59,209 nucleotides of DNA, taken from positions 43,594-102,802 of the forward strand of contig JAAVCU010000017.1 of NCBI GenBank assembly GCA_014802175.1, given 5' to 3'. Numbering within the stretch: the first letter of the stretch is position 1; each line of letters opens with the position of its first letter. The notes beneath the pieces are model-generated. The model was not told where the DNA came from. It saw only the letters and a list, made by a program, of their open reading frames with translations, and searched no databases. A program made the position numbers and the translations under genes. The stretch is from Bacteroides sp. GTDB lineage: Bacteria; Bacteroidota; Bacteroidia; Bacteroidales; Muribaculaceae. Shown here piece after piece: positions 1 through 59,209 of this stretch.

Positions 1-127
1 AACAAACCAGGAGAGGGTCAGTCTAACATTAAGATTGATCCTTTTTTCGTATAGGGGCGGTGTGGAACAGATCCCTTTGTTTGTGATAAACAGACCAGTA
101 TTTACTTTTTTAACATTAGATTTCAAT

Positions 128-502
128 ATGAAGAAGGAGATTAAGAGTGCAAACGCTCCCGGGGCTATCGGACCTTATAGCCAGGCTGTGCAGGCGGGTA
201 ATTTGATTTTTGTGTCCGGTCAGTTGCCAATAAATGCAGAAACCGGGGAGATGCCTGCTGATATCAAGGCTCAGACACGTGAGTCGATCAAGAATATCAA
301 AGCTATTTTGGCAGAGGCCGGTGCGACTCTCGATAATGTAGTCAAGACTACTGTTTTCTTGGCAGATATGGAGTTTTTTGCTCCCATGAATGAGGTTTAT
401 GCCGAGGAGTTCAAGGCTGTGTTCCCGGCTCGCTGCGCGTTCGCAGTCAAGGAGCTTCCCAAGAAGGCTCTTGTGGAAATTGAAGTCATCGCAGCCGTGT
501 GA
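128..502 (+). CDS. ridA: RidA family reactive-intermediate deaminase
   Basis: This 124-residue protein belongs to the RidA/YjgF/UK114 family, which hydrolyses reactive enamines and imines such as 2-aminoacrylate released by PLP enzymes in the cytoplasm. The N-terminal segment (GAIGPYSQAV, residues 12-21) and the C-terminal substrate-binding segment FPARCAFAV with Arg102 are the family hallmarks. The frame is open from position 35, but the family normally begins near MKKEIKSANAPG, so the ATG at 128 is chosen. An ABC-F gene follows 42 bases downstream on the same strand, so the two may be co-transcribed. Length and motifs are ordinary and the call is firm. Confidence 0.92.
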   Translation: MKKEIKSANAPGAIGPYSQAVQAGNLIFVSGQLPINAETGEMPADIKAQTRESIKNIKAILAEAGATLDNVVKTTVFLADMEFFAPMNEVYAEEFKAVFPARCAFAVKELPKKALVEIEVIAAV

Positions 503-544
503 GGTATAATTGCAGCGGTGTGATGTAAATTTAATTAGACTCTG

Positions 545-2356
545 ATGATTTATTTGCAGATTGAGCAATTGATGAAATCGTTTGGCGATCGTGTCCTGTT
601 TGAGGATGTTTCGTTAGGCGTGTTTCAAGGTGATAAGATCGGCATCGTGGCGAGAAACGGTGCCGGTAAAACTACGTTTCTAAATATCCTCGCCGGAAAA
701 GAGGATTATGATTCAGGTAAGATTACGTTCCGCAACGGGATACGTGTAGGTTATCTGGAGCAACTTCCACCTTTTGATCCGGAGATGACGGCTTTGGATT
801 ATGCATCGCTTGATGTGAAGGATAATGAAGAGGGAAATGGAGTGGATCTCGCACGCCAGTTGCTTACGCAATTTAAGATCACGGAGTATGACAAGCCGAT
901 GGGGAAAATGTCGGGCGGGCAGACAAAGCGCGTAGCGCTTGCGCGTGTGCTTTTATCAAAGCCTGAGATGCTTATACTTGATGAGCCTACCAACCACCTT
1001 GATATCGATATGATCGAATGGTTGGAGGCTTATCTTGCCAAGCAGAAGGTGACGTTGCTGATGGTGACCCATGACCGCTATTTTCTTGATAAGGTATGCA
1101 ATAAGATTATAGAGATTGACCGTGGGCGCGTCTATTCATACGATGGTAATTACGACTATTATCTCCGTAAGCGCGATGAGCGTCATGAGAATCTTTCAGC
1201 AGAACTGGCGAAGGTCAAGAATCTGCTGCGTACGGAATTGGAGTGGATGCGTCGTCAGCCGCAGGCCAGGGGTTCCAAGGCAAAATACCGCATTGATAAT
1301 TTCCACGAGCTTGAAAAAAAGAGTCGTGTCAATCTGAATGAACGGAATGTGTCGCTTGGCACCGCCTCTTCCTATATCGGTTCCAAGATTTTTGAGGCCA
1401 AGGATGTCAAGAAGGCGTTTGGCGATAAACATATCCTGAACGGATGGAGCTATAATTTCGCACGTTATGAGAAGGTGGGGATAGTAGGAGATAACGGTGC
1501 CGGCAAGTCAACGTTCATAAAACTGCTGTTGGGTCTGGTTGAACCTGATTCGGGTGGTTTCGATATCGGCGAGACCGTGCGCTGGGGTTATTACAGTCAG
1601 GAGGGAATGACCGACTTCGATGAGAAGAAGAAAGTGATAGATGCAGTACGTGAGATTGCAGAAGAGGTGCGCATCGACGACAAGACACGGCTCTCGGCTT
1701 CGCAGTTTCTTTCGCAGTTTCTTTTCACTCCCGAGACACAGCAGAAGTATATATATAAGTTGAGTGGTGGTGAGCGTCGCAGACTCTATCTCGCCACTGT
1801 TCTGATGCGCAATCCCAACTTCCTGATACTTGATGAGCCAACGAATGATCTTGACATAATGACATTGGCTGTGTTGGAAGATTACCTTGTGAATTTCAAG
1901 GGGTGTGTGATTGTGGTGAGTCATGACCGCTTCTTCCTCGATCGCATAGTCGATCATCTGTTTGTGTTCAAAGGCGACGGCGAAGTGCAGGATTTCCCCG
2001 GAGATTATTCCACCTATAGGCATTGTGTTGCAGAAGAGGAGCGCGAGAAGCGTGAACGCATTGCTGCCGAGAAGGAGCTTGCTCGAAAGCAAGGCACAGG
2101 GCAAGGTGGTAAAGCCACATGGCGAGCCCCTGAGGAGAAACGTAAGATGTCGTTCAAGGAGAAACGCGAGATGGAAGCACTGGAGAAAGAGGTAGAGGAG
2201 CTTACCGCAGAGCGCGCTGTCCTTGAGGAATCACTCTCGTCCGGTTCACTGAGCAATGACGAGATCATTGCCGCAGGTGAAAGGATAGGAGAGGTGATAG
2301 CGCGTCTTGACGAAGCCGAGATGCGCCTGCTTGAACTTATGGAAATCGAAGGATAA
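545..2356 (+). CDS. ABC-F family ATPase, Uup-like
   Basis: A 603-residue soluble protein with two ABC ATPase domains and no membrane segment, which defines the ABC-F class acting at the ribosome. NBD1 has Walker A ARNGAGKT (36-43), signature MSGGQ (122-126) and Walker B MLILDEPTNHLD. NBD2 has Walker A GDNGAGKST, signature LSGGE and Walker [13 protein letters not shown]. Both catalytic Glu residues are present, so both ATP sites look active. After NBD2 a charged, Lys/Glu-rich tail of about 100 residues resembles the coiled-coil C-terminal domain of Uup. Family knowledge suggests a housekeeping role in translation or DNA transactions rather than antibiotic resistance. Its stop codon lies inside a short tandem duplication (2348-2400). 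Confidence 0.9.
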   Translation: MIYLQIEQLMKSFGDRVLFEDVSLGVFQGDKIGIVARNGAGKTTFLNILAGKEDYDSGKITFRNGIRVGYLEQLPPFDPEMTALDYASLDVKDNEEGNGVDLARQLLTQFKITEYDKPMGKMSGGQTKRVALARVLLSKPEMLILDEPTNHLDIDMIEWLEAYLAKQKVTLLMVTHDRYFLDKVCNKIIEIDRGRVYSYDGNYDYYLRKRDERHENLSAELAKVKNLLRTELEWMRRQPQARGSKAKYRIDNFHELEKKSRVNLNERNVSLGTASSYIGSKIFEAKDVKKAFGDKHILNGWSYNFARYEKVGIVGDNGAGKSTFIKLLLGLVEPDSGGFDIGETVRWGYYSQEGMTDFDEKKKVIDAVREIAEEVRIDDKTRLSASQFLSQFLFTPETQQKYIYKLSGGERRRLYLATVLMRNPNFLILDEPTNDLDIMTLAVLEDYLVNFKGCVIVVSHDRFFLDRIVDHLFVFKGDGEVQDFPGDYSTYRHCVAEEEREKRERIAAEKELARKQGTGQGGKATWRAPEEKRKMSFKEKREMEALEKEVEELTAERAVLEESLSSGSLSNDEIIAAGERIGEVIARLDEAEMRLLELMEIEG

Positions 2357-2400
2357 CGCGTATGGTGAATTAGTGGAAGGATAACGTGTGGCGAATTAGT
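2348..2400. repeat. Two-copy tandem duplication spanning the ABC-F stop codon
   Basis: Bases 2348-2374 and 2376-2400 are near-identical copies that both contain GAAGGATAACG and GAATTAGT, differing by a 2-base indel and substitutions. The first copy carries the stop codon of the ABC-F gene, so the second copy is a duplicated gene end. Confidence 0.7.
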
Positions 2401-2433
2401 AATTACTAATTGCTAATTACTAATTACTAATTA
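2399..2433. repeat. 7-bp-period repeat (CTAATTN), five units
   Basis: The core TAAT recurs with exact 7-base spacing (cores start at 2399, 2406, 2413, 2420 and 2427) in the convergent gap between the ABC-F gene and the lipoprotein gene. The last unit supplies the TAA stop of the lipoprotein gene on the minus strand. It is one of nine such arrays in the window. Confidence 0.85.
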
Positions 2434-3657
2434 TATTGCAGTGAGGGAGAGCCCGATCTCAGCTTTGGTTGTGGTTTCCATTATGAGCGGTAACGCCAGT
2501 AATAAGCCTTTTATCATCGGGAGATAAGGCTGTAGTGAGACGTTTTGTTCGACACGGGCTATAAGCATCTGCTGCACCTCCGGTTTGGATAGCAAAGGTA
2601 TAATGATCCCTTTGATTATCGGCATCATCACCTCTGTGGGGAGATATAACTCCATTGAGGATGAATTCATAGTATATTGCATCGGTATCCCCTGACTCAG
2701 GAGAGGAGCAGCGTTGGCCAGTATCACCTCAAGTTCTTCCGGAGTGAAAAGTTCGAGTAGAGACCCGATCCCATCTGAAGCATCGGCGCGTGTGGCTGAT
2801 TTGCCGAACGGATGCTCCGGAATATTGGGCTTGTTTGTATTGTTAATCAGTATTTGCGAAACTAGATCTGTAGGGTTGATATAAATCCTTACAGTCGATT
2901 CCCCCTGTGGCAGGTATTGCAACATGCAGAGAGGTGCCTGTGCGAACTGCGCCGCACCGTTTGCCGTCTGCAGATATGTAACCACAAGATTGCCGTCAGG
3001 ATTAAAGGCAAGAGCCTGCACGGCACTTGAAATCATTTGCGACGCCGACATGTAAGCGGTGTTGTTATAAGCCGGAATCAGAGGGAGTGTGGCAAGAAGT
3101 TTGATGGCATCTTCGATACTGCCATCGAAATATTCCAGTAATCCGGGTTGTGATGTCTCCCATACTATATGAAATGGGGAGGCGCCTGTCTGCAAGTTAA
3201 CCGGTGTCGGTTTCCATGCTCTACCTGCCATGTGAGCGTCTTTCAATCTTACGTTATAGAAATTAAAATCCACCTTGCTTTCCGTAAGACTGCCGAGATA
3301 AGAATAAGTTACAAAATCAGTCTCGCCGGATCCAGCCATTGAATATTTATCCTTGTTCGGCGCGAATGCGAGTTTTAATGACAAAGAGGGGGAGCCGGGG
3401 AGCACACCCGGACCGGGCACAGGAGGCAATGCTTTCAGAGCCTCGGAGAACGAACCGAAATCAACCTTTGAGTCAAATGTCAGAACATCGCCCGAAAGCG
3501 TTGCGGATTTACCCACCATCGGCGCTTCATCATAAATAAGGCTTAGCTCCGACAAACCTTCATAAGTTTTGTCAGAAAGAGTAGGGAGTGACTCGGTATT
3601 GTCCTCGCATCCTGCGAGCAGCAAAACCGCGAACGGCAGCAGATATAATTTCTTCAT
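2431..3657 (-). CDS. Secreted lipoprotein, DUF4925-like
   Basis: A 408-residue lipoprotein. The N-terminus is a signal sequence ending in a lipobox (LLLAGC, Cys17) followed by EDN, so it should be anchored in the outer or inner membrane. The remainder is a beta-rich extracytoplasmic domain with LSDKTYEGLSEL near the start and a hydrophobic, Pro/Leu-rich C-terminal third. This resembles the Bacteroidetes-only DUF4925 family (recognised by overall pattern, moderately sure). No enzyme motif is visible. The gene is monocistronic: it converges on the ABC-F gene, and a strong hairpin (3714-3738) separates it from the upstream ybiT-like gene. Confidence 0.75.
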   Translation of the reverse strand: MKKLYLLPFAVLLLAGCEDNTESLPTLSDKTYEGLSELSLIYDEAPMVGKSATLSGDVLTFDSKVDFGSFSEALKALPPVPGPGVLPGSPSLSLKLAFAPNKDKYSMAGSGETDFVTYSYLGSLTESKVDFNFYNVRLKDAHMAGRAWKPTPVNLQTGASPFHIVWETSQPGLLEYFDGSIEDAIKLLATLPLIPAYNNTAYMSASQMISSAVQALAFNPDGNLVVTYLQTANGAAQFAQAPLCMLQYLPQGESTVRIYINPTDLVSQILINNTNKPNIPEHPFGKSATRADASDGIGSLLELFTPEELEVILANAAPLLSQGIPMQYTMNSSSMELYLPTEVMMPIIKGIIIPLLSKPEVQQMLIARVEQNVSLQPYLPMIKGLLLALPLIMETTTKAEIGLSLTAI

Positions 3658-3713
3658 AGCGGATTCAACTTTTTATTAGCCCACAACGAGGGCTTCTTCA
3701 TAATATAACAAAA

Positions 3714-3738
3714 AAGAGGCTGAAATAGTCAGCCTCTT
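3714..3738 (-). terminator. Intrinsic terminator after the YbiT-like gene
   Basis: A perfect 10-bp stem AAGAGGCTGA / TCAGCCTCTT with a 5-nt loop. Read on the minus strand it is followed by a T run, so it ends the leftward GT5-DUF4270-CapA-YbiT operon. Confidence 0.85.
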
Positions 3739-3762
3739 GGTATCATTATGCACTAAAAAAGA

Positions 3763-5379
<1,617 letters not shown>

Positions 5380-5415
5380 TTAGTATAATATTTTGTGGGT
5401 GCTTACTGCGCTGTG

Positions 5416-6504
5416 TCAGTCGTTGTGTCTGCGCTCCACCCCTACATTATGACTGTTAAATATGCGTTGCGCACCGCGGTCGAACAGTTCCCAATGCGCC
5501 TTCTGACCGGCCGGTATCTTCTCCGGCATCCACGAGGGAATTACCTTGAAATTAGATCTGCCGCCGGCGGGTTTTGCCGAGAAGAAAGTGTCGTAATCCG
5601 CCGTCTTTAATCGCGCAACGCCATCGGCATCGCGCTCCACTACTGCGCGCACCAGAGCGCCGCCACGTGTGTCGGCGGTTTTCATATTTGAGATGAAATT
5701 GCCTAATGAATACACAATAAGCACATCTTTATTCTCTTTGTCGTTGTGCACAATCTTCATCGGCTGGATCACATGCGGGTGGCCGCCGATTATGAGATCC
5801 ACGCCTTGGTCGGTAAGAAATTGTGCGATATCCTCCTGATTCTTATTCTGGAGCAATACGTACTCCACCCCCCAGTGGATCGCCACAACCACAATCTCGG
5901 CTCCGGCTTCGCGGGTTTTGCGAATCTCCTCTGCCATTTTCGAGCGGTCGATAAGCGCGACTTCAATACCCTCCTTGGGCTCGATGCCGTTGGTGCCGTA
6001 GGTGTAATTAAGGAAACCGAACTTTATTCCGTTGATATTCTTGATGAACGGCACCAGCTTCTCGCGTTGTGCAGCGTCGTGGAATGTGCCGATATGGTCA
6101 ACGCCTAACGAATCGAGGGCAACGAGAGTGCGGCGAGCTGCCTTGTCGCGGCGATCGAGACAATGATTGTTGGCTGTCAGGAACATATCGAAGCCCGCAT
6201 CTTTCAGTGCCCGGGCGTAGGAATCGGGAGCTGAGAAACAGGGATAACCGCTATAAGAGGGTCCGCCTCCCAATGGCACCTCCAGATTGCAGACGGCGTA
6301 ATCCGCTGCCGTCACTTCAGGCGCTATCAGTGTGAAGCAGTCCGAATAGTCATACTTGTCTCCTCCCAGCTCTTTGGCGCGGTCGAGTTGAGCCTGATGC
6401 TGCATCGCATCGCCCACGAACAGCAGTTCGGCACGTTGAGCCTCTCCCGGAACCTCAGCTCCGGTTAAGAAGGAAAGAAGACTAAAAAGAATAATCGACA
6501 ACAT
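5416..6504 (-). CDS. CapA/PgsA-family secreted phosphoesterase-like protein
   Basis: A 362-residue protein with an N-terminal hydrophobic signal segment, then a metallophosphoesterase-fold domain of the CapA/PgsA (poly-gamma-glutamate capsule synthesis) family. Visible motifs are LFVGDAMQHQ near residues 28-37, CNLEVPLGG, LTANNHCLD, VVAIHWGVEY and IIGGHPHVIQP, which are the family's metal-ligand blocks in order. The family is calcineurin-like, but the real reaction is poorly defined outside Bacillus capsule systems. No capB or capC partners are nearby, so a poly-glutamate capsule is not implied. It lies 39 bases from both neighbours in the leftward operon. Confidence 0.85.
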   Translation of the reverse strand: MLSIILFSLLSFLTGAEVPGEAQRAELLFVGDAMQHQAQLDRAKELGGDKYDYSDCFTLIAPEVTAADYAVCNLEVPLGGGPSYSGYPCFSAPDSYARALKDAGFDMFLTANNHCLDRRDKAARRTLVALDSLGVDHIGTFHDAAQREKLVPFIKNINGIKFGFLNYTYGTNGIEPKEGIEVALIDRSKMAEEIRKTREAGAEIVVVAIHWGVEYVLLQNKNQEDIAQFLTDQGVDLIIGGHPHVIQPMKIVHNDKENKDVLIVYSLGNFISNMKTADTRGGALVRAVVERDADGVARLKTADYDTFFSAKPAGGRSNFKVIPSWMPEKIPAGQKAHWELFDRGAQRIFNSHNVGVERRHND

Positions 6505-6543
6505 TCGTTTGCCTAATTTTATCTCTTCGGTTCCAAATGATGC

Positions 6544-7962
6544 TTATTCAATCGTCTGACGTGAATAAGTGAACAGGATAATTGCGTTATCAGTATCAAG
6601 CTCGGTCATTGTCGGGCGTCCTATATAAGGAGAGCAGCCAGTAACGTATGTCGTGGTCGACGTGTAACCTTGCACAACTTCCGTGGTTACTATCACCGGA
6701 ATCAAAGAGAACTCAGTGTCTTCTGCACTGGCGCTGCCGTTCTTGATGATTTCAAGGATATAATCGCGCATACCGGTGAATGTATAGCTGCCGGTTTCCT
6801 CATCGTAGGGGGCGTAGAACGATGTCTTGCCATCTGGAACTTTATTCTCGCGGAAGAATGCCTCACGCTCCGATTTCTTAACCATCAGAAGGTGAGGGGC
6901 AACGGGCAGACCATAGTCATTTTTCACCTCTTTGGCTGGAATCTCGAACGAGAGCTTGGACACCACCGCCGAGGAATAGAGATCCCTGTCGTACTGGTCA
7001 ATCAGCTGCTGGGCAGGGAAATTGATGTCAACATAATATCCGCCCGGGGTTGTTATGATTGATTTACCACTGTCGGCAAGATTCTTCAGGTAATCGGAAA
7101 CTTTATACACCACGCGGTTAGCTGAAAGCACCTCCGGACGTGAAGACATGAGGCAGACGGAATCGCGGGCAGTCTGCCATACGTATTCATAATCTCCGGA
7201 GTCATCATCCTTTTTCTGATATACCTGCTTCTGATAGCGCCAATAGAGCCAGAATTCCATATTCGAGATTACGCCGATGCAACCGTTGCCGAAATTCTGC
7301 TCCACGTAAACGCCGGGAAAGTACTGGGCGAAAGTCTGCGGCCACTGGAAGATCTCGGGCTTCTCGCGATATTGAGTGAAAATATCCTGCGCCATCTTGC
7401 GCGGCATCATCACCGGAATGGAGATATCCGAACCCAGCTGGAACAGGGAATCGTTCATGGAAAGGGCTGAGAGCGTATAGCTCTTGATTCCTAACGGATT
7501 CTGCGGGTCGTAAAAACCTGTGGGATCAAACGAACTGTCGATATCTGACGGCAGTTGTTTTGTCAGTCCGAACACCTTCAGCTGCTGCGGAGCGAGAGAG
7601 TCGCCCGTGAGTGAGCCTCGGGGCACCTTGAGCACCATTCTCATTGAATCCACATCCTCAACCTTGATTGAGTCGGGAATATTCATCTTTGTGGCTGTCA
7701 GCATCTGGCTCACAAACGAGCAGTCGAGCGAACCGTATTCGGGCACATTGATTCTGCCGAGCAGTTTGGTCTGTGTGCGTGAATCGAAATCGGCTTCATA
7801 AACGCTTGAGGCCGTAAGTTTCATCTCAATCGTGTCGACGGTGATTTTCACTTCGTTGTTAACGAGCGAACCACCGATCGGACTTGTGTTGTCTTCGCAA
7901 GATGTCAGCGCACCGATGCCGAGGAGGGCAATGATTATGGCGTAAAGGGAATTAAGCTTCAT
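6544..7962 (-). CDS. DUF4270 family lipoprotein
   Basis: A 472-residue lipoprotein with a signal peptide and lipobox ALTSC (Cys22). The layout (CEDNTSPIGGSLVNNEVKITVDTIEMKL, split here as CEDNTSPIGG then SLVNNEVKITVDT) is typical of the Bacteroidetes DUF4270 family, an envelope protein of unknown function. The start codon overlaps the end of the upstream GT5 gene by 11 bases, which implies translational coupling. Linkage of DUF4270 to a GT5 domain gene divergent from panC is, to my knowledge, a recurring Bacteroidales arrangement. Confidence 0.85.
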   Translation of the reverse strand: MKLNSLYAIIIALLGIGALTSCEDNTSPIGGSLVNNEVKITVDTIEMKLTASSVYEADFDSRTQTKLLGRINVPEYGSLDCSFVSQMLTATKMNIPDSIKVEDVDSMRMVLKVPRGSLTGDSLAPQQLKVFGLTKQLPSDIDSSFDPTGFYDPQNPLGIKSYTLSALSMNDSLFQLGSDISIPVMMPRKMAQDIFTQYREKPEIFQWPQTFAQYFPGVYVEQNFGNGCIGVISNMEFWLYWRYQKQVYQKKDDDSGDYEYVWQTARDSVCLMSSRPEVLSANRVVYKVSDYLKNLADSGKSIITTPGGYYVDINFPAQQLIDQYDRDLYSSAVVSKLSFEIPAKEVKNDYGLPVAPHLLMVKKSEREAFFRENKVPDGKTSFYAPYDEETGSYTFTGMRDYILEIIKNGSASAEDTEFSLIPVIVTTEVVQGYTSTTTYVTGCSPYIGRPTMTELDTDNAIILFTYSRQTIE

Positions 7963-8773
7963 TATTCAGGAGGGATTCGTAAAGTTCTTGATATTTTTCG
8001 GTCTCCATCTCCTCCGGATTCAGGAACAGGATGGGAAGATTGAGCGATTTGGCGTATTCCACCAGTTCTTCGTCGGGAGTGCGGTTGTTGAAGATTACTG
8101 CGTCGGAATTTGCGATACCGATTTTGTGCAGGAGGTTGGTGTTGGCAGGCATATCGGCGAAAGCCGCGATGTCTTCATCCTTAAAACCATCCTCGCGGAG
8201 TTTGCTCACAAATTCGGGATCAATTACCTGCGGGGGAGTTTCATCAAGGAGATTGTAGATGATTTTGGTGTCTTTGAAAGAGACGCCGTCAGAGAAAACC
8301 TTCTTTACGTAAAGGGGCACAAGCGCACCGATCCAGCCGGAAACGTGCAGGATGTTCGGCTCCCAGCGGAGTTTGCGCGCCGTGTCGGCGGTGCCTCGCG
8401 AGAAGAAAATCACGCGCTCGTCGTTGTCGGGGCGGTTCGAGCCGACGTTGTCCACGTCAGAGTCAAGTTTCTGGAAATAATCGTCGTTGTCTATGAAGTA
8501 GACTTGTATGCGCGAAGGCTGCATAGAAGCAACCTTGATGATGAGAGGGTGGTCAGCATCGCGGATAGGGATGTTGATGCCGCTCAGGCGAATCACCTCG
8601 TGAAGCTGGTTACGACGTTCGTTGACGTTTCCGAAATTGGGAGTGAATGTCCTTGCCTCATATTTTTTGCCGTGGAAGGCGGTGGGCAACGCGCGCCCTA
8701 ACTGCGCTATCTCGGAAGAGGGCAGGTAAGGTGCTATTTCGGGAGAGACGTAAAGTATTCTTTGCTTTGCCAT
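7952..8773 (-). CDS. Starch/glycogen synthase catalytic (GT5 N-terminal) domain protein
   Basis: A 273-residue protein that matches only the N-terminal Rossmann domain of GT5 starch/glycogen synthases (ILYVSPEIAPYLPSSEIAQLGRALP near the N-terminus, split as ILYVSPEIAPYL and AQLGRALP). The C-terminal GT1-type nucleotide-binding half of a normal synthase of about 480 residues is absent. It may therefore be non-catalytic or act with a partner. The frame is open to 8824, but the ATG at 8773 (MAKQRILYV) fits the family, and a -7 box at 8832-8839 would place transcription start near 8825, which also excludes the upstream start. It is the first gene of the leftward operon. Confidence 0.8.
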   Translation of the reverse strand: MAKQRILYVSPEIAPYLPSSEIAQLGRALPTAFHGKKYEARTFTPNFGNVNERRNQLHEVIRLSGINIPIRDADHPLIIKVASMQPSRIQVYFIDNDDYFQKLDSDVDNVGSNRPDNDERVIFFSRGTADTARKLRWEPNILHVSGWIGALVPLYVKKVFSDGVSFKDTKIIYNLLDETPPQVIDPEFVSKLREDGFKDEDIAAFADMPANTNLLHKIGIANSDAVIFNNRTPDEELVEYAKSLNLPILFLNPEEMETEKYQELYESLLNNEA

Positions 8774-8831
8774 ATTTCTCGGTTTGCTGGTTGGAAAGGC
8801 TGAAAATCTAACAGCACACTCCAAGCGGTTG

Positions 8832-8839
8832 CAAAGTTA
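8832..8839 (-). promoter_or_regulatory. Putative -7 box (TAACTTTG) for the GT5 operon
   Basis: On the minus strand the sequence TAACTTTG fits the Bacteroidetes -7 consensus TAnnTTTG, about 60 bases before the chosen start codon. No convincing -33 element is seen. Confidence 0.5.
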
Positions 8840-8965
8840 ATAAAAAAAATCGAGATAAGCGGTAAAAGTGCGCATATTAGCAGGTTTATGCACCTTAAAA
8901 TATGTGAAAAAGCCCAATTTGGTTAAAAAACCGCGATCAATATTTAAATATTAACGAGTTTTGAT

Positions 8966-8973
8966 TAATTTTG
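8966..8973 (+). promoter_or_regulatory. Putative -7 box (TAATTTTG) for panC-panD
   Basis: TAATTTTG fits TAnnTTTG and lies about 90 bases upstream of the chosen panC start in the 291-base divergent gap with the GT5 gene. The rest of this gap is AT-rich without other recognisable features. Confidence 0.5.
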
Positions 8974-9064
8974 CAGGTTGAAAAAGTATCTGCAAACAGT
9001 AACCGGTGAGTTGCCGTGATCCGTGGAGGTTGCTCCTCGGGGCAGATATAGTCAGACAAACGTT

Positions 9065-9934
9065 ATGGTAATAATTAGAAAAGTTGCCGAGCTCCTCGAT
9101 TTTGTGGGGCTTCGTAAAGAGCAGGGTGAGAAGATCGGGCTTGTGCCCACGATGGGAGCCCTGCATGAAGGTCACCTGTCGCTCGTGGAGCGCGCGGTGA
9201 AGGAGAATCCCTGTGTGATTGCGAGTGTGTTCGTCAATCCCACTCAATTCAATAATGCAAACGACCTCGCAACCTATCCGCGCAAGGAGGAGGAAGACTT
9301 CAGACTTCTTGCCCAGGCAGGCGTGACAGCGGTGTTCGCTCCGTCGGTCGAGGAGATGTATCCCGGAGGCCCCGAGAATCAGACGCGTCACGAATTCGAT
9401 CTCGGCACAGCTGCCGAGGTGATGGAGGGTAAATTCCGTCCGGGACACTTCCAGGGTGTGGCGCAAGTGGTGAGTCTGCTCTTCAGACTTTGCCGTCCCG
9501 ACCGTGCATATTTCGGAGAGAAAGATTTCCAGCAGATTGCCGTGATCCGTAACATGATCCGCACAGAGGGTATAGATGTCGATATAATCGCCTGTCCCAT
9601 CAAGCGCGCCGACGACGGTCTGGCCCTCTCGAGCCGCAACGCATTGCTTACCGAAGCGCAGCGCGCCATAGCTCCGGAAATCTACAAAACCCTCAAATAT
9701 AGTGTGGAATATTCCAAAGAGCATGATGTCCGCGCCACTCATCACACAGTAGTGGAGCATCTTAACTCTCAGCCTGAGCTTGAAGTGGAATATTTCGAGA
9801 TTGTAGACGCGCGCACACTCCTGCCCGTTGAGGAATGGGACGAAAGCCCTTGGATCGTTGGGTGCATCACAGTGTATTGTGGCAAAGTTCGCTTAATTGA
9901 CAACATAACCTATCGAAAACCGGAATCATGCTGA
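9065..9934 (+). CDS. panC: Pantothenate synthetase (pantoate--beta-alanine ligase)
   Basis: A 289-residue enzyme that joins pantoate and beta-alanine using ATP, in the cytoplasmic pantothenate/CoA pathway. Class motifs are visible: [14 protein letters not shown] (HxGH nucleotide-binding motif near residues 30-40), [35 protein letters not shown] and the KMSKS-like [10 protein letters not shown]. The frame extends up to 9023, but the ATG at 9065 ([11 protein letters not shown]) matches the usual family start. The stop overlaps the panD start by 7 bases, so the two are co-translated. PanD makes the beta-alanine that PanC uses. panB is not in the window. Confidence 0.96.
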
Positions 9935-10275
9935 TAGAAATGATGAAATCGAAGATTCACCGTGTCACCGTGACAGAGGCGAATCTCAACTATATCGGAA
10001 GCATCACGATCGACAGCCGCTTGCTTGAGGCTGCTGATATCCTTCCTGGTCAGCGGGTGTTTATCGTAAACAACAATAACGGCGAGCGTTTCGATACGTA
10101 TGTTATTGCCGGCGAGCCCGGAAGCGGTGTAATCTGCCTCAACGGGGCGGCTGCCCGCAAGGCGCAGCCCGGAGATGTGGTAATCATCATGACCTACGCG
10201 CAGATGACACCCGAGGAGGCACGTGAATGGAAGCCGAAAGTGATCTTCCCGGACACTGCCACAAATCAGATCTGA
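9928..10275 (+). CDS. panD: Aspartate 1-decarboxylase proenzyme
   Basis: A 115-residue pyruvoyl-dependent decarboxylase that makes beta-alanine for pantothenate synthesis. The self-cleavage site is visible as YIGSITID (Gly24-Ser25), where Ser25 becomes the pyruvoyl group. The conserved [13 protein letters not shown] and [13 protein letters not shown] blocks follow. The start at 9928 overlaps the panC stop; in-frame ATGs at 9940 and 9943 are alternatives, but the first keeps the usual length and coupling. Followed by a repeat-rich gap before ffh. Confidence 0.95.
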
Positions 10276-10309
10276 TTGCCCGTAGCCGCTTCGGAGTCAT
10301 TGCACAAGT

Positions 10310-10444
10310 GCAATTTGCCCGGGACGGATAATCTAAACCCTGACGCAATTTGCCGGGGACGGAGAGTCTAAAACCTAAGCCCTAACGCAATTTGCCGGAG
10401 ACGGGCAGTCTAAAACCTAAACCCTAACGCCTAAAACCTAAGAT
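10310..10444. repeat. Three-copy composite repeat with CCTAAnn heptads upstream of ffh
   Basis: Three copies of a unit beginning GCAATTTGCC then GGRGACGG-like bases and a CTAAA tail start at 10310, 10345 and 10387. The unit spacings are 35 and 42 bases, both multiples of seven. The extra length in later copies is CCTAAnn heptads, ending with several heptads just before the ffh ATG. The leading block is GC-rich, unlike the other arrays. Confidence 0.75.
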
Positions 10445-10447
10445 AAG

Positions 10448-11791
10448 ATGTTTGAGAATTTATCGGAGCGCCTTGAGCGGTCGTTTAAGATATTGAAAGG
10501 AGAGGGAAAGATCACGGAGATAAACGTGGCTGAAACCCTCAAGGATGTGCGTAGAGCTCTGCTCGATGCCGACGTTAACTACAAGGTGGCTAAATCTTTC
10601 ACCGACACGGTCAAGAAGAAAGCCATGGGTCAGAACGTAATCAACGCCTTGAAGCCTAAAGAGCTTATGGTGAAGATCGTTCACGACGAACTCACCGAGA
10701 TGATGGGTGGTCAGGAAGCTCCGCTCAACATCGAAGGTCGTCCGGCAGTAATCCTCATGTCGGGTCTTCAGGGTGCAGGTAAAACCACATTCGCCGGTAA
10801 ACTCGCCCGCAAACTCAAATCGGCAAAAGGTAAACGTCCGTTGCTCGTCGGAGCCGACGTATATCGTCCGGCAGCACGTGAGCAGTTGCGTGTGCTTGCC
10901 GAAAGCATTGATGTTCCCGTTTATACTGAGGAAGATAGCAAAGACCCCGTTCAGATCGCCTTGAACGCAATTGAATATGCGAAATCCAACAGTCATGATC
11001 TCGTGATTGTCGACACCGCCGGACGTCTGGCAGTCGATGAAGAGATGATGGATGAGATCGAGCGTATCAAGAAAGCCATCAATCCGCAGGAGACCCTGTT
11101 TGTGGTAGACTCCATGACCGGACAGGATGCTGTCAACACCGCCAAGACATTCAACGATCGTCTGGACTTCGACGGCGTTGTCCTCACCAAACTCGATGGT
11201 GACACCCGTGGTGGTGCGGCGCTTTCGATCCGCGCCGTAGTCGACAAACCGATCAAATATGTCGGAACAGGTGAGAAACTCGAAGATATTCAGGAATTCA
11301 ATCCCGAAGGTATGGCCAACCGTATCCTCGGCATGGGTGATATCGTCGAACTTGCCAAACGTGCGCAGGAGATCTACGACCAGAAGGAGGCTGAGCGCAT
11401 CCAGGAGAAGATCAAGAAAAACAAATTTGACTTCGACGACTTCCTGAAGCAGATCGAGAATATAAAGAAGATGGGTAACATCAAGGATCTTGCAGCCATG
11501 ATACCCGGAGTGGGTAAGGCGATCAAGGATCTTGATATAGACAACTCTGCATTCAAGGGAATCGAGGCCATCATTCACTCCATGACTCCATACGAGCGTC
11601 AGAATCCGGAGGTGATCAAAGGCACACGCCGTCAGCGCATCGCCAAAGGATCGGGCACAACCTTGCAGGATGTAAACAAACTCCTCAAGCAATTCGAGGA
11701 CACCCGTAAGATGATGAAGATGGCAACCTCCGTCAAGAATCCCATGAAGATGATGCGCCAGATGCGCGGCGGAGGCGGATTCCGCAGATAA
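10448..11791 (+). CDS. ffh: Signal recognition particle GTPase (SRP54)
   Basis: A 447-residue Ffh protein that binds SRP RNA and nascent signal sequences and delivers ribosomes to FtsY. The N domain (residues 1-95) is followed by the G domain with G1 GLQGAGKTT (about 105-113), DTAGR, TKLDGDTRGG and GTGEKLEDIQEF. The Met-rich M domain includes TRRQRIAKGSGT and ends in MKMMRQMRGGGGFRR. All elements are intact. A strong bidirectional terminator follows 16 bases after the stop. A good SRP RNA gene is not recognised in the window. Confidence 0.97.
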   Translation: MFENLSERLERSFKILKGEGKITEINVAETLKDVRRALLDADVNYKVAKSFTDTVKKKAMGQNVINALKPKELMVKIVHDELTEMMGGQEAPLNIEGRPAVILMSGLQGAGKTTFAGKLARKLKSAKGKRPLLVGADVYRPAAREQLRVLAESIDVPVYTEEDSKDPVQIALNAIEYAKSNSHDLVIVDTAGRLAVDEEMMDEIERIKKAINPQETLFVVDSMTGQDAVNTAKTFNDRLDFDGVVLTKLDGDTRGGAALSIRAVVDKPIKYVGTGEKLEDIQEFNPEGMANRILGMGDIVELAKRAQEIYDQKEAERIQEKIKKNKFDFDDFLKQIENIKKMGNIKDLAAMIPGVGKAIKDLDIDNSAFKGIEAIIHSMTPYERQNPEVIKGTRRQRIAKGSGTTLQDVNKLLKQFEDTRKMMKMATSVKNPMKMMRQMRGGGGFRR

Positions 11792-11807
11792 ATGGCTGAT
11801 TAAATAA

Positions 11808-11848
11808 AAATAAATAAGGGTAAGCGTTGAGCTTACCCTTATTTATTT
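11808..11848. terminator. Bidirectional terminator between ffh and the GH127 gene
   Basis: A perfect 18-bp stem (AAATAAATAAGGGTAAGC and its complement) with a 5-nt loop GTTGA. The A-rich and T-rich stem ends let it serve both the rightward ffh and the leftward glycosidase gene. Confidence 0.9.
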
Positions 11849-11888
11849 CCGGTATTTCGGGGCAGTTATCGCATAACTGCCCCTTCGG

Positions 11889-13946
11889 TTATTCGGCTTT
11901 TGGGAAAGCGGAGATTCTCAATCTTGCGGCACCCATCGGCACGAGTTTAAGCGTAGTTTCCGTAGTGGCGCGCGGAGCGTATTTTGTGGGGAGGAGATCA
12001 GTCATTCCTGTCTCATCGTAACCCCAAGAGGGAACCTGCACACCAGTGGCCGTGAATTCAAACGGCACATTCTCCAGGGTGAAGGGGAAGTTGTCGGCAG
12101 GCCATTCCTTTTTTCTGACACTGAAACCGGCAGGTTTATTATCCTTGTCAAGTTTCAGAGCATAGTTCCAGTCAGAGTTCGGTTTAAGAACGTAGCAGGG
12201 CCAGAGCGATGCATCCACACCTTCCTGCCAATGAGAGTCGTCCTGATTGAAATTGGGGTCGCGGCTGTCGTGTTGCTCAAAATTCTCATCAATAGCCAGC
12301 GAGAGGGTGAGGGGACCATAGTTAACCGATACGCTGCCCTTGTTTTGCTGCCAGGTGTCGACTGTCATCTCCATCGGGAAAGTGAGTTCAACTTTGTCTC
12401 CATCTTTCCATACACGGTTCAGACTAACATATTTACCGGCTGAATTGTCAGCAGCGGCAGCCTCGCCGTTAACTTTTACAGTAGCATTCTTTGCCCAGGC
12501 AGGGATGCGGAGATAAAGAGGGAACTCAACATTGCTATCGGCGTTGAGTGTTATTGTCACTGTCTCATCGAAGGGGTAGTTGGTGGTCTGAGTCAGTTTC
12601 ACTATCTTGCCGTCAGCACCGGCCTTGGCCGTTGTCTCGTTTGCGGCATACAGCATAGTGGCAAGACCGCCGTCGGCAGTAGCCATCACGAGGTGCTCCG
12701 CATAATATGGCCATCCCATGCCATGGTTATGCTGGCAGCATCGGCTGCTGAACGGACTCATCGAAAGCATTCCGCGGAGGTTGTTGTCGATGCTCGGGCC
12801 GTGTAGTTTCTCATCGCTGATAGCCATATTAGGGGAGGTGATATAGCGCAAAGCCTTCATATCGGGAGTGAGCGCGGACGGATAAGTATTGATTGCCACC
12901 TTCTCGCAGTGGTCAGCCCAGAACGGGTCGCCCGTGATTCCCATCAATATCTCATCGCTTGCCATCTGCTCCACCACCGCGCAGGTCTCCGCACCCTGAC
13001 GCGGGTCGAAATATCCGGTGCGTGCATTCTCATCCGCACCATACATGCCGCCGGGCACCTGACCGTAATGCTCACGCATTGTGTTGAAAGCATTGTAAGT
13101 GGCAGCGAGCATCTCCGGATTCTTCGAATACATATAATATGTGGCGGGTTCGCGGAAACCCTGAGCAACGTTAACACCATGCCAGTTGGGCAGGTCATTC
13201 TTCATAGTCCAATTTGAGGTGTTGCGGTGAAGTTTATCCATAAGCGGAAGCAGAGATTCATCGCCCGTACGGTTGTATAGCCACATCACGCTCCAGAGAT
13301 TATCTCCACCTCGTTTCTCCTGCCATAGACCTTTGAGGAACTGCGTATCTGGCACATTCATCTCCCATTTAAAATAATTTGTCATAGTCGGGAGAACACG
13401 CTCATCGCCCGAATGCTCGTAGTAAGTCTGGAGAGCCCAGAGCATAACCATCTGAGCCCAAAGCTCAGGATTGCCATTCTCGTAGTTGCGAGGTCCGAGG
13501 AAACCATCCTCCTTAAGGTTGGAAAGCACGGCATCGAACCATACCTGAGCCTCCTTCTTCATCTCCTCGTCATCGAGAATGTAAGCAAGGCTGCTATATC
13601 CGCGCAGCCAGTAGGGAACCTCCTCCCAGCCGTGGTCGCCGCCATCCGACAACCATTGGTTATTATTCTTGTCAAGCCAATCGCTCACCGTGCCGAGCTT
13701 GCCGTTAAGACCCTCTTTCTGTCGAAGGAGATATTCCCGGAGCCAACCCTTGGGTTGCACAGCCCCAACAGGCAGCTTCACCAACGGGGCTTCCACGAGC
13801 GGAGCGCGGAAACCGGTGTAGTTTGTGGAAGTGCCCGTTGCGGGTTTGTCGACCACTGTAGCGTTAGTCTGAGCTTGCACGGAGAACATTCCTGCAGCCG
13901 CAAGCAGAGTTGCGGCAAAAGTTTTGCAATACATATTGTTAATCAT
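11889..13946 (-). CDS. GH127-type (DUF1680) glycoside hydrolase, beta-L-arabinofuranosidase family
   Basis: A 685-residue secreted protein with a Sec signal peptide (cleavage likely after VQA near residue 25). It has the DUF1680/GH127 (alpha/alpha)6 barrel and C-terminal beta domains. The zinc-thiolate site known from HypBA1 is recognisable as ETC (Glu320 and Cys322) and SRCCQHNHG (Cys403-Cys404, with Cys403 in the position of the nucleophile). Substrate specificity cannot be read; relatives in GH127, GH142 and GH146 differ. A jelly-roll protein gene lies 28 bases upstream on the same strand, suggesting a two-gene operon acting on a plant or bacterial glycan in the periplasm or at the surface. 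Confidence 0.85.
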   Translation of the reverse strand: MINNMYCKTFAATLLAAAGMFSVQAQTNATVVDKPATGTSTNYTGFRAPLVEAPLVKLPVGAVQPKGWLREYLLRQKEGLNGKLGTVSDWLDKNNNQWLSDGGDHGWEEVPYWLRGYSSLAYILDDEEMKKEAQVWFDAVLSNLKEDGFLGPRNYENGNPELWAQMVMLWALQTYYEHSGDERVLPTMTNYFKWEMNVPDTQFLKGLWQEKRGGDNLWSVMWLYNRTGDESLLPLMDKLHRNTSNWTMKNDLPNWHGVNVAQGFREPATYYMYSKNPEMLAATYNAFNTMREHYGQVPGGMYGADENARTGYFDPRQGAETCAVVEQMASDEILMGITGDPFWADHCEKVAINTYPSALTPDMKALRYITSPNMAISDEKLHGPSIDNNLRGMLSMSPFSSRCCQHNHGMGWPYYAEHLVMATADGGLATMLYAANETTAKAGADGKIVKLTQTTNYPFDETVTITLNADSNVEFPLYLRIPAWAKNATVKVNGEAAAADNSAGKYVSLNRVWKDGDKVELTFPMEMTVDTWQQNKGSVSVNYGPLTLSLAIDENFEQHDSRDPNFNQDDSHWQEGVDASLWPCYVLKPNSDWNYALKLDKDNKPAGFSVRKKEWPADNFPFTLENVPFEFTATGVQVPSWGYDETGMTDLLPTKYAPRATTETTLKLVPMGAARLRISAFPKAE

Positions 13947-13974
13947 ATAGTTGCTATATTGTTATTTTTATCAC

Positions 13975-15288
13975 TTACTTAAGTATTTTTTTGCCATTCC
14001 GGATATATATGCCACTCTTAAGAGCGTCGAGTGAAGTGCCGAGATATTGTCCGTGGAGGTTATATATCCGGTTGTCGGTGGGCTTGCAGAATTCCTCTGC
14101 ATTATCCACGCCTGAAGTGGATCCTGAATTGTTATAAGGAGATTCGATAAAAAGACCAAAGTCTACATGACCTCCTCCGCCCCCTTGTTTTAACGAAACG
14201 GCAAGTACGTTATCACCCTCTACAAGAAGATCCTTCTCTGAGCCGGAAAGAATTTTCTTTGCATAGTTATTGTCATTCCAGCCTGACGCATTCCAGAATC
14301 TCGATCCGTTGAGATAAGCGATCGGCTCCTCGTCGTAGCTGCAGGAGAAAGTTAGCTCAGAGTCATTTATAATAGCTATGTCGGCAGCGTCAAGAGTGAA
14401 ATGTCGTCTGATAAGGATCGGGCGCAACTGGCTCGCCCACTCAGTTGTGAAAAACATGTTATTATCATTGCTGAACGGACCTACACCTTGAATCCAATCA
14501 TTCTCATTCTCCTCAACACCATACCATTCCGCATTCTCAGCATCGCTGAAATCGGAGTTGTAGTTCAGGAAATAATATGCGCAGGGCCATGCGCCATCCT
14601 CGAGGGTAGGCAGGAACGAACGCTTTACACTCATATCCGCTTCATAAAGACCGCAGTCTGCAAACGCTCCACCCCAATTCTGATGAACATGGACTGCAAG
14701 CAGATTTTCGGAACCGTCTGTCTTTATAAGATCCTTCTGCTCATCGGTCAGAAGCACATACTCTTCGTTGTTCCAGCCATCATCAGCGGTGTGAACCAGC
14801 ACACCATTGATATACCACTCCGATGGCGCATCGTCATGACCGCAGGCAAGATATATACCTCCCGATGGGAAATCGGTTTCATCTACAGTGAAAGTGCGTC
14901 GCATATAGATCTCTCCCATTACTTCGGGGAGCGACCAGCGGTAGGACTTTTTCCCGAGATAATACTCATCCGAACTGAAGGGGGCAGTCTGAGTGCTCCA
15001 GGAACCGGACGCCACCTCCTCCGGCTTATATTCAATGGAGAACCATTCGTTTCCGGCTTTATCGGCGGAAGGTGTGGCAAGAATCTTGTTGTGATTTGCT
15101 GAGTTATAATTGTCTCCATTAAACACCCACACCAGCGCTTTATATGGAGCGTCCGGTGTATACTGCGAAGATGGCAGGATCACTTTCTTGGCATTGAAAG
15201 CATAGTGAATCTCCGCTTCTGTGGCATTGGCTGTTGTTGAAAAGAGGAAACTTGCGGCAATACCAAATAACACGAAACTTTTATTCAT
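13975..15288 (-). CDS. Secreted protein with two jelly-roll (GH2-like sugar-binding) domains
   Basis: A 437-residue exported protein. The start at 15288 (MNKSFVLFGI) gives a normal signal peptide ending near ANA; the open frame extends further upstream but lacks signal-like sequence. Two similar galactose-binding-like modules are seen: one with YMRRTFTVDETDF, WYINGVLVH and ENLLAVHVHQN, and one with IRRHFTLDAADI, IAYLNGSRFW and DNVLAVSLKQGG. The end (IYNLHGQYLGTS, then SGIYIRNGKKILK) resembles the short C-terminal sorting-like tail common in Prevotella and Muribaculaceae. No catalytic residues are seen, so binding to carbohydrate as partner of the downstream GH127 enzyme is an inference. Confidence 0.7.
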   Translation of the reverse strand: MNKSFVLFGIAASFLFSTTANATEAEIHYAFNAKKVILPSSQYTPDAPYKALVWVFNGDNYNSANHNKILATPSADKAGNEWFSIEYKPEEVASGSWSTQTAPFSSDEYYLGKKSYRWSLPEVMGEIYMRRTFTVDETDFPSGGIYLACGHDDAPSEWYINGVLVHTADDGWNNEEYVLLTDEQKDLIKTDGSENLLAVHVHQNWGGAFADCGLYEADMSVKRSFLPTLEDGAWPCAYYFLNYNSDFSDAENAEWYGVEENENDWIQGVGPFSNDNNMFFTTEWASQLRPILIRRHFTLDAADIAIINDSELTFSCSYDEEPIAYLNGSRFWNASGWNDNNYAKKILSGSEKDLLVEGDNVLAVSLKQGGGGGHVDFGLFIESPYNNSGSTSGVDNAEEFCKPTDNRIYNLHGQYLGTSLDALKSGIYIRNGKKILK

Positions 15289-15374
15289 AATAATTATTGA
15301 TATTAGGATTTGTCGGTTAACAATAAAGTCGTTTAAGCAATCTCTATGAGTGACAACAATCATTGAGATTGCTA

Positions 15375-15382
15375 CAAAATTA
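15375..15382 (-). promoter_or_regulatory. Putative -7 box (TAATTTTG) for the jelly-roll/GH127 operon
   Basis: TAATTTTG on the minus strand, about 85 bases before the chosen start at 15288. The surrounding 297-base divergent gap shows no other recognisable feature except the opposite -7 box at 15533-15540. Confidence 0.4.
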
Positions 15383-15532
15383 TCTGTTTTTGATTCATCA
15401 GAACGCCAAATATTATTCAATATTAGCCAAAATGGATTCATAAAGTTTTAGTTTATGCTGGGAGAATGTTTCCAATAGGACGATTCTTGATTAAAATAGC
15501 GTCAAATGGGTGTATGAATAAAAAATAATATG

Positions 15533-15540
15533 TATATTTG
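15533..15540 (+). promoter_or_regulatory. Putative -7 box (TATATTTG) for the giant T9SS protein gene
   Basis: TATATTTG fits TAnnTTTG and lies 45 bases upstream of the ATG at 15586, in an AT-rich tract. Confidence 0.55.
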
Positions 15541-15585
15541 CAATGTAAAATGCGAATAATAAAACACAATTAAATAATATCAATT

Positions 15586-18500
15586 ATGCAACACGAACAA
15601 CTTAACTGTTTCCTGAAGCGGCTATCGTTGCTTGTATTGACATTGTTGTCGTCCTGGATTGCTCGGGCGGCGGATGTCGGCGAGGCATACGCAATTCTTG
15701 CTTTCAGCGAAAATGAACCACGTAAGAATAACCACGTGGTTAGTTTTAATTATCTCGGAGACGAGGATGCTGCCTACACCTCAGTGGTGACTTTCAGCAC
15801 AACCTCTACAGCCGGTGCCTTCTCCACAGATGCCTATTATATCGCTACTTCGCGTATGAATGGCACAACGGAAGTGCCGGCTGATCTTGTGAAGATGGAT
15901 CTTGATAAAGCAACCTATTCTACTGTCGGTGAACTTAAAGGATTCAGTTATCTGATCAGTGACCTCACATTCGATCACTCCACAAATACGATGTACGGCG
16001 TGTCGAAGATAAGTGACTCGCAGTCGATATTGTTTACGGTAGATCTCGCTACTGCTGCCACGAAGCAGCTGGCTACCCTCGATCGCAGATTCTATACGCT
16101 TGCTGTCTCTATGGATGGTCAGCTCTATGGCATCAGTGCGGCGGGTGAGTTTTGCAAGATCAATAAGTTGAACGGAGAAGTCACCGTTGTGAGAAACACC
16201 GGATATCTCCCTGTCAACTTCCAGACTATGACGTTCAATCATCTTACAGGTAAGATATATTGGGCGGCAGGAGTCCGTAAATTCAGTGATTCCGGTTTAG
16301 TGGTGATGGATGTCTCCACATTGATTGAGATTGATCCTGCTACTGGTAATACCGTTGAATGCAAATCTCTTGTTGATGCGCAGCTTGCCGGTCTTTATAT
16401 CCCGGGTGCAGCTGCAGCCTCCGGTGCTCCGGCTTCCGTTTCGGATCTTAAACTGACTCCCGGTGAGAATGGTGCTGATTCCGCAATCTTGAGCTGGGTG
16501 AATCCTTCAAAAACATTCGGTGGCGAAATCCTGAAGACTATCTCTGCCGTGAAGATTTATAGAGATGACGAGGAGATTGCATCTGTAGCCGGAGAAACCG
16601 GTAAGTTGCAGTCTTATACCGATAATATTATCAATGAAGGCTTAGGCTCAAATCATGTCTATAAAATTTTCGCGGTCAACGCGCAGGGAGATGGTGCTCC
16701 GGCGGTGATTTCCGGATTTATCGGTAAAGATGTCCCGGCAGCTGTGACTAATTTAAATGTAACCCGTCTATCTCCCGCTTCCGCACGCATATCATGGGAT
16801 GCTTCGGAAGGAAGTGAACATGGCGGCTGGACCGACCCGGCTGTAACCTACACTGTTATCCGAAACCCCGGAAACGTGGAGGTGGCCACCAATATCACGG
16901 AAACTGAATTTGAGCAGGAACCGATAGATGTTTCCGCTGCTTATACATTCACCGTAGTGGCAAACAACAGTTGTGGCTCGTCGGCTTCCGCGGTGTCAGA
17001 GGCGATTACGCTCGGACCGAAGTGGGGCATGCCTTTCAAAGCTGAGTTCGACGAGGAGGAACTGGCGCAGTGGACTGTGTTCGATGCAAATGAAGATTCC
17101 AATTCCTGGACTTATTCAAATCTTTCATGGGCGAAAGCATCAGGCGCTTATTTCACCACCGCCAATAATGACGGCGATGATTGGCTTGTAAGCCGTGAAA
17201 TGGAGTTTGATTCCAATGCCACATATAAATATAAGTTCCGTTATATTACTTCTCCGGCGCATAATGCCGAGTTGGTGGTGCTGAAAGGTAACGATCCCGC
17301 ATCAGGAGTTGTTGCTCTCTCCGCTATTGAATTCCCGAGTTGCTGGGAGCCGAAAGAGGTGGAGGGAACATTCAAAATCGAAGAGGGTGGCGACTATTAC
17401 CTTGCCATTCATGAGATCACTCCGAAAGGGAATTCCTATCTTCTTATCGACAGACTCGAGATTGAAAAACTTGTGGATCATAACTTGCAGGCATCATCGC
17501 TTAACGGTAACGCCGCACCGATCGTAGGCCATGCTTACAATTATACCGCCACTGTTGTTAACCGTGGTTCGGAGGATGCAACCGGTTTCACTGTAACATT
17601 GTCCGACAATCTTGGCAATAAATTGACAACCGCTCTTTATTCCGAAACATTGGCTTCCGGAGAGTCCGCTGATGTGCCGTTGTCGGTAGATTTCACCGAA
17701 GAGATGGCAGCAATTACCTCTCTCTCTGCTAAGGTGGAGTGGGCAGCCGATGAGATCGCGAGTGATAACGAAACCGCTCCCTTGGAGATTACCGTAATGC
17801 CGATCGGTACACCCGAAGAGCTCCGCATCGGCACACAGAAATCTACATCCTACTATCAGCCTATCAACCTTTATTCCGGTAAATACAGTGCTACACTCGA
17901 TATTTATGGCGCTTCGGAGATTGGTATAAAGGCAGGTCGTATCACCGGTTTGCGTTACACCTACAATTCCAGCTACTCTTCACCGAAAGGGGTGGGTATA
18001 AAAGTGTATCTCGCAAATACCGATCGCACCAAGGCCAACGATGGTTGGATACCCGAGGAGGAGATGACGCTTGTTTATGACGGTCAGGTTGATATGGCAA
18101 GCGGCAGCAATATGACCCTTGCTCTTGATTTCGACCAGTCGTTTGACTATGACGGACGTAACCTTGCTGTGCTTGTCACAACCAATCTTGACAATGCGGG
18201 AGCTACGTATTATTCGGGTGTTTACTTCCCTTATTACGACAGCCCGCTTGAGGGAAACAAGGCTTACTGCTATCCGAAGGGTTATTCCGTGACAAATCCG
18301 TTTGACTTCACACAGGAGGGAACCTCACGCTATTCAAGTGTAGTAACTCTCATGGTTCAGTCCGGCGGTTCGGCAATTTACGGTGTTGTTACTGATGCTG
18401 AAGGAAATCCGGCTGCGGATGTGAAAGTTTCAGTAGAGGAGGTTCATGCTGTTGCCAACTCTGACGAAAACGGTGTGTTCAAATTTGATTTCATCCCTAA

Positions 18501-20988
18501 CGGTGTCTACACTCTCACAGCCGAGAAATTCGGTTATGAGCCCGAACGCAAGGAGAATGTGGAGGTGGCCGATGCTGATGTGGATCTGACATTCTCGCTT
18601 GAGAAAATTCCGGTATATAACATAAGCGGTAAGGTTGTAGACCCGGTTGGAAACACAATAGCAGGTGCGGAGATTGCACTCGAAGGTTATACTCCTTTGA
18701 AGACCACTACAGATGAGAATGGAGCATTCTCATTCGCAGAGGTGGTAAGCAAGCCGACGACTCTGTTTGTGAAGGCTCCGTGGTACACAGCTGCGACTGC
18801 CTCTTCCGATCTTAATGAGGATTGGGCAACCGGTAACATCGAATTAGGCTACGCCCATTATTCACCGTCTGCCCCCGCAGTGGAAGCTGCTGATAACGGT
18901 ATGGCATTAAAATGGAATGGACCGGACAAGATGACCACCCTGCGCTATGACAGCGGTGAAATTTATGGTCAGTTTGGATTTGAGGCAACTATTGGCACAA
19001 TCGTTGTAGGTAATGTATTCCGCACACCTATGGAGCTTCATAATGTGAGCTGGATGACTACAATAGCAGGCGGACCGCACAACACCATGAATCTTTACAT
19101 CTACGACCTCGACGAGGAGGGCAATCCGAATGGAAAAATCCTCTACAGCGAGCGTGCGATTGCAAATGTAGATGGCGAATGGCTTGAGCATGAGCTTACA
19201 GAGGCGGTGTCTGCACCGAACGGTTGCCTTGTAGCTCTTAATTATCCCGGCTTCCACGGCATAGCAATCGATAATTCATCAAGAAGCTATCCGGTAGTGG
19301 AGAAGACCGTGGCGTATTCTGTAGACTATAATAATGGAGAGTTTTCTTATGTGGATGCTGAGACAGTAGGTGGCAACTTGCTCATTCGTGCGGAGGGTTA
19401 TCTCTATCCGGCAGAGAACGATCCTGTGACAACAGTTGGTGAGGCGCGTGGTGAACTTCCTGCATTTCAGGCGTACAAAGTTATGCGTTCGGATAACGGA
19501 GGAGAATGGAAAGAACTTTCCGCCAAAACTGAGGGCACAGAGTTCGTAGACGCTGAATGGAATGCACTCCCCGTTGGTAGCTATCAGTACGCAGTGGCTT
19601 CTGTATATCCTGATGGATCCGTTTCTGACAATGCCCTTTCCTGCTATCTGTTTAAGAATATGGAGGCTGATATCAAGCTCCAACTTTCCACTAATTCACA
19701 TTCAGGAAAGGCCGATGGCGCATCTGTGAATATCATTGGATCAAATGGTGATGTCTACAGTAGCGTGGTTGGTGCGGAAGGATACGTAGAATTCAACGAT
19801 ATCTTCCGTCAGGCTTATCAGTTGACTGTAGCTCTTCCCGGTTACACAGAAATCGAAAAGACTCTGAATCTTTCAGGAGAAGAGAAATCGTTTACTTACG
19901 ACCTTGTATTGGAAGAGATTATAGCTACTCCCGTCAATATTGAGTTTGATGGTGATGAAGAGAAGGGTTACAACCTGACATGGAACGAGTCGGGAGAGAT
20001 TGTCGATGGCTTTGAAGAGCATGAACCCTTCACAGTGGCATCGCCCGGCGAGATTGGCTGGCAGTATGTCGATGGCGACGGCGCGCGTACATTTGCAGAG
20101 TCTGACTTCCGCTTCCCTGGAATCACTCAGCCAATGTCTATGATGGCTTTCTTCCCGAAACTTACAGAACCTTCGATCTACGACGCACGTTCCGCTTCAC
20201 GTCCGCATACCGGCGATGCAGAACTCGCATGTTTTGCCGGATACACCGGTAGCGATGACTGGTTTATCTCACCTCGTCTCAACTATCACAGTGACTTCAC
20301 ATTCTCTTTCTGGGCACGTGGATATTCACAGACTTACGGAGAGATTATCCAGGTAGGTTACTCCACAACCACTCCGGATCCGGAGGCATTCAAATGGCTC
20401 AGCGAAATAATTGATGTGCCTAAACAGGTATGGACTGAGTATTCTTACACCGTTCCGGCAAACGCCAAGTATGTGACAGTGCATGTTCTTTCTCCCGATG
20501 GATTCATCCTCTTTATGGATGATGTCAAGATTTCATCTGGAAAGGGATTTGATCTCAATACTGCTGTTACCGGACCTGAGGTTGAGTACGAGATCCTTCT
20601 TGACGGTAAGACAATCATGAACACCGAGGAAACGGAATTGCATCTTGATCCGGTCGGAGCCGGCACACATACATTGGGCATCCGTTCGGTATATGCTTCC
20701 GGCAACTCAGATGTGGCTGAGATCAACTTCGGAGAATCCGGTGTTGAGGAGATATTGAAATCCGATAAGATCACGGTGTCGCCCAACCCTGCGGTAGACT
20801 ACACTGTAGTCAGCACTGAATTTGACAAGGCAGTGCTCTATACTCTCTCCGGTCAGATGATAGCCACCTATGACGGTGTAAACTCCGACAAGGTAATCAG
20901 ACTTGATAATGTAACATCCGGTCTCTACCTGCTGACAATCAAAACTACCGACGGCCGTCAGGCCTCTGTCAAGCTGACTGTGAAATAA
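15586..20988 (+). CDS. Giant multidomain type IX secretion cargo protein
   Basis: An 1,800-residue surface or secreted protein. It has a Sec signal peptide (cleavage near ARA, residue 28) and a repeat-containing beta-propeller-like region (about 30-280). Two fibronectin type III-like modules follow (about 285-480), then a choice-of-anchor-J/MAM-like jelly roll (about 485-640), a CARDB-like module (about 645-745), and two carboxypeptidase-regulatory-like modules (about 935-1070, starting IYGVVTDAEGNPAADVKV and YNISGKVVDPVGNTIAGAEI). A second jelly roll lies near 1480-1650. The last 70 residues form a T9SS type A sorting domain (VSPNPAVDYTV, LYTLSGQMI, LDNVTSGLYLLTIK). No catalytic signature is visible, so it is probably an adhesin or substrate-binding surface protein. 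It is transcribed away from the GH127 operon and converges on fecR. Domain limits are approximate. Confidence 0.85.
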   Translation: MQHEQLNCFLKRLSLLVLTLLSSWIARAADVGEAYAILAFSENEPRKNNHVVSFNYLGDEDAAYTSVVTFSTTSTAGAFSTDAYYIATSRMNGTTEVPADLVKMDLDKATYSTVGELKGFSYLISDLTFDHSTNTMYGVSKISDSQSILFTVDLATAATKQLATLDRRFYTLAVSMDGQLYGISAAGEFCKINKLNGEVTVVRNTGYLPVNFQTMTFNHLTGKIYWAAGVRKFSDSGLVVMDVSTLIEIDPATGNTVECKSLVDAQLAGLYIPGAAAASGAPASVSDLKLTPGENGADSAILSWVNPSKTFGGEILKTISAVKIYRDDEEIASVAGETGKLQSYTDNIINEGLGSNHVYKIFAVNAQGDGAPAVISGFIGKDVPAAVTNLNVTRLSPASARISWDASEGSEHGGWTDPAVTYTVIRNPGNVEVATNITETEFEQEPIDVSAAYTFTVVANNSCGSSASAVSEAITLGPKWGMPFKAEFDEEELAQWTVFDANEDSNSWTYSNLSWAKASGAYFTTANNDGDDWLVSREMEFDSNATYKYKFRYITSPAHNAELVVLKGNDPASGVVALSAIEFPSCWEPKEVEGTFKIEEGGDYYLAIHEITPKGNSYLLIDRLEIEKLVDHNLQASSLNGNAAPIVGHAYNYTATVVNRGSEDATGFTVTLSDNLGNKLTTALYSETLASGESADVPLSVDFTEEMAAITSLSAKVEWAADEIASDNETAPLEITVMPIGTPEELRIGTQKSTSYYQPINLYSGKYSATLDIYGASEIGIKAGRITGLRYTYNSSYSSPKGVGIKVYLANTDRTKANDGWIPEEEMTLVYDGQVDMASGSNMTLALDFDQSFDYDGRNLAVLVTTNLDNAGATYYSGVYFPYYDSPLEGNKAYCYPKGYSVTNPFDFTQEGTSRYSSVVTLMVQSGGSAIYGVVTDAEGNPAADVKVSVEEVHAVANSDENGVFKFDFIPNGVYTLTAEKFGYEPERKENVEVADADVDLTFSLEKIPVYNISGKVVDPVGNTIAGAEIALEGYTPLKTTTDENGAFSFAEVVSKPTTLFVKAPWYTAATASSDLNEDWATGNIELGYAHYSPSAPAVEAADNGMALKWNGPDKMTTLRYDSGEIYGQFGFEATIGTIVVGNVFRTPMELHNVSWMTTIAGGPHNTMNLYIYDLDEEGNPNGKILYSERAIANVDGEWLEHELTEAVSAPNGCLVALNYPGFHGIAIDNSSRSYPVVEKTVAYSVDYNNGEFSYVDAETVGGNLLIRAEGYLYPAENDPVTTVGEARGELPAFQAYKVMRSDNGGEWKELSAKTEGTEFVDAEWNALPVGSYQYAVASVYPDGSVSDNALSCYLFKNMEADIKLQLSTNSHSGKADGASVNIIGSNGDVYSSVVGAEGYVEFNDIFRQAYQLTVALPGYTEIEKTLNLSGEEKSFTYDLVLEEIIATPVNIEFDGDEEKGYNLTWNESGEIVDGFEEHEPFTVASPGEIGWQYVDGDGARTFAESDFRFPGITQPMSMMAFFPKLTEPSIYDARSASRPHTGDAELACFAGYTGSDDWFISPRLNYHSDFTFSFWARGYSQTYGEIIQVGYSTTTPDPEAFKWLSEIIDVPKQVWTEYSYTVPANAKYVTVHVLSPDGFILFMDDVKISSGKGFDLNTAVTGPEVEYEILLDGKTIMNTEETELHLDPVGAGTHTLGIRSVYASGNSDVAEINFGESGVEEILKSDKITVSPNPAVDYTVVSTEFDKAVLYTLSGQMIATYDGVNSDKVIRLDNVTSGLYLLTIKTTDGRQASVKLTVK

Positions 20989-21155
20989 CACTTATAAGTA
21001 TATCTAATGCAAATCCTCCCGCCCGGAATGTTCCGGACGGGAGGATTTGGTTTCTTTGATTTATACTCCGCTCTGTGAGTCATATATTTGCTGGCGGCAT
21101 GTGAAATCTGAGCCGAACAAAGAATTGACAGGATTAAAAGAAATTTTACTTTCAT
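20958..21155 (-). CDS. Possible small secreted protein downstream of fecR
   Basis: A 65-codon frame that starts 7 bases after the fecR stop. Its first 20 residues (MKVKFLLILSILCSAQISHA) are a textbook Sec signal peptide with an A-x-A-like cleavage site. The remaining 45 residues are encoded across the convergent terminator hairpin and the last 31 bases of the giant T9SS gene, which makes a conserved function for that part doubtful. It may be a real peptide, or the surviving start of a gene whose remainder was lost. No homologue is recognised. Confidence 0.35.
   Translation of the reverse strand: MKVKFLLILSILCSAQISHAASKYMTHRAEYKSKKPNPPVRNIPGGRICIRYTYKCYFTVSLTEA
21011..21048. terminator. Bidirectional terminator between the T9SS gene and fecR
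   Basis: An 18-base arm AAATCCTCCCGCCCGGAA pairs with its downstream complement with one mismatch and almost no loop. It lies between convergent genes and can serve both. Confidence 0.8.
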
Positions 21156-21162
21156 GATGATA

Positions 21163-22137
21163 TTATTTTGAATTAAATCTCAGGCTGTTGTCCTTGTCAT
21201 CAAAGATTATGGAAATTCCCAGCGTATGCTCAAGGATATATATGGTTTGAGTGAGGTTGTCGGTAGGTAAGGATCCTGTGAAATACACATCCTCTATCTT
21301 TTCATCGATACGGATCCTTCTGCCATAATATAGTTCAAGTTCATCGGCAACCTCAGCGAGTTGTGCGGATGAGAAATAGATAGTGGATTTCCCTGCCAGA
21401 CGCTTGCATCTTACAGAATCGTCGATAACTGTAATCTCACCGGTTTTAGAGTTAATAATAGCCGTTTCTCCGGGGCTCAGCAGCTTCGTGCAATCCGACA
21501 CCATAGACACAACCTGCAACGAGCCTTCCTCCAGATGGATCTCTGCCTTATCTTTATCTTCACGTGCGTAAACGGAGAAGATAGTGCCTAACACGCGTAT
21601 CTCGAAATCAGATATTTTCAAGGTGAACGGAGCATCCGGATTCTTTGCGATATTAAATCTTCCTTCACCGGAATATTCAATCTGCCTGTAGGTGGAGTTA
21701 AATGTTTCCAGAGAATAAGAGAGAGAGGATTTGGGTCCCAGCTCTATTTTGGATCCGTCGGGCAGGATGGTGTTTGAAAATTCACCCTTGTCGGTGGAAA
21801 TTGTAGTTACTTGAGAGATATACGGTTGATATTTCTTTAAGTCGTTATAGCTGTTAAACATCACTAAGCTGCAAACAATGATGGTGGGAACCAGCACTGC
21901 GGCGCATGCCGTGAGAAAGCGGCGGATATTGCGACGGTGTTTCTCAGTCTTAATCTCCGCGTTAAGTTTCTCCTGTAAGGAATCGATCTCAGAAGAGGTG
22001 AAAGAGAACTGAGATCCGGCGTCATCAAGATGGCAGCTTAGTTCCTCGTCGCTCATCATCCCGACATCTTTCCTGAAATCGAGAAGCTCAGAAGAATTCA
22101 TTTTCCCATTCTTGAATTTATTTACTCTATCGTCCAT
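21163..22137 (-). CDS. FecR family anti-sigma factor (DUF4974)
   Basis: A 324-residue inner-membrane regulator. A cytoplasmic sigma-binding region (residues 1-70) is followed by one transmembrane helix (about 73-95, FLTACAAVLVPTIIVCSLVMF), a periplasmic FecR domain (about 110-210, with LPDGSKIELGPKSSLSY and VLGTIFSVYA) and a C-terminal DUF4974 module (about 250-320). The family senses the STN domain of a TonB-dependent receptor and releases the ECF sigma factor. It lies 19 bases downstream of the sigma gene and opposite the STN-bearing SusC gene, the standard layout of such a switch. Confidence 0.93.
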   Translation of the reverse strand: MDDRVNKFKNGKMNSSELLDFRKDVGMMSDEELSCHLDDAGSQFSFTSSEIDSLQEKLNAEIKTEKHRRNIRRFLTACAAVLVPTIIVCSLVMFNSYNDLKKYQPYISQVTTISTDKGEFSNTILPDGSKIELGPKSSLSYSLETFNSTYRQIEYSGEGRFNIAKNPDAPFTLKISDFEIRVLGTIFSVYAREDKDKAEIHLEEGSLQVVSMVSDCTKLLSPGETAIINSKTGEITVIDDSVRCKRLAGKSTIYFSSAQLAEVADELELYYGRRIRIDEKIEDVYFTGSLPTDNLTQTIYILEHTLGISIIFDDKDNSLRFNSK

Positions 22138-22156
22138 AGTTATATATTTGCAGCAA

Positions 22157-22735
22157 TTATAAACTCAGGTTGCTTCCTAAGATATCCAATTGTTCTTTTA
22201 AAAGTTTCAATCCGATTGAAATATTGTTTCTGACTGTTTTCTCTGAAATCTGTAGATGCGATGCAATCTCTTCATTTGTCATACCTTTGAGTCTTGAAAG
22301 TATCAGCAGGTTCTTAATCTTCGGAGGAAGCGCATCGAGTGCTTTATTCAGTAGATTGCAGAAATCGCGATATTCCAATTGATTACGATCTTCACTTATC
22401 AGTTCGTTTTGGAAAAGCATATAATCTTCATAGACAGGGGCGTTTAGCGAATGCCTGAAAAAATCTATTCTCCGGCGGTAAGCGATCGAGAACAGAAAGG
22501 TTGCGATATTCGTATCCTCGTCAAGTTCTTCATGCTTTTTCCATAGGCTCATGAAAATATCATGGACAATCTCCTCCGCATCCTCTTTGCTTTGAGTGGC
22601 GCAGGCAACATAGTTGATAAGTCTTCGTGCATATAATCGGTACACCAAATTAAATGCGTCGAGCGACCCCCTTTTCAGGAATCTGACAAGCATCAGGTTT
22701 GATATGTTTGATGAATTATCCAATTTATGCGACAT
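22157..22735 (-). CDS. ECF RNA polymerase sigma factor (FecI/RpoE-like)
   Basis: A 192-residue ECF sigma factor with region 2 at about residues 14-90 (FNLVYRLYARRLINYV, EEIVHDIFMSLWK, FLFSIAYRRRIDFFR) and region 4 at about 130-185 (LPPKIKNLLILSRLKGMTN, EEIASHLQISEKTVRNNI). It forms a cis switch with the FecR protein just downstream and most likely drives the divergent SusC-SusD operon. The Bacteroides FecI-like expansion usually controls nutrient-uptake loci in this way. No unusual residues are seen. Confidence 0.93.
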   Translation of the reverse strand: MSHKLDNSSNISNLMLVRFLKRGSLDAFNLVYRLYARRLINYVACATQSKEDAEEIVHDIFMSLWKKHEELDEDTNIATFLFSIAYRRRIDFFRHSLNAPVYEDYMLFQNELISEDRNQLEYRDFCNLLNKALDALPPKIKNLLILSRLKGMTNEEIASHLQISEKTVRNNISIGLKLLKEQLDILGSNLSL

Positions 22736-22746
22736 TAAAATCGCAG

Positions 22747-22754
22747 CAAAATTA
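22747..22754 (-). promoter_or_regulatory. Putative -7 box (TAATTTTG) for the ECF sigma gene
   Basis: TAATTTTG on the minus strand, 12 bases before the sigma-gene start. The rest of the 155-base divergent gap to susC probably holds the ECF-dependent promoter, but I cannot identify it by eye. Confidence 0.4.
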
Positions 22755-22890
22755 TGATAAAAAAGCGATAACTCCTAAGAGATTCGGGATAATTGCAAAA
22801 ATGTTTTAGAACATAAAAAATCATCGGGACAAATACTTTTCGGCAACGATTACAAAGTTAGACGAACATTTCATTTAATACCTAATATAC

Positions 22891-25800
22891 ATGAACAGAA
22901 ACTTTGCAAGGAGGCTATTCTTATTACTGTTTTGTATGGTGTTATGTGTCGATTCTTTCGCGCAGAGCCATAGAAATGTCACAGTTGGTATAGAGAATGG
23001 CAAATTAAAGACTCTTTTTGAGTCGATCGAAAAACAAAGCGACTATGTGTTTTCCTATCGCGACGATCTTATCAAAAATAAGCACGTCACGATTAACCTG
23101 AAAGATGCTCCGGTGCAGAAAGTGCTCGACAAGGCATTGGCAGGTACAAATCTATCGTACAAGATAGTGTCAGACAAATCCATCATCATCACTGAGGCGA
23201 CAGCAACGGCCAAGAAAGATGAAGCGAAGACTTCTGTGTCCGGCACAGTGGTTGACCAGAACGGTGAGCCTATCATCGGCGGAACCGTATTGGTGAAAGG
23301 TACTCAGCAGGGCACTTCTACAGACCTTGAAGGAAACTACACCCTTAATAATGTTCCCGTGGGTGCGACACTGGTGTTCGCTTCCGTAGGTTATAATCCG
23401 GTTGAGATAAAAGCTTCCAACACTGCGCGTCTTGCCAAGGTGGAAATGCTTGAAGATTCGCAGTTGCTCGATGCCGTGGTAGTGGTTGGTTACGGTACGC
23501 AGAAGCGTGCCAATCTGACAGGTGCAGTGTCAACCATCGGTGCTGACGACTTGAACAATCGTCCTGTTTCATCGGCTGCCGGCGCGTTGCAGGGTGCGGA
23601 TCCATCCGTAAACCTTACGTTCAACACAGGTTCGTTGGATTCCGATTATTCGGTGAATATACGTGGTGTGGCCTCAATCAACGGAGGGTCACCATTGGTT
23701 ATATGTGATGGTATGGAGGTCAGCCTGAGTCAGATCAACCCCAATGATATTGAATCGATATCAGTATTGAAAGATGCGTCGTCATCGGCTATCTACGGTG
23801 CGAAGGCTTCTTCTGGTGTGATTCTCATTACCACCAAAAGTGGCAAGAACTCAGATGGGAAAGTAAATGTAAACTATTCGGGTCGTGTTGGATGGCGCCA
23901 GAACACAACCTCAACCGACTTCATCACTACCGGTTACGATCATGTAAGCATTGTCAATGAGTTCTATGAGAAATATCAGGGTAAGAAGATGTGGGGTTAC
24001 ACCGACGATGAGATGCAGATGCTCTATGATCGCCGTAACGATAAGACAGAGAATCCCGATCGTCCGTGGGCAATCCGTGAAAATGGGAAATTGCGTTTTT
24101 ATGCCAACTACGACTGGTATGATTATTTCTATCGCAAGACACGCCCCGAAACCGAACACAATCTTTCCGTGACCGGTGGAAATAAGAATCTGAATTACTT
24201 TGTGAGTGGACGTTTCCTCTCGCAGGATGGTATTTTCAAGATCTATAACGATAATTTCAAGAACTATTCATTCAGGGCGAAACTCAATGCCAAATTATTC
24301 TCATTTGTAAGATATTCGGGTAACTTCAACTTCAATGCTACCGAATACAAGTACGCCGGGTATTACAATGAGCAGGCCACAATCCATAACCTTCAATCCA
24401 ACATCAACTCCGCAGTCATGCCTTTCACTCCGGAGGGTAATGTGGTGCAGTATGTAAACACCATGACCGGTGCCAACTCACCGTTAGGTGCTGGTCACGG
24501 AGGTTTCCTTACCGCCAACGAGGCGCGCAACTCCCGTGGTAATAAAGATGTGATCATCACCAATCAGTTGGATTTTGATATCACTAAAGATCTTGTTATT
24601 ACAGGATCGTATTCATATCGTTATCGCAACCGTCAGATCAACCGCCGCAATATGCCCTTTGATTATGAGGATAAAAACGGTAAGATGACAACGTTTACCT
24701 CAGGAACGGTTCTGGACTATTATCAGGAGATACATAATAATATCAACCGCCATAGCGTGAATGTGTATGCAACCTATAATCATCTTTGGAAAGATGCACA
24801 TAACTTCACAGCCGTAGCCGGTTTCCAGTTTGAAGATGACAGGAACACTCAGGTCTCTGTAAGACAGGATGATCTGCTGAGCAAGGATCTGAGCTCATTC
24901 AGCGTGGCAACCGGAGCGACGACACTTACACAATCTATCGCCGCTTATCGCACGTTGGGATATTTCGCGCGTGTCAATTATGATTACCAAGGTAAATATC
25001 TTGTGGAGGCAAGCGGACGATTCGACGGAACATCGCGATTTGCCAAGAGCGATCGTTGGGGTTTCTTCCCTTCTGCGAGTTTCGGTTGGCGTATGAGTCA
25101 GGAAAGTTTCTGGGAGCAGCTGGCAAGTGTGTGGAGCAATAGTAAACTCCGTTTCTCGGTAGGTAGCTTGGGCAACCAGCAGGTGAATACATACGCTTAT
25201 TTCGACCAGATCGCTACCGACAACATTATGAGTTCCTACACATTCGACGGTGCGAACAAAGCAAATTATGCATCTGTATCAGATCCCATTTCTTCGGCTC
25301 TGACCTGGGAGACCGTTACTACCTACAACTTCGGTCTTGACCTCGGATTCTTTAACAACCGTTTGAGTGCCACTGCCGATGTCTTTATCCGCGACACCAA
25401 GAATATGCTTACTCAGTCGCTGACATTGCCCTCCGTTTTCGGTGCGAAAACCCCGAAGGAGAACTGTGCGGATCTTAGAACCAACGGATGGGAGCTTTAT
25501 GTAAGATGGAACGATGAGTTCAAGCTTGCCGGACGTCCGTTCAACTATAGTGTTTCAGCCACAATCGGTGACTACAAATCCAAAATCACCAAATACAATA
25601 ACCCCGACCGTCTGCTCTCAAGCTATTATGAGGGAAAGGTGTTAGGTGAAATCTGGGGATATTCCGTAGCCGGACTGTTTGCTACCGATGAAGAGGCCGC
25701 TGCATATCAGGCGCAGATCAATGATAAGGCAGTAAACCAGCGTGTATATAACAGTAAGAATGAGTCAAAACTGATGGCCGGTGATGTCAAGTTCATCGAC

Positions 25801-26406
25801 CTCGACGGAGACAATGTGATTTCAGAGGGTTCCGGCACCGTAGATAACCCCGGTGATATGCGTGTGATCGGAAATTCACTTCCGCGTTATAACTATTCAT
25901 TCCGTGCAGATTTGAGTTATTTCGGATTTGACGTGTCGGCTTTCTTCCAGGGCGTTGGCAAACAGGATTGGTATCCTACCCAGAATGCCTACGACTTCTG
26001 GGGTCCGTATTCATTCCCGTCGTTATCTTTCATCCACACTGATTTCATGAAGAATGTGTGGTCAGAGGAGAATCCGAATGCTTACTTCCCTCGTCCGCGT
26101 GGTTATGCCTCATATTCCGGAGGTGCGCTGGGTGTAGTCAACGACCGATATTTACAGAACGCTGCTTACCTGCGTCTGAAAAACCTTACTGTGGGTTACA
26201 CCATCCCATTGAAAAGCAAGAAGGTTATCAACCAGCTTCGCGTTTACTTCACGGGGGAGAACCTTTTCTATTGGTCTCCTTTGAAGAAATATACCAAAAC
26301 AGTTGATCCGGAGCTTACCAATACGTCGTCGACATATAACGCCGGCACCGGCGTGGGTTACGGCTATTCACGCTCATACTCAGTTGGAGTTGATCTTAAA
26401 TTCTAA
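22891..26406 (+). CDS. SusC/RagA-type TonB-linked outer membrane receptor with STN signalling domain
   Basis: A 1,171-residue outer-membrane transporter. The signal peptide (residues 1-25) is followed by an STN domain (about 29-102, NVTVGIENGKLKTLFESIEK), a carboxypeptidase-regulatory-like domain (about 115-190, VSGTVVDQNGEPIIGGTVLV), a plug (about 205-315, VVVGYGTQKRANLTGAVS) and a barrel ending in SVGVDLKF with a terminal aromatic residue. The STN domain is the hallmark of receptors that signal to FecR/ECF pairs, which lie divergently upstream. SusD follows after 20 bases. The imported substrate cannot be read from sequence; downstream enzymes suggest a phosphodiester. Confidence 0.95.
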   Translation: MNRNFARRLFLLLFCMVLCVDSFAQSHRNVTVGIENGKLKTLFESIEKQSDYVFSYRDDLIKNKHVTINLKDAPVQKVLDKALAGTNLSYKIVSDKSIIITEATATAKKDEAKTSVSGTVVDQNGEPIIGGTVLVKGTQQGTSTDLEGNYTLNNVPVGATLVFASVGYNPVEIKASNTARLAKVEMLEDSQLLDAVVVVGYGTQKRANLTGAVSTIGADDLNNRPVSSAAGALQGADPSVNLTFNTGSLDSDYSVNIRGVASINGGSPLVICDGMEVSLSQINPNDIESISVLKDASSSAIYGAKASSGVILITTKSGKNSDGKVNVNYSGRVGWRQNTTSTDFITTGYDHVSIVNEFYEKYQGKKMWGYTDDEMQMLYDRRNDKTENPDRPWAIRENGKLRFYANYDWYDYFYRKTRPETEHNLSVTGGNKNLNYFVSGRFLSQDGIFKIYNDNFKNYSFRAKLNAKLFSFVRYSGNFNFNATEYKYAGYYNEQATIHNLQSNINSAVMPFTPEGNVVQYVNTMTGANSPLGAGHGGFLTANEARNSRGNKDVIITNQLDFDITKDLVITGSYSYRYRNRQINRRNMPFDYEDKNGKMTTFTSGTVLDYYQEIHNNINRHSVNVYATYNHLWKDAHNFTAVAGFQFEDDRNTQVSVRQDDLLSKDLSSFSVATGATTLTQSIAAYRTLGYFARVNYDYQGKYLVEASGRFDGTSRFAKSDRWGFFPSASFGWRMSQESFWEQLASVWSNSKLRFSVGSLGNQQVNTYAYFDQIATDNIMSSYTFDGANKANYASVSDPISSALTWETVTTYNFGLDLGFFNNRLSATADVFIRDTKNMLTQSLTLPSVFGAKTPKENCADLRTNGWELYVRWNDEFKLAGRPFNYSVSATIGDYKSKITKYNNPDRLLSSYYEGKVLGEIWGYSVAGLFATDEEAAAYQAQINDKAVNQRVYNSKNESKLMAGDVKFIDLDGDNVISEGSGTVDNPGDMRVIGNSLPRYNYSFRADLSYFGFDVSAFFQGVGKQDWYPTQNAYDFWGPYSFPSLSFIHTDFMKNVWSEENPNAYFPRPRGYASYSGGALGVVNDRYLQNAAYLRLKNLTVGYTIPLKSKKVINQLRVYFTGENLFYWSPLKKYTKTVDPELTNTSSTYNAGTGVGYGYSRSYSVGVDLKF

Positions 26407-26426
26407 GACCTAAAAATCGATTAAAG

Positions 26427-28148
26427 ATGAAAAATTATTATAAATTGCTGTTGTTGCCTCTTGTGTTGGGGGTTACAAGTTGTGAGTTGACAAAGATTCC
26501 GGAAGATACAATCAGTCCTGATGCTTACTTCCAGAATGCGACCCAATTGGAATTGTGGACCAACAATTTCTATGCTCAGTTCGACAATGCCGAGAATGCA
26601 GCGGGTCTGAATGCCGACGATATGATCGACAATTCGTTGGGAGATGTGATGATGGGACAGCGTTCAGCCGCCGACGAGAGTGGTTGGACCTGGACTCGCC
26701 TGAGAGATATCAACTATTATCTCCAGAATTCATATCGTTGCACGGATGCTGCTGCAAAACAGCAATATGATGGTGTGGCATATTTCCACCGGGCTTATTT
26801 CTACTTCATCAAGGTGCGTCGTTATGGAGATGTTCCCTGGTATGATCAGGTGATCAAAACTACCGATACCCACCTGCTTTACAAGGCACGTGATAGCCGC
26901 GAGGTGGTGATGGAACATATCATGGAGGATCTTGATAAGGCAATTGAAATGTTGCCGACGAAGAATGATGTGGTCCGGGTGACTAAATGGACAGCTCTGG
27001 CTTTGAAGTCGCGCGTAGCTTTATTTGAAGGTACATTCAGAAAATATCATGGTCTCCCCAATTCGGAGGAGTACCTGAAGCTTGCCGCCGATGCTGCCGA
27101 GCAGTTTATAAGTCAGAGTAGCTATAAACTTTATGAGGAGGGCACGACTCCTTATCGCGATCTCTTCAACAGCGATTCCGCGAAGTCAGAGGAGGTAATT
27201 CTTGCAAGAACCTATAGCACAACAGCCAGTGTGATGCACGGAGTTCAGTTCAATATCGTTAACGATCGTTGTGGCTTCACAAGAAGATTCATGAATCACT
27301 ACCTGATGGCCGACGGCACTTACTATTCGGCTCAACCCGGTTACGACACCAAGGAGTTTGTGAATGAAGTGACAGGGCGTGATCCCCGTATGGCGCAGAC
27401 CGTGCTTTGTCCCGGTTATGTGCAGAAGGGAGGCACCGCAGTGACTCCGAACGGACTGAATGCGCTTACCGGTTATCAGCCTATAAAGTATGTAGGTGAG
27501 GCGGCCTATGACGGAGCCAACAAGGCTTTCACCGATTTCCCTTTGTTCAGAACCGCCGAGGTATATCTGAATTTCGCTGAGGCTAAAGCCGAGTTGGGAA
27601 CATTGACTCAGGCAGATCTCGACAAGTCTATAAACCGTATCCGCAAACGCGCCAATATGCCAGACCTTAACCTCAGCACAGCGAATGCTAATCCCGATCA
27701 GCTGATGAAGGAGTATTATCCCAACTGCTCATCGGCAAATCAGGGTGTGATCCTTGAAATTCGCCGTGAGCGCACCATTGAGCTTTGCATGGAGGGCTTC
27801 CGCATCTATGATATAATCCGTTGGAAAGAGGGTCAGCAATTGACCAAACCTTTCTATGGTTGCTACTTCAGCGGCGAAGGTGAATATGACATGGACAACG
27901 ATGGTGTTAATGACCTCTTGCTTTACAGCAGCGACAAGGGTTCCTTCAAGGGCACAGCCAAGAAGCTTGGCACAGATGTGGTGCTTACCGGAGGAAACAG
28001 TGGCTGGATCCATGCTCTTGGCAAGATCACAATCACTTGGGATGAGAATCGAGATTATCTTTGGCCGATTCCGGCGAGTGAGCGTGTTCTTTCCGGAGGT
28101 GCGCTGACGCAGAATCCGGGTTGGAGCGATAGTACAAGTTTCGATTAG
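26427..28148 (+). CDS. SusD/RagB family surface lipoprotein
   Basis: A 573-residue lipoprotein (lipobox VTSC, Cys19) of the SusD/RagB family, the ligand-binding lid of the SusC transporter. Family blocks include LWTNNFYAQFDN near residue 45, AKQQYDGVAYFHRAYFYF (TPR helices), and near the C-terminus ILEIRRERTIELCMEGFRIY and the ending ALTQNPGW. Cys19 is followed by ELTKIPED rather than an acidic run, yet SusD proteins are normally surface exposed. Co-transcribed with the SusC gene; a hairpin after the stop may lower expression of the genes beyond. Confidence 0.95.
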   Translation: MKNYYKLLLLPLVLGVTSCELTKIPEDTISPDAYFQNATQLELWTNNFYAQFDNAENAAGLNADDMIDNSLGDVMMGQRSAADESGWTWTRLRDINYYLQNSYRCTDAAAKQQYDGVAYFHRAYFYFIKVRRYGDVPWYDQVIKTTDTHLLYKARDSREVVMEHIMEDLDKAIEMLPTKNDVVRVTKWTALALKSRVALFEGTFRKYHGLPNSEEYLKLAADAAEQFISQSSYKLYEEGTTPYRDLFNSDSAKSEEVILARTYSTTASVMHGVQFNIVNDRCGFTRRFMNHYLMADGTYYSAQPGYDTKEFVNEVTGRDPRMAQTVLCPGYVQKGGTAVTPNGLNALTGYQPIKYVGEAAYDGANKAFTDFPLFRTAEVYLNFAEAKAELGTLTQADLDKSINRIRKRANMPDLNLSTANANPDQLMKEYYPNCSSANQGVILEIRRERTIELCMEGFRIYDIIRWKEGQQLTKPFYGCYFSGEGEYDMDNDGVNDLLLYSSDKGSFKGTAKKLGTDVVLTGGNSGWIHALGKITITWDENRDYLWPIPASERVLSGGALTQNPGWSDSTSFD

Positions 28149-28153
28149 GTGAT

Positions 28154-28195
28154 ATTTATGCTCGGGGTGGCATTTCGGTTGCTCCGAGCATAAAT
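28154..28195 (+). terminator. Hairpin between susD and the first GDPD gene
   Basis: A perfect 12-bp stem ATTTATGCTCGG / CCGAGCATAAAT with an 18-nt loop, just after the susD stop and 27 bases before the GDPD start. With no strong T run it may act as a partial terminator or RNA-stability element setting SusCD above enzyme expression. Confidence 0.6.
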
Positions 28196-28221
28196 TTCAA
28201 TACAAAAATAACAGAAGAATT

Positions 28222-29127
28222 ATGCTTAGAAAATCTTTAAGCGCATTGGCGATGCTGATAGTGTGCATCAGTGCGTGGGCGGATAATGCACCCTGCCGGG
28301 TTGATACTCTTCTTGGCTATATGTCAGATAAGGGCAAATCCGACCATGTCATGATCTTTGCTCATCGTGGAAACTGGCGTAACTCAGCTGAAAATTCGGT
28401 GCAGGCATACCAGGAATGTATTGACGAGAAGATAGATGGTATAGAGATCGATGTGCAGATGACCAAAGACAGTGTGCTGGTGATTATGCACGATGATACC
28501 GTTGACCGTACCACTACTGGTAAGGGGAAGGTTTCTGATCTTACGTTGGCGGAAATCAAGGCTCTTAATCTTGTTAGCCCGATCGGGGTCGTGACCCGGC
28601 AGAAGGTGCCTACTCTGGAGGAGGTGTTCAAGCTTGCAAAAGGAAAGATCCTGATGCAGGTTGATAAGTGGAGACCATACGCAAAAGAGATAATTGAGCT
28701 TGCACGTAAAAATGATTGCGAGCGCCAGATAATTATCCGGACCACAGAGAAACGCGAAGCCATGGATCGTAAATTTGGCGATCTGTTCAAGAATGTGGTT
28801 TTGATGCCGGTGCTGGTATGTAAAGGTGAGCCGGATAATGACAAGCTTGACGACTTTATGTCAAATTATAATTGCCCGGTGATAGCTCTTTCGTTTACCA
28901 AAGATAATTTCCCGGTGTTGAGCAGGATTCCGGAAATTCAGGATGCAGGTTACAGAGTCTGGATCAATTCCCTGTGGGGTTCTCATAATGGAAATCATGA
29001 CGATGAACTGGCGCTGACCGATTACGAGAATAGTTATGGCTGGCTTCTGAATCGAGGAGCCAACATCATATTCAGCGATAATCCGATGTGGCTGAAAAAG
29101 TATCTGATGAAAGTGGGAAGATGGTAA
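28222..29127 (+). CDS. Secreted glycerophosphodiester phosphodiesterase (GDPD) 1
   Basis: A 301-residue exported enzyme with a signal peptide (cleavage near AWA, residue 20) and a GDPD TIM barrel. Catalytic and metal-binding residues are recognisable: AHRG (His48-Arg49), ENS (Glu57-Asn58), EIDVQ (Glu75, Asp77) and MHDD (His90-Asp91). The family cleaves glycerol-3-phosphate from glycerophosphodiesters; GlpQ-type relatives also attack teichoic acid. It sits 73 bases downstream of susD and 35 bases before a paralogue, so it probably belongs to the same locus. Confidence 0.92.
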   Translation: MLRKSLSALAMLIVCISAWADNAPCRVDTLLGYMSDKGKSDHVMIFAHRGNWRNSAENSVQAYQECIDEKIDGIEIDVQMTKDSVLVIMHDDTVDRTTTGKGKVSDLTLAEIKALNLVSPIGVVTRQKVPTLEEVFKLAKGKILMQVDKWRPYAKEIIELARKNDCERQIIIRTTEKREAMDRKFGDLFKNVVLMPVLVCKGEPDNDKLDDFMSNYNCPVIALSFTKDNFPVLSRIPEIQDAGYRVWINSLWGSHNGNHDDELALTDYENSYGWLLNRGANIIFSDNPMWLKKYLMKVGRW

Positions 29128-29162
29128 GTCTTCGTTGTAAATAGAAAATATCAAAGACAGTT

Positions 29163-30059
29163 ATGAAGAAAATATTTTTAGCATTATTATGCTGCGCGAA
29201 CATCTTCGGATGTTTTGCTCAAGACAGAGTTTCAAAAATCAGGAATCGTCTCCTTTCAGGCGATACTTCTTCGGTGATTGTGGCATCGCATCGTGGCGAC
29301 TGGCGTAATTTCCCCGAAAATTCGCTGGAAGCAATCGACAATGCGATTGCAATGGGTGTGGATATTGTGGAACTTGATGTTCACCGCACAAAAGACAGTG
29401 TGCTGATACTCATGCATGACCCAAAACTTGACCGCACCACTACAGGTAAGGGGCTGATTGCCGACACAACCATGGCTTATATCAAGACCCTCAAATTGAA
29501 AAACGGCTGTAATATCCGCACTATCCACAATGTGCCCACTCTGGAGGAGGCCCTATTGCATGCCAAAGGGAAGATTATGATAAATCTGGATAAGGCTGAC
29601 AGGTATTTTGATCAAGTCTATGACCTGATGCAGAAAACCGGCACCACAAAGCAGATCATTATGAAAGGTAATGATTCCGCTGAGGCTGTCAAGGCAAAAT
29701 ATGGAGAATATTTGAATGATGTTATCTATATGCCGATCGTAAATCTGGATAAGGATAATGCGGAGTCGCAGATCGAGACATTCATTAGCGATATGCACCC
29801 GGTGGCGTTTGAATTACTTTACAAGAAGGATTCAAACCCTTTGCCCGCGAAGTTGAAAGATTCTCTGAAAGGGAGATCTTTGATATGGTATAACACGCTT
29901 TGGGACACTATGGCTGGAGGTCACGATGATGATGCGTCTTTGAAAGATTTCAGCAACGGTTACGGCTATCTGATCGATAATCTCGGAGCACGTATAATCC
30001 AGACAGATCGTCCGCAGTTTTTGCTCGATTATCTGCGGAGCCGAAATCTTCACGATTGA
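29163..30059 (+). CDS. Secreted glycerophosphodiester phosphodiesterase (GDPD) 2
   Basis: A 298-residue paralogue of the preceding gene with the same catalytic set: SHRG (His43-Arg44), ENS (Glu52-Asn53), ELDVH (Glu70, Asp72) and MHDP (His85-Asp86). The first 20 residues form a signal peptide ending FAQ; a Cys at 17 (IFGC) makes a lipoprotein possible but the lipobox is poor. The two enzymes share the N-terminal active-site half but differ widely in the C-terminal half, suggesting different leaving groups. A 16-bp terminator hairpin follows. Confidence 0.92.
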   Translation: MKKIFLALLCCANIFGCFAQDRVSKIRNRLLSGDTSSVIVASHRGDWRNFPENSLEAIDNAIAMGVDIVELDVHRTKDSVLILMHDPKLDRTTTGKGLIADTTMAYIKTLKLKNGCNIRTIHNVPTLEEALLHAKGKIMINLDKADRYFDQVYDLMQKTGTTKQIIMKGNDSAEAVKAKYGEYLNDVIYMPIVNLDKDNAESQIETFISDMHPVAFELLYKKDSNPLPAKLKDSLKGRSLIWYNTLWDTMAGGHDDDASLKDFSNGYGYLIDNLGARIIQTDRPQFLLDYLRSRNLHD

Positions 30060-30136
30060 TTCAAGCAGGTAAATAAGGTTTATAAGAAGATTGTAAGTGA
30101 GTCTGAGGACTTGCAGAATAGGTAGATGTTAGTTAT

Positions 30137-30172
30137 GGAGTTCCCTGTTAAACGACTTTAATAGGGAACTCC
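30137..30172 (+). terminator. Intrinsic terminator after the GDPD pair
   Basis: A 16-bp stem GGAGTTCCCTGTTAAA with its complement (one G-U pair) and a 4-nt loop CGAC, followed by TGGTTTTA. It ends the SusC-SusD-GDPD-GDPD transcript. Confidence 0.85.
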
Positions 30173-30280
30173 TGGTTTTAGAGAGTGTTTGGTTTTAAAC
30201 CAAATTAAGAATTAAAATGAGTTTATATGATTTTTGATTTCATCACCAATGATATTACTTGTTGACCCTATTGGTTTGGA

Positions 30281-31588
30281 ATGCAAAAAGAAACGACAAT
30301 GAATGAAATGAGAAGGATATTATTTATAATCAGCGTTATATTTTCGTTAAATGCTGTTTATGCAAATGAGATATATGATGAAATAAAGCAGAATCCGAAT
30401 AAGGCAGGAGGCGTATATTTCGCTTATCCGGATACCTGTTATAATGTCACTCCTGCTCCGGCTGGTTACAAACCCTTTTACATAAGTCATATCGGTCGAC
30501 ATGGCTCCCGTTTTCTCCTGAAAGAATCGGATTACACCTTACCTTTGAAAACTCTTGAATTGGCTCATGGGTCCAATGCGCTGACTTTAAAAGGGGAAGG
30601 AGTATTTGAAGAATTGACGAAACTCTATGATTTTGCGAAATTGCGTGCCGGAGACTTGACGGAAAAGGGAGTGCGTCAGCACAAGCATATCGCCTCCCGC
30701 ATGTTCGATGCCTATCCGGAGGTGTTCAGCGGGAATAACGTGATAACGGCGCACTCCACAATGGTGATGCGCTGCGCCATGAGTATGGCTGCCTTTACGG
30801 AAAGTCTCAAGGAAAAGAATCCTGACTTGAGAGTGGTCAGGGAGCCCAGCGAGCGTAATGCTAAATATATCAACAATCCGACACCTGAACTTGCTGAATA
30901 TAATAAAGCCGACGGCCGATGGCAAACAGAATATAAGGAGCTAAGAAACAGCACAACACCATACGAGCGTATTATCCCTGAGATATTCAGCGATGCAGCA
31001 TTTATTGAAGAGCATGTTAAACCTGTCAACTTCACCTGCCAGCTTTATAATGTATTCGCGGGAATGCAAAATTTGGATGTGGAGAATGGTTTTATGAATC
31101 TATTTACGGATGAAGAACTTTACAAACTCTGGAAAATTTACAATTTCAGGATGTATGTGCATTGCTCCAATTGTGCTTACAGCAATAGGGTAGTACTGCA
31201 AAATTGCATACCCTTGCTCAATGATATGATTGAGCGTGCGGATGCTGCCATAGCAGACAAGCGGATTGGCGCAGACCTGAGATTCGGACACGATCTGAAC
31301 ATAATCCCCATGACAGCTCTGTTAGGTTTCGACGGATGTAATCACGTCGTGAGTGATCCGGAGGAGATTTGTGAAGTGTTCCAGGATTATAAGATCTCAC
31401 CGATGGCCTCCAACATACAGATGATCTTCTTCAGGAATGAAGCGGAAGACGTATTGGTAAAATTCTTGCTCAACGAGCGAGAGATCTCCATACCTTGCAA
31501 AACCGACAGCTTCCCCTTCTATCGCTGGTCGGAAGTCAGGCCTTACCTGCTCGGCCGCCTCACTACACTCACCACTGAGTCGCGCTGA
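30281..31588 (+). CDS. Secreted histidine acid phosphatase, phytase-like
   Basis: A 435-residue exported protein of the histidine phosphatase superfamily, branch 2 (phytases, MINPP and acid phosphatases). The active-site RHGSR is at residues 73-77 with His74 as nucleophile, and the proton-donor HD is in FGHDLN (His337-Asp338). A Cys-rich patch lies near 295-310. The signal peptide runs from MRRILFIISV to VYA. Start is uncertain: ATGs at 30281, 30299 and 30308 are in frame and the last two sit closest to the signal peptide. It follows the GDPD terminator and probably has its own promoter. Phosphomonoesters such as inositol phosphates or glycerol phosphate are the likely substrates. Confidence 0.88.
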   Translation: MQKETTMNEMRRILFIISVIFSLNAVYANEIYDEIKQNPNKAGGVYFAYPDTCYNVTPAPAGYKPFYISHIGRHGSRFLLKESDYTLPLKTLELAHGSNALTLKGEGVFEELTKLYDFAKLRAGDLTEKGVRQHKHIASRMFDAYPEVFSGNNVITAHSTMVMRCAMSMAAFTESLKEKNPDLRVVREPSERNAKYINNPTPELAEYNKADGRWQTEYKELRNSTTPYERIIPEIFSDAAFIEEHVKPVNFTCQLYNVFAGMQNLDVENGFMNLFTDEELYKLWKIYNFRMYVHCSNCAYSNRVVLQNCIPLLNDMIERADAAIADKRIGADLRFGHDLNIIPMTALLGFDGCNHVVSDPEEICEVFQDYKISPMASNIQMIFFRNEAEDVLVKFLLNEREISIPCKTDSFPFYRWSEVRPYLLGRLTTLTTESR

Positions 31589-31617
31589 TAAGTTTACTAA
31601 TGTAAGTAAATAGATGC

Positions 31618-31665
31618 TAAAAGAGGATGAGAGAAGCGGTGTGGCTTCCTGCTCATCCTCTTTTA
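31618..31665. terminator. Bidirectional terminator between the phosphatase gene and galE
   Basis: A perfect 14-bp stem TAAAAGAGGATGAG / CTCATCCTCTTTTA with an inner GAAGC/GCTTC pairing, between convergent genes. Confidence 0.88.
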
Positions 31666-31718
31666 AGTTGAATTTCAGATATAGAGGATCTGACGTTGAT
31701 TCAGTATAATACCCTCGA

Positions 31719-32744
31719 TTATTTTGCGGTGACTTTGCATTGCCAAGCCCAGGCGTTTTTCATTGTCTCGTCGATGGGAACCTGTGCGGTCCAGCCGAGT
31801 ACTTCGTTGGCTTTCTTCGGGTCTGCCCAGATCTTTTCGATGTCTCCGGCACGGCGTGCGCCGATCTTGTGGGGAACCTTGACGCCGGTAGCGCGCTCGA
31901 AGGAGTCAATGAGCTCAAGCACGGAGAGTCCGCGGCCTGTGCCGAGGTTGAAGATCTCTACAGCATCGGTGTCTTGGCCATCAAGCATACGTTTCATTGC
32001 GATTACGTGTGCCTTGGCAAGGTCAACAACGTCGATGTAGTCGCGGATGCAAGAGCCGTCGGGGGTGTTGTAGTCGTTGCCGAACACTGTCAGCTCCGCA
32101 CGGATACCTGCCGCAGCCTGAGTGAGGTAGGGCACGAGGTTCTGGGGTACACCCAAGGGAAGCTCACCGATCATTGCTGACGGGTGTGCGCCGATCGGGT
32201 TGAAGTAGCGGAGAAGGATGCTCTTGATGGGGGCGCCGCTCTTGATGTAATCCTCGATGATCTCTTCGGAAATCTGTTTAGTGTTTCCGTAAGGAGAGGT
32301 GGCGGGTTTGATGGGAGCGGTCTCGTCGATCGGGTTCTTGTCGGGCTCACCGTAAACGGTGCATGAGGATGAGAATACGATACCTTTCACTCCGAACTCA
32401 GGCATGAGGTCGAGGAGGTTGATGAGAGTGTTGAGGTTGTTGCGGTAATAGAGCAGAGGTTTCTGCACTGATTCGCCAACGGCCTTTGATGCTGCAAAGT
32501 TGATGATCCCTTTGATTCCGGGGTTCTCTTCGAAGAGTTTGCGGAGTGTGTTGATGTCTGTGCAGTCTCCCTCTACAAATGCGGGGCGGATGCCGGTGAT
32601 GGCCTCGATGCCGTCGATGACGTTGGCATTGGAGTTGGAGAGGTTGTCGATGATCACAACCTCATAGCCGGCATTCTGCAGCTCAACCACGGTGTGGCTG
32701 CCGATATAACCGGTGCCACCGGTAACTAATATTTTGGTTTTCAT
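31719..32744 (-). CDS. galE: UDP-glucose 4-epimerase
   Basis: A 341-residue short-chain dehydrogenase-type epimerase that interconverts UDP-glucose and UDP-galactose. The NAD-binding GGTGYIGSHTVVEL (residues 8-21), the catalytic Ser-Ser-Cys strand FSSSCTVYGEP and YGNTK (catalytic Tyr and Lys) are intact. GalE C-terminal blocks GSCIRDYIDVVDLAKAHV and FNLGTGRGLSVLE are present. The gene lies downstream of a sugar nucleotidyltransferase gene on the same strand across a 225-base repeat-bearing gap. It supplies UDP-galactose for envelope glycans and allows galactose use. Confidence 0.96.
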   Translation of the reverse strand: MKTKILVTGGTGYIGSHTVVELQNAGYEVVIIDNLSNSNANVIDGIEAITGIRPAFVEGDCTDINTLRKLFEENPGIKGIINFAASKAVGESVQKPLLYYRNNLNTLINLLDLMPEFGVKGIVFSSSCTVYGEPDKNPIDETAPIKPATSPYGNTKQISEEIIEDYIKSGAPIKSILLRYFNPIGAHPSAMIGELPLGVPQNLVPYLTQAAAGIRAELTVFGNDYNTPDGSCIRDYIDVVDLAKAHVIAMKRMLDGQDTDAVEIFNLGTGRGLSVLELIDSFERATGVKVPHKIGARRAGDIEKIWADPKKANEVLGWTAQVPIDETMKNAWAWQCKVTAK

Positions 32745-32820
32745 ATTTGATTTTTTATAAGGAGAAGTTGGGAAATGCGCTCACTGCGTTCGCGCCACAA
32801 TCTCTGATCTGGAAAAATTT

Positions 32821-32927
32821 CCAATTCCATAGAATTCTCTTCGGCGCCAGAAGGGGAGGGCGGAGGGAAATCCAATTCCATAGAATTTTCTTCGGCACCC
32901 GGAGGGGAGGGAATTTCTGATCTGGGG
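32821..32927. repeat. 51-bp direct repeat, two copies, between galE and the nucleotidyltransferase gene
   Basis: CCAATTCCATAGAATT followed by a TTCTTCGGC-like stretch and a G-rich block starts at 32821 and again at 32872, an exact 51-base shift. A second shared string TCTGATCTGG flanks both sides (32802 region and 32916 region). The arrangement looks like an internally duplicated intergenic element. The short minus-strand frame it creates (repeating GAEENSMEL) is not judged a gene. Confidence 0.65.
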
Positions 32928-32944
32928 AAGGGGAGCAATGAATC

Positions 32945-32973
32945 CTAACTTCTAATTCCTAATTCCTAATTAG
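32945..32973. repeat. 7-bp-period repeat (CTAATTC), four units
   Basis: CTAA cores start at 32945, 32952, 32959 and 32966, an exact 7-base period, directly at the 3' end of the nucleotidyltransferase gene (its stop lies in the last unit). Confidence 0.85.
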
Positions 32974-33869
32974 AAAAGGGGTGTGGGGTAAATGCCTTCT
33001 TTTACGAGTTTGTCGAACTGGGCTACAGTTGCGGGGCGGTCGGCAGCGTAAGTAACACCAAACCATTTTGAGGGAGTGCCGATAACCTTGAGGTCGATCT
33101 TGCCATCCTGAATGAGGTCGTTGACAACACTGGGGATGTAGAACTCGGCTTTGAGCTCGTTTTTGTTTGCCTCCAGGAATTTGATGAATGCGCTCTCCGA
33201 ATAGTCGAAATAGTCGGGAGTGAATCCCCACATATTCATGGAAACGTTTGCATCCTCGGGGAAGGGAACTTCTTCACCCTCCACAACCTGGATGAGCTTG
33301 CCGTTTTTGCGCTCGATGCCGTGGCACTCTGTAACGCCGGTGAGATTACCTTCAGCGTCAACCTCGCAAAGACCGCGGCTGACACCACCGTTCTCGCTGA
33401 GTGTGTTCTCGATGTTGAAGCCGATCATGCAGTAGCAGTTCTTCTTACCCTCTACAGAGCGGAGGAAGTCGCCGAGGAGCTGGAAGCTCTCCGCACCATA
33501 GTAGTCATCGGCATTGATCACGCCAAACGGCTCTTTGATGGCATCTTTACCCATGAGGACAGCGTGGTTGGTGCCCCAAGGTTTGGTGCGCTCGGGATTG
33601 TAAGTGAAGCCTTCGGGAAGTTTGTCGATAGACTGGAACACAACCTCTACGGGCACATGACCTTCATATTTGGAGATGATTTTCTCGCGGAACTCCTGCT
33701 CGAAATCCTTGCGGATAACGAAAACGATTTTGCCGAATCCTGCGCGGAGTGCATCGTAAACTGAATAATCCATGATAGTTTCGCCAGAAGGGCCAAGACC
33801 ATCAAGCTGTTTCAGACCACCATAGCGGCTACCCATTCCGGCCGCGAGAATAAAAAGTGTAGGTTTCAT
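32970..33869 (-). CDS. Sugar-phosphate nucleotidyltransferase, GalU/RmlA-like fold
   Basis: A 299-residue nucleotidyltransferase. The NTP-binding signature LAAGMGSRYGGLKQLDGLGP (residues 8-27) and the metal-binding INADDYYG are intact, with a substrate region SMNMWGFTPDYF. It probably activates a hexose-1-phosphate with UTP or dTTP; the exact nucleotide and sugar cannot be read. Position next to galE suggests UDP-glucose or UDP-galactose supply, but similar proteins in Bacteroides are annotated only as nucleotidyltransferases. Typical length, no oddities. Confidence 0.88.
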   Translation of the reverse strand: MKPTLFILAAGMGSRYGGLKQLDGLGPSGETIMDYSVYDALRAGFGKIVFVIRKDFEQEFREKIISKYEGHVPVEVVFQSIDKLPEGFTYNPERTKPWGTNHAVLMGKDAIKEPFGVINADDYYGAESFQLLGDFLRSVEGKKNCYCMIGFNIENTLSENGGVSRGLCEVDAEGNLTGVTECHGIERKNGKLIQVVEGEEVPFPEDANVSMNMWGFTPDYFDYSESAFIKFLEANKNELKAEFYIPSVVNDLIQDGKIDLKVIGTPSKWFGVTYAADRPATVAQFDKLVKEGIYPTPLF

Positions 33870-33937
33870 AATTGGTTATTGGTTAATGTATTATTAGTAA
33901 TTCAAATTGCTGGTCGATAAATGCTTTTGCTGCAATT

Positions 33938-35077
33938 TTATTGCGGCTTCTTATGGAGAAGAGGGATGATTCTGAGGAAGAGGGAGAAGAGGATGAGCTT
34001 TGAGTTGCCGTTGCGCTCCACATGTTCGGAGGCTTCTTCGATGCAGCTTACGAGGTCCTCGACATTGCTGTGGTGTATAAAGGGGGAGAAGCGTTGCGAG
34101 AAGGATTCTTCTCCGGCTGTCATCGAAGATAGCTGCGGCATCTTCAGGTTGTAGATGAAATTCTCGCGCACCATGCTTGTCATGTACGAGAAGAAACGAC
34201 GCAGTTTCTCACGCCCCATGCCGGCGGCATTGTCGCCGATGTTGCGAAGCTTACCGGGCGCCTTACCATACGCCGCTCTCATTATCTCCTTGAAAAGTTC
34301 CTCGAATTCGCTGCGCTCGCCGGAGTGTGAGGCAAGTTCATCGGCTTTGGATATTCTGCCACCGGCAAGTCGTGCGATCTCTCTTGCAGCATTTTCATCG
34401 AGATGGTATTGATTGCGTATGTAGTTTGCTATCTCCTCAGCTTCGGGCGGCAACACGTTCAGACGGCGTGTGCGCGAAGAGATTGTGGGTAACACCTCCG
34501 CTTCGTTGTTCGACACGAGCACGAATACGGTGCCCTCTGTCGGCTCTTCTATAACCTTCAGCAGCTTATTGGCAGCCGCAGGCTGAAGCTTCTCCGGAAG
34601 CCAGATGAGGAAGAACTTATAGCGTGATTTATATGTGGAATAGGCGTCGGCGCGCACTATGTTGTCAGCGTCGTTGACATAAATAGAGGGCTGTGAGTTG
34701 CCGGCGTCGAGGATATCGAGCCATTGCTCTGTCGGCATCCAGGGGTGCTGGGTAAGCATCTTGCGCCACTCCTCGATACGGTCCTCGGAGGTCTCGATCT
34801 TTTGAGCCTTGTTCTTCACTATCGGGAAGTAGAAATGCACATCGGGATGATTGAACGACTGGTGCTGACGGCATGAGGAGCAGACACCGCAAGCTTCGCC
34901 GTCGTGCGGCGATTCGCAATGCGCGTACTGCATGAAAGCGCGCGCCAGACACATCTTGCCGATACCGGAAACTCCGCTGAGCATAATAGCGTGAGGCATC
35001 CGGCGGCTGTCGGCCATCGAACGCAAATCATCCTTTATTACCTTTTGTCCTGGAATATCAGAGAATTTCATCAGCAT
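33938..35077 (-). CDS. holB: DNA polymerase III delta-prime subunit (clamp-loader)
   Basis: A 379-residue AAA+ protein of the clamp loader. MKFSDIPGQ at the start and RMPHAIMLSGVSGIGKMCLA, the P-loop, are visible. The residue after the P-loop Lys is Met instead of Ser/Thr, consistent with a non-hydrolysing delta-prime. A zinc module follows (CGVCSSCR with an upstream Cys) and then SSRTRRL at the arginine-finger position. Compared with E. coli HolB the insertion after the zinc module (VHFYFPIVKNKAQK) is typical of Bacteroidetes. ATG at 35071 is an alternative start. It is divergent from the AddB-like gene; a -7 box lies at 35094-35101. Confidence 0.9.
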   Translation of the reverse strand: MLMKFSDIPGQKVIKDDLRSMADSRRMPHAIMLSGVSGIGKMCLARAFMQYAHCESPHDGEACGVCSSCRQHQSFNHPDVHFYFPIVKNKAQKIETSEDRIEEWRKMLTQHPWMPTEQWLDILDAGNSQPSIYVNDADNIVRADAYSTYKSRYKFFLIWLPEKLQPAAANKLLKVIEEPTEGTVFVLVSNNEAEVLPTISSRTRRLNVLPPEAEEIANYIRNQYHLDENAAREIARLAGGRISKADELASHSGERSEFEELFKEIMRAAYGKAPGKLRNIGDNAAGMGREKLRRFFSYMTSMVRENFIYNLKMPQLSSMTAGEESFSQRFSPFIHHSNVEDLVSCIEEASEHVERNGNSKLILFSLFLRIIPLLHKKPQ

Positions 35078-35093
35078 ATATCCTATTCAATCA

Positions 35094-35101
35094 CAAAGGT
35101 A
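35094..35101 (-). promoter_or_regulatory. Putative -7 box (TACCTTTG) for holB
   Basis: TACCTTTG on the minus strand fits TAnnTTTG and would give a very short leader before the holB start. On the other strand TATCTTCG at 35146-35153 is a one-mismatch box for the AddB-like gene. Confidence 0.45.
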
Positions 35102-35195
35102 ATAAATTTTAACGATAATCCTTTAAAATACTCAAAAATAATAGCTATCTTCGCAATGAAGTTGGTTAAGCAACTTCAAAAAACAACATATATTT

Positions 35196-38100
35196 ATGGC
35201 TGAAACGTTTCTTGATTCGATTGCGAAGGCTTACGTTGAGAATTTCGATGACATATCGGAATTCTGTTTTGTGTTTCCCAACAAGCGTTCCGGAACATTC
35301 TTCCGGCGCGCCCTTACTCGCCAGCTTGGTTCGCGGGTGCGTCTCGCTCCTGAGATAATGTCGATCTCCGATCTGGTGGAAAAGCTGTCGGGACTTGAAA
35401 CCGCCACGCGCATCGAACTGCTTTTCCGCCTCTTCAATATTTACCGCAACAACAAGGAGCTAATACCCTCCAAAGCCAAGGATAACGATCTGCTTGAATT
35501 CGATGCGTTCCGAAGCTGGGGAGAGATATTGCTGTCGGATTTCAGTGAGGTTGATCAATATGGCGTGGATGCCGATGCTTTGTTCACCAACGTCAGTGAT
35601 TATCGCGAAATCTCCTCAAACTTCCTCACCGACGAACAGATAGAGGTGCTGGAACGCTACTTCGGATATTCACCCTCCACAGCCGATGTGTCGCGTTTCT
35701 GGAAAAGTTTCTCGCAAGGTTCCGGAAAATCCGATATTAAGCAACGTTTTATGTATTTGTGGCAGGCTATGGCTCCGCTCTATCATTCGCTGAATGATAG
35801 TCTTGAGAGTGAAGGGCTCGCCACCCAGGGTCTGGTTTACCGACGTGCGTTGGAGAATGTGATTGAGCAAGGGCGCGATCTCCTGCCTTATAAGAAAATT
35901 ATTTTCGTAGGTTTCAACGCACTATCCACCACCGAGGCGCTCCTGTTTGAAGCTCTTGCCAAAGCCGGAGGTTATTATGCCGATGAGAAAGAGGCGTATG
36001 TGGATTATTACTGGGACGCGACCGGTCCGATATTGGAGTCGGAGGAGAGCGATGCCTCCATGTTTCTGCGTCTTAACAAACGCAACTTCCCCAGTCCGGA
36101 CTGGGCTCGGGACTGGATAGAGCGGAATCGAGTAAGCGAGATGCCGGCTGATATGAAGGTGATAGCCTCACCCTCAAATTCGGCGCAGACAAAGATTGCC
36201 GCCCGTTCGCTGTCGGAAATCATAGAGCGGGTAGGAGGAGAAGAGGTGCAGGATGCGAAGGTGGCGGTGGTGCTTCCCGACGAGAACCTGCTGCTGCCGT
36301 TGCTTTATGCACTTCCGGAATCGCTCGATAAAGTTAACCTCACAATGGGATATTCACTGCGTCTCACATCCGTGGCATCTTTTCTGCATCATCTGCGCGG
36401 ATTGCACGCGCGTAGCCGTATGACCGGAGGTGAGCTGACTTTCTTCCACGAAGATGTGAAACTGTTGCTGTCGCATCCGTTCACTCACGCATTGCTCGGG
36501 AGCCGGAATGTGGCGGTGATGAATACATATATGGCAAAGCATCATAAGTTTCGCGTGTCGATCGAGGAGTTCCGCCGTGAGACGGGAGGTGACGACCGTT
36601 TACCCCTCGATATAGCCGCTTACGGTGTCGGCACCAAGGCGGGTGTGAGCTATATCGACGATGTGCTGATGCGCATCGATGCCTCACTTGCCGACAACGA
36701 AGGGGGAGTGGTGAAATCTCGTATCGACAGATCGCACATCGCCCTCTATCGCGATGCCCTGCGCCGTCTGGAGAGCAATGCCTCCGAACATGGTGTGGAG
36801 ATGGGGCTGAGCGGAGTCTTTTATATGGTCGATAAACTTCTTGCCGGAGAACATGTCAGCTTCGAGGGTGAGCCGCTCGAAGGTTTGCAGGTTATGGGTC
36901 TGCTCGAAACCCGCGCGCTCGACTTCGATCATCTGGTGATCCTGTCTATGAACGACAAGGTTATGCCCCGTAAGGCGCGTCGAGCAACCTTCATCCCCGA
37001 CTCATTGCGCCGAGGCTATGGATTGCCATATTCCAATTATCAGGAACGCCTTTTCTCCTACTATTTCTATCGTATGATCTCGCGCGTGAAATCGGTGACA
37101 TTGATTTACGACGCCCGAAGTGGAGAGGGTATGAGAAGTGGCGGCGAATCGCGTTATCTTACGCAGCTCCGCTATCTTTATGCCCCCGGCAAGATAAAGT
37201 ATGAAAATTACCAGTTCCTGATTTCCGAACCGGGTCATGATCCCGAGCCGTTGGAGAAAACCCCGGAAATAATGGAAAAAGTGCAGGAATATGCCCGTAA
37301 GGGATCAGACAAGAACCTGTCGGCTTCTGCTTTACGCAAGTATGGTGAATGTCAGATCCGTTTCTATTATGAGGAGGTGGAGGGATTGCGCACCGACACC
37401 GCCGAGACGGAGTTTATCAATCCCATAACGCAGGGTAACATCGTACATGACACCATGCTGATGCTCTATTTCCCTGAACCCTTACGCAAGAAATATCTGA
37501 AAGAGAGGATTCGGATATCACCCGAAGCGCTCGATGCAATGATAAAGGATCGTGAGCGCATCCGAATCCTGATCCGCAAGAATATAAACAAGCACCATTA
37601 CAATCTTCCCGAAGCGGAGCAGGATACACCGTTGGAGGGTGCTGCATCGATGGTGGCAGGGCACTTGGAGCAGGTCGTAACCGATATTTTGAGATACGAC
37701 CGCAAGCTTGCACCCTTTGATTTGGCAGGGGGCGAGATGTCGGCGTCGTGGCGATGGAAATACGATACTAACAAGTTTGTGAATATGAAATTTGCGATCG
37801 ACCGTCTTGATATCCTTAATCCCGGCCGAGAAAATGAGCAGTGGCGCATCGTGGATTACAAGACCGGTCAGGCACATGTGGAGGCATCTGAATTCGAAGA
37901 TATATTTAACGGGGCGTATTCGGCAAAAAACTTCTTCCAGCTCATGTTGTACGCCAATCTCATGAATCTCTACACCGGTCAGGATAAAGATGTAAAGGTG
38001 GCGATATACTCCACAGGCAAATTGCTCAAGAAAGGGGAGACGTTACCTAAAATCGGAAGTGAGGTCATCAAAGGACACAAGCAGATAAATGAGGCATTCG

Positions 38101-38222
38101 TGGAAACCTTGAACGCCCGCATCGACGAACTCTTTGATCCCGGGCGTCCCTTCCTCCCCGCCGGCGACCCCGACAACTGCACCTACTGCCTCCTCCACGA
38201 CCTCTGCCGCCGCACCCGCTAA
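35196..38222 (+). CDS. AddB-like PD-(D/E)XK nuclease, Fe-S cluster type
   Basis: A 1,008-residue protein with the layout of AddB: an N-terminal inactivated helicase-like part (FCFVFPNKRSGTFFRRAL) and a C-terminal RecB-family nuclease. Nuclease residues are visible as Asp869 (DRLD) and the DYKTG motif (Asp887, Lys889). The four-Cys iron-sulfur staple is seen as Cys719 (YGECQIRF) and Cys995, Cys998 and Cys1004 (CTYCLLHDLC). These enzymes resect double-strand breaks with an AddA helicase-nuclease, which is not in this window but may lie elsewhere. The start at 35196 leaves a 118-base divergent gap from holB. Confidence 0.88.
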   Translation: MAETFLDSIAKAYVENFDDISEFCFVFPNKRSGTFFRRALTRQLGSRVRLAPEIMSISDLVEKLSGLETATRIELLFRLFNIYRNNKELIPSKAKDNDLLEFDAFRSWGEILLSDFSEVDQYGVDADALFTNVSDYREISSNFLTDEQIEVLERYFGYSPSTADVSRFWKSFSQGSGKSDIKQRFMYLWQAMAPLYHSLNDSLESEGLATQGLVYRRALENVIEQGRDLLPYKKIIFVGFNALSTTEALLFEALAKAGGYYADEKEAYVDYYWDATGPILESEESDASMFLRLNKRNFPSPDWARDWIERNRVSEMPADMKVIASPSNSAQTKIAARSLSEIIERVGGEEVQDAKVAVVLPDENLLLPLLYALPESLDKVNLTMGYSLRLTSVASFLHHLRGLHARSRMTGGELTFFHEDVKLLLSHPFTHALLGSRNVAVMNTYMAKHHKFRVSIEEFRRETGGDDRLPLDIAAYGVGTKAGVSYIDDVLMRIDASLADNEGGVVKSRIDRSHIALYRDALRRLESNASEHGVEMGLSGVFYMVDKLLAGEHVSFEGEPLEGLQVMGLLETRALDFDHLVILSMNDKVMPRKARRATFIPDSLRRGYGLPYSNYQERLFSYYFYRMISRVKSVTLIYDARSGEGMRSGGESRYLTQLRYLYAPGKIKYENYQFLISEPGHDPEPLEKTPEIMEKVQEYARKGSDKNLSASALRKYGECQIRFYYEEVEGLRTDTAETEFINPITQGNIVHDTMLMLYFPEPLRKKYLKERIRISPEALDAMIKDRERIRILIRKNINKHHYNLPEAEQDTPLEGAASMVAGHLEQVVTDILRYDRKLAPFDLAGGEMSASWRWKYDTNKFVNMKFAIDRLDILNPGRENEQWRIVDYKTGQAHVEASEFEDIFNGAYSAKNFFQLMLYANLMNLYTGQDKDVKVAIYSTGKLLKKGETLPKIGSEVIKGHKQINEAFVETLNARIDELFDPGRPFLPAGDPDNCTYCLLHDLCRRTR

Positions 38223-38267
38223 CCATCCCTCCAATATTTACAATAATAACTGATTGCGAGGTGGGGA

Positions 38268-38299
38268 TTTGGCAGTGTGGGAAAAAAGTGTTAACTTTG
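38268..38299 (+). promoter_or_regulatory. Promoter for the L25 leader and rplY
   Basis: TTTG at 38268-38271, then 20 bases, then TAACTTTG at 38292-38299: a full match to the Bacteroidetes -33/-7 architecture. Transcription should start near 38305, giving a leader of about 150 nt before rplY. Confidence 0.75.
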
Positions 38300-38304
38300 T
38301 GGCG

Positions 38305-38455
38305 CTTTTGAGCAAAACACGTGTGATGGGAAATTTGCAGGCGTTGTAAGACGCCACTCCCTATGGTCGGAATCCCGGCGATGAACCGGATCAAGACCGC
38401 AAGGCGATTATGCCGGAGCAGACTTATTTTGAGTAACACAAATTAAAAAAAGAAA
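38305..38455 (+). ncRNA. Structured 5' leader of rplY (candidate regulatory RNA)
   Basis: The leader is GC-rich and can form several helices: GGCGT/ACGCC (38340-38355) enclosed by GGGA/TCCC (38328-38361), GGTC/GACC (38365-38398) enclosing ATCC-GG/CCGGAT (38372-38391), and GGC/GCC (38403-38414). CCGG strings at 38375-38378, 38386-38389 and 38413-38416 allow alternative pairings. I do not recognise a known riboswitch family; weak local likeness to TPP and SRP RNA was considered and rejected. L25 binds RNA (5S rRNA loop E), so autoregulation is a reasonable but untested idea. Confidence 0.5.
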
Positions 38456-39112
38456 ATGAAGACATTTGAATTGAATGCCGAGCCCCGTATCGACCTGGGC
38501 AAGAAGTCAGTGAAAGCTCTCCGCAAGGAGGGTAAGATCCCCGCAGTTCTCAACGGCGGCGAAATCGTAGCTCTCCCCTATGAGGGCACACTCAAACCCG
38601 GTGAGAAACTCGTTGCCCTCAAAGATGGCAAACGTGGTATCATCACTACAGATCTCATTGTAAAGAGCGAGGATGTTCGCAAGCTTATCTACACTCCCGA
38701 TATCTTCGAGGTTAACCTCAACATCAATGGTGAGAACAAGAAAGCTGTGATGAAAGATCTTCAGTTCCAGCCTGTGAAAGATACTGTTCTTCACATCGAT
38801 TTCCTTGAGGTTTATCCCGATAAGCCTATCATCATGGAAGTTCCTGTTAAGATCGAAGGTCACGCAGAGGGTGTTAAAGCCGGTGGTAAGCTCGTTATGT
38901 CAATGCGTAAGCTTAAAGTTAAAGCTCCTTACACTGAGATTCCCGAGCGTCTCGTAGTAAACGTAGACACTCTCGGTCTTGGTAAGTCACTCGCAGTTGG
39001 CGACCTCCACTTCGAAGGTCTTGAGCTCATGAACGCTAAGAACGCAGTGGTTTGCGCTGTTCAGCTCACTCGTGCCGCTCGTGGTGCCGCAGCAAAGGCA
39101 GCTGAGAAATAA
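38456..39112 (+). CDS. rplY: 50S ribosomal protein L25 (Ctc form)
   Basis: A 218-residue long form of L25: an N-terminal 5S-rRNA-binding beta barrel (MKTFELNAEPRIDLGKKSVK and IPAVLNGG) plus the C-terminal TL5/Ctc domain (VPVKIEGHAEGVKAGGKL, LVVNVDTLGLGKSLAVGDL). Its codon use is strongly biased, as for a highly expressed gene. It is monocistronic: its own promoter and structured leader lie upstream and a terminator 24 bases downstream. The next gene is pth. Confidence 0.96.
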   Translation: MKTFELNAEPRIDLGKKSVKALRKEGKIPAVLNGGEIVALPYEGTLKPGEKLVALKDGKRGIITTDLIVKSEDVRKLIYTPDIFEVNLNINGENKKAVMKDLQFQPVKDTVLHIDFLEVYPDKPIIMEVPVKIEGHAEGVKAGGKLVMSMRKLKVKAPYTEIPERLVVNVDTLGLGKSLAVGDLHFEGLELMNAKNAVVCAVQLTRAARGAAAKAAEK

Positions 39113-39135
39113 TTTCGGCAATTCACAACATTACA

Positions 39136-39164
39136 AAAGGGCATCTTCCGCGAAGGTGCCCTTT
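39136..39164 (+). terminator. Intrinsic terminator of rplY
   Basis: AAAGGGCA / TGCCCTTT outer stem and CTTC/GAAG inner stem around loop CGC, followed by GTTAATT. A perfect outer 8-bp pairing just after the rplY stop. Confidence 0.82.
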
Positions 39165-39169
39165 GTTAA

Positions 39170-39203
39170 TTAGGTGTTGGGGATTAGGGTTTAGGCGTTA
39201 GGT
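39170..39203. repeat. 7-bp-period repeat, reverse orientation (TTAGGnn), five units
   Basis: TTAG or TTGG cores start at 39170, 39177, 39184, 39191 and 39198, an exact 7-base period. It is the reverse complement of the CCTAAnn heptads upstream of ffh. It abuts the shared 17-mer at 39204-39220. Confidence 0.85.
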
Positions 39204-39220
39204 GACACCTGCGACAAACC
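39204..39220. repeat. Dispersed 17-mer GACACCTGCGACAAACC, copy 1
   Basis: An exact 17-base match to 54848-54864. Both copies are intergenic and are followed within a few bases by AT-rich 7-bp-period repeats. Confidence 0.8.
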
Positions 39221-39235
39221 CCCTTCGGCTAACAA

Positions 39236-39272
39236 ATTATTAATCATTAATTATTAATCATTATAATTAATC
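39236..39272. repeat. 7-bp-period repeat (TTAATNN) running into the pth start region
   Basis: TTAAT cores start at 39240, 39247 and 39254 with degenerate units on both sides; the array runs up to an ATG at 39273. Confidence 0.8.
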
Positions 39273-39902
39273 ATGTTTTGGAATTGGTTTGGATTAGGAG
39301 GGAAGAGAAAGGGAAGTGAAATGGAAGAAGATAAAGATATGAAGAAGTTTCTGATAACGTGTCTCGGTAACATCGGGGCGGAATATGTAAATACACGCCA
39401 CAATGCCGGTTTTATGGTTGGCGATTTTATGGCAGAGGAGGCGGGTGTCCCCTTCAGCTCGTGCCGCTACGGCGATATGGCTAAAGTGAAGGTAAAGAAT
39501 TGTGAGTTGATGCTCCTGAAGCCTTCTACATATATGAACCTCAGTGGAGTGGCTGTGCGATATTGGATGAACAAGGAAAAACTGCCGTTGGAAAATCTGC
39601 TTGTGATCGTAGATGACATAGCATTGCCTTTCGGTGCGATCCGTATGCGTAAGCAAGGCTCGGATGCCGGACACAACGGTCTGAAGAATATCGCCTCGGA
39701 ACTGGGCACGCAAGCGTATGCTCGTCTGCGTTTTGGTGTCGGTAACGATTTCCCGAAAGGGGGCCAGATCGACTTTGTGCTTGGCAAATTCCCTCCGGAG
39801 GAGATGGCAAAGATGCCGGAGGTGCTCAAAAAAGCAGCCGAGGCCGTCAAGGCATTTTGCCTGTCGGGCCCCGACTTCGCTATGACACACTTCAATAATT
39901 AG
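39273..39902 (+). CDS. pth: Peptidyl-tRNA hydrolase
   Basis: A Pth enzyme that recycles peptidyl-tRNA dropped from ribosomes. The domain begins at [13 protein letters not shown] (start codon 39339) and contains NTRHNAGF with the catalytic His, [27 protein letters not shown] and GHNGLKNI. In-frame ATGs at 39273 and 39321 would add 22 or 6 residues ([14 protein letters not shown] is not part of the fold). I keep the longest frame because related Muribaculaceae proteins appear to have a short basic N-terminal extension, but the start is uncertain. The stop overlaps the convergent S4-domain gene by 4 bases. Confidence 0.92.
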
Positions 39903-40321
39903 GATTCGTCGTCGTCTTCCCAATCGAGGAAGAAATCGTCGGCTGTGTAGCTCTCCTCCTTGAAGCGGGAGAGTTCGCGGCTGTCGCGCTTCGTTGGGCG
40001 ACCGAGACCCTTGCGACGATCCACAAATCCTGAAATACGGGTCATCTCCAGCAGGTCGTATTGCGACTGCGGAGTGATATTCTCCAGATATTCCGGCACT
40101 AACTTCGCTCCGAGACGATTGCCGGTGACTCGCTTCACCCGAAATGAATAAGTGATCGGGGGTTTCTTTACATCAATAACATCCCCCTCTTTTATGGCGC
40201 GTGACGGTTTCACGGGATTACCCCCGATCGTGACGCGCCCTTTTTTGCAGGCATCTGTAGCGATGGTGCGTGTCTTGAACACACGCATCGCCCATAGCCA
40301 TTTATCTACTCTTTCCTCCAT
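39899..40321 (-). CDS. hslR: S4-domain RNA-binding protein (HslR/Hsp15-like)
   Basis: A 140-residue protein with an N-terminal S4 domain ([26 protein letters not shown], split as [14 protein letters not shown] and CKKGRV, residues 4-60) and a basic then acidic tail ending WEDDDES. It resembles Hsp15, which binds 50S subunits with attached nascent chains, a role related to the adjacent pth gene (both rescue stalled peptidyl-tRNA). The 4-base convergent overlap with pth means both mRNAs share their 3' ends. Confidence 0.9.
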
Positions 40322-40323
40322 TA

Positions 40324-40360
40324 AGTAATTAATAATTAATGATTAATAATTAATAATTGG
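40324..40360. repeat. 7-bp-period repeat (TTAATNA) upstream of hslR
   Basis: TTAAT cores start at 40329, 40336, 40343 and 40350 with a partial unit at 40357. It lies immediately upstream of the hslR start on the minus strand. Confidence 0.85.
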
Positions 40361-40427
40361 GCTGTTCAGCTGAAATCTGTTTGTTTAAGAGAGCTGAAAT
40401 CAGTTTATTTAGGAGTATTCAATTGAA

Positions 40428-41453
40428 TCAGGGCTGTCTGACGAGCTTCAGAACCTGATTTCCCATGCTGTCGAAGAGTAGCACCTCCGTAGCGCTCACC
40501 GGCTTTGCTCTCGACGCCTCCTCCAAAGCCACGATAAATTCAGTCTCCGTATTGTCATCAGGCGGACACGCCATCCGGGTAGTCACAATCGAGTTGAACG
40601 ATATGGAGTTGGCTGCATCCATATCAGTCTCCATGGCTCCGTTGAGGATATTGCAACCGGTGTTGCCATGAATCTTATTCTCATCGACATCGATCACCAA
40701 CTGCACGTCAGGATTGTCGATCTCCCGCTTTCCGATCATGGCCACACCCCACGCGCCGTTCAGGAAATCGAAATTCTGATGCATCAGCGTCATAACCTCG
40801 CGGTTGGCGTCGTCGAGAAGATGCAGGTAATAATCGCCATCTTTCTCAGTCCAGGTGTAGCGGCGGGTAGCATCCAAAGCGGCATTGATTTCATAATCAG
40901 TGATACCCTCCTTTGAGCAAAGCATCATTGTGGCGGCAAGGTTCTCGAAACGCAATGTGCTGTCGGCAGGGTTATAGGTATATGTGCCGGTAATCGAATT
41001 GCAGCCATTGTTGCCGTAGAAACGTTTCTCGGAAGGGGAGAACTTCAGGAACGGCGCCTTCTCGCCCACGGCATTCCTGCCGTTGACCTGCTCAATGGCC
41101 CAGTCTCCTTTCACCACACCTTTGGCTATCTCCTCCGAAGTGTAGGTGCGAAGCTCCTTATGGTCTGATATACGCTCGCGGTCGTGCGGAAGCACCACAT
41201 CCTGGCTCACATCCTTGCCGCTTCCTTTGGAAGAGGACTCCTTCTTGGAATTATCCTTCTTGACATCCTTCTTGTTATCCCTTTTGCTATCCTTCTTAGT
41301 CTCCGTCTTCGATTGCTCGTTTTTATTGGAGCTTGTCTTGGATTTAAATAACGACGAAGTGGAGGAACTTACTTTCTCCACAACGTTGCAGCTTCCGAGC
41401 GACATCATGATTGCCACGCCTGCTGCCATCAATATATATTTTCCTGTCTTCAT
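40428..41453 (-). CDS. Lipoprotein with two META (HslJ-like) domains
   Basis: A 341-residue lipoprotein (lipobox SLGSC, Cys22). A low-complexity Ser/Lys/Asn-rich linker (about 28-90, repeated KKD and KSK strings) is followed by two tandem META/DUF306 domains: one with FYGNNGCNSITGTY and LAATMMLC, the other with IHGNTGCNILNGAM and IVTTRMAC. In HslJ this fold is linked to heat-shock and novobiocin resistance, but its biochemical role is unknown. The basic linker may bind the cell wall or LPS. It lies 25 bases downstream of ndh on the same strand. Confidence 0.88.
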   Translation of the reverse strand: MKTGKYILMAAGVAIMMSLGSCNVVEKVSSSTSSLFKSKTSSNKNEQSKTETKKDSKRDNKKDVKKDNSKKESSSKGSGKDVSQDVVLPHDRERISDHKELRTYTSEEIAKGVVKGDWAIEQVNGRNAVGEKAPFLKFSPSEKRFYGNNGCNSITGTYTYNPADSTLRFENLAATMMLCSKEGITDYEINAALDATRRYTWTEKDGDYYLHLLDDANREVMTLMHQNFDFLNGAWGVAMIGKREIDNPDVQLVIDVDENKIHGNTGCNILNGAMETDMDAANSISFNSIVTTRMACPPDDNTETEFIVALEEASRAKPVSATEVLLFDSMGNQVLKLVRQP

Positions 41454-41478
41454 CTTTCGTAAAGTATAATGTTGCTCA

Positions 41479-42750
41479 TCAGTCTCCCCAATGCTTTCGG
41501 AGTGGGAATTTTGTGGGGCGCAACAGCAAACGGAGTGAGGTGCTGTAGAAGAGATAATTCCAGAACCAGTTCACCATCACGCTCAGTTTGTTTCGCATAC
41601 CCAGTATGGAAATCAAGTGAATAAAGAGCCAGGTGAGCCATGCGAAGAATCCCGAGAAAGAGAATCCCTTGATATCAGCCACGGCACGGTTTTTGCCGAT
41701 TGTTGCCATCGAACCCTTGTCATTATATTTAAAAGACCGCGTAAACGCCCCTTGGTTTAAATTCTTGGCGAGATTCCTTGCCTGCTGAATGGCAGGCTGC
41801 GCCATCTGCGGATGCCCGTTTGGATAATCCTCGCATTGCATCAGAGCAATATCTCCGATAGCCATCACATCATCGCCGGCACCTTTCACTCGGTTAAACT
41901 CGTCAACGATAATACGGTTACCTCTGCCTATCATCTCCGCAGGAATTCCCGGCATAGGTTCCCCCTTCACGCCGGCTGTCCAAATCAGGGTCTCGTAATA
42001 CTCCTTATGTCCGTCGGCAAATGTCACATATTTGTCTTCGTAACTTTTAAGTGCCGTGTTCAACCTTACGTTCACCATAAGATTCTCAAGATCTTTTACA
42101 GCGCGGTTTCTCGACTTCTCGCTCATGGCTCCTAAAAGAGATGGAGCACCCTCGATCAATGTAACTGTAACATCGTCCTGCTCCAGTTCCGGATACTCCT
42201 TGGCAAGTATATACTTCTTCATCTCACCGATGGCTCCGGCAATCTCCACACCCGAAGGACCACCCCCCACCACCAGGAAGGATAGCAACTGGCGCCGACG
42301 CTCGCGATCCTTGCACATCGCCCCGCGTTCGAGACGATCCAGAATCTCATCGCGCGTATGCGCTGCTTCCGCCACAGTCTTTATGCCGAACGTCTCCTCG
42401 CCGAGGTTATCCATGCCGAAATAGTTGTTGGTGGATCCTGCAGCTATCACAAGCTTATCGTATGGCAGAGTCTCGTAGCTGGTAGTCACCGTTTTGGCTT
42501 CAAGGTCTATATTCTTCACATGCCCCATGTGGTAAGAGGCATTCTTAAGTTTCTTGAACTCCTTGCGAAACGGGAAGCAGATGTTTGCGCTCACCAGACC
42601 CGAAGAGGCGATCTGGTAGAAAAGGGGAGGGAAGCAGTGGAAATTGTTGCGGTCCACCAAACTTATCTCAAATTTATGCGGGTCGAGGTGTTTCGCCAGA
42701 TTCAAACCTGCGAAACCACCCCCTATAATGACAATTCTTTCCTTTTCCAT
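41479..42750 (-). CDS. ndh: Type II NADH dehydrogenase (NDH-2)
   Basis: A 423-residue FAD enzyme that transfers electrons from NADH to quinone without proton pumping. The FAD-binding GGGFAGLNLAKHLD (9-22), the NAD-binding VVGGGPSGVEIAGAIGE (about 160-176) and the late GDIALMQ block are present. The C-terminal stretch (GFSFSGFFAWLTWLFIHLI) is hydrophobic and includes the membrane-attachment segment usual for bacterial NDH-2. Codes leftward, with a divergent TPR gene upstream. Confidence 0.93.
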   Translation of the reverse strand: MEKERIVIIGGGFAGLNLAKHLDPHKFEISLVDRNNFHCFPPLFYQIASSGLVSANICFPFRKEFKKLKNASYHMGHVKNIDLEAKTVTTSYETLPYDKLVIAAGSTNNYFGMDNLGEETFGIKTVAEAAHTRDEILDRLERGAMCKDRERRRQLLSFLVVGGGPSGVEIAGAIGEMKKYILAKEYPELEQDDVTVTLIEGAPSLLGAMSEKSRNRAVKDLENLMVNVRLNTALKSYEDKYVTFADGHKEYYETLIWTAGVKGEPMPGIPAEMIGRGNRIIVDEFNRVKGAGDDVMAIGDIALMQCEDYPNGHPQMAQPAIQQARNLAKNLNQGAFTRSFKYNDKGSMATIGKNRAVADIKGFSFSGFFAWLTWLFIHLISILGMRNKLSVMVNWFWNYLFYSTSLRLLLRPTKFPLRKHWGD

Positions 42751-42875
42751 AATCTATCGTTTAAAATTTTAACGAGTGGCAAACGGATATTGTTTTGGCA
42801 AAATATCATTATTATGCAATGTGCTTCAAAAAAATTTTTTAACAAAAATTGGGAGAGTGAGTCTCAATAATTTTG

Positions 42876-42883
42876 TAAATTTG
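42876..42883 (+). promoter_or_regulatory. Putative -7 box (TAAATTTG) for the TPR gene
   Basis: TAAATTTG fits TAnnTTTG, 38 bases before the TTG start of the TPR gene. Confidence 0.5.
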
Positions 42884-42920
42884 CGGAACGGTAAGTAAAA
42901 CACCGAAATATCCAATTATT

Positions 42921-44990
42921 TTGAAAATACGTTTCCATAATATAGTTATCAAGAGCTTGCCGATGCTTGCGGTGTTGGTGTCGTTGTTCGGCGCCGGGCA
43001 GTCAGCAAAGGCTCAGATCAATGCCGAGCAGGTGCTCACCATCGGGCGCAACGTCCTCTCCATGGAGGATTATATGCTCTCCATCCAATATTTCAATCAG
43101 GCCATCAAAGCCAAACCCTATCTCTCCGATCCCTATTTCTTCCGTGCGCTCGCAAAACTCTATCTCGAAGATTATAAGGGAGCGGAGGAGGATTGCACCC
43201 TTGCGCTCGAACGAAACAAATTCAAGACCGAATCATACAAGGTGCGCGGTTTCGCGCGTCAGAGCATGGGAAAGGATTCCCTCGCCATCCTCGACTACGA
43301 CGCCGGACTGCGTTACAACCCTGAAGAGAAATATTTCCTCTTCTACAAAGCATTGGCGCAGACCGATCTCAAGCAGCGCGATGCTGCCGAGGAAACATTC
43401 GCCACGCTGCTGCGCATCTATCCGCAATTTGAAGATGGTTATGCAGCGCGCGGAAGGATGCGCGTAATCGACGGCGATACCGTGGGCGCGCTTTCCGACC
43501 TCAACCGTTCGCTCGAAATCTCCAAGAATCAGCTCAACGCCCGTTTGCTCCGTGCCGGTATCGCCGCCGACCAGAAACGTTGGGCGGATGCCATTGCCGA
43601 TATGGATGTCGCTATCACCCTTAAACCTCAGGAGGCGGATCTGTATATCAACCGCGCATATCTCCGCTATAATGAGGATGATTATTTCGGAGCAATGGCC
43701 GATTACAATTACACCCTTGAACTCGAACCCTTCAACGCCACCGCACTCTTCAACCGCGCCCTTTTGCGTTATGAGGTCAAGGATCTGAACCACGCGGCCG
43801 AAGATCTGAAGAAAGTGCTGCAACTCGAACCCGACAACTTCCATGCCCGCTATAATCTCGGACTCATCAATATGGAGCGAGGTCACCACAAGGAGGCGCT
43901 TGCCGATCTTGACAAAATCACACAGAAATATCCCCGCTTCTATCCGGCGTATTATGCCAAGGCGGAGGTGTTCCGCGACATGGGCAACATGCGCGTGGCC
44001 ATGCAGCAGGCTCACACCGGCGATGAACTCGTCAGCAAGTACGTAGCTAATCCTGAGGCCAACCCGCTTGACCGTCCGGCTATCGCTGCCGGAAAGACAC
44101 GCACCGCCGAAGAGGAATATAACGAAGATGAGAATGAGATCGAGGTCATGAACCGCTTCAATCAGCTTGTCACTGTTGGCAGCGCCGGCGAAGAAACGCA
44201 ACTTACGTATAACGAGAAGATTAAAGGACGTGTGCAGGATCGTGACTTACGTGTGGAACCGGAGCCTTCCTATTCCCTCTCCATGGTAGATTCCCCGGCG
44301 TCGTTGCAGGCTACATCCAACTATTTCCGTGAGCTTGACGACTTCAATCAACGCCGCTATATATCAGATCCGATCTATCTCGGAGCAGGCGTGCGCCAGA
44401 TGGATGAGAAAACCATGCAGAAGCTCTTCAATCGTGCTGATTATTATGAAAAAGCGGTTAAGGATGGTTCACCGCGAGGGGCGGATTATCTCGCATTAGG
44501 TGTGATACGCGCCATGCTTAAGGATTACGAAGCAGCCGTAGCAGCCTTTGATAAAGCGCTGGAGCTCGACCCCGGATTCACTATGGCTTACATGGGGCGC
44601 GCCGATGCTCGCTATCGTGGCTTGCGTGTGCGCATGGCTGAGAATGGCGATGCCGAGGATGCCGCGGCCGGAGCGTTGCGGCAGCGCGAGATGCAAGTGG
44701 CGTTAAGCGAAGTCATTGCCGATTATGACCACGCCCTGCAGCTCAATCCCAGACTGGTCTATGCCTGGCTCAACAAAGGCAACATCTATTATGAGGCAGG
44801 TGACTACACCTCGGCGCTGCAATGCTATGCCGAAGCGCTGCGTCTCGATCCGGCGTTCGGCAGTGCATATTTCAACCGCGGAATCTCGTATCTGCAGATC
44901 GGCAACAAGCGTCTGGCATTTGCCGACTTAAGCAAAGCCGGAGAGCTTGGAATCCTTCCCAGTTATAATCTATTGAAACGCATGAAATAA
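42921..44990 (+). CDS. Exported TPR-repeat protein
   Basis: A 689-residue protein with a signal peptide (ending SAKA near residue 31) and at least nine TPR motifs in two groups. One group lies at about 36-370 (AEQVLTIGRNVLSMEDYMLSI and several DLNRSL/AIADMD units) and one near the C-terminus (AYMGRADARYRG, AWLNKGNIYYEAGDYTSAL). An acidic spacer (TAEEEYNEDENEIE) separates them. The start is a TTG at 42921, which gives a basic n-region; the first in-frame ATG is at 42963 and would shorten the signal peptide. The protein is likely a periplasmic scaffold; partners are unknown. Confidence 0.85.
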   Translation: MKIRFHNIVIKSLPMLAVLVSLFGAGQSAKAQINAEQVLTIGRNVLSMEDYMLSIQYFNQAIKAKPYLSDPYFFRALAKLYLEDYKGAEEDCTLALERNKFKTESYKVRGFARQSMGKDSLAILDYDAGLRYNPEEKYFLFYKALAQTDLKQRDAAEETFATLLRIYPQFEDGYAARGRMRVIDGDTVGALSDLNRSLEISKNQLNARLLRAGIAADQKRWADAIADMDVAITLKPQEADLYINRAYLRYNEDDYFGAMADYNYTLELEPFNATALFNRALLRYEVKDLNHAAEDLKKVLQLEPDNFHARYNLGLINMERGHHKEALADLDKITQKYPRFYPAYYAKAEVFRDMGNMRVAMQQAHTGDELVSKYVANPEANPLDRPAIAAGKTRTAEEEYNEDENEIEVMNRFNQLVTVGSAGEETQLTYNEKIKGRVQDRDLRVEPEPSYSLSMVDSPASLQATSNYFRELDDFNQRRYISDPIYLGAGVRQMDEKTMQKLFNRADYYEKAVKDGSPRGADYLALGVIRAMLKDYEAAVAAFDKALELDPGFTMAYMGRADARYRGLRVRMAENGDAEDAAAGALRQREMQVALSEVIADYDHALQLNPRLVYAWLNKGNIYYEAGDYTSALQCYAEALRLDPAFGSAYFNRGISYLQIGNKRLAFADLSKAGELGILPSYNLLKRMK

Positions 44991-44993
44991 TTG

Positions 44994-45024
44994 TTGGATA
45001 ATCCGACAAAAATTTGTATCTTTG
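44994..45024 (+). promoter_or_regulatory. Promoter of the thrS-infC-rpmI-rplT operon
   Basis: TTG at 44994-44996, 20 bases, then TATCTTTG at 45017-45024. The roughly 65-nt leader that follows contains GGAGAT (45035-45040), which can pair with ATCTCC (45052-45057), while GGAGATCTCC (45048-45057) is self-complementary, so two folds compete. Confidence 0.7.
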
Positions 45025-45094
45025 CAGCATTTCAGGAGATTTCTTGAGGAGATCTCCCGTTGTTTATGTGTAATTATTTATAAGACAATAGCTT

Positions 45095-47035
45095 ATGATC
45101 AATATAACATTCCCCGACGGTAGTGTTAAGCAATTTGAGAATGGTGTGACTCCTTTCGGCGTGGCTGAAAGTATCAGCCCTCGTTTCGCTGCCGATGTCC
45201 TTGCCGCCAAGGTAAACGGCGAGGAGTGGGATATCTCGCGCCCCATCAATGAGGATGCTTCAATCGAACTCTTCAAATGGGATTCTCCCGAGGGTAAACA
45301 TGCGTTCTGGCACTCTTCGGCTCACCTTCTTGCCGAGGCGCTTCAGGAACTTTACCCCGGTGTGAAATTCGGTATCGGTCCCGCCATTGAGAATGGTTTC
45401 TACTACGACATCGATCCGGGAGAGCACAAGATCACATCCGAAGACTTCCCGAAGATCGAGAAGAAGATGATGGAACTTGCTGCCAAGAAAGAGGATATCG
45501 TGCGCAAGGATATTGCAAAAGCCGATGCGCTCAAGATGTTCGGCGACCGTGGCGAGACTTACAAATGCGAGCTTATCAGCGAGCTTGAGGATGGTCATAT
45601 CACCACTTACACTCAGGGTGACTTTACCGACCTCTGCCGCGGACCGCACCTTCCCTCAACATCTCCCATCAAGGCTGTGAAGATCCTTTCGCTCGCCGGT
45701 GCTTACTGGCGCGGTGATGAGAAGCGCGACCAGCTCGTGCGTGTTTACGGTGTATCCTTCCCCAAGAAGAAGATGCTCGACGAATATCTCGCCCTTCTCG
45801 AAGAGGCTAAGAAGCGCGACCACCGTAAACTCGGCAAAGAGATGGAACTCTTCGCCTTCTCCTCAACTGTTGGTCAGGGTCTGCCACTGTGGCTCCCGAA
45901 AGGTGCCGCTCTCCGCGATCGCCTTGAGCAGTTCCTTCGCAAGATTCAGAAAGAATATGGTTATCTTCAGGTGATAACTCCGCATATCGGTAACAAGCAA
46001 CTTTACGTAACCTCCGGTCACTGGGCGAAATATGGCAAAGACTCCTTCCAGCCCATCAAGACTCCACAGGAGGGTGAGGAGTATATGCTCAAACCGATGA
46101 ACTGTCCTCACCACTGCGAGATCTACAAGGCTGCGCCCCGCAGCTACCGCGATCTTCCATTGCGCTTCGCAGAGTTCGGTACTGTTTACCGTTACGAGCA
46201 GAGCGGTGAGCTTCATGGTCTGACACGTGTGCGCGGATTTACTCAGGACGATGCTCACCTTTTCTGCGCTCCCGAGCAGATCAAGGATGAGTTCCTGAAG
46301 GTTATGGATATCATCCTTTACATCTTCCGTGCTCTCGACTTCAAGGATTTCGAGGTTCAGATCTCACTCCGCGATCCGAAAAACAAAGAGAAATATATCG
46401 GCTCCGACGAGAACTGGCATCTTGCCGAGCAGGCCATCATCGAGGCTTGCGCCGAGAAAGGTCTGAATGCCCGTCAGGTTGAGGGAGAGGCTGCTTTCTA
46501 TGGGCCGAAACTCGACTTCATGGTCAAGGATGCTATCGGACGTCGCTGGCAGCTCGGAACAATACAGGTTGACTATAACCTCCCCGAGCGTTTCGGTCTC
46601 GAATATACCGGCAAAGACAATCAGAAACATCGTCCGGTGATGATTCACCGCGCCCCCTTCGGATCAATGGAGCGTTTTGTGGCTGTGCTCCTTGAGCACA
46701 CCGCCGGAAAACTTCCCCTCTGGCTCATCCCCGAGCAGTGTGTGGTGCTTCCCATCAGCGAGAAGTTCAACGACTATGCTTTCGAGGTTGTCAAGGAGCT
46801 TGCACGTCATGACGTCCGCGCCATCGTTGACGACAGAAACGAGAAGATCGGCAAGAAAATTCGCGACAATGAGCTCAAAAAAATCCCCTATCTTCTCATC
46901 GTAGGTGAAAAAGAGGCACAAAATGGTGAGGTTTCTGTAAGAAAACAGGGCGAAGGTGATAAAGGTACGATGAAAATCGTTAACTTTGCAGACGAAATCA
47001 ATGCCGAAGTGGCAGCGATGACAAATAGGGAATAA
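45095..47035 (+). CDS. thrS: Threonyl-tRNA synthetase
   Basis: A 646-residue class II synthetase with all domains: N-terminal TGS (1-62, [14 protein letters not shown]), the editing domain with [11 protein letters not shown] (His pair) and CRGPH, the catalytic core with motif 2 FRYEQSG-like [19 protein letters not shown] and zinc-binding Cys in [10 protein letters not shown], motif 3 [11 protein letters not shown], and the anticodon-binding domain ([16 protein letters not shown]). First gene of a translation operon with infC, rpmI and rplT; the order matches the enterobacterial thrS-infC-rpmI-rplT cluster. Confidence 0.97.
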
Positions 47036-47059
47036 AATTAATAACCGATAAAATATTTA

Positions 47060-47749
47060 ATGGAGAAAAAACCGCAATTTAACGGCCCGCGTAAACCTAT
47101 GGGTGGCGCCCCCGCCGGAGGTCCCAAACCACGTCCCGGTCAGCGTCCGCGTCGCGGCAATGAAAGAAACAGCCGTGACCCTTACACAATCAACGAATAT
47201 ATCCGTGCCCGTGAAGTGCGTCTCGTAGGCGACAACGTGGAGCAGGGCGTATATCCTATCGAGAAAGCGCGCCGCATGGCTGAGGAGATGGAACTCGACC
47301 TCATCGAGATCTCACCCAACGCCGAACCCCCTGTATGCCGAATCCTCGACTATCAGAAGTTCCTTTATCAGCAGAAAAAACGCCAGAAGGAGCAGAAAGC
47401 TAAGGCAGCCAAAGTTGTGGTTAAAGAGATCCGTTTCGGTCCCCAGACTGATGATCACGACTATAACTTCAAGCTCAAACACGCCATTGGCTTCCTGAAA
47501 GAGGGCTCTAAGGTTAAGGCTTATGTCTTCTTCCGCGGACGTTCGATCCTCTTCAAAGAGCAGGGCGAGGTTCTGTTGCTCCGCTTTGCCAACGACCTTG
47601 AGGAATATGGCAAAGTCGAGATGATGCCGGTGCTTGAAGGAAAGCGTATGACCATCATGCTCACCCCGCTCAAAGCTCCTGCTAAGAAAGAGGAGTCAAA
47701 GAAAGAGGGTAAGAAAGCCGAAAAGAGCGAAGAGGAGGGTGCTGAATAA
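47060..47749 (+). CDS. infC: Translation initiation factor IF-3
   Basis: A 229-residue IF-3 with both domains (N-terminal [22 protein letters not shown]-terminal [21 protein letters not shown], split at natural blocks). It carries a 40-residue Pro/Gly/Arg-rich N-terminal extension and a Lys/Glu-rich tail not found in E. coli. It begins with ATG instead of the rare AUU used for autoregulation in E. coli, so that control is not expected here. It lies 24 bases after thrS. Confidence 0.95.
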
Positions 47750-47814
47750 AAAATAAGCATCATCCGCAATAAAAGCAAAGAAAAGCCGTTTATATAAGCG
47801 GTGAATAAATAGAG

Positions 47815-47838
47815 ACCGTAGGCACCACGTGCCGAGGT
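47815..47838 (+). promoter_or_regulatory. Hairpin in the rpmI leader
   Basis: ACC/GGT closes an inner perfect GGCAC-CAC-GTGCC hairpin (47821-47833) in the 119-base gap before rpmI. A second weaker hairpin CCGTTTA/TAAGCGG lies at about 47786-47801. It could be part of a ribosomal-protein operator; unproven. Confidence 0.4.
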
Positions 47839-47868
47839 AAATTTTTAAACAACTAAATTTTCAAAAAA

Positions 47869-48066
47869 ATGCCTAAAGTAAAGACCAATGCCGCTGCGAA
47901 AAAGCGTTTCGCACTCACCGGCACAGGGAAAATCAAAAGGAAACACGCTTATCACAGCCACATCCTGACAAAGAAGAGCAAAAAGCGTAAAAGAAACCTC
48001 GACCACACTGCACTCGTGCAGGATGCTAACCTCAAGCAGGTTCGTGAGCTTCTTACACTCCGTTAA
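47869..48066 (+). CDS. rpmI: 50S ribosomal protein L35
   Basis: A 65-residue basic protein matching L35 across its length ([40 protein letters not shown]). Third gene of the thrS-infC-rpmI-rplT operon. Confidence 0.97.
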
Positions 48067-48109
48067 TCTTCCTTTCCCCTTTTTTTACTTTTATCAATTT
48101 TTATTAACC

Positions 48110-48161
48110 GAACGTCCAGCTCCGCAAGTGCAAAAGAGAATATAGATTGCCGCTGACGTTC
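48110..48161 (+). promoter_or_regulatory. Irregular stem-loop before rplT, candidate L20 operator
   Basis: GAACGTC-C-AGC pairs with GCT-GACGTTC (48110-48120 with 48152-48161, one bulged C), and inside it GCAA pairs with TTGC across a TCC/C internal loop, with a 19-nt A-rich loop. The stem ends 16 bases before the rplT ATG. In E. coli L20 represses rpmI-rplT by binding a mimic of its 23S site; this element could play that role. Confidence 0.5.
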
Positions 48162-48177
48162 AAAAAATCAAAAAAAG

Positions 48178-48525
48178 ATGCCAAGATCAGTAAATCACGT
48201 TGCCTCACGAGCAAAAAGAAAGAAAATCCTTAAACTCACCCGTGGTTATTACGGCAGCCGCCGCAATGTGTGGACCGTAGCTAAAAACACCTGGGAGAAA
48301 GGTTTAACATACGCTTACCGCGACCGCAAGCAGAAAAAACGCGATTTCCGCGCACTCTGGATCCAGCGTATCAACGCTGCTGCTCGTCAGGAGGGTCTTT
48401 CCTACTCAATGCTTATGGGTCTCATCCACAAAGCAGGTATCGAGATCAACCGCAAGGTTCTCGCAGAGCTCGCTATGAACAATCCCGCAGCTTTCAAAGC
48501 TATCGTTGACAAAGTGAAAGCCTAA
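48178..48525 (+). CDS. rplT: 50S ribosomal protein L20
   Basis: A 115-residue protein matching L20 over its full length ([54 protein letters not shown]). The first ~60 residues form the basic RNA-binding tail and the remainder the globular domain that acts as operon repressor in other bacteria. It is the last gene of its operon, followed by a terminator. Confidence 0.97.
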
Positions 48526-48550
48526 GCATAACTGAACAAAAACAAAAAAA

Positions 48551-48575
48551 ATCCTGGAGCTTAATGCTTCAGGAT
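48551..48575 (+). terminator. Terminator of the thrS-rplT operon
   Basis: ATCCTGGAGC / GCTTCAGGAT (one G-U) with loop TTAAT, preceded by an A run and followed by TTTTTG. Confidence 0.9.
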
Positions 48576-48619
48576 TTTTTGTTTTTGTGATAATAATAAG
48601 AGAGAAATGATAAACTGAA

Positions 48620-48653
48620 AAAACGGAGCCGGCTCGCAAACCAACTCCGTTTT
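48620..48653 (-). terminator. Second hairpin, likely terminator of the nitroreductase gene
   Basis: AAAACGGAG / CTCCGTTTT with a 16-nt loop. It reads with a T tail on either strand. The leftward nitroreductase gene ends 140 bases away, so it probably stops that transcript; it could also end a small RNA in the same gap. Confidence 0.65.
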
Positions 48654-48731
48654 TGTCGCTAAAGCATTGTTTTATTATTTTAGGCAACGTCTGCGACAAT
48701 TACCTTTATACAAATAAGACAATCTTCAGCC

Positions 48732-48763
48732 CGAATTGTTTAATTCGTTAATGTTTATTAACG
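48732..48763. other. Twin small hairpins sharing a GTTT loop
   Basis: CGAATT-GTTT-AATTCG (48732-48747) and CGTTAAT-GTTT-ATTAACG (48746-48763) overlap by two bases, so they exclude each other at the join. They lie 30 bases beyond the nitroreductase stop, downstream on its strand. Confidence 0.5.
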
Positions 48764-48792
48764 TTTATGCCGATGCGATTCCTGTAGTCTGT

Positions 48793-49545
48793 TTAGCGCT
48801 TCACATCGTAACCCTGCTCCTTCAGGTAGTCGAGGATACGATACTCCATAGCGTGGTCGTAATAGTTGAGGATGTGAGCCACCCAGTCGTTGTCGGATGT
48901 GCCTCCCGCGCGGGTCTGATTGTAGTGCTTAACAACCTCGTCATATTTCTCAAGCTCCTCGGTGAGCGCAGCGCTGTCTTGATTGTAGCAATTCTTATGC
49001 ACCATCACTGACAGCGGCTGTTTCGGCTTCAGATCCGGTTGCTCTCTTGGAATGCCCAATGCCAGACCACAAACCACAAACACACCCTTCGGAAGTTTCA
49101 GAAGCTCTGCCACACGCTTCGGATCCACCGTGCGGAGATAGCCCACGCAGTTCGATCCGAGCCCTGCTGCCTGCGCAGCAACCACAGCGCTCATCATAGC
49201 CAGCGAGGCATCGATAATGCCGATTGTAACTCCATCCATGGTGTTGGTGAATGGAGGCACCTCCAGACCCTTCTTCTCGGCAAGGAGGGAGATCTTGTTG
49301 TAATCAGACAGGAAGATCAGAAGACGGTTGCAGGTCTTGAGCTGTTTCTGGTTTGTAAGCATATAGAGCTCCTCTTTCAGTGCCTGGTCGTCAATGTCTA
49401 TTACGGAGAACTGCTGACCATTGTAAGAGGTGGGAGTGTTGCGTATAGCCTCGAAGATAAACTCCATGGTCTCCTCGGGTATTGCTTCGCGCTCATATCT
49501 GCGCACACTCGTGCGCTCCAATAAAGATTCTTTTACGGTTTTCAT
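48793..49545 (-). CDS. NfsA-type nitroreductase family flavoprotein
   Basis: A 250-residue FMN enzyme of the nitroreductase family. The N-terminus ERTSVRRYEREAIPEE (family SxRxF motif), NTPTSYNGQQFSVI and AGLGSNCVGYLR match NfsA/FRP-like oxygen-insensitive nitroreductases that use NADPH to reduce quinones and nitroaromatics. Real substrates are unknown. It has no obvious -7 box; its start lies 44 bases after the terminator of the upstream structured RNA, so read-through from that RNA is conceivable. Confidence 0.9.
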   Translation of the reverse strand: MKTVKESLLERTSVRRYEREAIPEETMEFIFEAIRNTPTSYNGQQFSVIDIDDQALKEELYMLTNQKQLKTCNRLLIFLSDYNKISLLAEKKGLEVPPFTNTMDGVTIGIIDASLAMMSAVVAAQAAGLGSNCVGYLRTVDPKRVAELLKLPKGVFVVCGLALGIPREQPDLKPKQPLSVMVHKNCYNQDSAALTEELEKYDEVVKHYNQTRAGGTSDNDWVAHILNYYDHAMEYRILDYLKEQGYDVKR

Positions 49546-49588
49546 ATATTTTGGGTTTTGATGTGTAGTGGGGTGTGAGGTGATTAGG

Positions 49589-49626
49589 AAAAAGGGCTGA
49601 TGAGGCAGTGCTCATCAGCCCTTTTT
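49589..49626 (-). terminator. Intrinsic terminator of the structured RNA
   Basis: A perfect 16-bp stem AAAAAGGGCTGATGAG and complement with a 6-nt loop; U-rich on the minus strand. Confidence 0.92.
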
Positions 49627-49899
49627 ATAAGTCCACATCAAAGGAATGTGACGAAACTCCGAATGACAGGTTTTGAGTTCCCACCGGTCTTTGTAATCCG
49701 CCTGCGACAAAGTCAACGCCCTAAGGCGTGGGGCCCGCCATTGACCGGCAAGAGTGTCTCGGTATTTCTAAAAATTTGATGAGTTTCCCAATTTGCTTTG
49801 ATGTGGTATAACTGCACAGACTCCGAAATCTTCGTTACCTCGCGGTCATCTGAGGTGTGTATCAAACTTCGTTGTCATTAGCTCTCTTGCTATTTTTAT
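49589..49899 (-). ncRNA. Structured non-coding RNA with 6S-like architecture
   Basis: The 419-base gap between prfC and the nitroreductase gene holds a complete small transcription unit on the minus strand: a consensus promoter, about 270 nt of structured RNA and a strong terminator. A closing helix CCACATCAAAG / CTTTGATGTGG (plus-strand 49797-49807 and 49633-49643) encloses GAAACTC/GAGTTTC, a large central bubble, CCGGTC/GACCGG, then GTCAA/TTGAC and an apical hairpin CGCC-TTAG-GGCG. The closing helix spans about 175 nt, near the size of 6S RNA, and the bubble resembles the promoter mimic of 6S. A 5' extension of about 90 nt is unusual. Alternatives are a leader riboswitch for the nitroreductase gene or an unrelated sRNA. 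Confidence 0.55.
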
Positions 49900-49903
49900 A
49901 ACG

Positions 49904-49934
49904 CAAAGATAACACACCCGGTTCGATTTTGCAA
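49904..49934 (-). promoter_or_regulatory. Promoter of the structured RNA
   Basis: On the minus strand TTG (49932-49934), 20 bases, then TATCTTTG (49904-49911). It matches the -33/-7 consensus; start site expected near 49898. Confidence 0.72.
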
Positions 49935-49964
49935 TACTAAACTTAAATTTTTCTCGCTTTCTTA

Positions 49965-51548
49965 TCAGAATTCCGATGTGAAATGGAATTTGATTTTGGG
50001 GAAGTCGGCCTGCGCCATCTGGAGCACATAGTTGCTGTCGGCGAGGAAGACGTCGCGCCCCTCTTTGTCTGTGGCCATGAACTGGTGTTTGCGCTTCTTG
50101 AAAGCTGCCAGTGCCTGCTCGTCGTCGCTCTCTATCCAGCACGCTTTGTAGAGGCTGATCGGCTCCCAGCGGCATTGCGCGCCGTATTCATGCAGCAGAC
50201 GATATTGTATCACCTCGAACTGAAGCTGACCGACAGTGCCGATGATCTTGCGCCCGTTGAACTGATTGGTGAACATCTGCGCCACACCTTCGTCCATAAG
50301 CTGATTGATACCCTTGTCGAGCTGCTTGGCTTTCATCGGATCGGCATTCTCTATATATTTGAACATCTCGGGCGAGAAGCTGGGCAGCCCCTTGAAGTGA
50401 AGCACTTCGCCGGAGGTTAGGGTATCGCCGATCTTGAAGTTGCCGGTGTCCGGGATACCGACGATGTCGCCCGGATATGCCTCATCCACGATATTCTTCT
50501 TTTGCGCCATGAAGGCTGTGGGGGCAGCGAAGCGCATCATCTTTTCGGAGCGGACATGACGATAGTTCACGTTGCGCTCGAATTTGCCGGAGCAGATCTT
50601 CACAAATGCTATGCAGGAGCGGTGGTTCGGATCCATGTTGGCATGAATCTTGAACACAAAGCCGGTGAACCCCTCTTCCTGAGGTACTACCTCGCGCTCC
50701 TGAGCCATTATCGGGCGGGGAGCGGGGGCGATCTTAACGAAGCAATCGAGCAGCTCCTTGACACCGAACGTGTTCAGTGCCGAACCGAAGAATACCGGAG
50801 CCACTTCGCCGCGGAGGTATGCCTCCTCATCGAAATCGGGATAAACACCCTCGATGAGTTCGAGATCTTCGCGGAGTTTGTCGGCATCATCTGTGCCGAT
50901 GAGCTCGTCGACAACGGGTGAATTTACATCATCGATCTCGATTCGCTCGCTGATGGTCTGTTTTGATGGAGTGAAGAGGTCGAGTCCATGCTCGTAGATG
51001 TTGTAAACACCCTTGAACTTGGCGCCGATGTTGATAGGCCAGGTGAGGGGACGCACCGAGATCTGCAACTCTTTCTCCAGTTCGTCGAGGATATCAAACG
51101 GATCGCGGCCCTCGCGGTCGAGCTTGTTGACGAAGATGATAACCGGTGTTTTGCGCATACGGCACACCTCCATCAGTCGACGAGTCTGAGTCTCCACACC
51201 TTTTGCCACATCGACAACGATGATTACAGAGTCAACTGCCGTGAGAGTGCGGAAAGTGTCTTCCGCAAAATCCTGGTGACCGGGGGTGTCGAGGATATTG
51301 ATCTTATAGTCGCCGTAATTGAAACCCATCACTGAGGTTGCTACCGAGATTCCGCGTTGCTTCTCGATCTCCATCCAGTCGGAAGTGGCGGTTTTCTTGA
51401 TCTTGTTGCTCTTCACGGCGCCTGCCACGTGGATTGCGCCACCGAAAAGCAGCAGTTTCTCGGTCAGTGTGGTCTTACCCGCGTCAGGATGTGAAATGAT
51501 GGCGAATGTGCGTCGCCGCGCTATCTCCTTGTTTAGTTCTTCACTCAT
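49965..51548 (-). CDS. prfC: Peptide chain release factor 3
   Basis: A 527-residue RF3 GTPase that removes RF1/RF2 from the ribosome after termination. G1 [10 protein letters not shown] (residues 20-29), G2 [12 protein letters not shown]3 DTPGHQDF and G4 NKLD are intact, followed by the RF3 domains ([20 protein letters not shown]) through the C-terminus. Leftward; upstream lies a nonamer repeat and heptad array, then rfbD. Confidence 0.96.
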
Positions 51549-51572
51549 TATATGTTTGGGGATATATTTTTA

Positions 51573-51644
51573 TAGCTTAATTGGCTTTTATAGCTAAAAT
51601 AGCTTTTATAGCTAAGATAGCTTTTATAGCTAAAATAGCTTTTA
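51573..51644. repeat. Nonamer tandem array (TAGCTWWWA), eight units
   Basis: Eight 9-base units starting TAGCT or TGGCT tile 51573-51644 without gaps and alternate TAGCTTTTA with TAGCTAAAA or TAGCTAAGA, so the higher-order period is 18. The units pair with themselves (TAAAAGCTA is the complement of TAGCTTTTA). Lies 25 bases upstream of the prfC start. Confidence 0.9.
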
Positions 51645-51659
51645 TAGGGTAGCAATAAC

Positions 51660-51690
51660 TATTAATTATTAACCATTAATTATTAATCAT
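51660..51690. repeat. 7-bp-period repeat (TTAATNA) at the rfbD 3' end
   Basis: TTAA cores start at 51662, 51669, 51676 and 51683. The rfbD stop codon lies in the third unit and the fourth unit encodes its last residues. Confidence 0.85.
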
Positions 51691-52530
51691 TTTCAGGCAG
51701 CGCTGAAGCGAGTCGCGCCAGTAGGGGATGTCGACTCCGTAGGTGCGTTTGATCTTCTCTTTGCTGAGCACGGAGTAGAGAGGACGTTTTGCCGGAGTCG
51801 GATACTGTGAGGTGCGGATCGGGTTGACTTTGGTTTTCTTTCCGGTCAGCTCGAAAATAGCCTTGGTGAAATCGTACCAGGATGCCACCCCCTCGTTGGT
51901 GAAATGGTAGATGCCGGGCTTCCAGGTCTCGTGGCGCATCACCTGATGGATGGCATGCGCAAGGTCGCCGGCGTAGGTGGGTGTCCCGATCTGGTCTGCC
52001 ACCACATTTATCTCGTCGCGCTCGTTGGCGAGGCGAAGCATAGTCTTCACGAAATTATTGCCAAACTCGGAATAGAGCCATGCCGTGCGTATAATCATCG
52101 CCTTATTGCTGAACGACATAAGCAATCCCTCGCCCTCAAGCTTTGTTCGGCCGTAGATGCTCTGCGGATATGGCTCGTCGTTCTCTTCGTACGGACGGAA
52201 GTTCTCACCGGAGAAAACGTAATCGGTGGAGATGTGTATCACCTTGATGCCATGTTTTGCGGCGGCCTGACCCAAATTGCCCACTGCACCGGTGTTGATG
52301 GCAGCCGCTTTGAGATCATCGGATTCCGCGCGGTCCACAGCAGTGTAGGCGGCGCAGTTCACCACCATATCCACCGGGTTATCCTCGAAAAAGCGGTTAA
52401 GGGCCACGGTGTCGGTGATGTCGAGAGTGTCGGCATCGGTGTAGATCGCCTCAATGTCTTTATCGTTTTCCAATTCACGCTTGAGCGCGTTGCCGAGCTG
52501 TCCGTTAGCTCCGGTTACCATTATTTTCAT
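51676..52530 (-). CDS. rfbD: dTDP-4-dehydrorhamnose reductase (RmlD/RfbD)
   Basis: A 284-residue NAD(P)-dependent reductase that makes the last step to dTDP-L-rhamnose. VTGANGQLGNAL (residues 5-16), VNCAAYTAVDRAE, STDYVFSG and YGRTKLEGE (catalytic Tyr and Lys) are present. The other rml genes are not in the window. The start overlaps the stop of the upstream DUF4924 gene by 4 bases (ATGA), so translation is coupled. The C-terminus KMINN is encoded inside the heptad repeat. Confidence 0.92.
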   Translation of the reverse strand: MKIMVTGANGQLGNALKRELENDKDIEAIYTDADTLDITDTVALNRFFEDNPVDMVVNCAAYTAVDRAESDDLKAAAINTGAVGNLGQAAAKHGIKVIHISTDYVFSGENFRPYEENDEPYPQSIYGRTKLEGEGLLMSFSNKAMIIRTAWLYSEFGNNFVKTMLRLANERDEINVVADQIGTPTYAGDLAHAIHQVMRHETWKPGIYHFTNEGVASWYDFTKAIFELTGKKTKVNPIRTSQYPTPAKRPLYSVLSKEKIKRTYGVDIPYWRDSLQRCLKMINN

Positions 52531-53081
52531 TCCTCTTCTAAATCAAGTTCGTTGTTATAATCTTTTTTGTAATAGTTTGCCAGCATGGCGAGAAATCTTG
52601 AAATCTGTTTGGCGGCATTGGTGGTCTCCTCGGAAACCTCCTTGCCACTCAGACGCAGCATCAATATTCCGTAAAGGGCGTCGAAGCAAGATTCGAGCTC
52701 ATCTTTCTTATTTTCTCCGGCTTTAGCGCGAATCTCCACAATGAAGGGGAGGGTCTTGTAATATTCTGCTGCATACTGAGCGAATTTCGGATTCTTGAGC
52801 AGACGGCGATGGAGGTTATTGAGGTCGATAAGCACATTCTTGTTCAGTTGAAGGTGTCCGGATTTCTCCACCCCTTCGCGGCGCATCATGTCAATGAGCG
52901 ACTCGTACCATTCGCGCATCTCCTTGCGTTGCTCTTCGCTGAGATTCTGATACTTGTCGATAATACCCTCCTGAATCTTGTCTATATCCAACTGATATGC
53001 GCGGATGATATCCTCAATCTGCCACATATACATCAGATATTCAGCTATATTTTCTCGTTTTTTTACTGAGGCTGTAATCAT
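52527..53081 (-). CDS. DUF4924 family protein
   Basis: A 184-residue, helix-rich, highly charged cytoplasmic protein (KRENIAEYLMYMWQIEDIIRAYQLD near the N-terminus). It resembles the Bacteroidetes DUF4924 family, whose function is unknown. It shares a transcript with rfbD by a 4-base overlap; this pairing of DUF4924, rfbD and prfC appears typical of Bacteroidales. No membrane or signal segment and no known catalytic motif. Confidence 0.8.
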   Translation of the reverse strand: MITASVKKRENIAEYLMYMWQIEDIIRAYQLDIDKIQEGIIDKYQNLSEEQRKEMREWYESLIDMMRREGVEKSGHLQLNKNVLIDLNNLHRRLLKNPKFAQYAAEYYKTLPFIVEIRAKAGENKKDELESCFDALYGILMLRLSGKEVSEETTNAAKQISRFLAMLANYYKKDYNNELDLEEE

Positions 53082-53141
53082 AAGTGATATTTCTAAAATT
53101 AGTTTATATCAACTAATACACCCCGGAGGGATGTTTGGTTG

Positions 53142-53173
53142 CAAAATTACTAAAAAAATCGTTATTGCGCAAA
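53142..53173 (-). promoter_or_regulatory. Promoter of the DUF4924-rfbD transcript
   Basis: On the minus strand TTTG (53170-53173), 20 bases, then TAATTTTG (53142-53149). Start expected near 53136, about 55 bases before the DUF4924 ATG. Confidence 0.65.
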
Positions 53174-53192
53174 GTTCGCTCCTGACAAAAAT

Positions 53193-53219
53193 ATCCCCGG
53201 CGCTCTTTGCGTCGGGGAT
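53193..53219 (-). terminator. Terminator of the ECF sigma gene
   Basis: ATCCCCGGCGC / GCGTCGGGGAT (one G-U) with a 5-nt loop; followed on the minus strand by ATTTTTGT. It separates the solitary sigma gene from the DUF4924 operon. Confidence 0.82.
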
Positions 53220-53264
53220 CAATTTTGGGTTAATCTATGTAATTTCTGTATTCGGTTTTCAGAT

Positions 53265-53771
53265 TTATCTGTAATCCTTAAGCATTCCCTGGAGTCGCTT
53301 GCGGGCGAAGAAGATGCGGCTCTTAACTGTGCCGAGCGGAAGGTTCATCTTCTCTGCAATCTCGCTGTATTTATAACCGGCGATATACATTGTGAAAGGA
53401 ACTTTATAATCCTCAGAGAAAGTGTTGATCGCTACAGAGATCTCCTTGGCAGCGAATGAGCCTTCCGGAGTGGTGAGTCCCGACTCCTGAGAGATATTCA
53501 GGTGATATAGATCCTCCGTGGTGTCAAGAACTGTCGCGCTGCGAACCTGGCGGCGATAGTTGTTGATGAAGATGTTGCGCATGATAGTGAACACCCAGCC
53601 CTTGAAGTTGACATTGTCAACATATTTAGCTTCGTTGTCGAGAACCTTAAGAGTTGTGTCCTGCACCAGATCCTGTGCTGCATCTCGGTTGGAGGTGAGC
53701 TGACAGGCGAAATTGTATAAATTGTCCTGGAGTCCTAACAATTTCTGTTTGAAAGTTAATGTGTCAGCCAT
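53265..53771 (-). CDS. Solitary ECF-type RNA polymerase sigma factor
   Basis: A 168-residue sigma factor with region 2 (LYNFACQLTSNRDAAQDLVQ, VFTIMRNIFINNYRRQ) and region 4 (YSEIAEKMNLPLGTVKSRIFFARKRL, ending GMLKDYR). No anti-sigma gene is adjacent, unlike the FecR-linked sigma at 22 kb. Bacteroidetes carry conserved ECF sigmas of this type for envelope or stress responses; the exact regulon is unknown. Start ATG at 53771. Confidence 0.92.
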   Translation of the reverse strand: MADTLTFKQKLLGLQDNLYNFACQLTSNRDAAQDLVQDTTLKVLDNEAKYVDNVNFKGWVFTIMRNIFINNYRRQVRSATVLDTTEDLYHLNISQESGLTTPEGSFAAKEISVAINTFSEDYKVPFTMYIAGYKYSEIAEKMNLPLGTVKSRIFFARKRLQGMLKDYR

Positions 53772-54005
53772 ATCGATGAGTTTTTTTATAGTTTAAAAGT
53801 GAATTAATAGGAGAGAGGCGAAATTCAATAAATAAAATTGAATCTGTTTCTCTTTTTATACTTATATAACATCGCCGGATTAAAATCTATCATGACAAAA
53901 ACATATTTTTTCATTTTTTTTTGAAATATACCCGTAAACCTTAATGATTGTTAAAATGTTAAATTCATTTTTGTATATACTCCATATTTTAATGCTATAA
54001 TTGCG

Positions 54006-54033
54006 TATCTTTGTGAGATTATGATTAATTTTG
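54006..54033 (+). promoter_or_regulatory. Two -7-like boxes before the FtsB-like gene
   Basis: TATCTTTG (54006-54013) and TAATTTTG (54026-54033) both fit TAnnTTTG. A TTG at 54001-54003 is 22 bases before the second box. Confidence 0.45.
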
Positions 54034-54042
54034 CAGGAATAA

Positions 54043-54073
54043 TTCTAATTTCTAACTGCTAACTCCTAATTAG
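54043..54073. repeat. 7-bp-period repeat (CTAAnTn), four units
   Basis: CTAA cores start at 54045, 54052, 54059 and 54066, an exact 7-base period, ending 6 bases before the GTG start of the FtsB-like gene. Confidence 0.85.
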
Positions 54074-54078
54074 AAACA

Positions 54079-54384
54079 GTGAGTAAGAATATAAAGAAGT
54101 TGAGTTTCTGGATGCGCCGCAAGTCGCATCTGACCTTGATCGCGATCGGCACGGTTGTGGTGCTGTTGCTGTTTTTCAACGAGGAGACCTCACTGCGACT
54201 GAACTTGGAATATCAGGAACAGATCAAGACTCTGAAGCGTCAGATCCGCGAATGTGAGGATTCGGCCGCGTGGTATCGCGCGCGTCGCGAAGCCTTATAT
54301 ATAAATACCGAAGATCTGGAGCATCTGGTGCGCGAGCAGTATCACATGCAACGCCCTACTGAAGATGTCTACGTCATCAAATGA
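54079..54384 (+). CDS. FtsB/DivIC-like septum formation protein
   Basis: A 101-residue single-pass membrane protein: a basic N-terminus, one transmembrane helix (about 17-32, LTLIAIGTVVVLLLFF), then a coiled coil (LNLEYQEQIKTLKRQIRECE) and the FtsB/DivIC motif LEHLVREQYHMQRPTEDVYVIK. It bridges divisome parts. The start is GTG at 54079 (first ATG, 54112, would trim the basic region). Confidence 0.88.
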   Translation: MSKNIKKLSFWMRRKSHLTLIAIGTVVVLLLFFNEETSLRLNLEYQEQIKTLKRQIRECEDSAAWYRARREALYINTEDLEHLVREQYHMQRPTEDVYVIK

Positions 54385-54427
54385 GGAATAAGTAATTGGA
54401 AGTCGATTTGTAACAGAAAAGAAAATT

Positions 54428-54841
54428 ATGCAGAGAAGGCGAAAGATAGTAGAGATTGTGTCAACAATGGGATTGCTGCTGGTTGCAGTGGGGCTCATGG
54501 TGCCGTTCGCATCCTTAGGGAGCGAGCTGATGCCGGTGATCTGCCGTTGGGTGTTTGCCGCCGGTGCGCTCATCTACACCGGAGCGCGTATGGTCAATGT
54601 CAACGAACCCAAGGATTCCACAAAGTTGCGTCGTCTGCGCCGCATGGAGATGTGGGCAGGATTCTGCTTCGTGTTGGGTGGAGCCTTCTGGTTCTATAAC
54701 GCTCACCGCTTCGCTGGAATCGGTTTTACCCTCCCCGTGATGCGCGACACTATCGCATTCACCATGGCAGGAGCCATCATTCAGGTCATAGCCTCCTGGA
54801 TGATCACCGCCCGCCAGAAGAAGGAGAGTGGGGGAAAGTGA
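54428..54841 (+). CDS. Conserved small membrane protein, four predicted helices
   Basis: A 137-residue protein with four hydrophobic segments (about 9-27, 37-52, 75-90 and 106-125) and basic loops. It lies between an FtsB-like gene and coaX, an order I believe recurs in Bacteroidales. No known family motif is visible; function unknown. Confidence 0.75.
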   Translation: MQRRRKIVEIVSTMGLLLVAVGLMVPFASLGSELMPVICRWVFAAGALIYTGARMVNVNEPKDSTKLRRLRRMEMWAGFCFVLGGAFWFYNAHRFAGIGFTLPVMRDTIAFTMAGAIIQVIASWMITARQKKESGGK

Positions 54842-54847
54842 GAAGTT

Positions 54848-54864
54848 GACACCTGCGACAAACC
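54848..54864. repeat. Dispersed 17-mer GACACCTGCGACAAACC, copy 2
   Basis: Identical to 39204-39220. Lies just after the stop of the small membrane protein gene and before an AT heptad array. Confidence 0.8.
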
Positions 54865-54876
54865 ATTAACGAACAA

Positions 54877-54905
54877 TTAATCATTAATTATTAACCATTA
54901 ATTAA
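54877..54905. repeat. 7-bp-period repeat (TTAATNA) upstream of coaX
   Basis: TTAA cores start at 54877, 54884, 54891 and 54898, directly before the coaX TTG start at 54913. Confidence 0.85.
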
Positions 54906-54912
54906 ACAGGGT

Positions 54913-55695
54913 TTGCGATTACTGACCGTAGACATAGGCAACACCGCCGTGAAGGGTAGTGTCTTCGATAACGAGACGCTCCTGGGCACTGCTCTAGCTG
55001 AAAACAGAACAGTAGCTGAGCTTCTGCCGTTGATAGCCGCCCACAATCCGCAGGGTGCTATCTGCTGCAGTGTGGGCAGTGATGCCGACCGGATCACAGC
55101 CGAGCTGCAAAAGGCAACCGGGCTGAAGGTGATGAGTCTCGATCACTCCACACCCCTCCCGATCGCGATATGCTATCGTACACCGAACACCCTCGGGCTC
55201 GACCGGGTGGCTGCCGCCGTCGGTGCGGCATCGGTGTCGCAGAAGGCCTTGGTGGTTGATGCAGGAACTGCCGTCACCCTCGATCTCGTGGCCGAACGCC
55301 GCTTCTTGGGTGGAAACATCTCTCCCGGATTGAGGCTGCGCTTCCGTTCGCTGCATTGCTTTACATCACGGCTGCCACTGGTGAACCCCAACGGCGAACT
55401 TCCGGATTTTGGCTTCGACACGGAAACCGCGCTGCGCTCAGGTGTGGTGAACGGTATTGTCGACGAAATCGAAAGCACCTGGCGCCGTGCGTCGGGAGAG
55501 CATGCGGGAATAAGACTGCTGCTTACAGGTGGCGATGCCGACTTCCTTGCGCCTCTGTTGGTGAAGCGCGGTTTGAATCCCGAAATTGTCCACTCCCTCG
55601 TGGGCAACGGGTTAGTTGAAATTTATAAATACAATATGACCCCCTCCGACTCCTCTATATATATAGGAGAAGCTGGGAGCTGTAATAATATATAG
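54913..55695 (+). CDS. coaX: Type III pantothenate kinase
   Basis: A 260-residue ASKHA-fold kinase that phosphorylates pantothenate, first step of CoA synthesis. DIGNTAVK (residues 7-14, phosphate 1), GLDRVAA (about 96), DAGTAVTLD (about 117), GGNISPGL and LTGGDA match CoaX. It starts with TTG (no in-frame ATG fits the fold). The next gene begins one base after the stop. The window therefore encodes both panC-panD and the following step. Confidence 0.93.
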   Translation: MRLLTVDIGNTAVKGSVFDNETLLGTALAENRTVAELLPLIAAHNPQGAICCSVGSDADRITAELQKATGLKVMSLDHSTPLPIAICYRTPNTLGLDRVAAAVGAASVSQKALVVDAGTAVTLDLVAERRFLGGNISPGLRLRFRSLHCFTSRLPLVNPNGELPDFGFDTETALRSGVVNGIVDEIESTWRRASGEHAGIRLLLTGGDADFLAPLLVKRGLNPEIVHSLVGNGLVEIYKYNMTPSDSSIYIGEAGSCNNI

Positions 55696-55696
55696 A

Positions 55697-56965
55697 ATGA
55701 AAATAAAAATTTTATTGGCGGGTGCGCTGTTATCCGCTGCCGGAGTTTCGGCTCAGACTTCATCGCCATATTCAATGTATGGTTATGGTATAATCGGCGA
55801 CCGTGCCACTTCGCTTCAGTCGCAGATGGGTGGCGTTGGTTATGCCATGAACTCCGGACGACAGATAAACGTAATGAACCCCGCTTCATACGCGGCTATA
55901 GACTCGCTGACATTCCTTTTCGACTTGGGTGCCGATGTGTCGATGCTCTGGAGTAAGGAGGGTTCGGTGAAAGAGAGGTCTACCGGTGGTGGTGTCAATT
56001 ATGTTACCATGCAGTTCCCGATCTGTAAGTTTATGGGTGGATCTGTCGGACTTATCCCGTACAGCTCCGTAGGATACGCATTCGGTAACGAGATCCAGCA
56101 TGGTGTGCTCGAAAATTCCGGATCGGGAGGTATCAATGAGCTTTATCTTGGTGTGAGTGGGAAATATGCCGGTTTCTCGTTGGGCGCCAACATCAGCTAC
56201 GATTTCGGTAACATCGTCAACGACGTTTTCGCAACCCCGGTTAGCGGTGGTCAGACCAAGTTCGAACACGTGATGCAGGTGCGCGACTGGAATATCAATA
56301 TCGGTGCGCAATACACCGCCCGCTGGAATCGCTGGAATAAACTTGTGGTCGGAGCCACATATTCTCCGCGCAAGAGCATGCGTGGAAAGACATTCGTGAC
56401 CCAGCAGGAGGCAACGCAAGAATCGCGCCCCGACACCATAGCCTTCATGCGTATGAATGATAAGTATTTCACTCCCACATCAATCGGTGCGGGTATCAGC
56501 TATACGTTCGAGAAGAATTATCGCCTTATGGTGGAGGCGGACGTAACCTGGCAGCAGTGGAGCAAAGCTCCTTACGCGGCCCTCTACGGTCCGGATGATG
56601 TGCTCAATCAGAAGAAGGGTGAGCTTATCTCCGCAGGTATGGATTTCTATGATCGCACACGCTATGCCTTCGGTGTGGAGTATATCCCCCGTCTTCGCGG
56701 AAGCTACGGACAGCGCATCTCTTACCGCCTTGGTGCCTACACCGGTCAGGATTATCTCAACATCAATGGAAATAAGGTTAAGGAGACCGGTGTGACTTGC
56801 GGTTTCGGTTTCCCGACACCCGAGGGTAAGACCATGATCAACCTTGGTCTGGAGTGGAAGACACGCTCTGCATCGCCTCAGAAACTTATCGGTGAGAATT
56901 ATCTCAACGTGACTTTAGGTGTGAATTTCAACGAAGTCTGGTTCTGGAAGAGAAAGATCCGTTAA
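55697..56965 (+). CDS. Outer membrane beta-barrel protein
   Basis: A 422-residue protein with a signal peptide (cleavage near SAQ, residue 20), beta-strand-rich sequence and a C-terminal stretch NVTLGVNFNEVWFWKRKIR. The N-terminus SSPYSMYGYGIIGDRATSLQ, the NPASYAAID block and the general pattern resemble FadL/OmpP1-like barrels. Substrate unknown. It is the gene between coaX and lptC. Confidence 0.8.
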   Translation: MKIKILLAGALLSAAGVSAQTSSPYSMYGYGIIGDRATSLQSQMGGVGYAMNSGRQINVMNPASYAAIDSLTFLFDLGADVSMLWSKEGSVKERSTGGGVNYVTMQFPICKFMGGSVGLIPYSSVGYAFGNEIQHGVLENSGSGGINELYLGVSGKYAGFSLGANISYDFGNIVNDVFATPVSGGQTKFEHVMQVRDWNINIGAQYTARWNRWNKLVVGATYSPRKSMRGKTFVTQQEATQESRPDTIAFMRMNDKYFTPTSIGAGISYTFEKNYRLMVEADVTWQQWSKAPYAALYGPDDVLNQKKGELISAGMDFYDRTRYAFGVEYIPRLRGSYGQRISYRLGAYTGQDYLNINGNKVKETGVTCGFGFPTPEGKTMINLGLEWKTRSASPQKLIGENYLNVTLGVNFNEVWFWKRKIR

Positions 56966-56989
56966 TAGTGATTGGTTGCTGCTGAGAAT

Positions 56990-57535
56990 ATGAGAGCGTT
57001 GATAGCATTGATGCTGGCTATTGTGGCTTTGGCTGTGGGATGTACGCGCGAGCGCAAGGTGGATGTGGCTTCAAGCCTGAACCCTGCGCGCATGCCCTCC
57101 ATGTCCACCACCAATGTGAATACACTCATATCCGATTCCGGCGTAATACAGTATAAGATCGTCTCACCTCTCTGGGAGATGTTCAACGAGGCGGATACCC
57201 CTTACTGGCGTTTCCCGCAAGGATTATATCTTCAGAAATATGACCCTTATTTCCAGGTGATAGCAACGGTAGCTGCCGATTCGGCGAAATATTTCACTAA
57301 TCAACGCCTGTGGAAACTCGAAGGGCATGTGGAGATGACGAAAGTTCCTAAAGATCTCTTTCTCTCGGAGCGTATCTTCTGGGATCAGCGCAAAGCTCAG
57401 ATTTATAGCGATACTTTCATTCATATCGAAAATGCTACCCATGTGCTGGAGGGCACAGGCTTCGTTTCCAACGAACGCCTGACCCAGTATCGCATCCTTA
57501 ACCCCGAAGGTATCTTCCCCGTAGAAAAGAATTAA
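56990..57535 (+). CDS. lptC: LptC family LPS-export lipoprotein
   Basis: A 181-residue lipoprotein (lipobox LAVGC, Cys18) of the LptC/DUF1239 family that links the LptBFG pump to LptA in the periplasm. MSTTNVNTLISDSGVIQYKI and LEGHVEMT are typical. The frame can be extended to a TTG at 56972, but ATG at 56990 (MRALIALML) gives a clean lipoprotein signal. It follows the barrel gene by 24 bases and is followed by the MITE-like element. Confidence 0.88.
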   Translation: MRALIALMLAIVALAVGCTRERKVDVASSLNPARMPSMSTTNVNTLISDSGVIQYKIVSPLWEMFNEADTPYWRFPQGLYLQKYDPYFQVIATVAADSAKYFTNQRLWKLEGHVEMTKVPKDLFLSERIFWDQRKAQIYSDTFIHIENATHVLEGTGFVSNERLTQYRILNPEGIFPVEKN

Positions 57536-57541
57536 ATTTAT

Positions 57542-57735
57542 GAGTGTGTTTACTTTTAAATGATTTTAGCACAAAGAGAGATTTTGGAGTGAATTTTCAA
57601 AATTGAAGAAGGAGCAATGCGGGCATTGCGACTGATGAAAGTTTGAAAAAGCGCCCAAAAGATCCTTTGTGATGAAATCAAAAATTACAATACACACTCT
57701 TCATTTATTAATTTGGTTTAAAAGTAAACACACTC
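57542..57735. mobile_element. MITE-like element with 19-bp perfect terminal inverted repeats
   Basis: GAGTGTGTTTACTTTTAAA at 57542-57560 is the exact inverse of 57717-57735. The 194-base unit fills the gap between lptC and the CNNM/CBS gene. Internal palindromes include GCAATGC-GG-GCATTGC (57614-57629), AATTTTCAAAATT (57592-57604) and a near-inverted pair CACAAAG/CTTTGTG (57570-57576 with 57665-57671). No coding frame and no clear target-site duplication are visible. A large mRNA or termination structure is an alternative reading. Confidence 0.65.
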
Positions 57736-57736
57736 G

Positions 57737-59020
57737 ATGACTCTTCCTTTAACTCTTGCAATCATAATAGCCGTGGTGGCTGTGCTTTTCTCCGGCCTTT
57801 TCTCCGGCTCGGAGATAGCCTTCGTGCAAAGCTCAAAAGTGCGGATGGAGATCGATGCCGCCCGTGGAGGCCTTGTCGATAAACTTATCAAAGGATTTTC
57901 TCGCCATGAAGACATGTTCATCTCCACGCTGCTTGTGGGTAATAACGTTGTGCTCGTTATCTATGGTATCGCCTTCTCGGCAATCGTCAATCCGATCTTC
58001 GAGCGGTGGTTCAATAACAACGAGGCGTTGACGCTTGTGTGTAACACTGTCTGCTCCACCGGCGTTATTCTTCTTCTGGGTGAGTTTCTGCCGAAGACCA
58101 CTTTCCGCATCAATCCCAATTTTATGATGCGCTTGCTCGCACTTCCTCTGTATCTTATATATCTCGCGCTCTATCCGGTGTCATGGCTTGTGTCGGCAAT
58201 CTCCAAAGGGTTGATGAAGCTTTTCGGACTCGATGCTGAGGAGGTGGCGGATGCACGTCTCACCATGGATGAACTCGACGACTATATCCAGCAGAGCATC
58301 GAAGACCGCGAGAGTGGTCAGGTGGTGGAGAACGAAGTGAAGATCTTCCGTAAGGCCATCGACTTCAAGGATACCCAGATCGCCGAATGTATGATACCGC
58401 GCAATGAGATTGTGGCGGTGCCGTTGCGAGGCACAAGCCGCGAGCAGCTCATCAAGGTCTTTATGGCTACAGGGTTGTCGAAGGTGGTTGTGTATCGGGA
58501 GGATATCGATGACGTGGCTGGATATATCCACGTTTCCGAGCTTTTCAATACCACGGCCGATTGGCGTCGCAAACTCAAACCTGTCATCTTTACACCTGAG
58601 ACAATGCTCGCCAATAAGATGATGCGCCGCATGATGAGCGAGAAACGAACCCTCGCCATGGTTGTAGATGAATTTGGCGGCACTGCCGGACTCGTCACCC
58701 TTGAGGATATAGTGGAGGAGATCTTCGGTGAGATCGAAGATGAACATGATGTAAAGCGGATTGTGGCGCGTAAGATTTCAGATAACGTCTACGAATTCTC
58801 CGGACGTGTGGAGATCTCCGCCATCAACGAAGACTTCGGACTCGGTATCAAGGAGAGTGAGGAATACCACACGCTCTCCGGCTACATCCTTGAGAGCCTC
58901 CAGGCTCTCCCCAAGCAGGGCGACACCTTCGACCTCGACTCACTGCGCTTCACCATCGAGAAGATGACCACCACCCGCATCGAACTGGTCCGCATCGAGC
59001 TCCTCCCCGCCGATAAATGA
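57737..59020 (+). CDS. CNNM/CBS-domain hemolysin-family membrane protein (CorC/HlyC-like)
   Basis: A 427-residue membrane protein: a CNNM transmembrane domain (residues 1-160, several helices, FSGSEIAFVQSSKV), two CBS domains (about 210-330, MIPRNEIVAVPLRG, VVDEFGGTAGLVTLEDIVEE) and a CorC_HlyC C-terminal module (about 345-425). The family is related to magnesium/cobalt transport and, in Bacteroidetes, to GldE. It starts one base after the MITE-like element, which therefore supplies its upstream region. Confidence 0.92.
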   Translation: MTLPLTLAIIIAVVAVLFSGLFSGSEIAFVQSSKVRMEIDAARGGLVDKLIKGFSRHEDMFISTLLVGNNVVLVIYGIAFSAIVNPIFERWFNNNEALTLVCNTVCSTGVILLLGEFLPKTTFRINPNFMMRLLALPLYLIYLALYPVSWLVSAISKGLMKLFGLDAEEVADARLTMDELDDYIQQSIEDRESGQVVENEVKIFRKAIDFKDTQIAECMIPRNEIVAVPLRGTSREQLIKVFMATGLSKVVVYREDIDDVAGYIHVSELFNTTADWRRKLKPVIFTPETMLANKMMRRMMSEKRTLAMVVDEFGGTAGLVTLEDIVEEIFGEIEDEHDVKRIVARKISDNVYEFSGRVEISAINEDFGLGIKESEEYHTLSGYILESLQALPKQGDTFDLDSLRFTIEKMTTTRIELVRIELLPADK

Positions 59021-59024
59021 CCCC

Positions 59025-59209
59025 ATGCCTTCTCCCAAAGACTTCAAACATCAGATGGGAAGGCGTGATTGCAATCACGATTACTTCCTCTTGTTCGTAA
59101 AGCAAACCATCCAAAGACATATCGGTAACGAGATTGCGGTGATTAAAGTCAAATGCAATAAGTTCCTTCATGAAAATTATCCGCAATATGATAAGCTACC
59201 GGTGTTTAA
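59025..59209 (+). other. Possible partial coding region at the window edge
   Basis: A frame beginning ATG at 59025 (MPSPKDFKHQMGRR) stays open to the window end at 59209, 61 codons. An overlapping leftward frame (from 59171) also exists. I recognise no family in either and no ribosome-binding site, so coding status is undecided. Confidence 0.2.

Follow-up and report, generated by a model that had tools for sequence, protein, structure and literature searches.

We identified a gene block in which a SusC/SusD-type importer is followed by two secreted GDPD enzymes, and we consider it probable that the block is a SusCD-type uptake system for glycerophosphodiesters. Judged by sequence comparison, SusC, SusD, GDPD1 and GDPD2 are a conserved unit, while the histidine phosphatase downstream is probably an independent gene and a bystander. 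The interpretation of the locus in a preliminary description is thus partly supported. SusCD systems define the feeding of Bacteroidota, and most of those described take up glycans; a conserved SusCD–GDPD–OPA unit would offer a testable route to glycerophosphodiesters or teichoic-acid fragments as a source of carbon and phosphorus.

Gene content and layout of the block

Around positions 22157–31588 of the window (the whole 59,209-nucleotide stretch of DNA that was analysed) lie a divergent ECF sigma/FecR pair, SusC, SusD, two GDPDs and a histidine phosphatase, all intact. Every gene named in the preliminary description was found; the FecR-type anti-sigma factor is real but sits at 21163–22137 (minus strand; PF04773 E 3.3e-13, FecR_C E 9e-9), outside the interval in which it had been placed. 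The ECF sigma factor (22157–22735, minus strand; TIGR02985 134.6 bits, above the cut-off of 126.4) is divergent from susC (22891–26406, plus strand; TIGR04056 849 bits), which encodes a TonB-dependent transporter with STN signalling (PF07660 E 6.5e-12), CarbopepD_reg_2, Plug and barrel domains. On the same strand follow the SusD-type surface lipoprotein (26427–28148; PF07980 E 4e-47) and two GDPDs with signal peptides recognised by eye, each combining GDPD and DUF4996 domains: GDPD1 at 28222–29127 (PF03009 E 3.9e-28, PF16387 E 2.9e-25) and GDPD2 at 29163–30059 (PF03009 E 1.2e-27). Domain searches detected no PhoBR-type regulator among the block genes, which include the FecR/ECF pair. Profile searches also detected no glycoside hydrolase or lyase domain in the block, which thereby differs from a classical polysaccharide utilisation locus (PUL).

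A 16-bp hairpin at 30137–30172 (plus strand; terminator scan and folding; −24.2 kcal/mol, z −4.5) is the longest terminator-like site in the scan and probably marks the end of the susC–GDPD2 transcript. As it separates GDPD2 from the phosphatase, the compact block extends from SusC to GDPD2, and the phosphatase, previously counted as part of it, lies beyond. A second hairpin, at 31618–31665 (plus strand; folding) in the interval between the phosphatase and galE, sits in a 91-nt fold (−29.2 kcal/mol, z −4.2). Both had been described as terminators. The hairpins themselves are real; since the scan returned 8 sites where shuffled sequences gave 11.7 on average, and did not list the second hairpin, we regard them as putative terminators. 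No Rfam family matched at 20000–33000.

The two GDPDs score 99.6 and 98.1 bits against PF03009 (gathering score 23.6), and they represent different orthologous types. Counterparts in other loci are 58–63% identical to GDPD1 (L040, L041, L042, L044 and L045) and 74–85% identical to GDPD2 (L040, L041 and L044). The His, Glu and Asp residues of GDPDs have catalytic roles. As had been claimed, these residues are intact: 14 aligned sequences share H, R, EN, E.D and H without exception. Classical GDPDs have Glu as the third metal ligand, whereas the corresponding position is an invariant Asp in all 14 sequences and in PDB 3i10, which we take to be a conservative swap. PDB 3i10, a putative GDPD, is the closest solved protein to both GDPD2 (E 7.8e-96) and GDPD1 (E 3.1e-60); the likeness is known from its name and from alignments of near full length, and we know of no partner SusCD for it.

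Conservation and genomic associations

We examined the neighbourhoods of 29 of 54 SusD places (the 28 best and G038). The window SusD is 79% identical to that of L040 and 65–70% identical to Bacteroides and Hoylesella homologues, and it falls in a clade of eight loci (SH-aLRT 97). Two GDPD genes lie downstream in seven of the eight, the window included, and a gene for a putative OPA-family (GlpT/UhpC-type) transporter is also present in six; intergenic gaps are short in the five clade loci measured. The preliminary description had staked its reading on co-conservation of the enzymes with SusCD in relatives, and for the two GDPDs this was borne out. L043 (SusD 66% identical) has no GDPD after SusD; three GDPDs are encoded elsewhere in its genome, one of them beside an OPA gene. 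The earlier remark that a polysaccharide hydrolase is absent holds for the window; Bacteroides orthologues (3/8 loci) add a sulfatase-family gene and sister loci carry GH3. The unit with OPA occurs in Bacteroides, Hoylesella and Muribaculum-labelled genomes, including B. cellulosilyticus DSM 14838, B. stercorirosoris DSM 26884 and H. loescheii DSM 19665.

Beyond this clade, GDPD genes with OPA adjoin SusCDs that are remoter members of the same family (L037, L048, L079 and L136) as well as SusCDs of other lineages (L082, L122 and L128), and GDPD genes with no OPA seen accompany SusCD at L123, L125 and L131. Loci of remoter SusD relatives contain genes for EEP, S1/P1 nuclease, NAGPA or nucleoside hydrolase; hence the transporter family as a whole is not bound to glycerophosphodiesters.

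The pairing of SusCD with GDPD genes is, as far as genome comparison goes, greater than chance. With the window's own genome left out, the SusD family is present in 7 of 11 genomes with the GDPD family and in 29 of 381 others (p 8e-6, a value that ignores kinship and the size of SusCD repertoires). At the locus level, a phosphodiester-type enzyme was counted in 15 of 20 SusD clusters and in 1 of 20 control SusD loci, with enzyme classes picked after seeing the loci, HMMs built from members of those loci and controls hand-picked from weak SusD matches. A cluster was scored positive if any member was positive; SusDs below 600 bits by our own HMM were left out, and L060 and L108 were set by hand, their genes having been missed by the simple ORF caller. 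The GDPD match in L065 is weak (28 bits), and without it the count is 14 of 20 (p 4e-5). Among the best 25 of 77 Pfam families, the 55 downstream genes of the control loci include two Exo_endo_phos and one alkaline phosphatase; our own HMMs found no GDPD in these loci. GDPD-family genes stand without SusCD at 6 of 16 places, and one further place was counted neither way.

The window operon itself has no OPA gene. Elsewhere in the same genome, contig C21 carries an OPA gene beside a third GDPD, its product 79% identical to the L040 OPA protein, and contig C9 carries DeoR-type, GlpA/B/C-like and OPA genes (the B, C and DeoR assignments were made by eye). The companion OPA proteins score 204–269 bits with the TIGR00881, UhpC and GlpT models, below the model cut-offs; the strongest matches, the C21 protein being considered as well, reach 272 bits for TIGR00881 (cut-off 407.75) and 229 for TIGR00712 (cut-off 632.55). 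In nine aligned OPA proteins, one of them above the glpT cut-off, R58, R273 and H175 are invariant and align with GlpT motifs; their counterparts are presumably R45, R269 and H165 of GlpT, the phosphate-binding Arg pair and His. In genome G392, a SusCD pair 52–55% identical lies directly behind glpD-like and glpT genes (GlpT 639.4 bits, above the cut-off of 632.55; glpD-like 314.9, below 360), and G245 has the same order, with GlpT named by similarity. The OPA-type companion, together with the position of these relatives behind glpD-like and glpT genes, suggests that the block serves to produce glycerol-3-phosphate.

No orthologous SusD was found in 36 genomes of the same genus, many of them incomplete, where the best match is 36% identical over part of the protein; we therefore rejected the idea that the block is a core gene set of the genus. 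In three of eight regions from the same genus ffh and galE are direct neighbours, and about 20 kb stand at this place in the window; the block therefore lies in a variable stretch, which has a lower GC content (46.3% against 49.8% and 49.7%). A plasmid-borne copy was also considered and rejected: of 13 records, the five listed are short matches covering 2–3% of the query, to a TonB receptor where annotated.

Candidate substrates and the downstream phosphatase

From what is known of these protein families, SusD and SusC would pick up, at the cell surface, a molecule that contains a glycerophosphodiester and move it, with TonB energy, into the periplasm, where the two GDPDs would cleave the diester to glycerol-3-phosphate and an alcohol. 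An OPA-family antiporter, encoded after the GDPDs in most relatives and elsewhere here, would then take up glycerol-3-phosphate, and transcription would respond to the substrate through the STN domain of SusC and the divergent FecR/ECF pair. What the sequences show directly is the gene content, its conservation and the linkage to OPA and glp genes; the identity of the substrate is conjectural.

The cargo of SusCD transporters is typically too big to pass through porins, so that an oligomer, for instance a glycerol-phosphate teichoic-acid fragment, is favoured over a single headgroup as the substrate. We give slightly less than an even chance to a polymer with glycerol-phosphate units (Gram-positive teichoic acid or a glycerophosphorylated glycan) that the GDPDs trim in the periplasm. 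Sister loci of the same SusCD family carry GlpT, a GlpD-like protein, NAGPA (a phosphodiester glycosidase) and EEP; together these proteins would fit a glycosylated glycerol-phosphate polymer. Against this, domain search recognised no endo-acting teichoic-acid hydrolase in the window block. Somewhat doubtful, given that compounds of this kind should cross porins with no need of SusCD, is the same system acting on small soluble lipid headgroups (glycerophosphocholine, -ethanolamine, -glycerol or -inositol) from host or diet as a phosphate supply. GDPD chemistry would fit, and the authors who described the phosphate utilisation systems (PUS) of Flavobacterium suggest that PUSI acts on lipid headgroups and nucleic acids (PMC8115612), yet an OPA transporter would route glycerol-3-phosphate to carbon metabolism, and the regulators of the block are FecR/ECF rather than PhoBR-type. 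It is unlikely that the block is an ordinary glycan PUL with hydrolases elsewhere, its GDPDs just stripping a glycerol-phosphate decoration from the imported glycan: GH3 and a GDSL esterase do stand beside EEP and GDPD in sister SusCD loci, and the sulfatase-family gene of the Bacteroides orthologues points the same way, but no glycoside hydrolase lies between SusC and the last GDPD/OPA gene in the eight clade loci, as far as annotated, and the OPA/glp linkage also argues against it.

The phosphatase (30281–31588, plus strand; PF00328 E 2.1e-11) is of the HD type, with the motifs RHGSR and GHD (given as RHGSR/HD in the preliminary description), and belongs to branch 2 of the histidine phosphatases. 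Its nearest solved relatives are PDB 7r5y (E 7.1e-69) and then MINPP entries. HAE is the proton-donor motif of MINPP; where the aligned MINPP entry 9qyz has HAE, the phosphatase has GHD, as does 7r5y. A relative was found in none of 28 related loci (blastp of called ORFs and tblastn of DNA, E 1e-8; the sequence of L067 ends with SusD, and those of L059 and L066 are short). Relatives do occur in seven of nine genomes with related loci, at most 45% identical and never inside the SusCD locus; the best relatives from elsewhere reach no more than 46%. Thus, co-conservation failed for the phosphatase, and the label of a phytase-like enzyme acting on glycerophosphoinositol lacks support. We consider it very improbable that the entire locus is a single phytate/glycerophosphoinositol system, as first proposed: the phosphatase adjoins on the same strand, has the PF00328 fold and resembles MINPP entries, but the strong hairpin and 221-bp gap that precede it, GHD in place of HAE, the 0/28 count and the distance of its best relatives argue against membership, and the missing HAE and co-conservation led us to reject phytate.

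Returning to glycerophosphodiester uptake, we speculate that this SusCD branch may be a family for phosphodiester-linked molecules and not sugars, with the window subclade serving glycerol-phosphate polymers or diesters (GDPD pair with OPA, or glpD–glpT) and others serving nucleic-acid-like or sugar-phosphodiester polymers (EEP, S1/P1 nuclease, NAGPA, nucleoside hydrolase). If so, gut Bacteroidales would feed on their neighbours' teichoic acids and other phosphate-backbone polymers.

Comparison with known systems

The nearest known kind of system is the PUS (PusCD) of Flavobacterium. PUS combine a SusCD-type pair, without CAZymes, with phosphodiesterases or PhoA, and some clusters include ECF or FecR (PMC8115612). 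The window block likewise has a SusC/SusD-type pair with co-localised secreted phosphodiesterases (two GDPDs, kept in relatives) and no CAZyme. PUSII PhoA1 carries pf13653 (Table 1, PMC8115612), which a family look-up identifies as GDPD_2; the combination of SusCD with a GDPD-type domain has thus already been published. The PUSI enzymes are pf00149 and pf16670 proteins, whereas PF03009 and DUF4996 are absent from Table 1 and GlpT goes unmentioned in the available text (PMC8115612). PUS loci were shown to be induced by low phosphate, while the window block is known from its sequence; PusD is called polyphyletic (PMC8115612), and the likeness of the window block to the PusD1 and PusD2 loci is one of gene content. 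In B. thetaiotaomicron, the TonB receptor/SusD pair BT4724-25 and the GDPD gene BT4727 stand close together in an iron-response table (PMC10434189), and the parallel with the window block is drawn from that table entry. Among the open-access titles listed (at most 20 of up to 4,322 papers), none describes a SusCD–GDPD–GlpT system. Classical PULs share with the window block a SusC/SusD importer and FecR/ECF regulation; they pair SusCD with glycoside hydrolases, whereas the window block, which has no CAZyme, has phosphodiesterases instead.

Organisation and conservation of the SusCD-GDPD unit

SusCD and a pair of glycerophosphodiester phosphodiesterases (GDPDs), frequently joined by a transporter gene, form a linked unit whose gene content is conserved among relatives. 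ORF calling and domain and hairpin scans recovered all the ORFs, domains and hairpins of the preliminary description, and the genes it named lie in the block it placed at 22157..31588, save that FecR falls just outside. Intergenic gaps are 20 bp between susC (22891-26406) and susD (26427-28148), 73 bp between susD and GDPD1 (28222-29127), 35 bp between GDPD1 and GDPD2 (29163-30059), and 221 bp between GDPD2 and a histidine phosphatase gene (30281-31588); the last gap contains a 16-bp hairpin. Each GDPD combines PF03009 with DUF4996 (PF16387) in the domain search; by eye, both N-termini resemble signal peptides and a lipobox-like VTSC can be seen in SusD.

A single search of public genomes, with the window SusD as query, returned 28 related loci. 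The window and loci L040-L046 group as a single clade (SH-aLRT 97) in a 64-row SusD tree. Two GDPD genes are present in seven of the eight clade loci, window counted, directly 3' of SusD in six, and an MFS gene is present in six of the eight. The order SusC, SusD, GDPD1, GDPD2, MFS is found in Hoylesella loescheii (L044) and, with FecR and ECF genes divergent from it, in L040 (SusD 79%); a sulfatase-family gene precedes the MFS gene in Bacteroides stercorirosoris (L041; PF00884) and, by our own HMM, in Bacteroides timonensis (L042) and Bacteroides cellulosilyticus (L045). Of two Muribaculum MAGs, one (L046) has an EEP gene between SusD and the two GDPDs, which are followed by MFS, and the other (L043) has SusC and SusD alone. 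L040 comes from a MAG labelled Clostridium; its SusCD and FecR genes are typical of Bacteroidales, so that label is probably wrong. GDPD1 and GDPD2 are separate types, with 34-36% identity between the two and, across L040, L041 and L044, 58-63% within GDPD1 and 74-85% within GDPD2.

The block lies in a variable stretch of ~20 kb between ffh (10448-11791) and galE (31719-32744). These two genes are adjacent in three of eight fetched same-genus regions (L071, L072, L073); in the other five, galE is flanked by different genes or a contig end. The variability of this site, its lower GC content (46.3% versus 49.8% and 49.7% on the flanks) and the lack of an orthologous SusD among 36 same-genus genomes suggest that the SusCD-GDPD block was gained laterally. 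Positions 11792-31718 also encode a GH127, a 488-aa protein, a 1800-aa T9SS-tailed protein and the phosphatase.

The downstream histidine phosphatase

The preliminary description had read SusCD, the GDPDs and the phytase-like phosphatase as one phosphodiester-scavenging locus. The SusCD and GDPD part of that reading is supported by conservation; the phosphatase, found in the window alone among the eight clade loci, is not. Given this absence from related loci, the 221-bp gap and the hairpin, we treat it as a neighbour. Its closest solved chain is 7r5y (E 7.1e-69), followed by MINPP entries at ~5e-50 and weaker, and it has GHD at the position of HAE in aligned MINPP. The nearest relatives (42-46% identical) occur in 15 same-genus genomes: in 13, the relative and the NTP-transferase marking the window site are on different contigs; in G027 they are ~12 kb apart on one contig; and G002 had no NTP-transferase match. 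Seven of nine genomes with related SusCD loci also have a relative (≤45% identical), in no case inside the fetched SusCD locus. Among 106 fetched loci, tblastn found relatives only in L075, the G027 region, which lacks SusCD, and in L138, from contig C2 of the window genome. The window genome has four more such genes, one on C21 and three in tandem on C2 (L138, 3445-9580), the third within a 1121-aa frame.

Transporter partners and recurrence

The companion MFS protein matches the models for organophosphate:phosphate antiporters (OPA), namely PgtP-type TIGR00881, UhpC and GlpT, with scores under the curated cut-offs. Two Arg and one His aligned with the GlpT motifs are invariant across the nine proteins compared. 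The window genome, which is 77% complete, has an OPA gene on C21, adjoining a third GDPD-DUF4996 gene, and a second on C9, clustered with DeoR-type regulator, GDPD-like and GlpA/GlpD-like genes and with glpB- and glpC-looking genes named from order and sequence. The closest order-level SusD matches outside the window genome (55%) are in G245 and G392, where the row is glpD-like, glpT, SusC, SusD, T9SS-tailed protein, NAGPA-domain protein and EEP protein (L076, L077; the last three assigned by similarity in G392). The G392 GlpT scores above the glpT equivalog cut-off (639.4 versus 632.55), and the glpD-like proteins of G392 and G245 score under theirs (315 and 311 versus 360); the C9 GlpA/GlpD-like protein is 28% identical to that of G392.

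Few genomes of the order have this GDPD type: it occurs at 16 places, spread over 12 of the 393 genomes. Nine sit inside a SusCD locus or at most 10 kb from one (two in the window, two on C21 of G061, and one each in G055, G096, G169, G294 and G144) and six are away from SusCD (C21 of the window genome, C16 of G061, G392, G295, G308 and G156); the last, in G373, is on a short contig and was counted in neither group. GDPD and OPA genes also adjoin distant members of the window SusD family (L037, L048, L079, L136) and other SusCD lineages (L082, L122, L128; SusD 41-44 bits with our own HMM), and L123, L125 and L131 have SusCD with GDPD and no OPA seen. Two SusCD-GDPD-OPA loci include beta-propeller proteins that have PKD or fn3 domains (L079:8070-9524, L082:14877-16829). 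In B. cellulosilyticus G434 (L132), SusCD is followed by several consecutive GDPD-like genes, some in frames of 535-612 aa, and an adjoining frame has masked bases. Leaving out the window genome, the SusD family is present in 7 of 11 GDPD-family genomes versus 29 of 381 others, as raw counts uncorrected for relatedness or SusCD repertoire size.

Sister loci carry other enzymes. Two SusCD paralogues of the window genome (48-49% identical) neighbour EEP, DUF5689 and GH3 genes at one locus and, at the other, genes for T9SS-tailed proteins plus one large EEP protein. Elsewhere we identified S1/P1 nuclease (L049; L051 by similarity), NAGPA (with DUF4988 at L052; at its relatives and L050 by our own HMM; at L060 from an ORF that agrees in size and position) and nucleoside-hydrolase genes (L063; L065 by eye). 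These genes link the wider SusCD family to phosphodiester chemistry in a general sense, with substrates that probably differ. Among 20 SusD clusters, comprising 39 loci that score ≥600 bits, 15 have GDPD, EEP, NAGPA or S1/P1-type genes downstream; of 20 control loci, where SusD similarity is weaker, 1 does (p 1e-5). This count compares clusters with loci, uses post hoc enzyme categories and HMMs made from members, and includes two loci assigned by hand and one weak match. In nine Bacteroidales MAG loci (L052-L058, L062, L064), related SusCD genes precede three large proteins of ~1103, 825 and 1391 aa, and six have an EEP-like gene upstream, beside FecR.

Proposed function and comparison with known systems

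Gene content, conservation and linkage are what the sequences show, and they partly support the preliminary reading: SusCD and the GDPD pair stay, an OPA or glp link is added and the phosphatase is removed. From family knowledge, SusCD would import the substrate, the GDPDs would hydrolyse it, OPA exchange would move glycerol-3-phosphate, and STN/FecR/ECF signalling would control the block. We infer both the order of these steps and the substrate. Glycerol-3-phosphate is taken as the product mainly because GDPD-OPA and glpD-glpT gene orders both flank one SusCD family. Headgroups are a less favoured substrate than oligomeric glycerol-phosphate, which we prefer since SusCD importers deal with molecules exceeding porin size.

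No title among the literature matches listed, which cover the literature partially, describes a SusCD-GDPD-OPA unit; among those matches, the tandem pair of GDPD-DUF4996 genes accompanied by an OPA or glp transporter had no counterpart. B. theta BT4724-25 (SusCD) and BT4727 (GDPD) are entries of an iron-response table (PMC10434189). Among described systems, the Flavobacterium PUS comes closest (PMC8115612): it likewise sets a SusCD pair beside phosphodiesterases or PhoA, and phosphate starvation induces it. No PF03009 protein is listed in Table 1 of that paper. PUSII PhoA1 carries pf13653, which is GDPD_2 by family look-up, and the authors suggest that this domain widens PhoA1 to phosphodiesters; hence the idea of joining SusCD to a GDPD-type domain is already published (PMC8115612).
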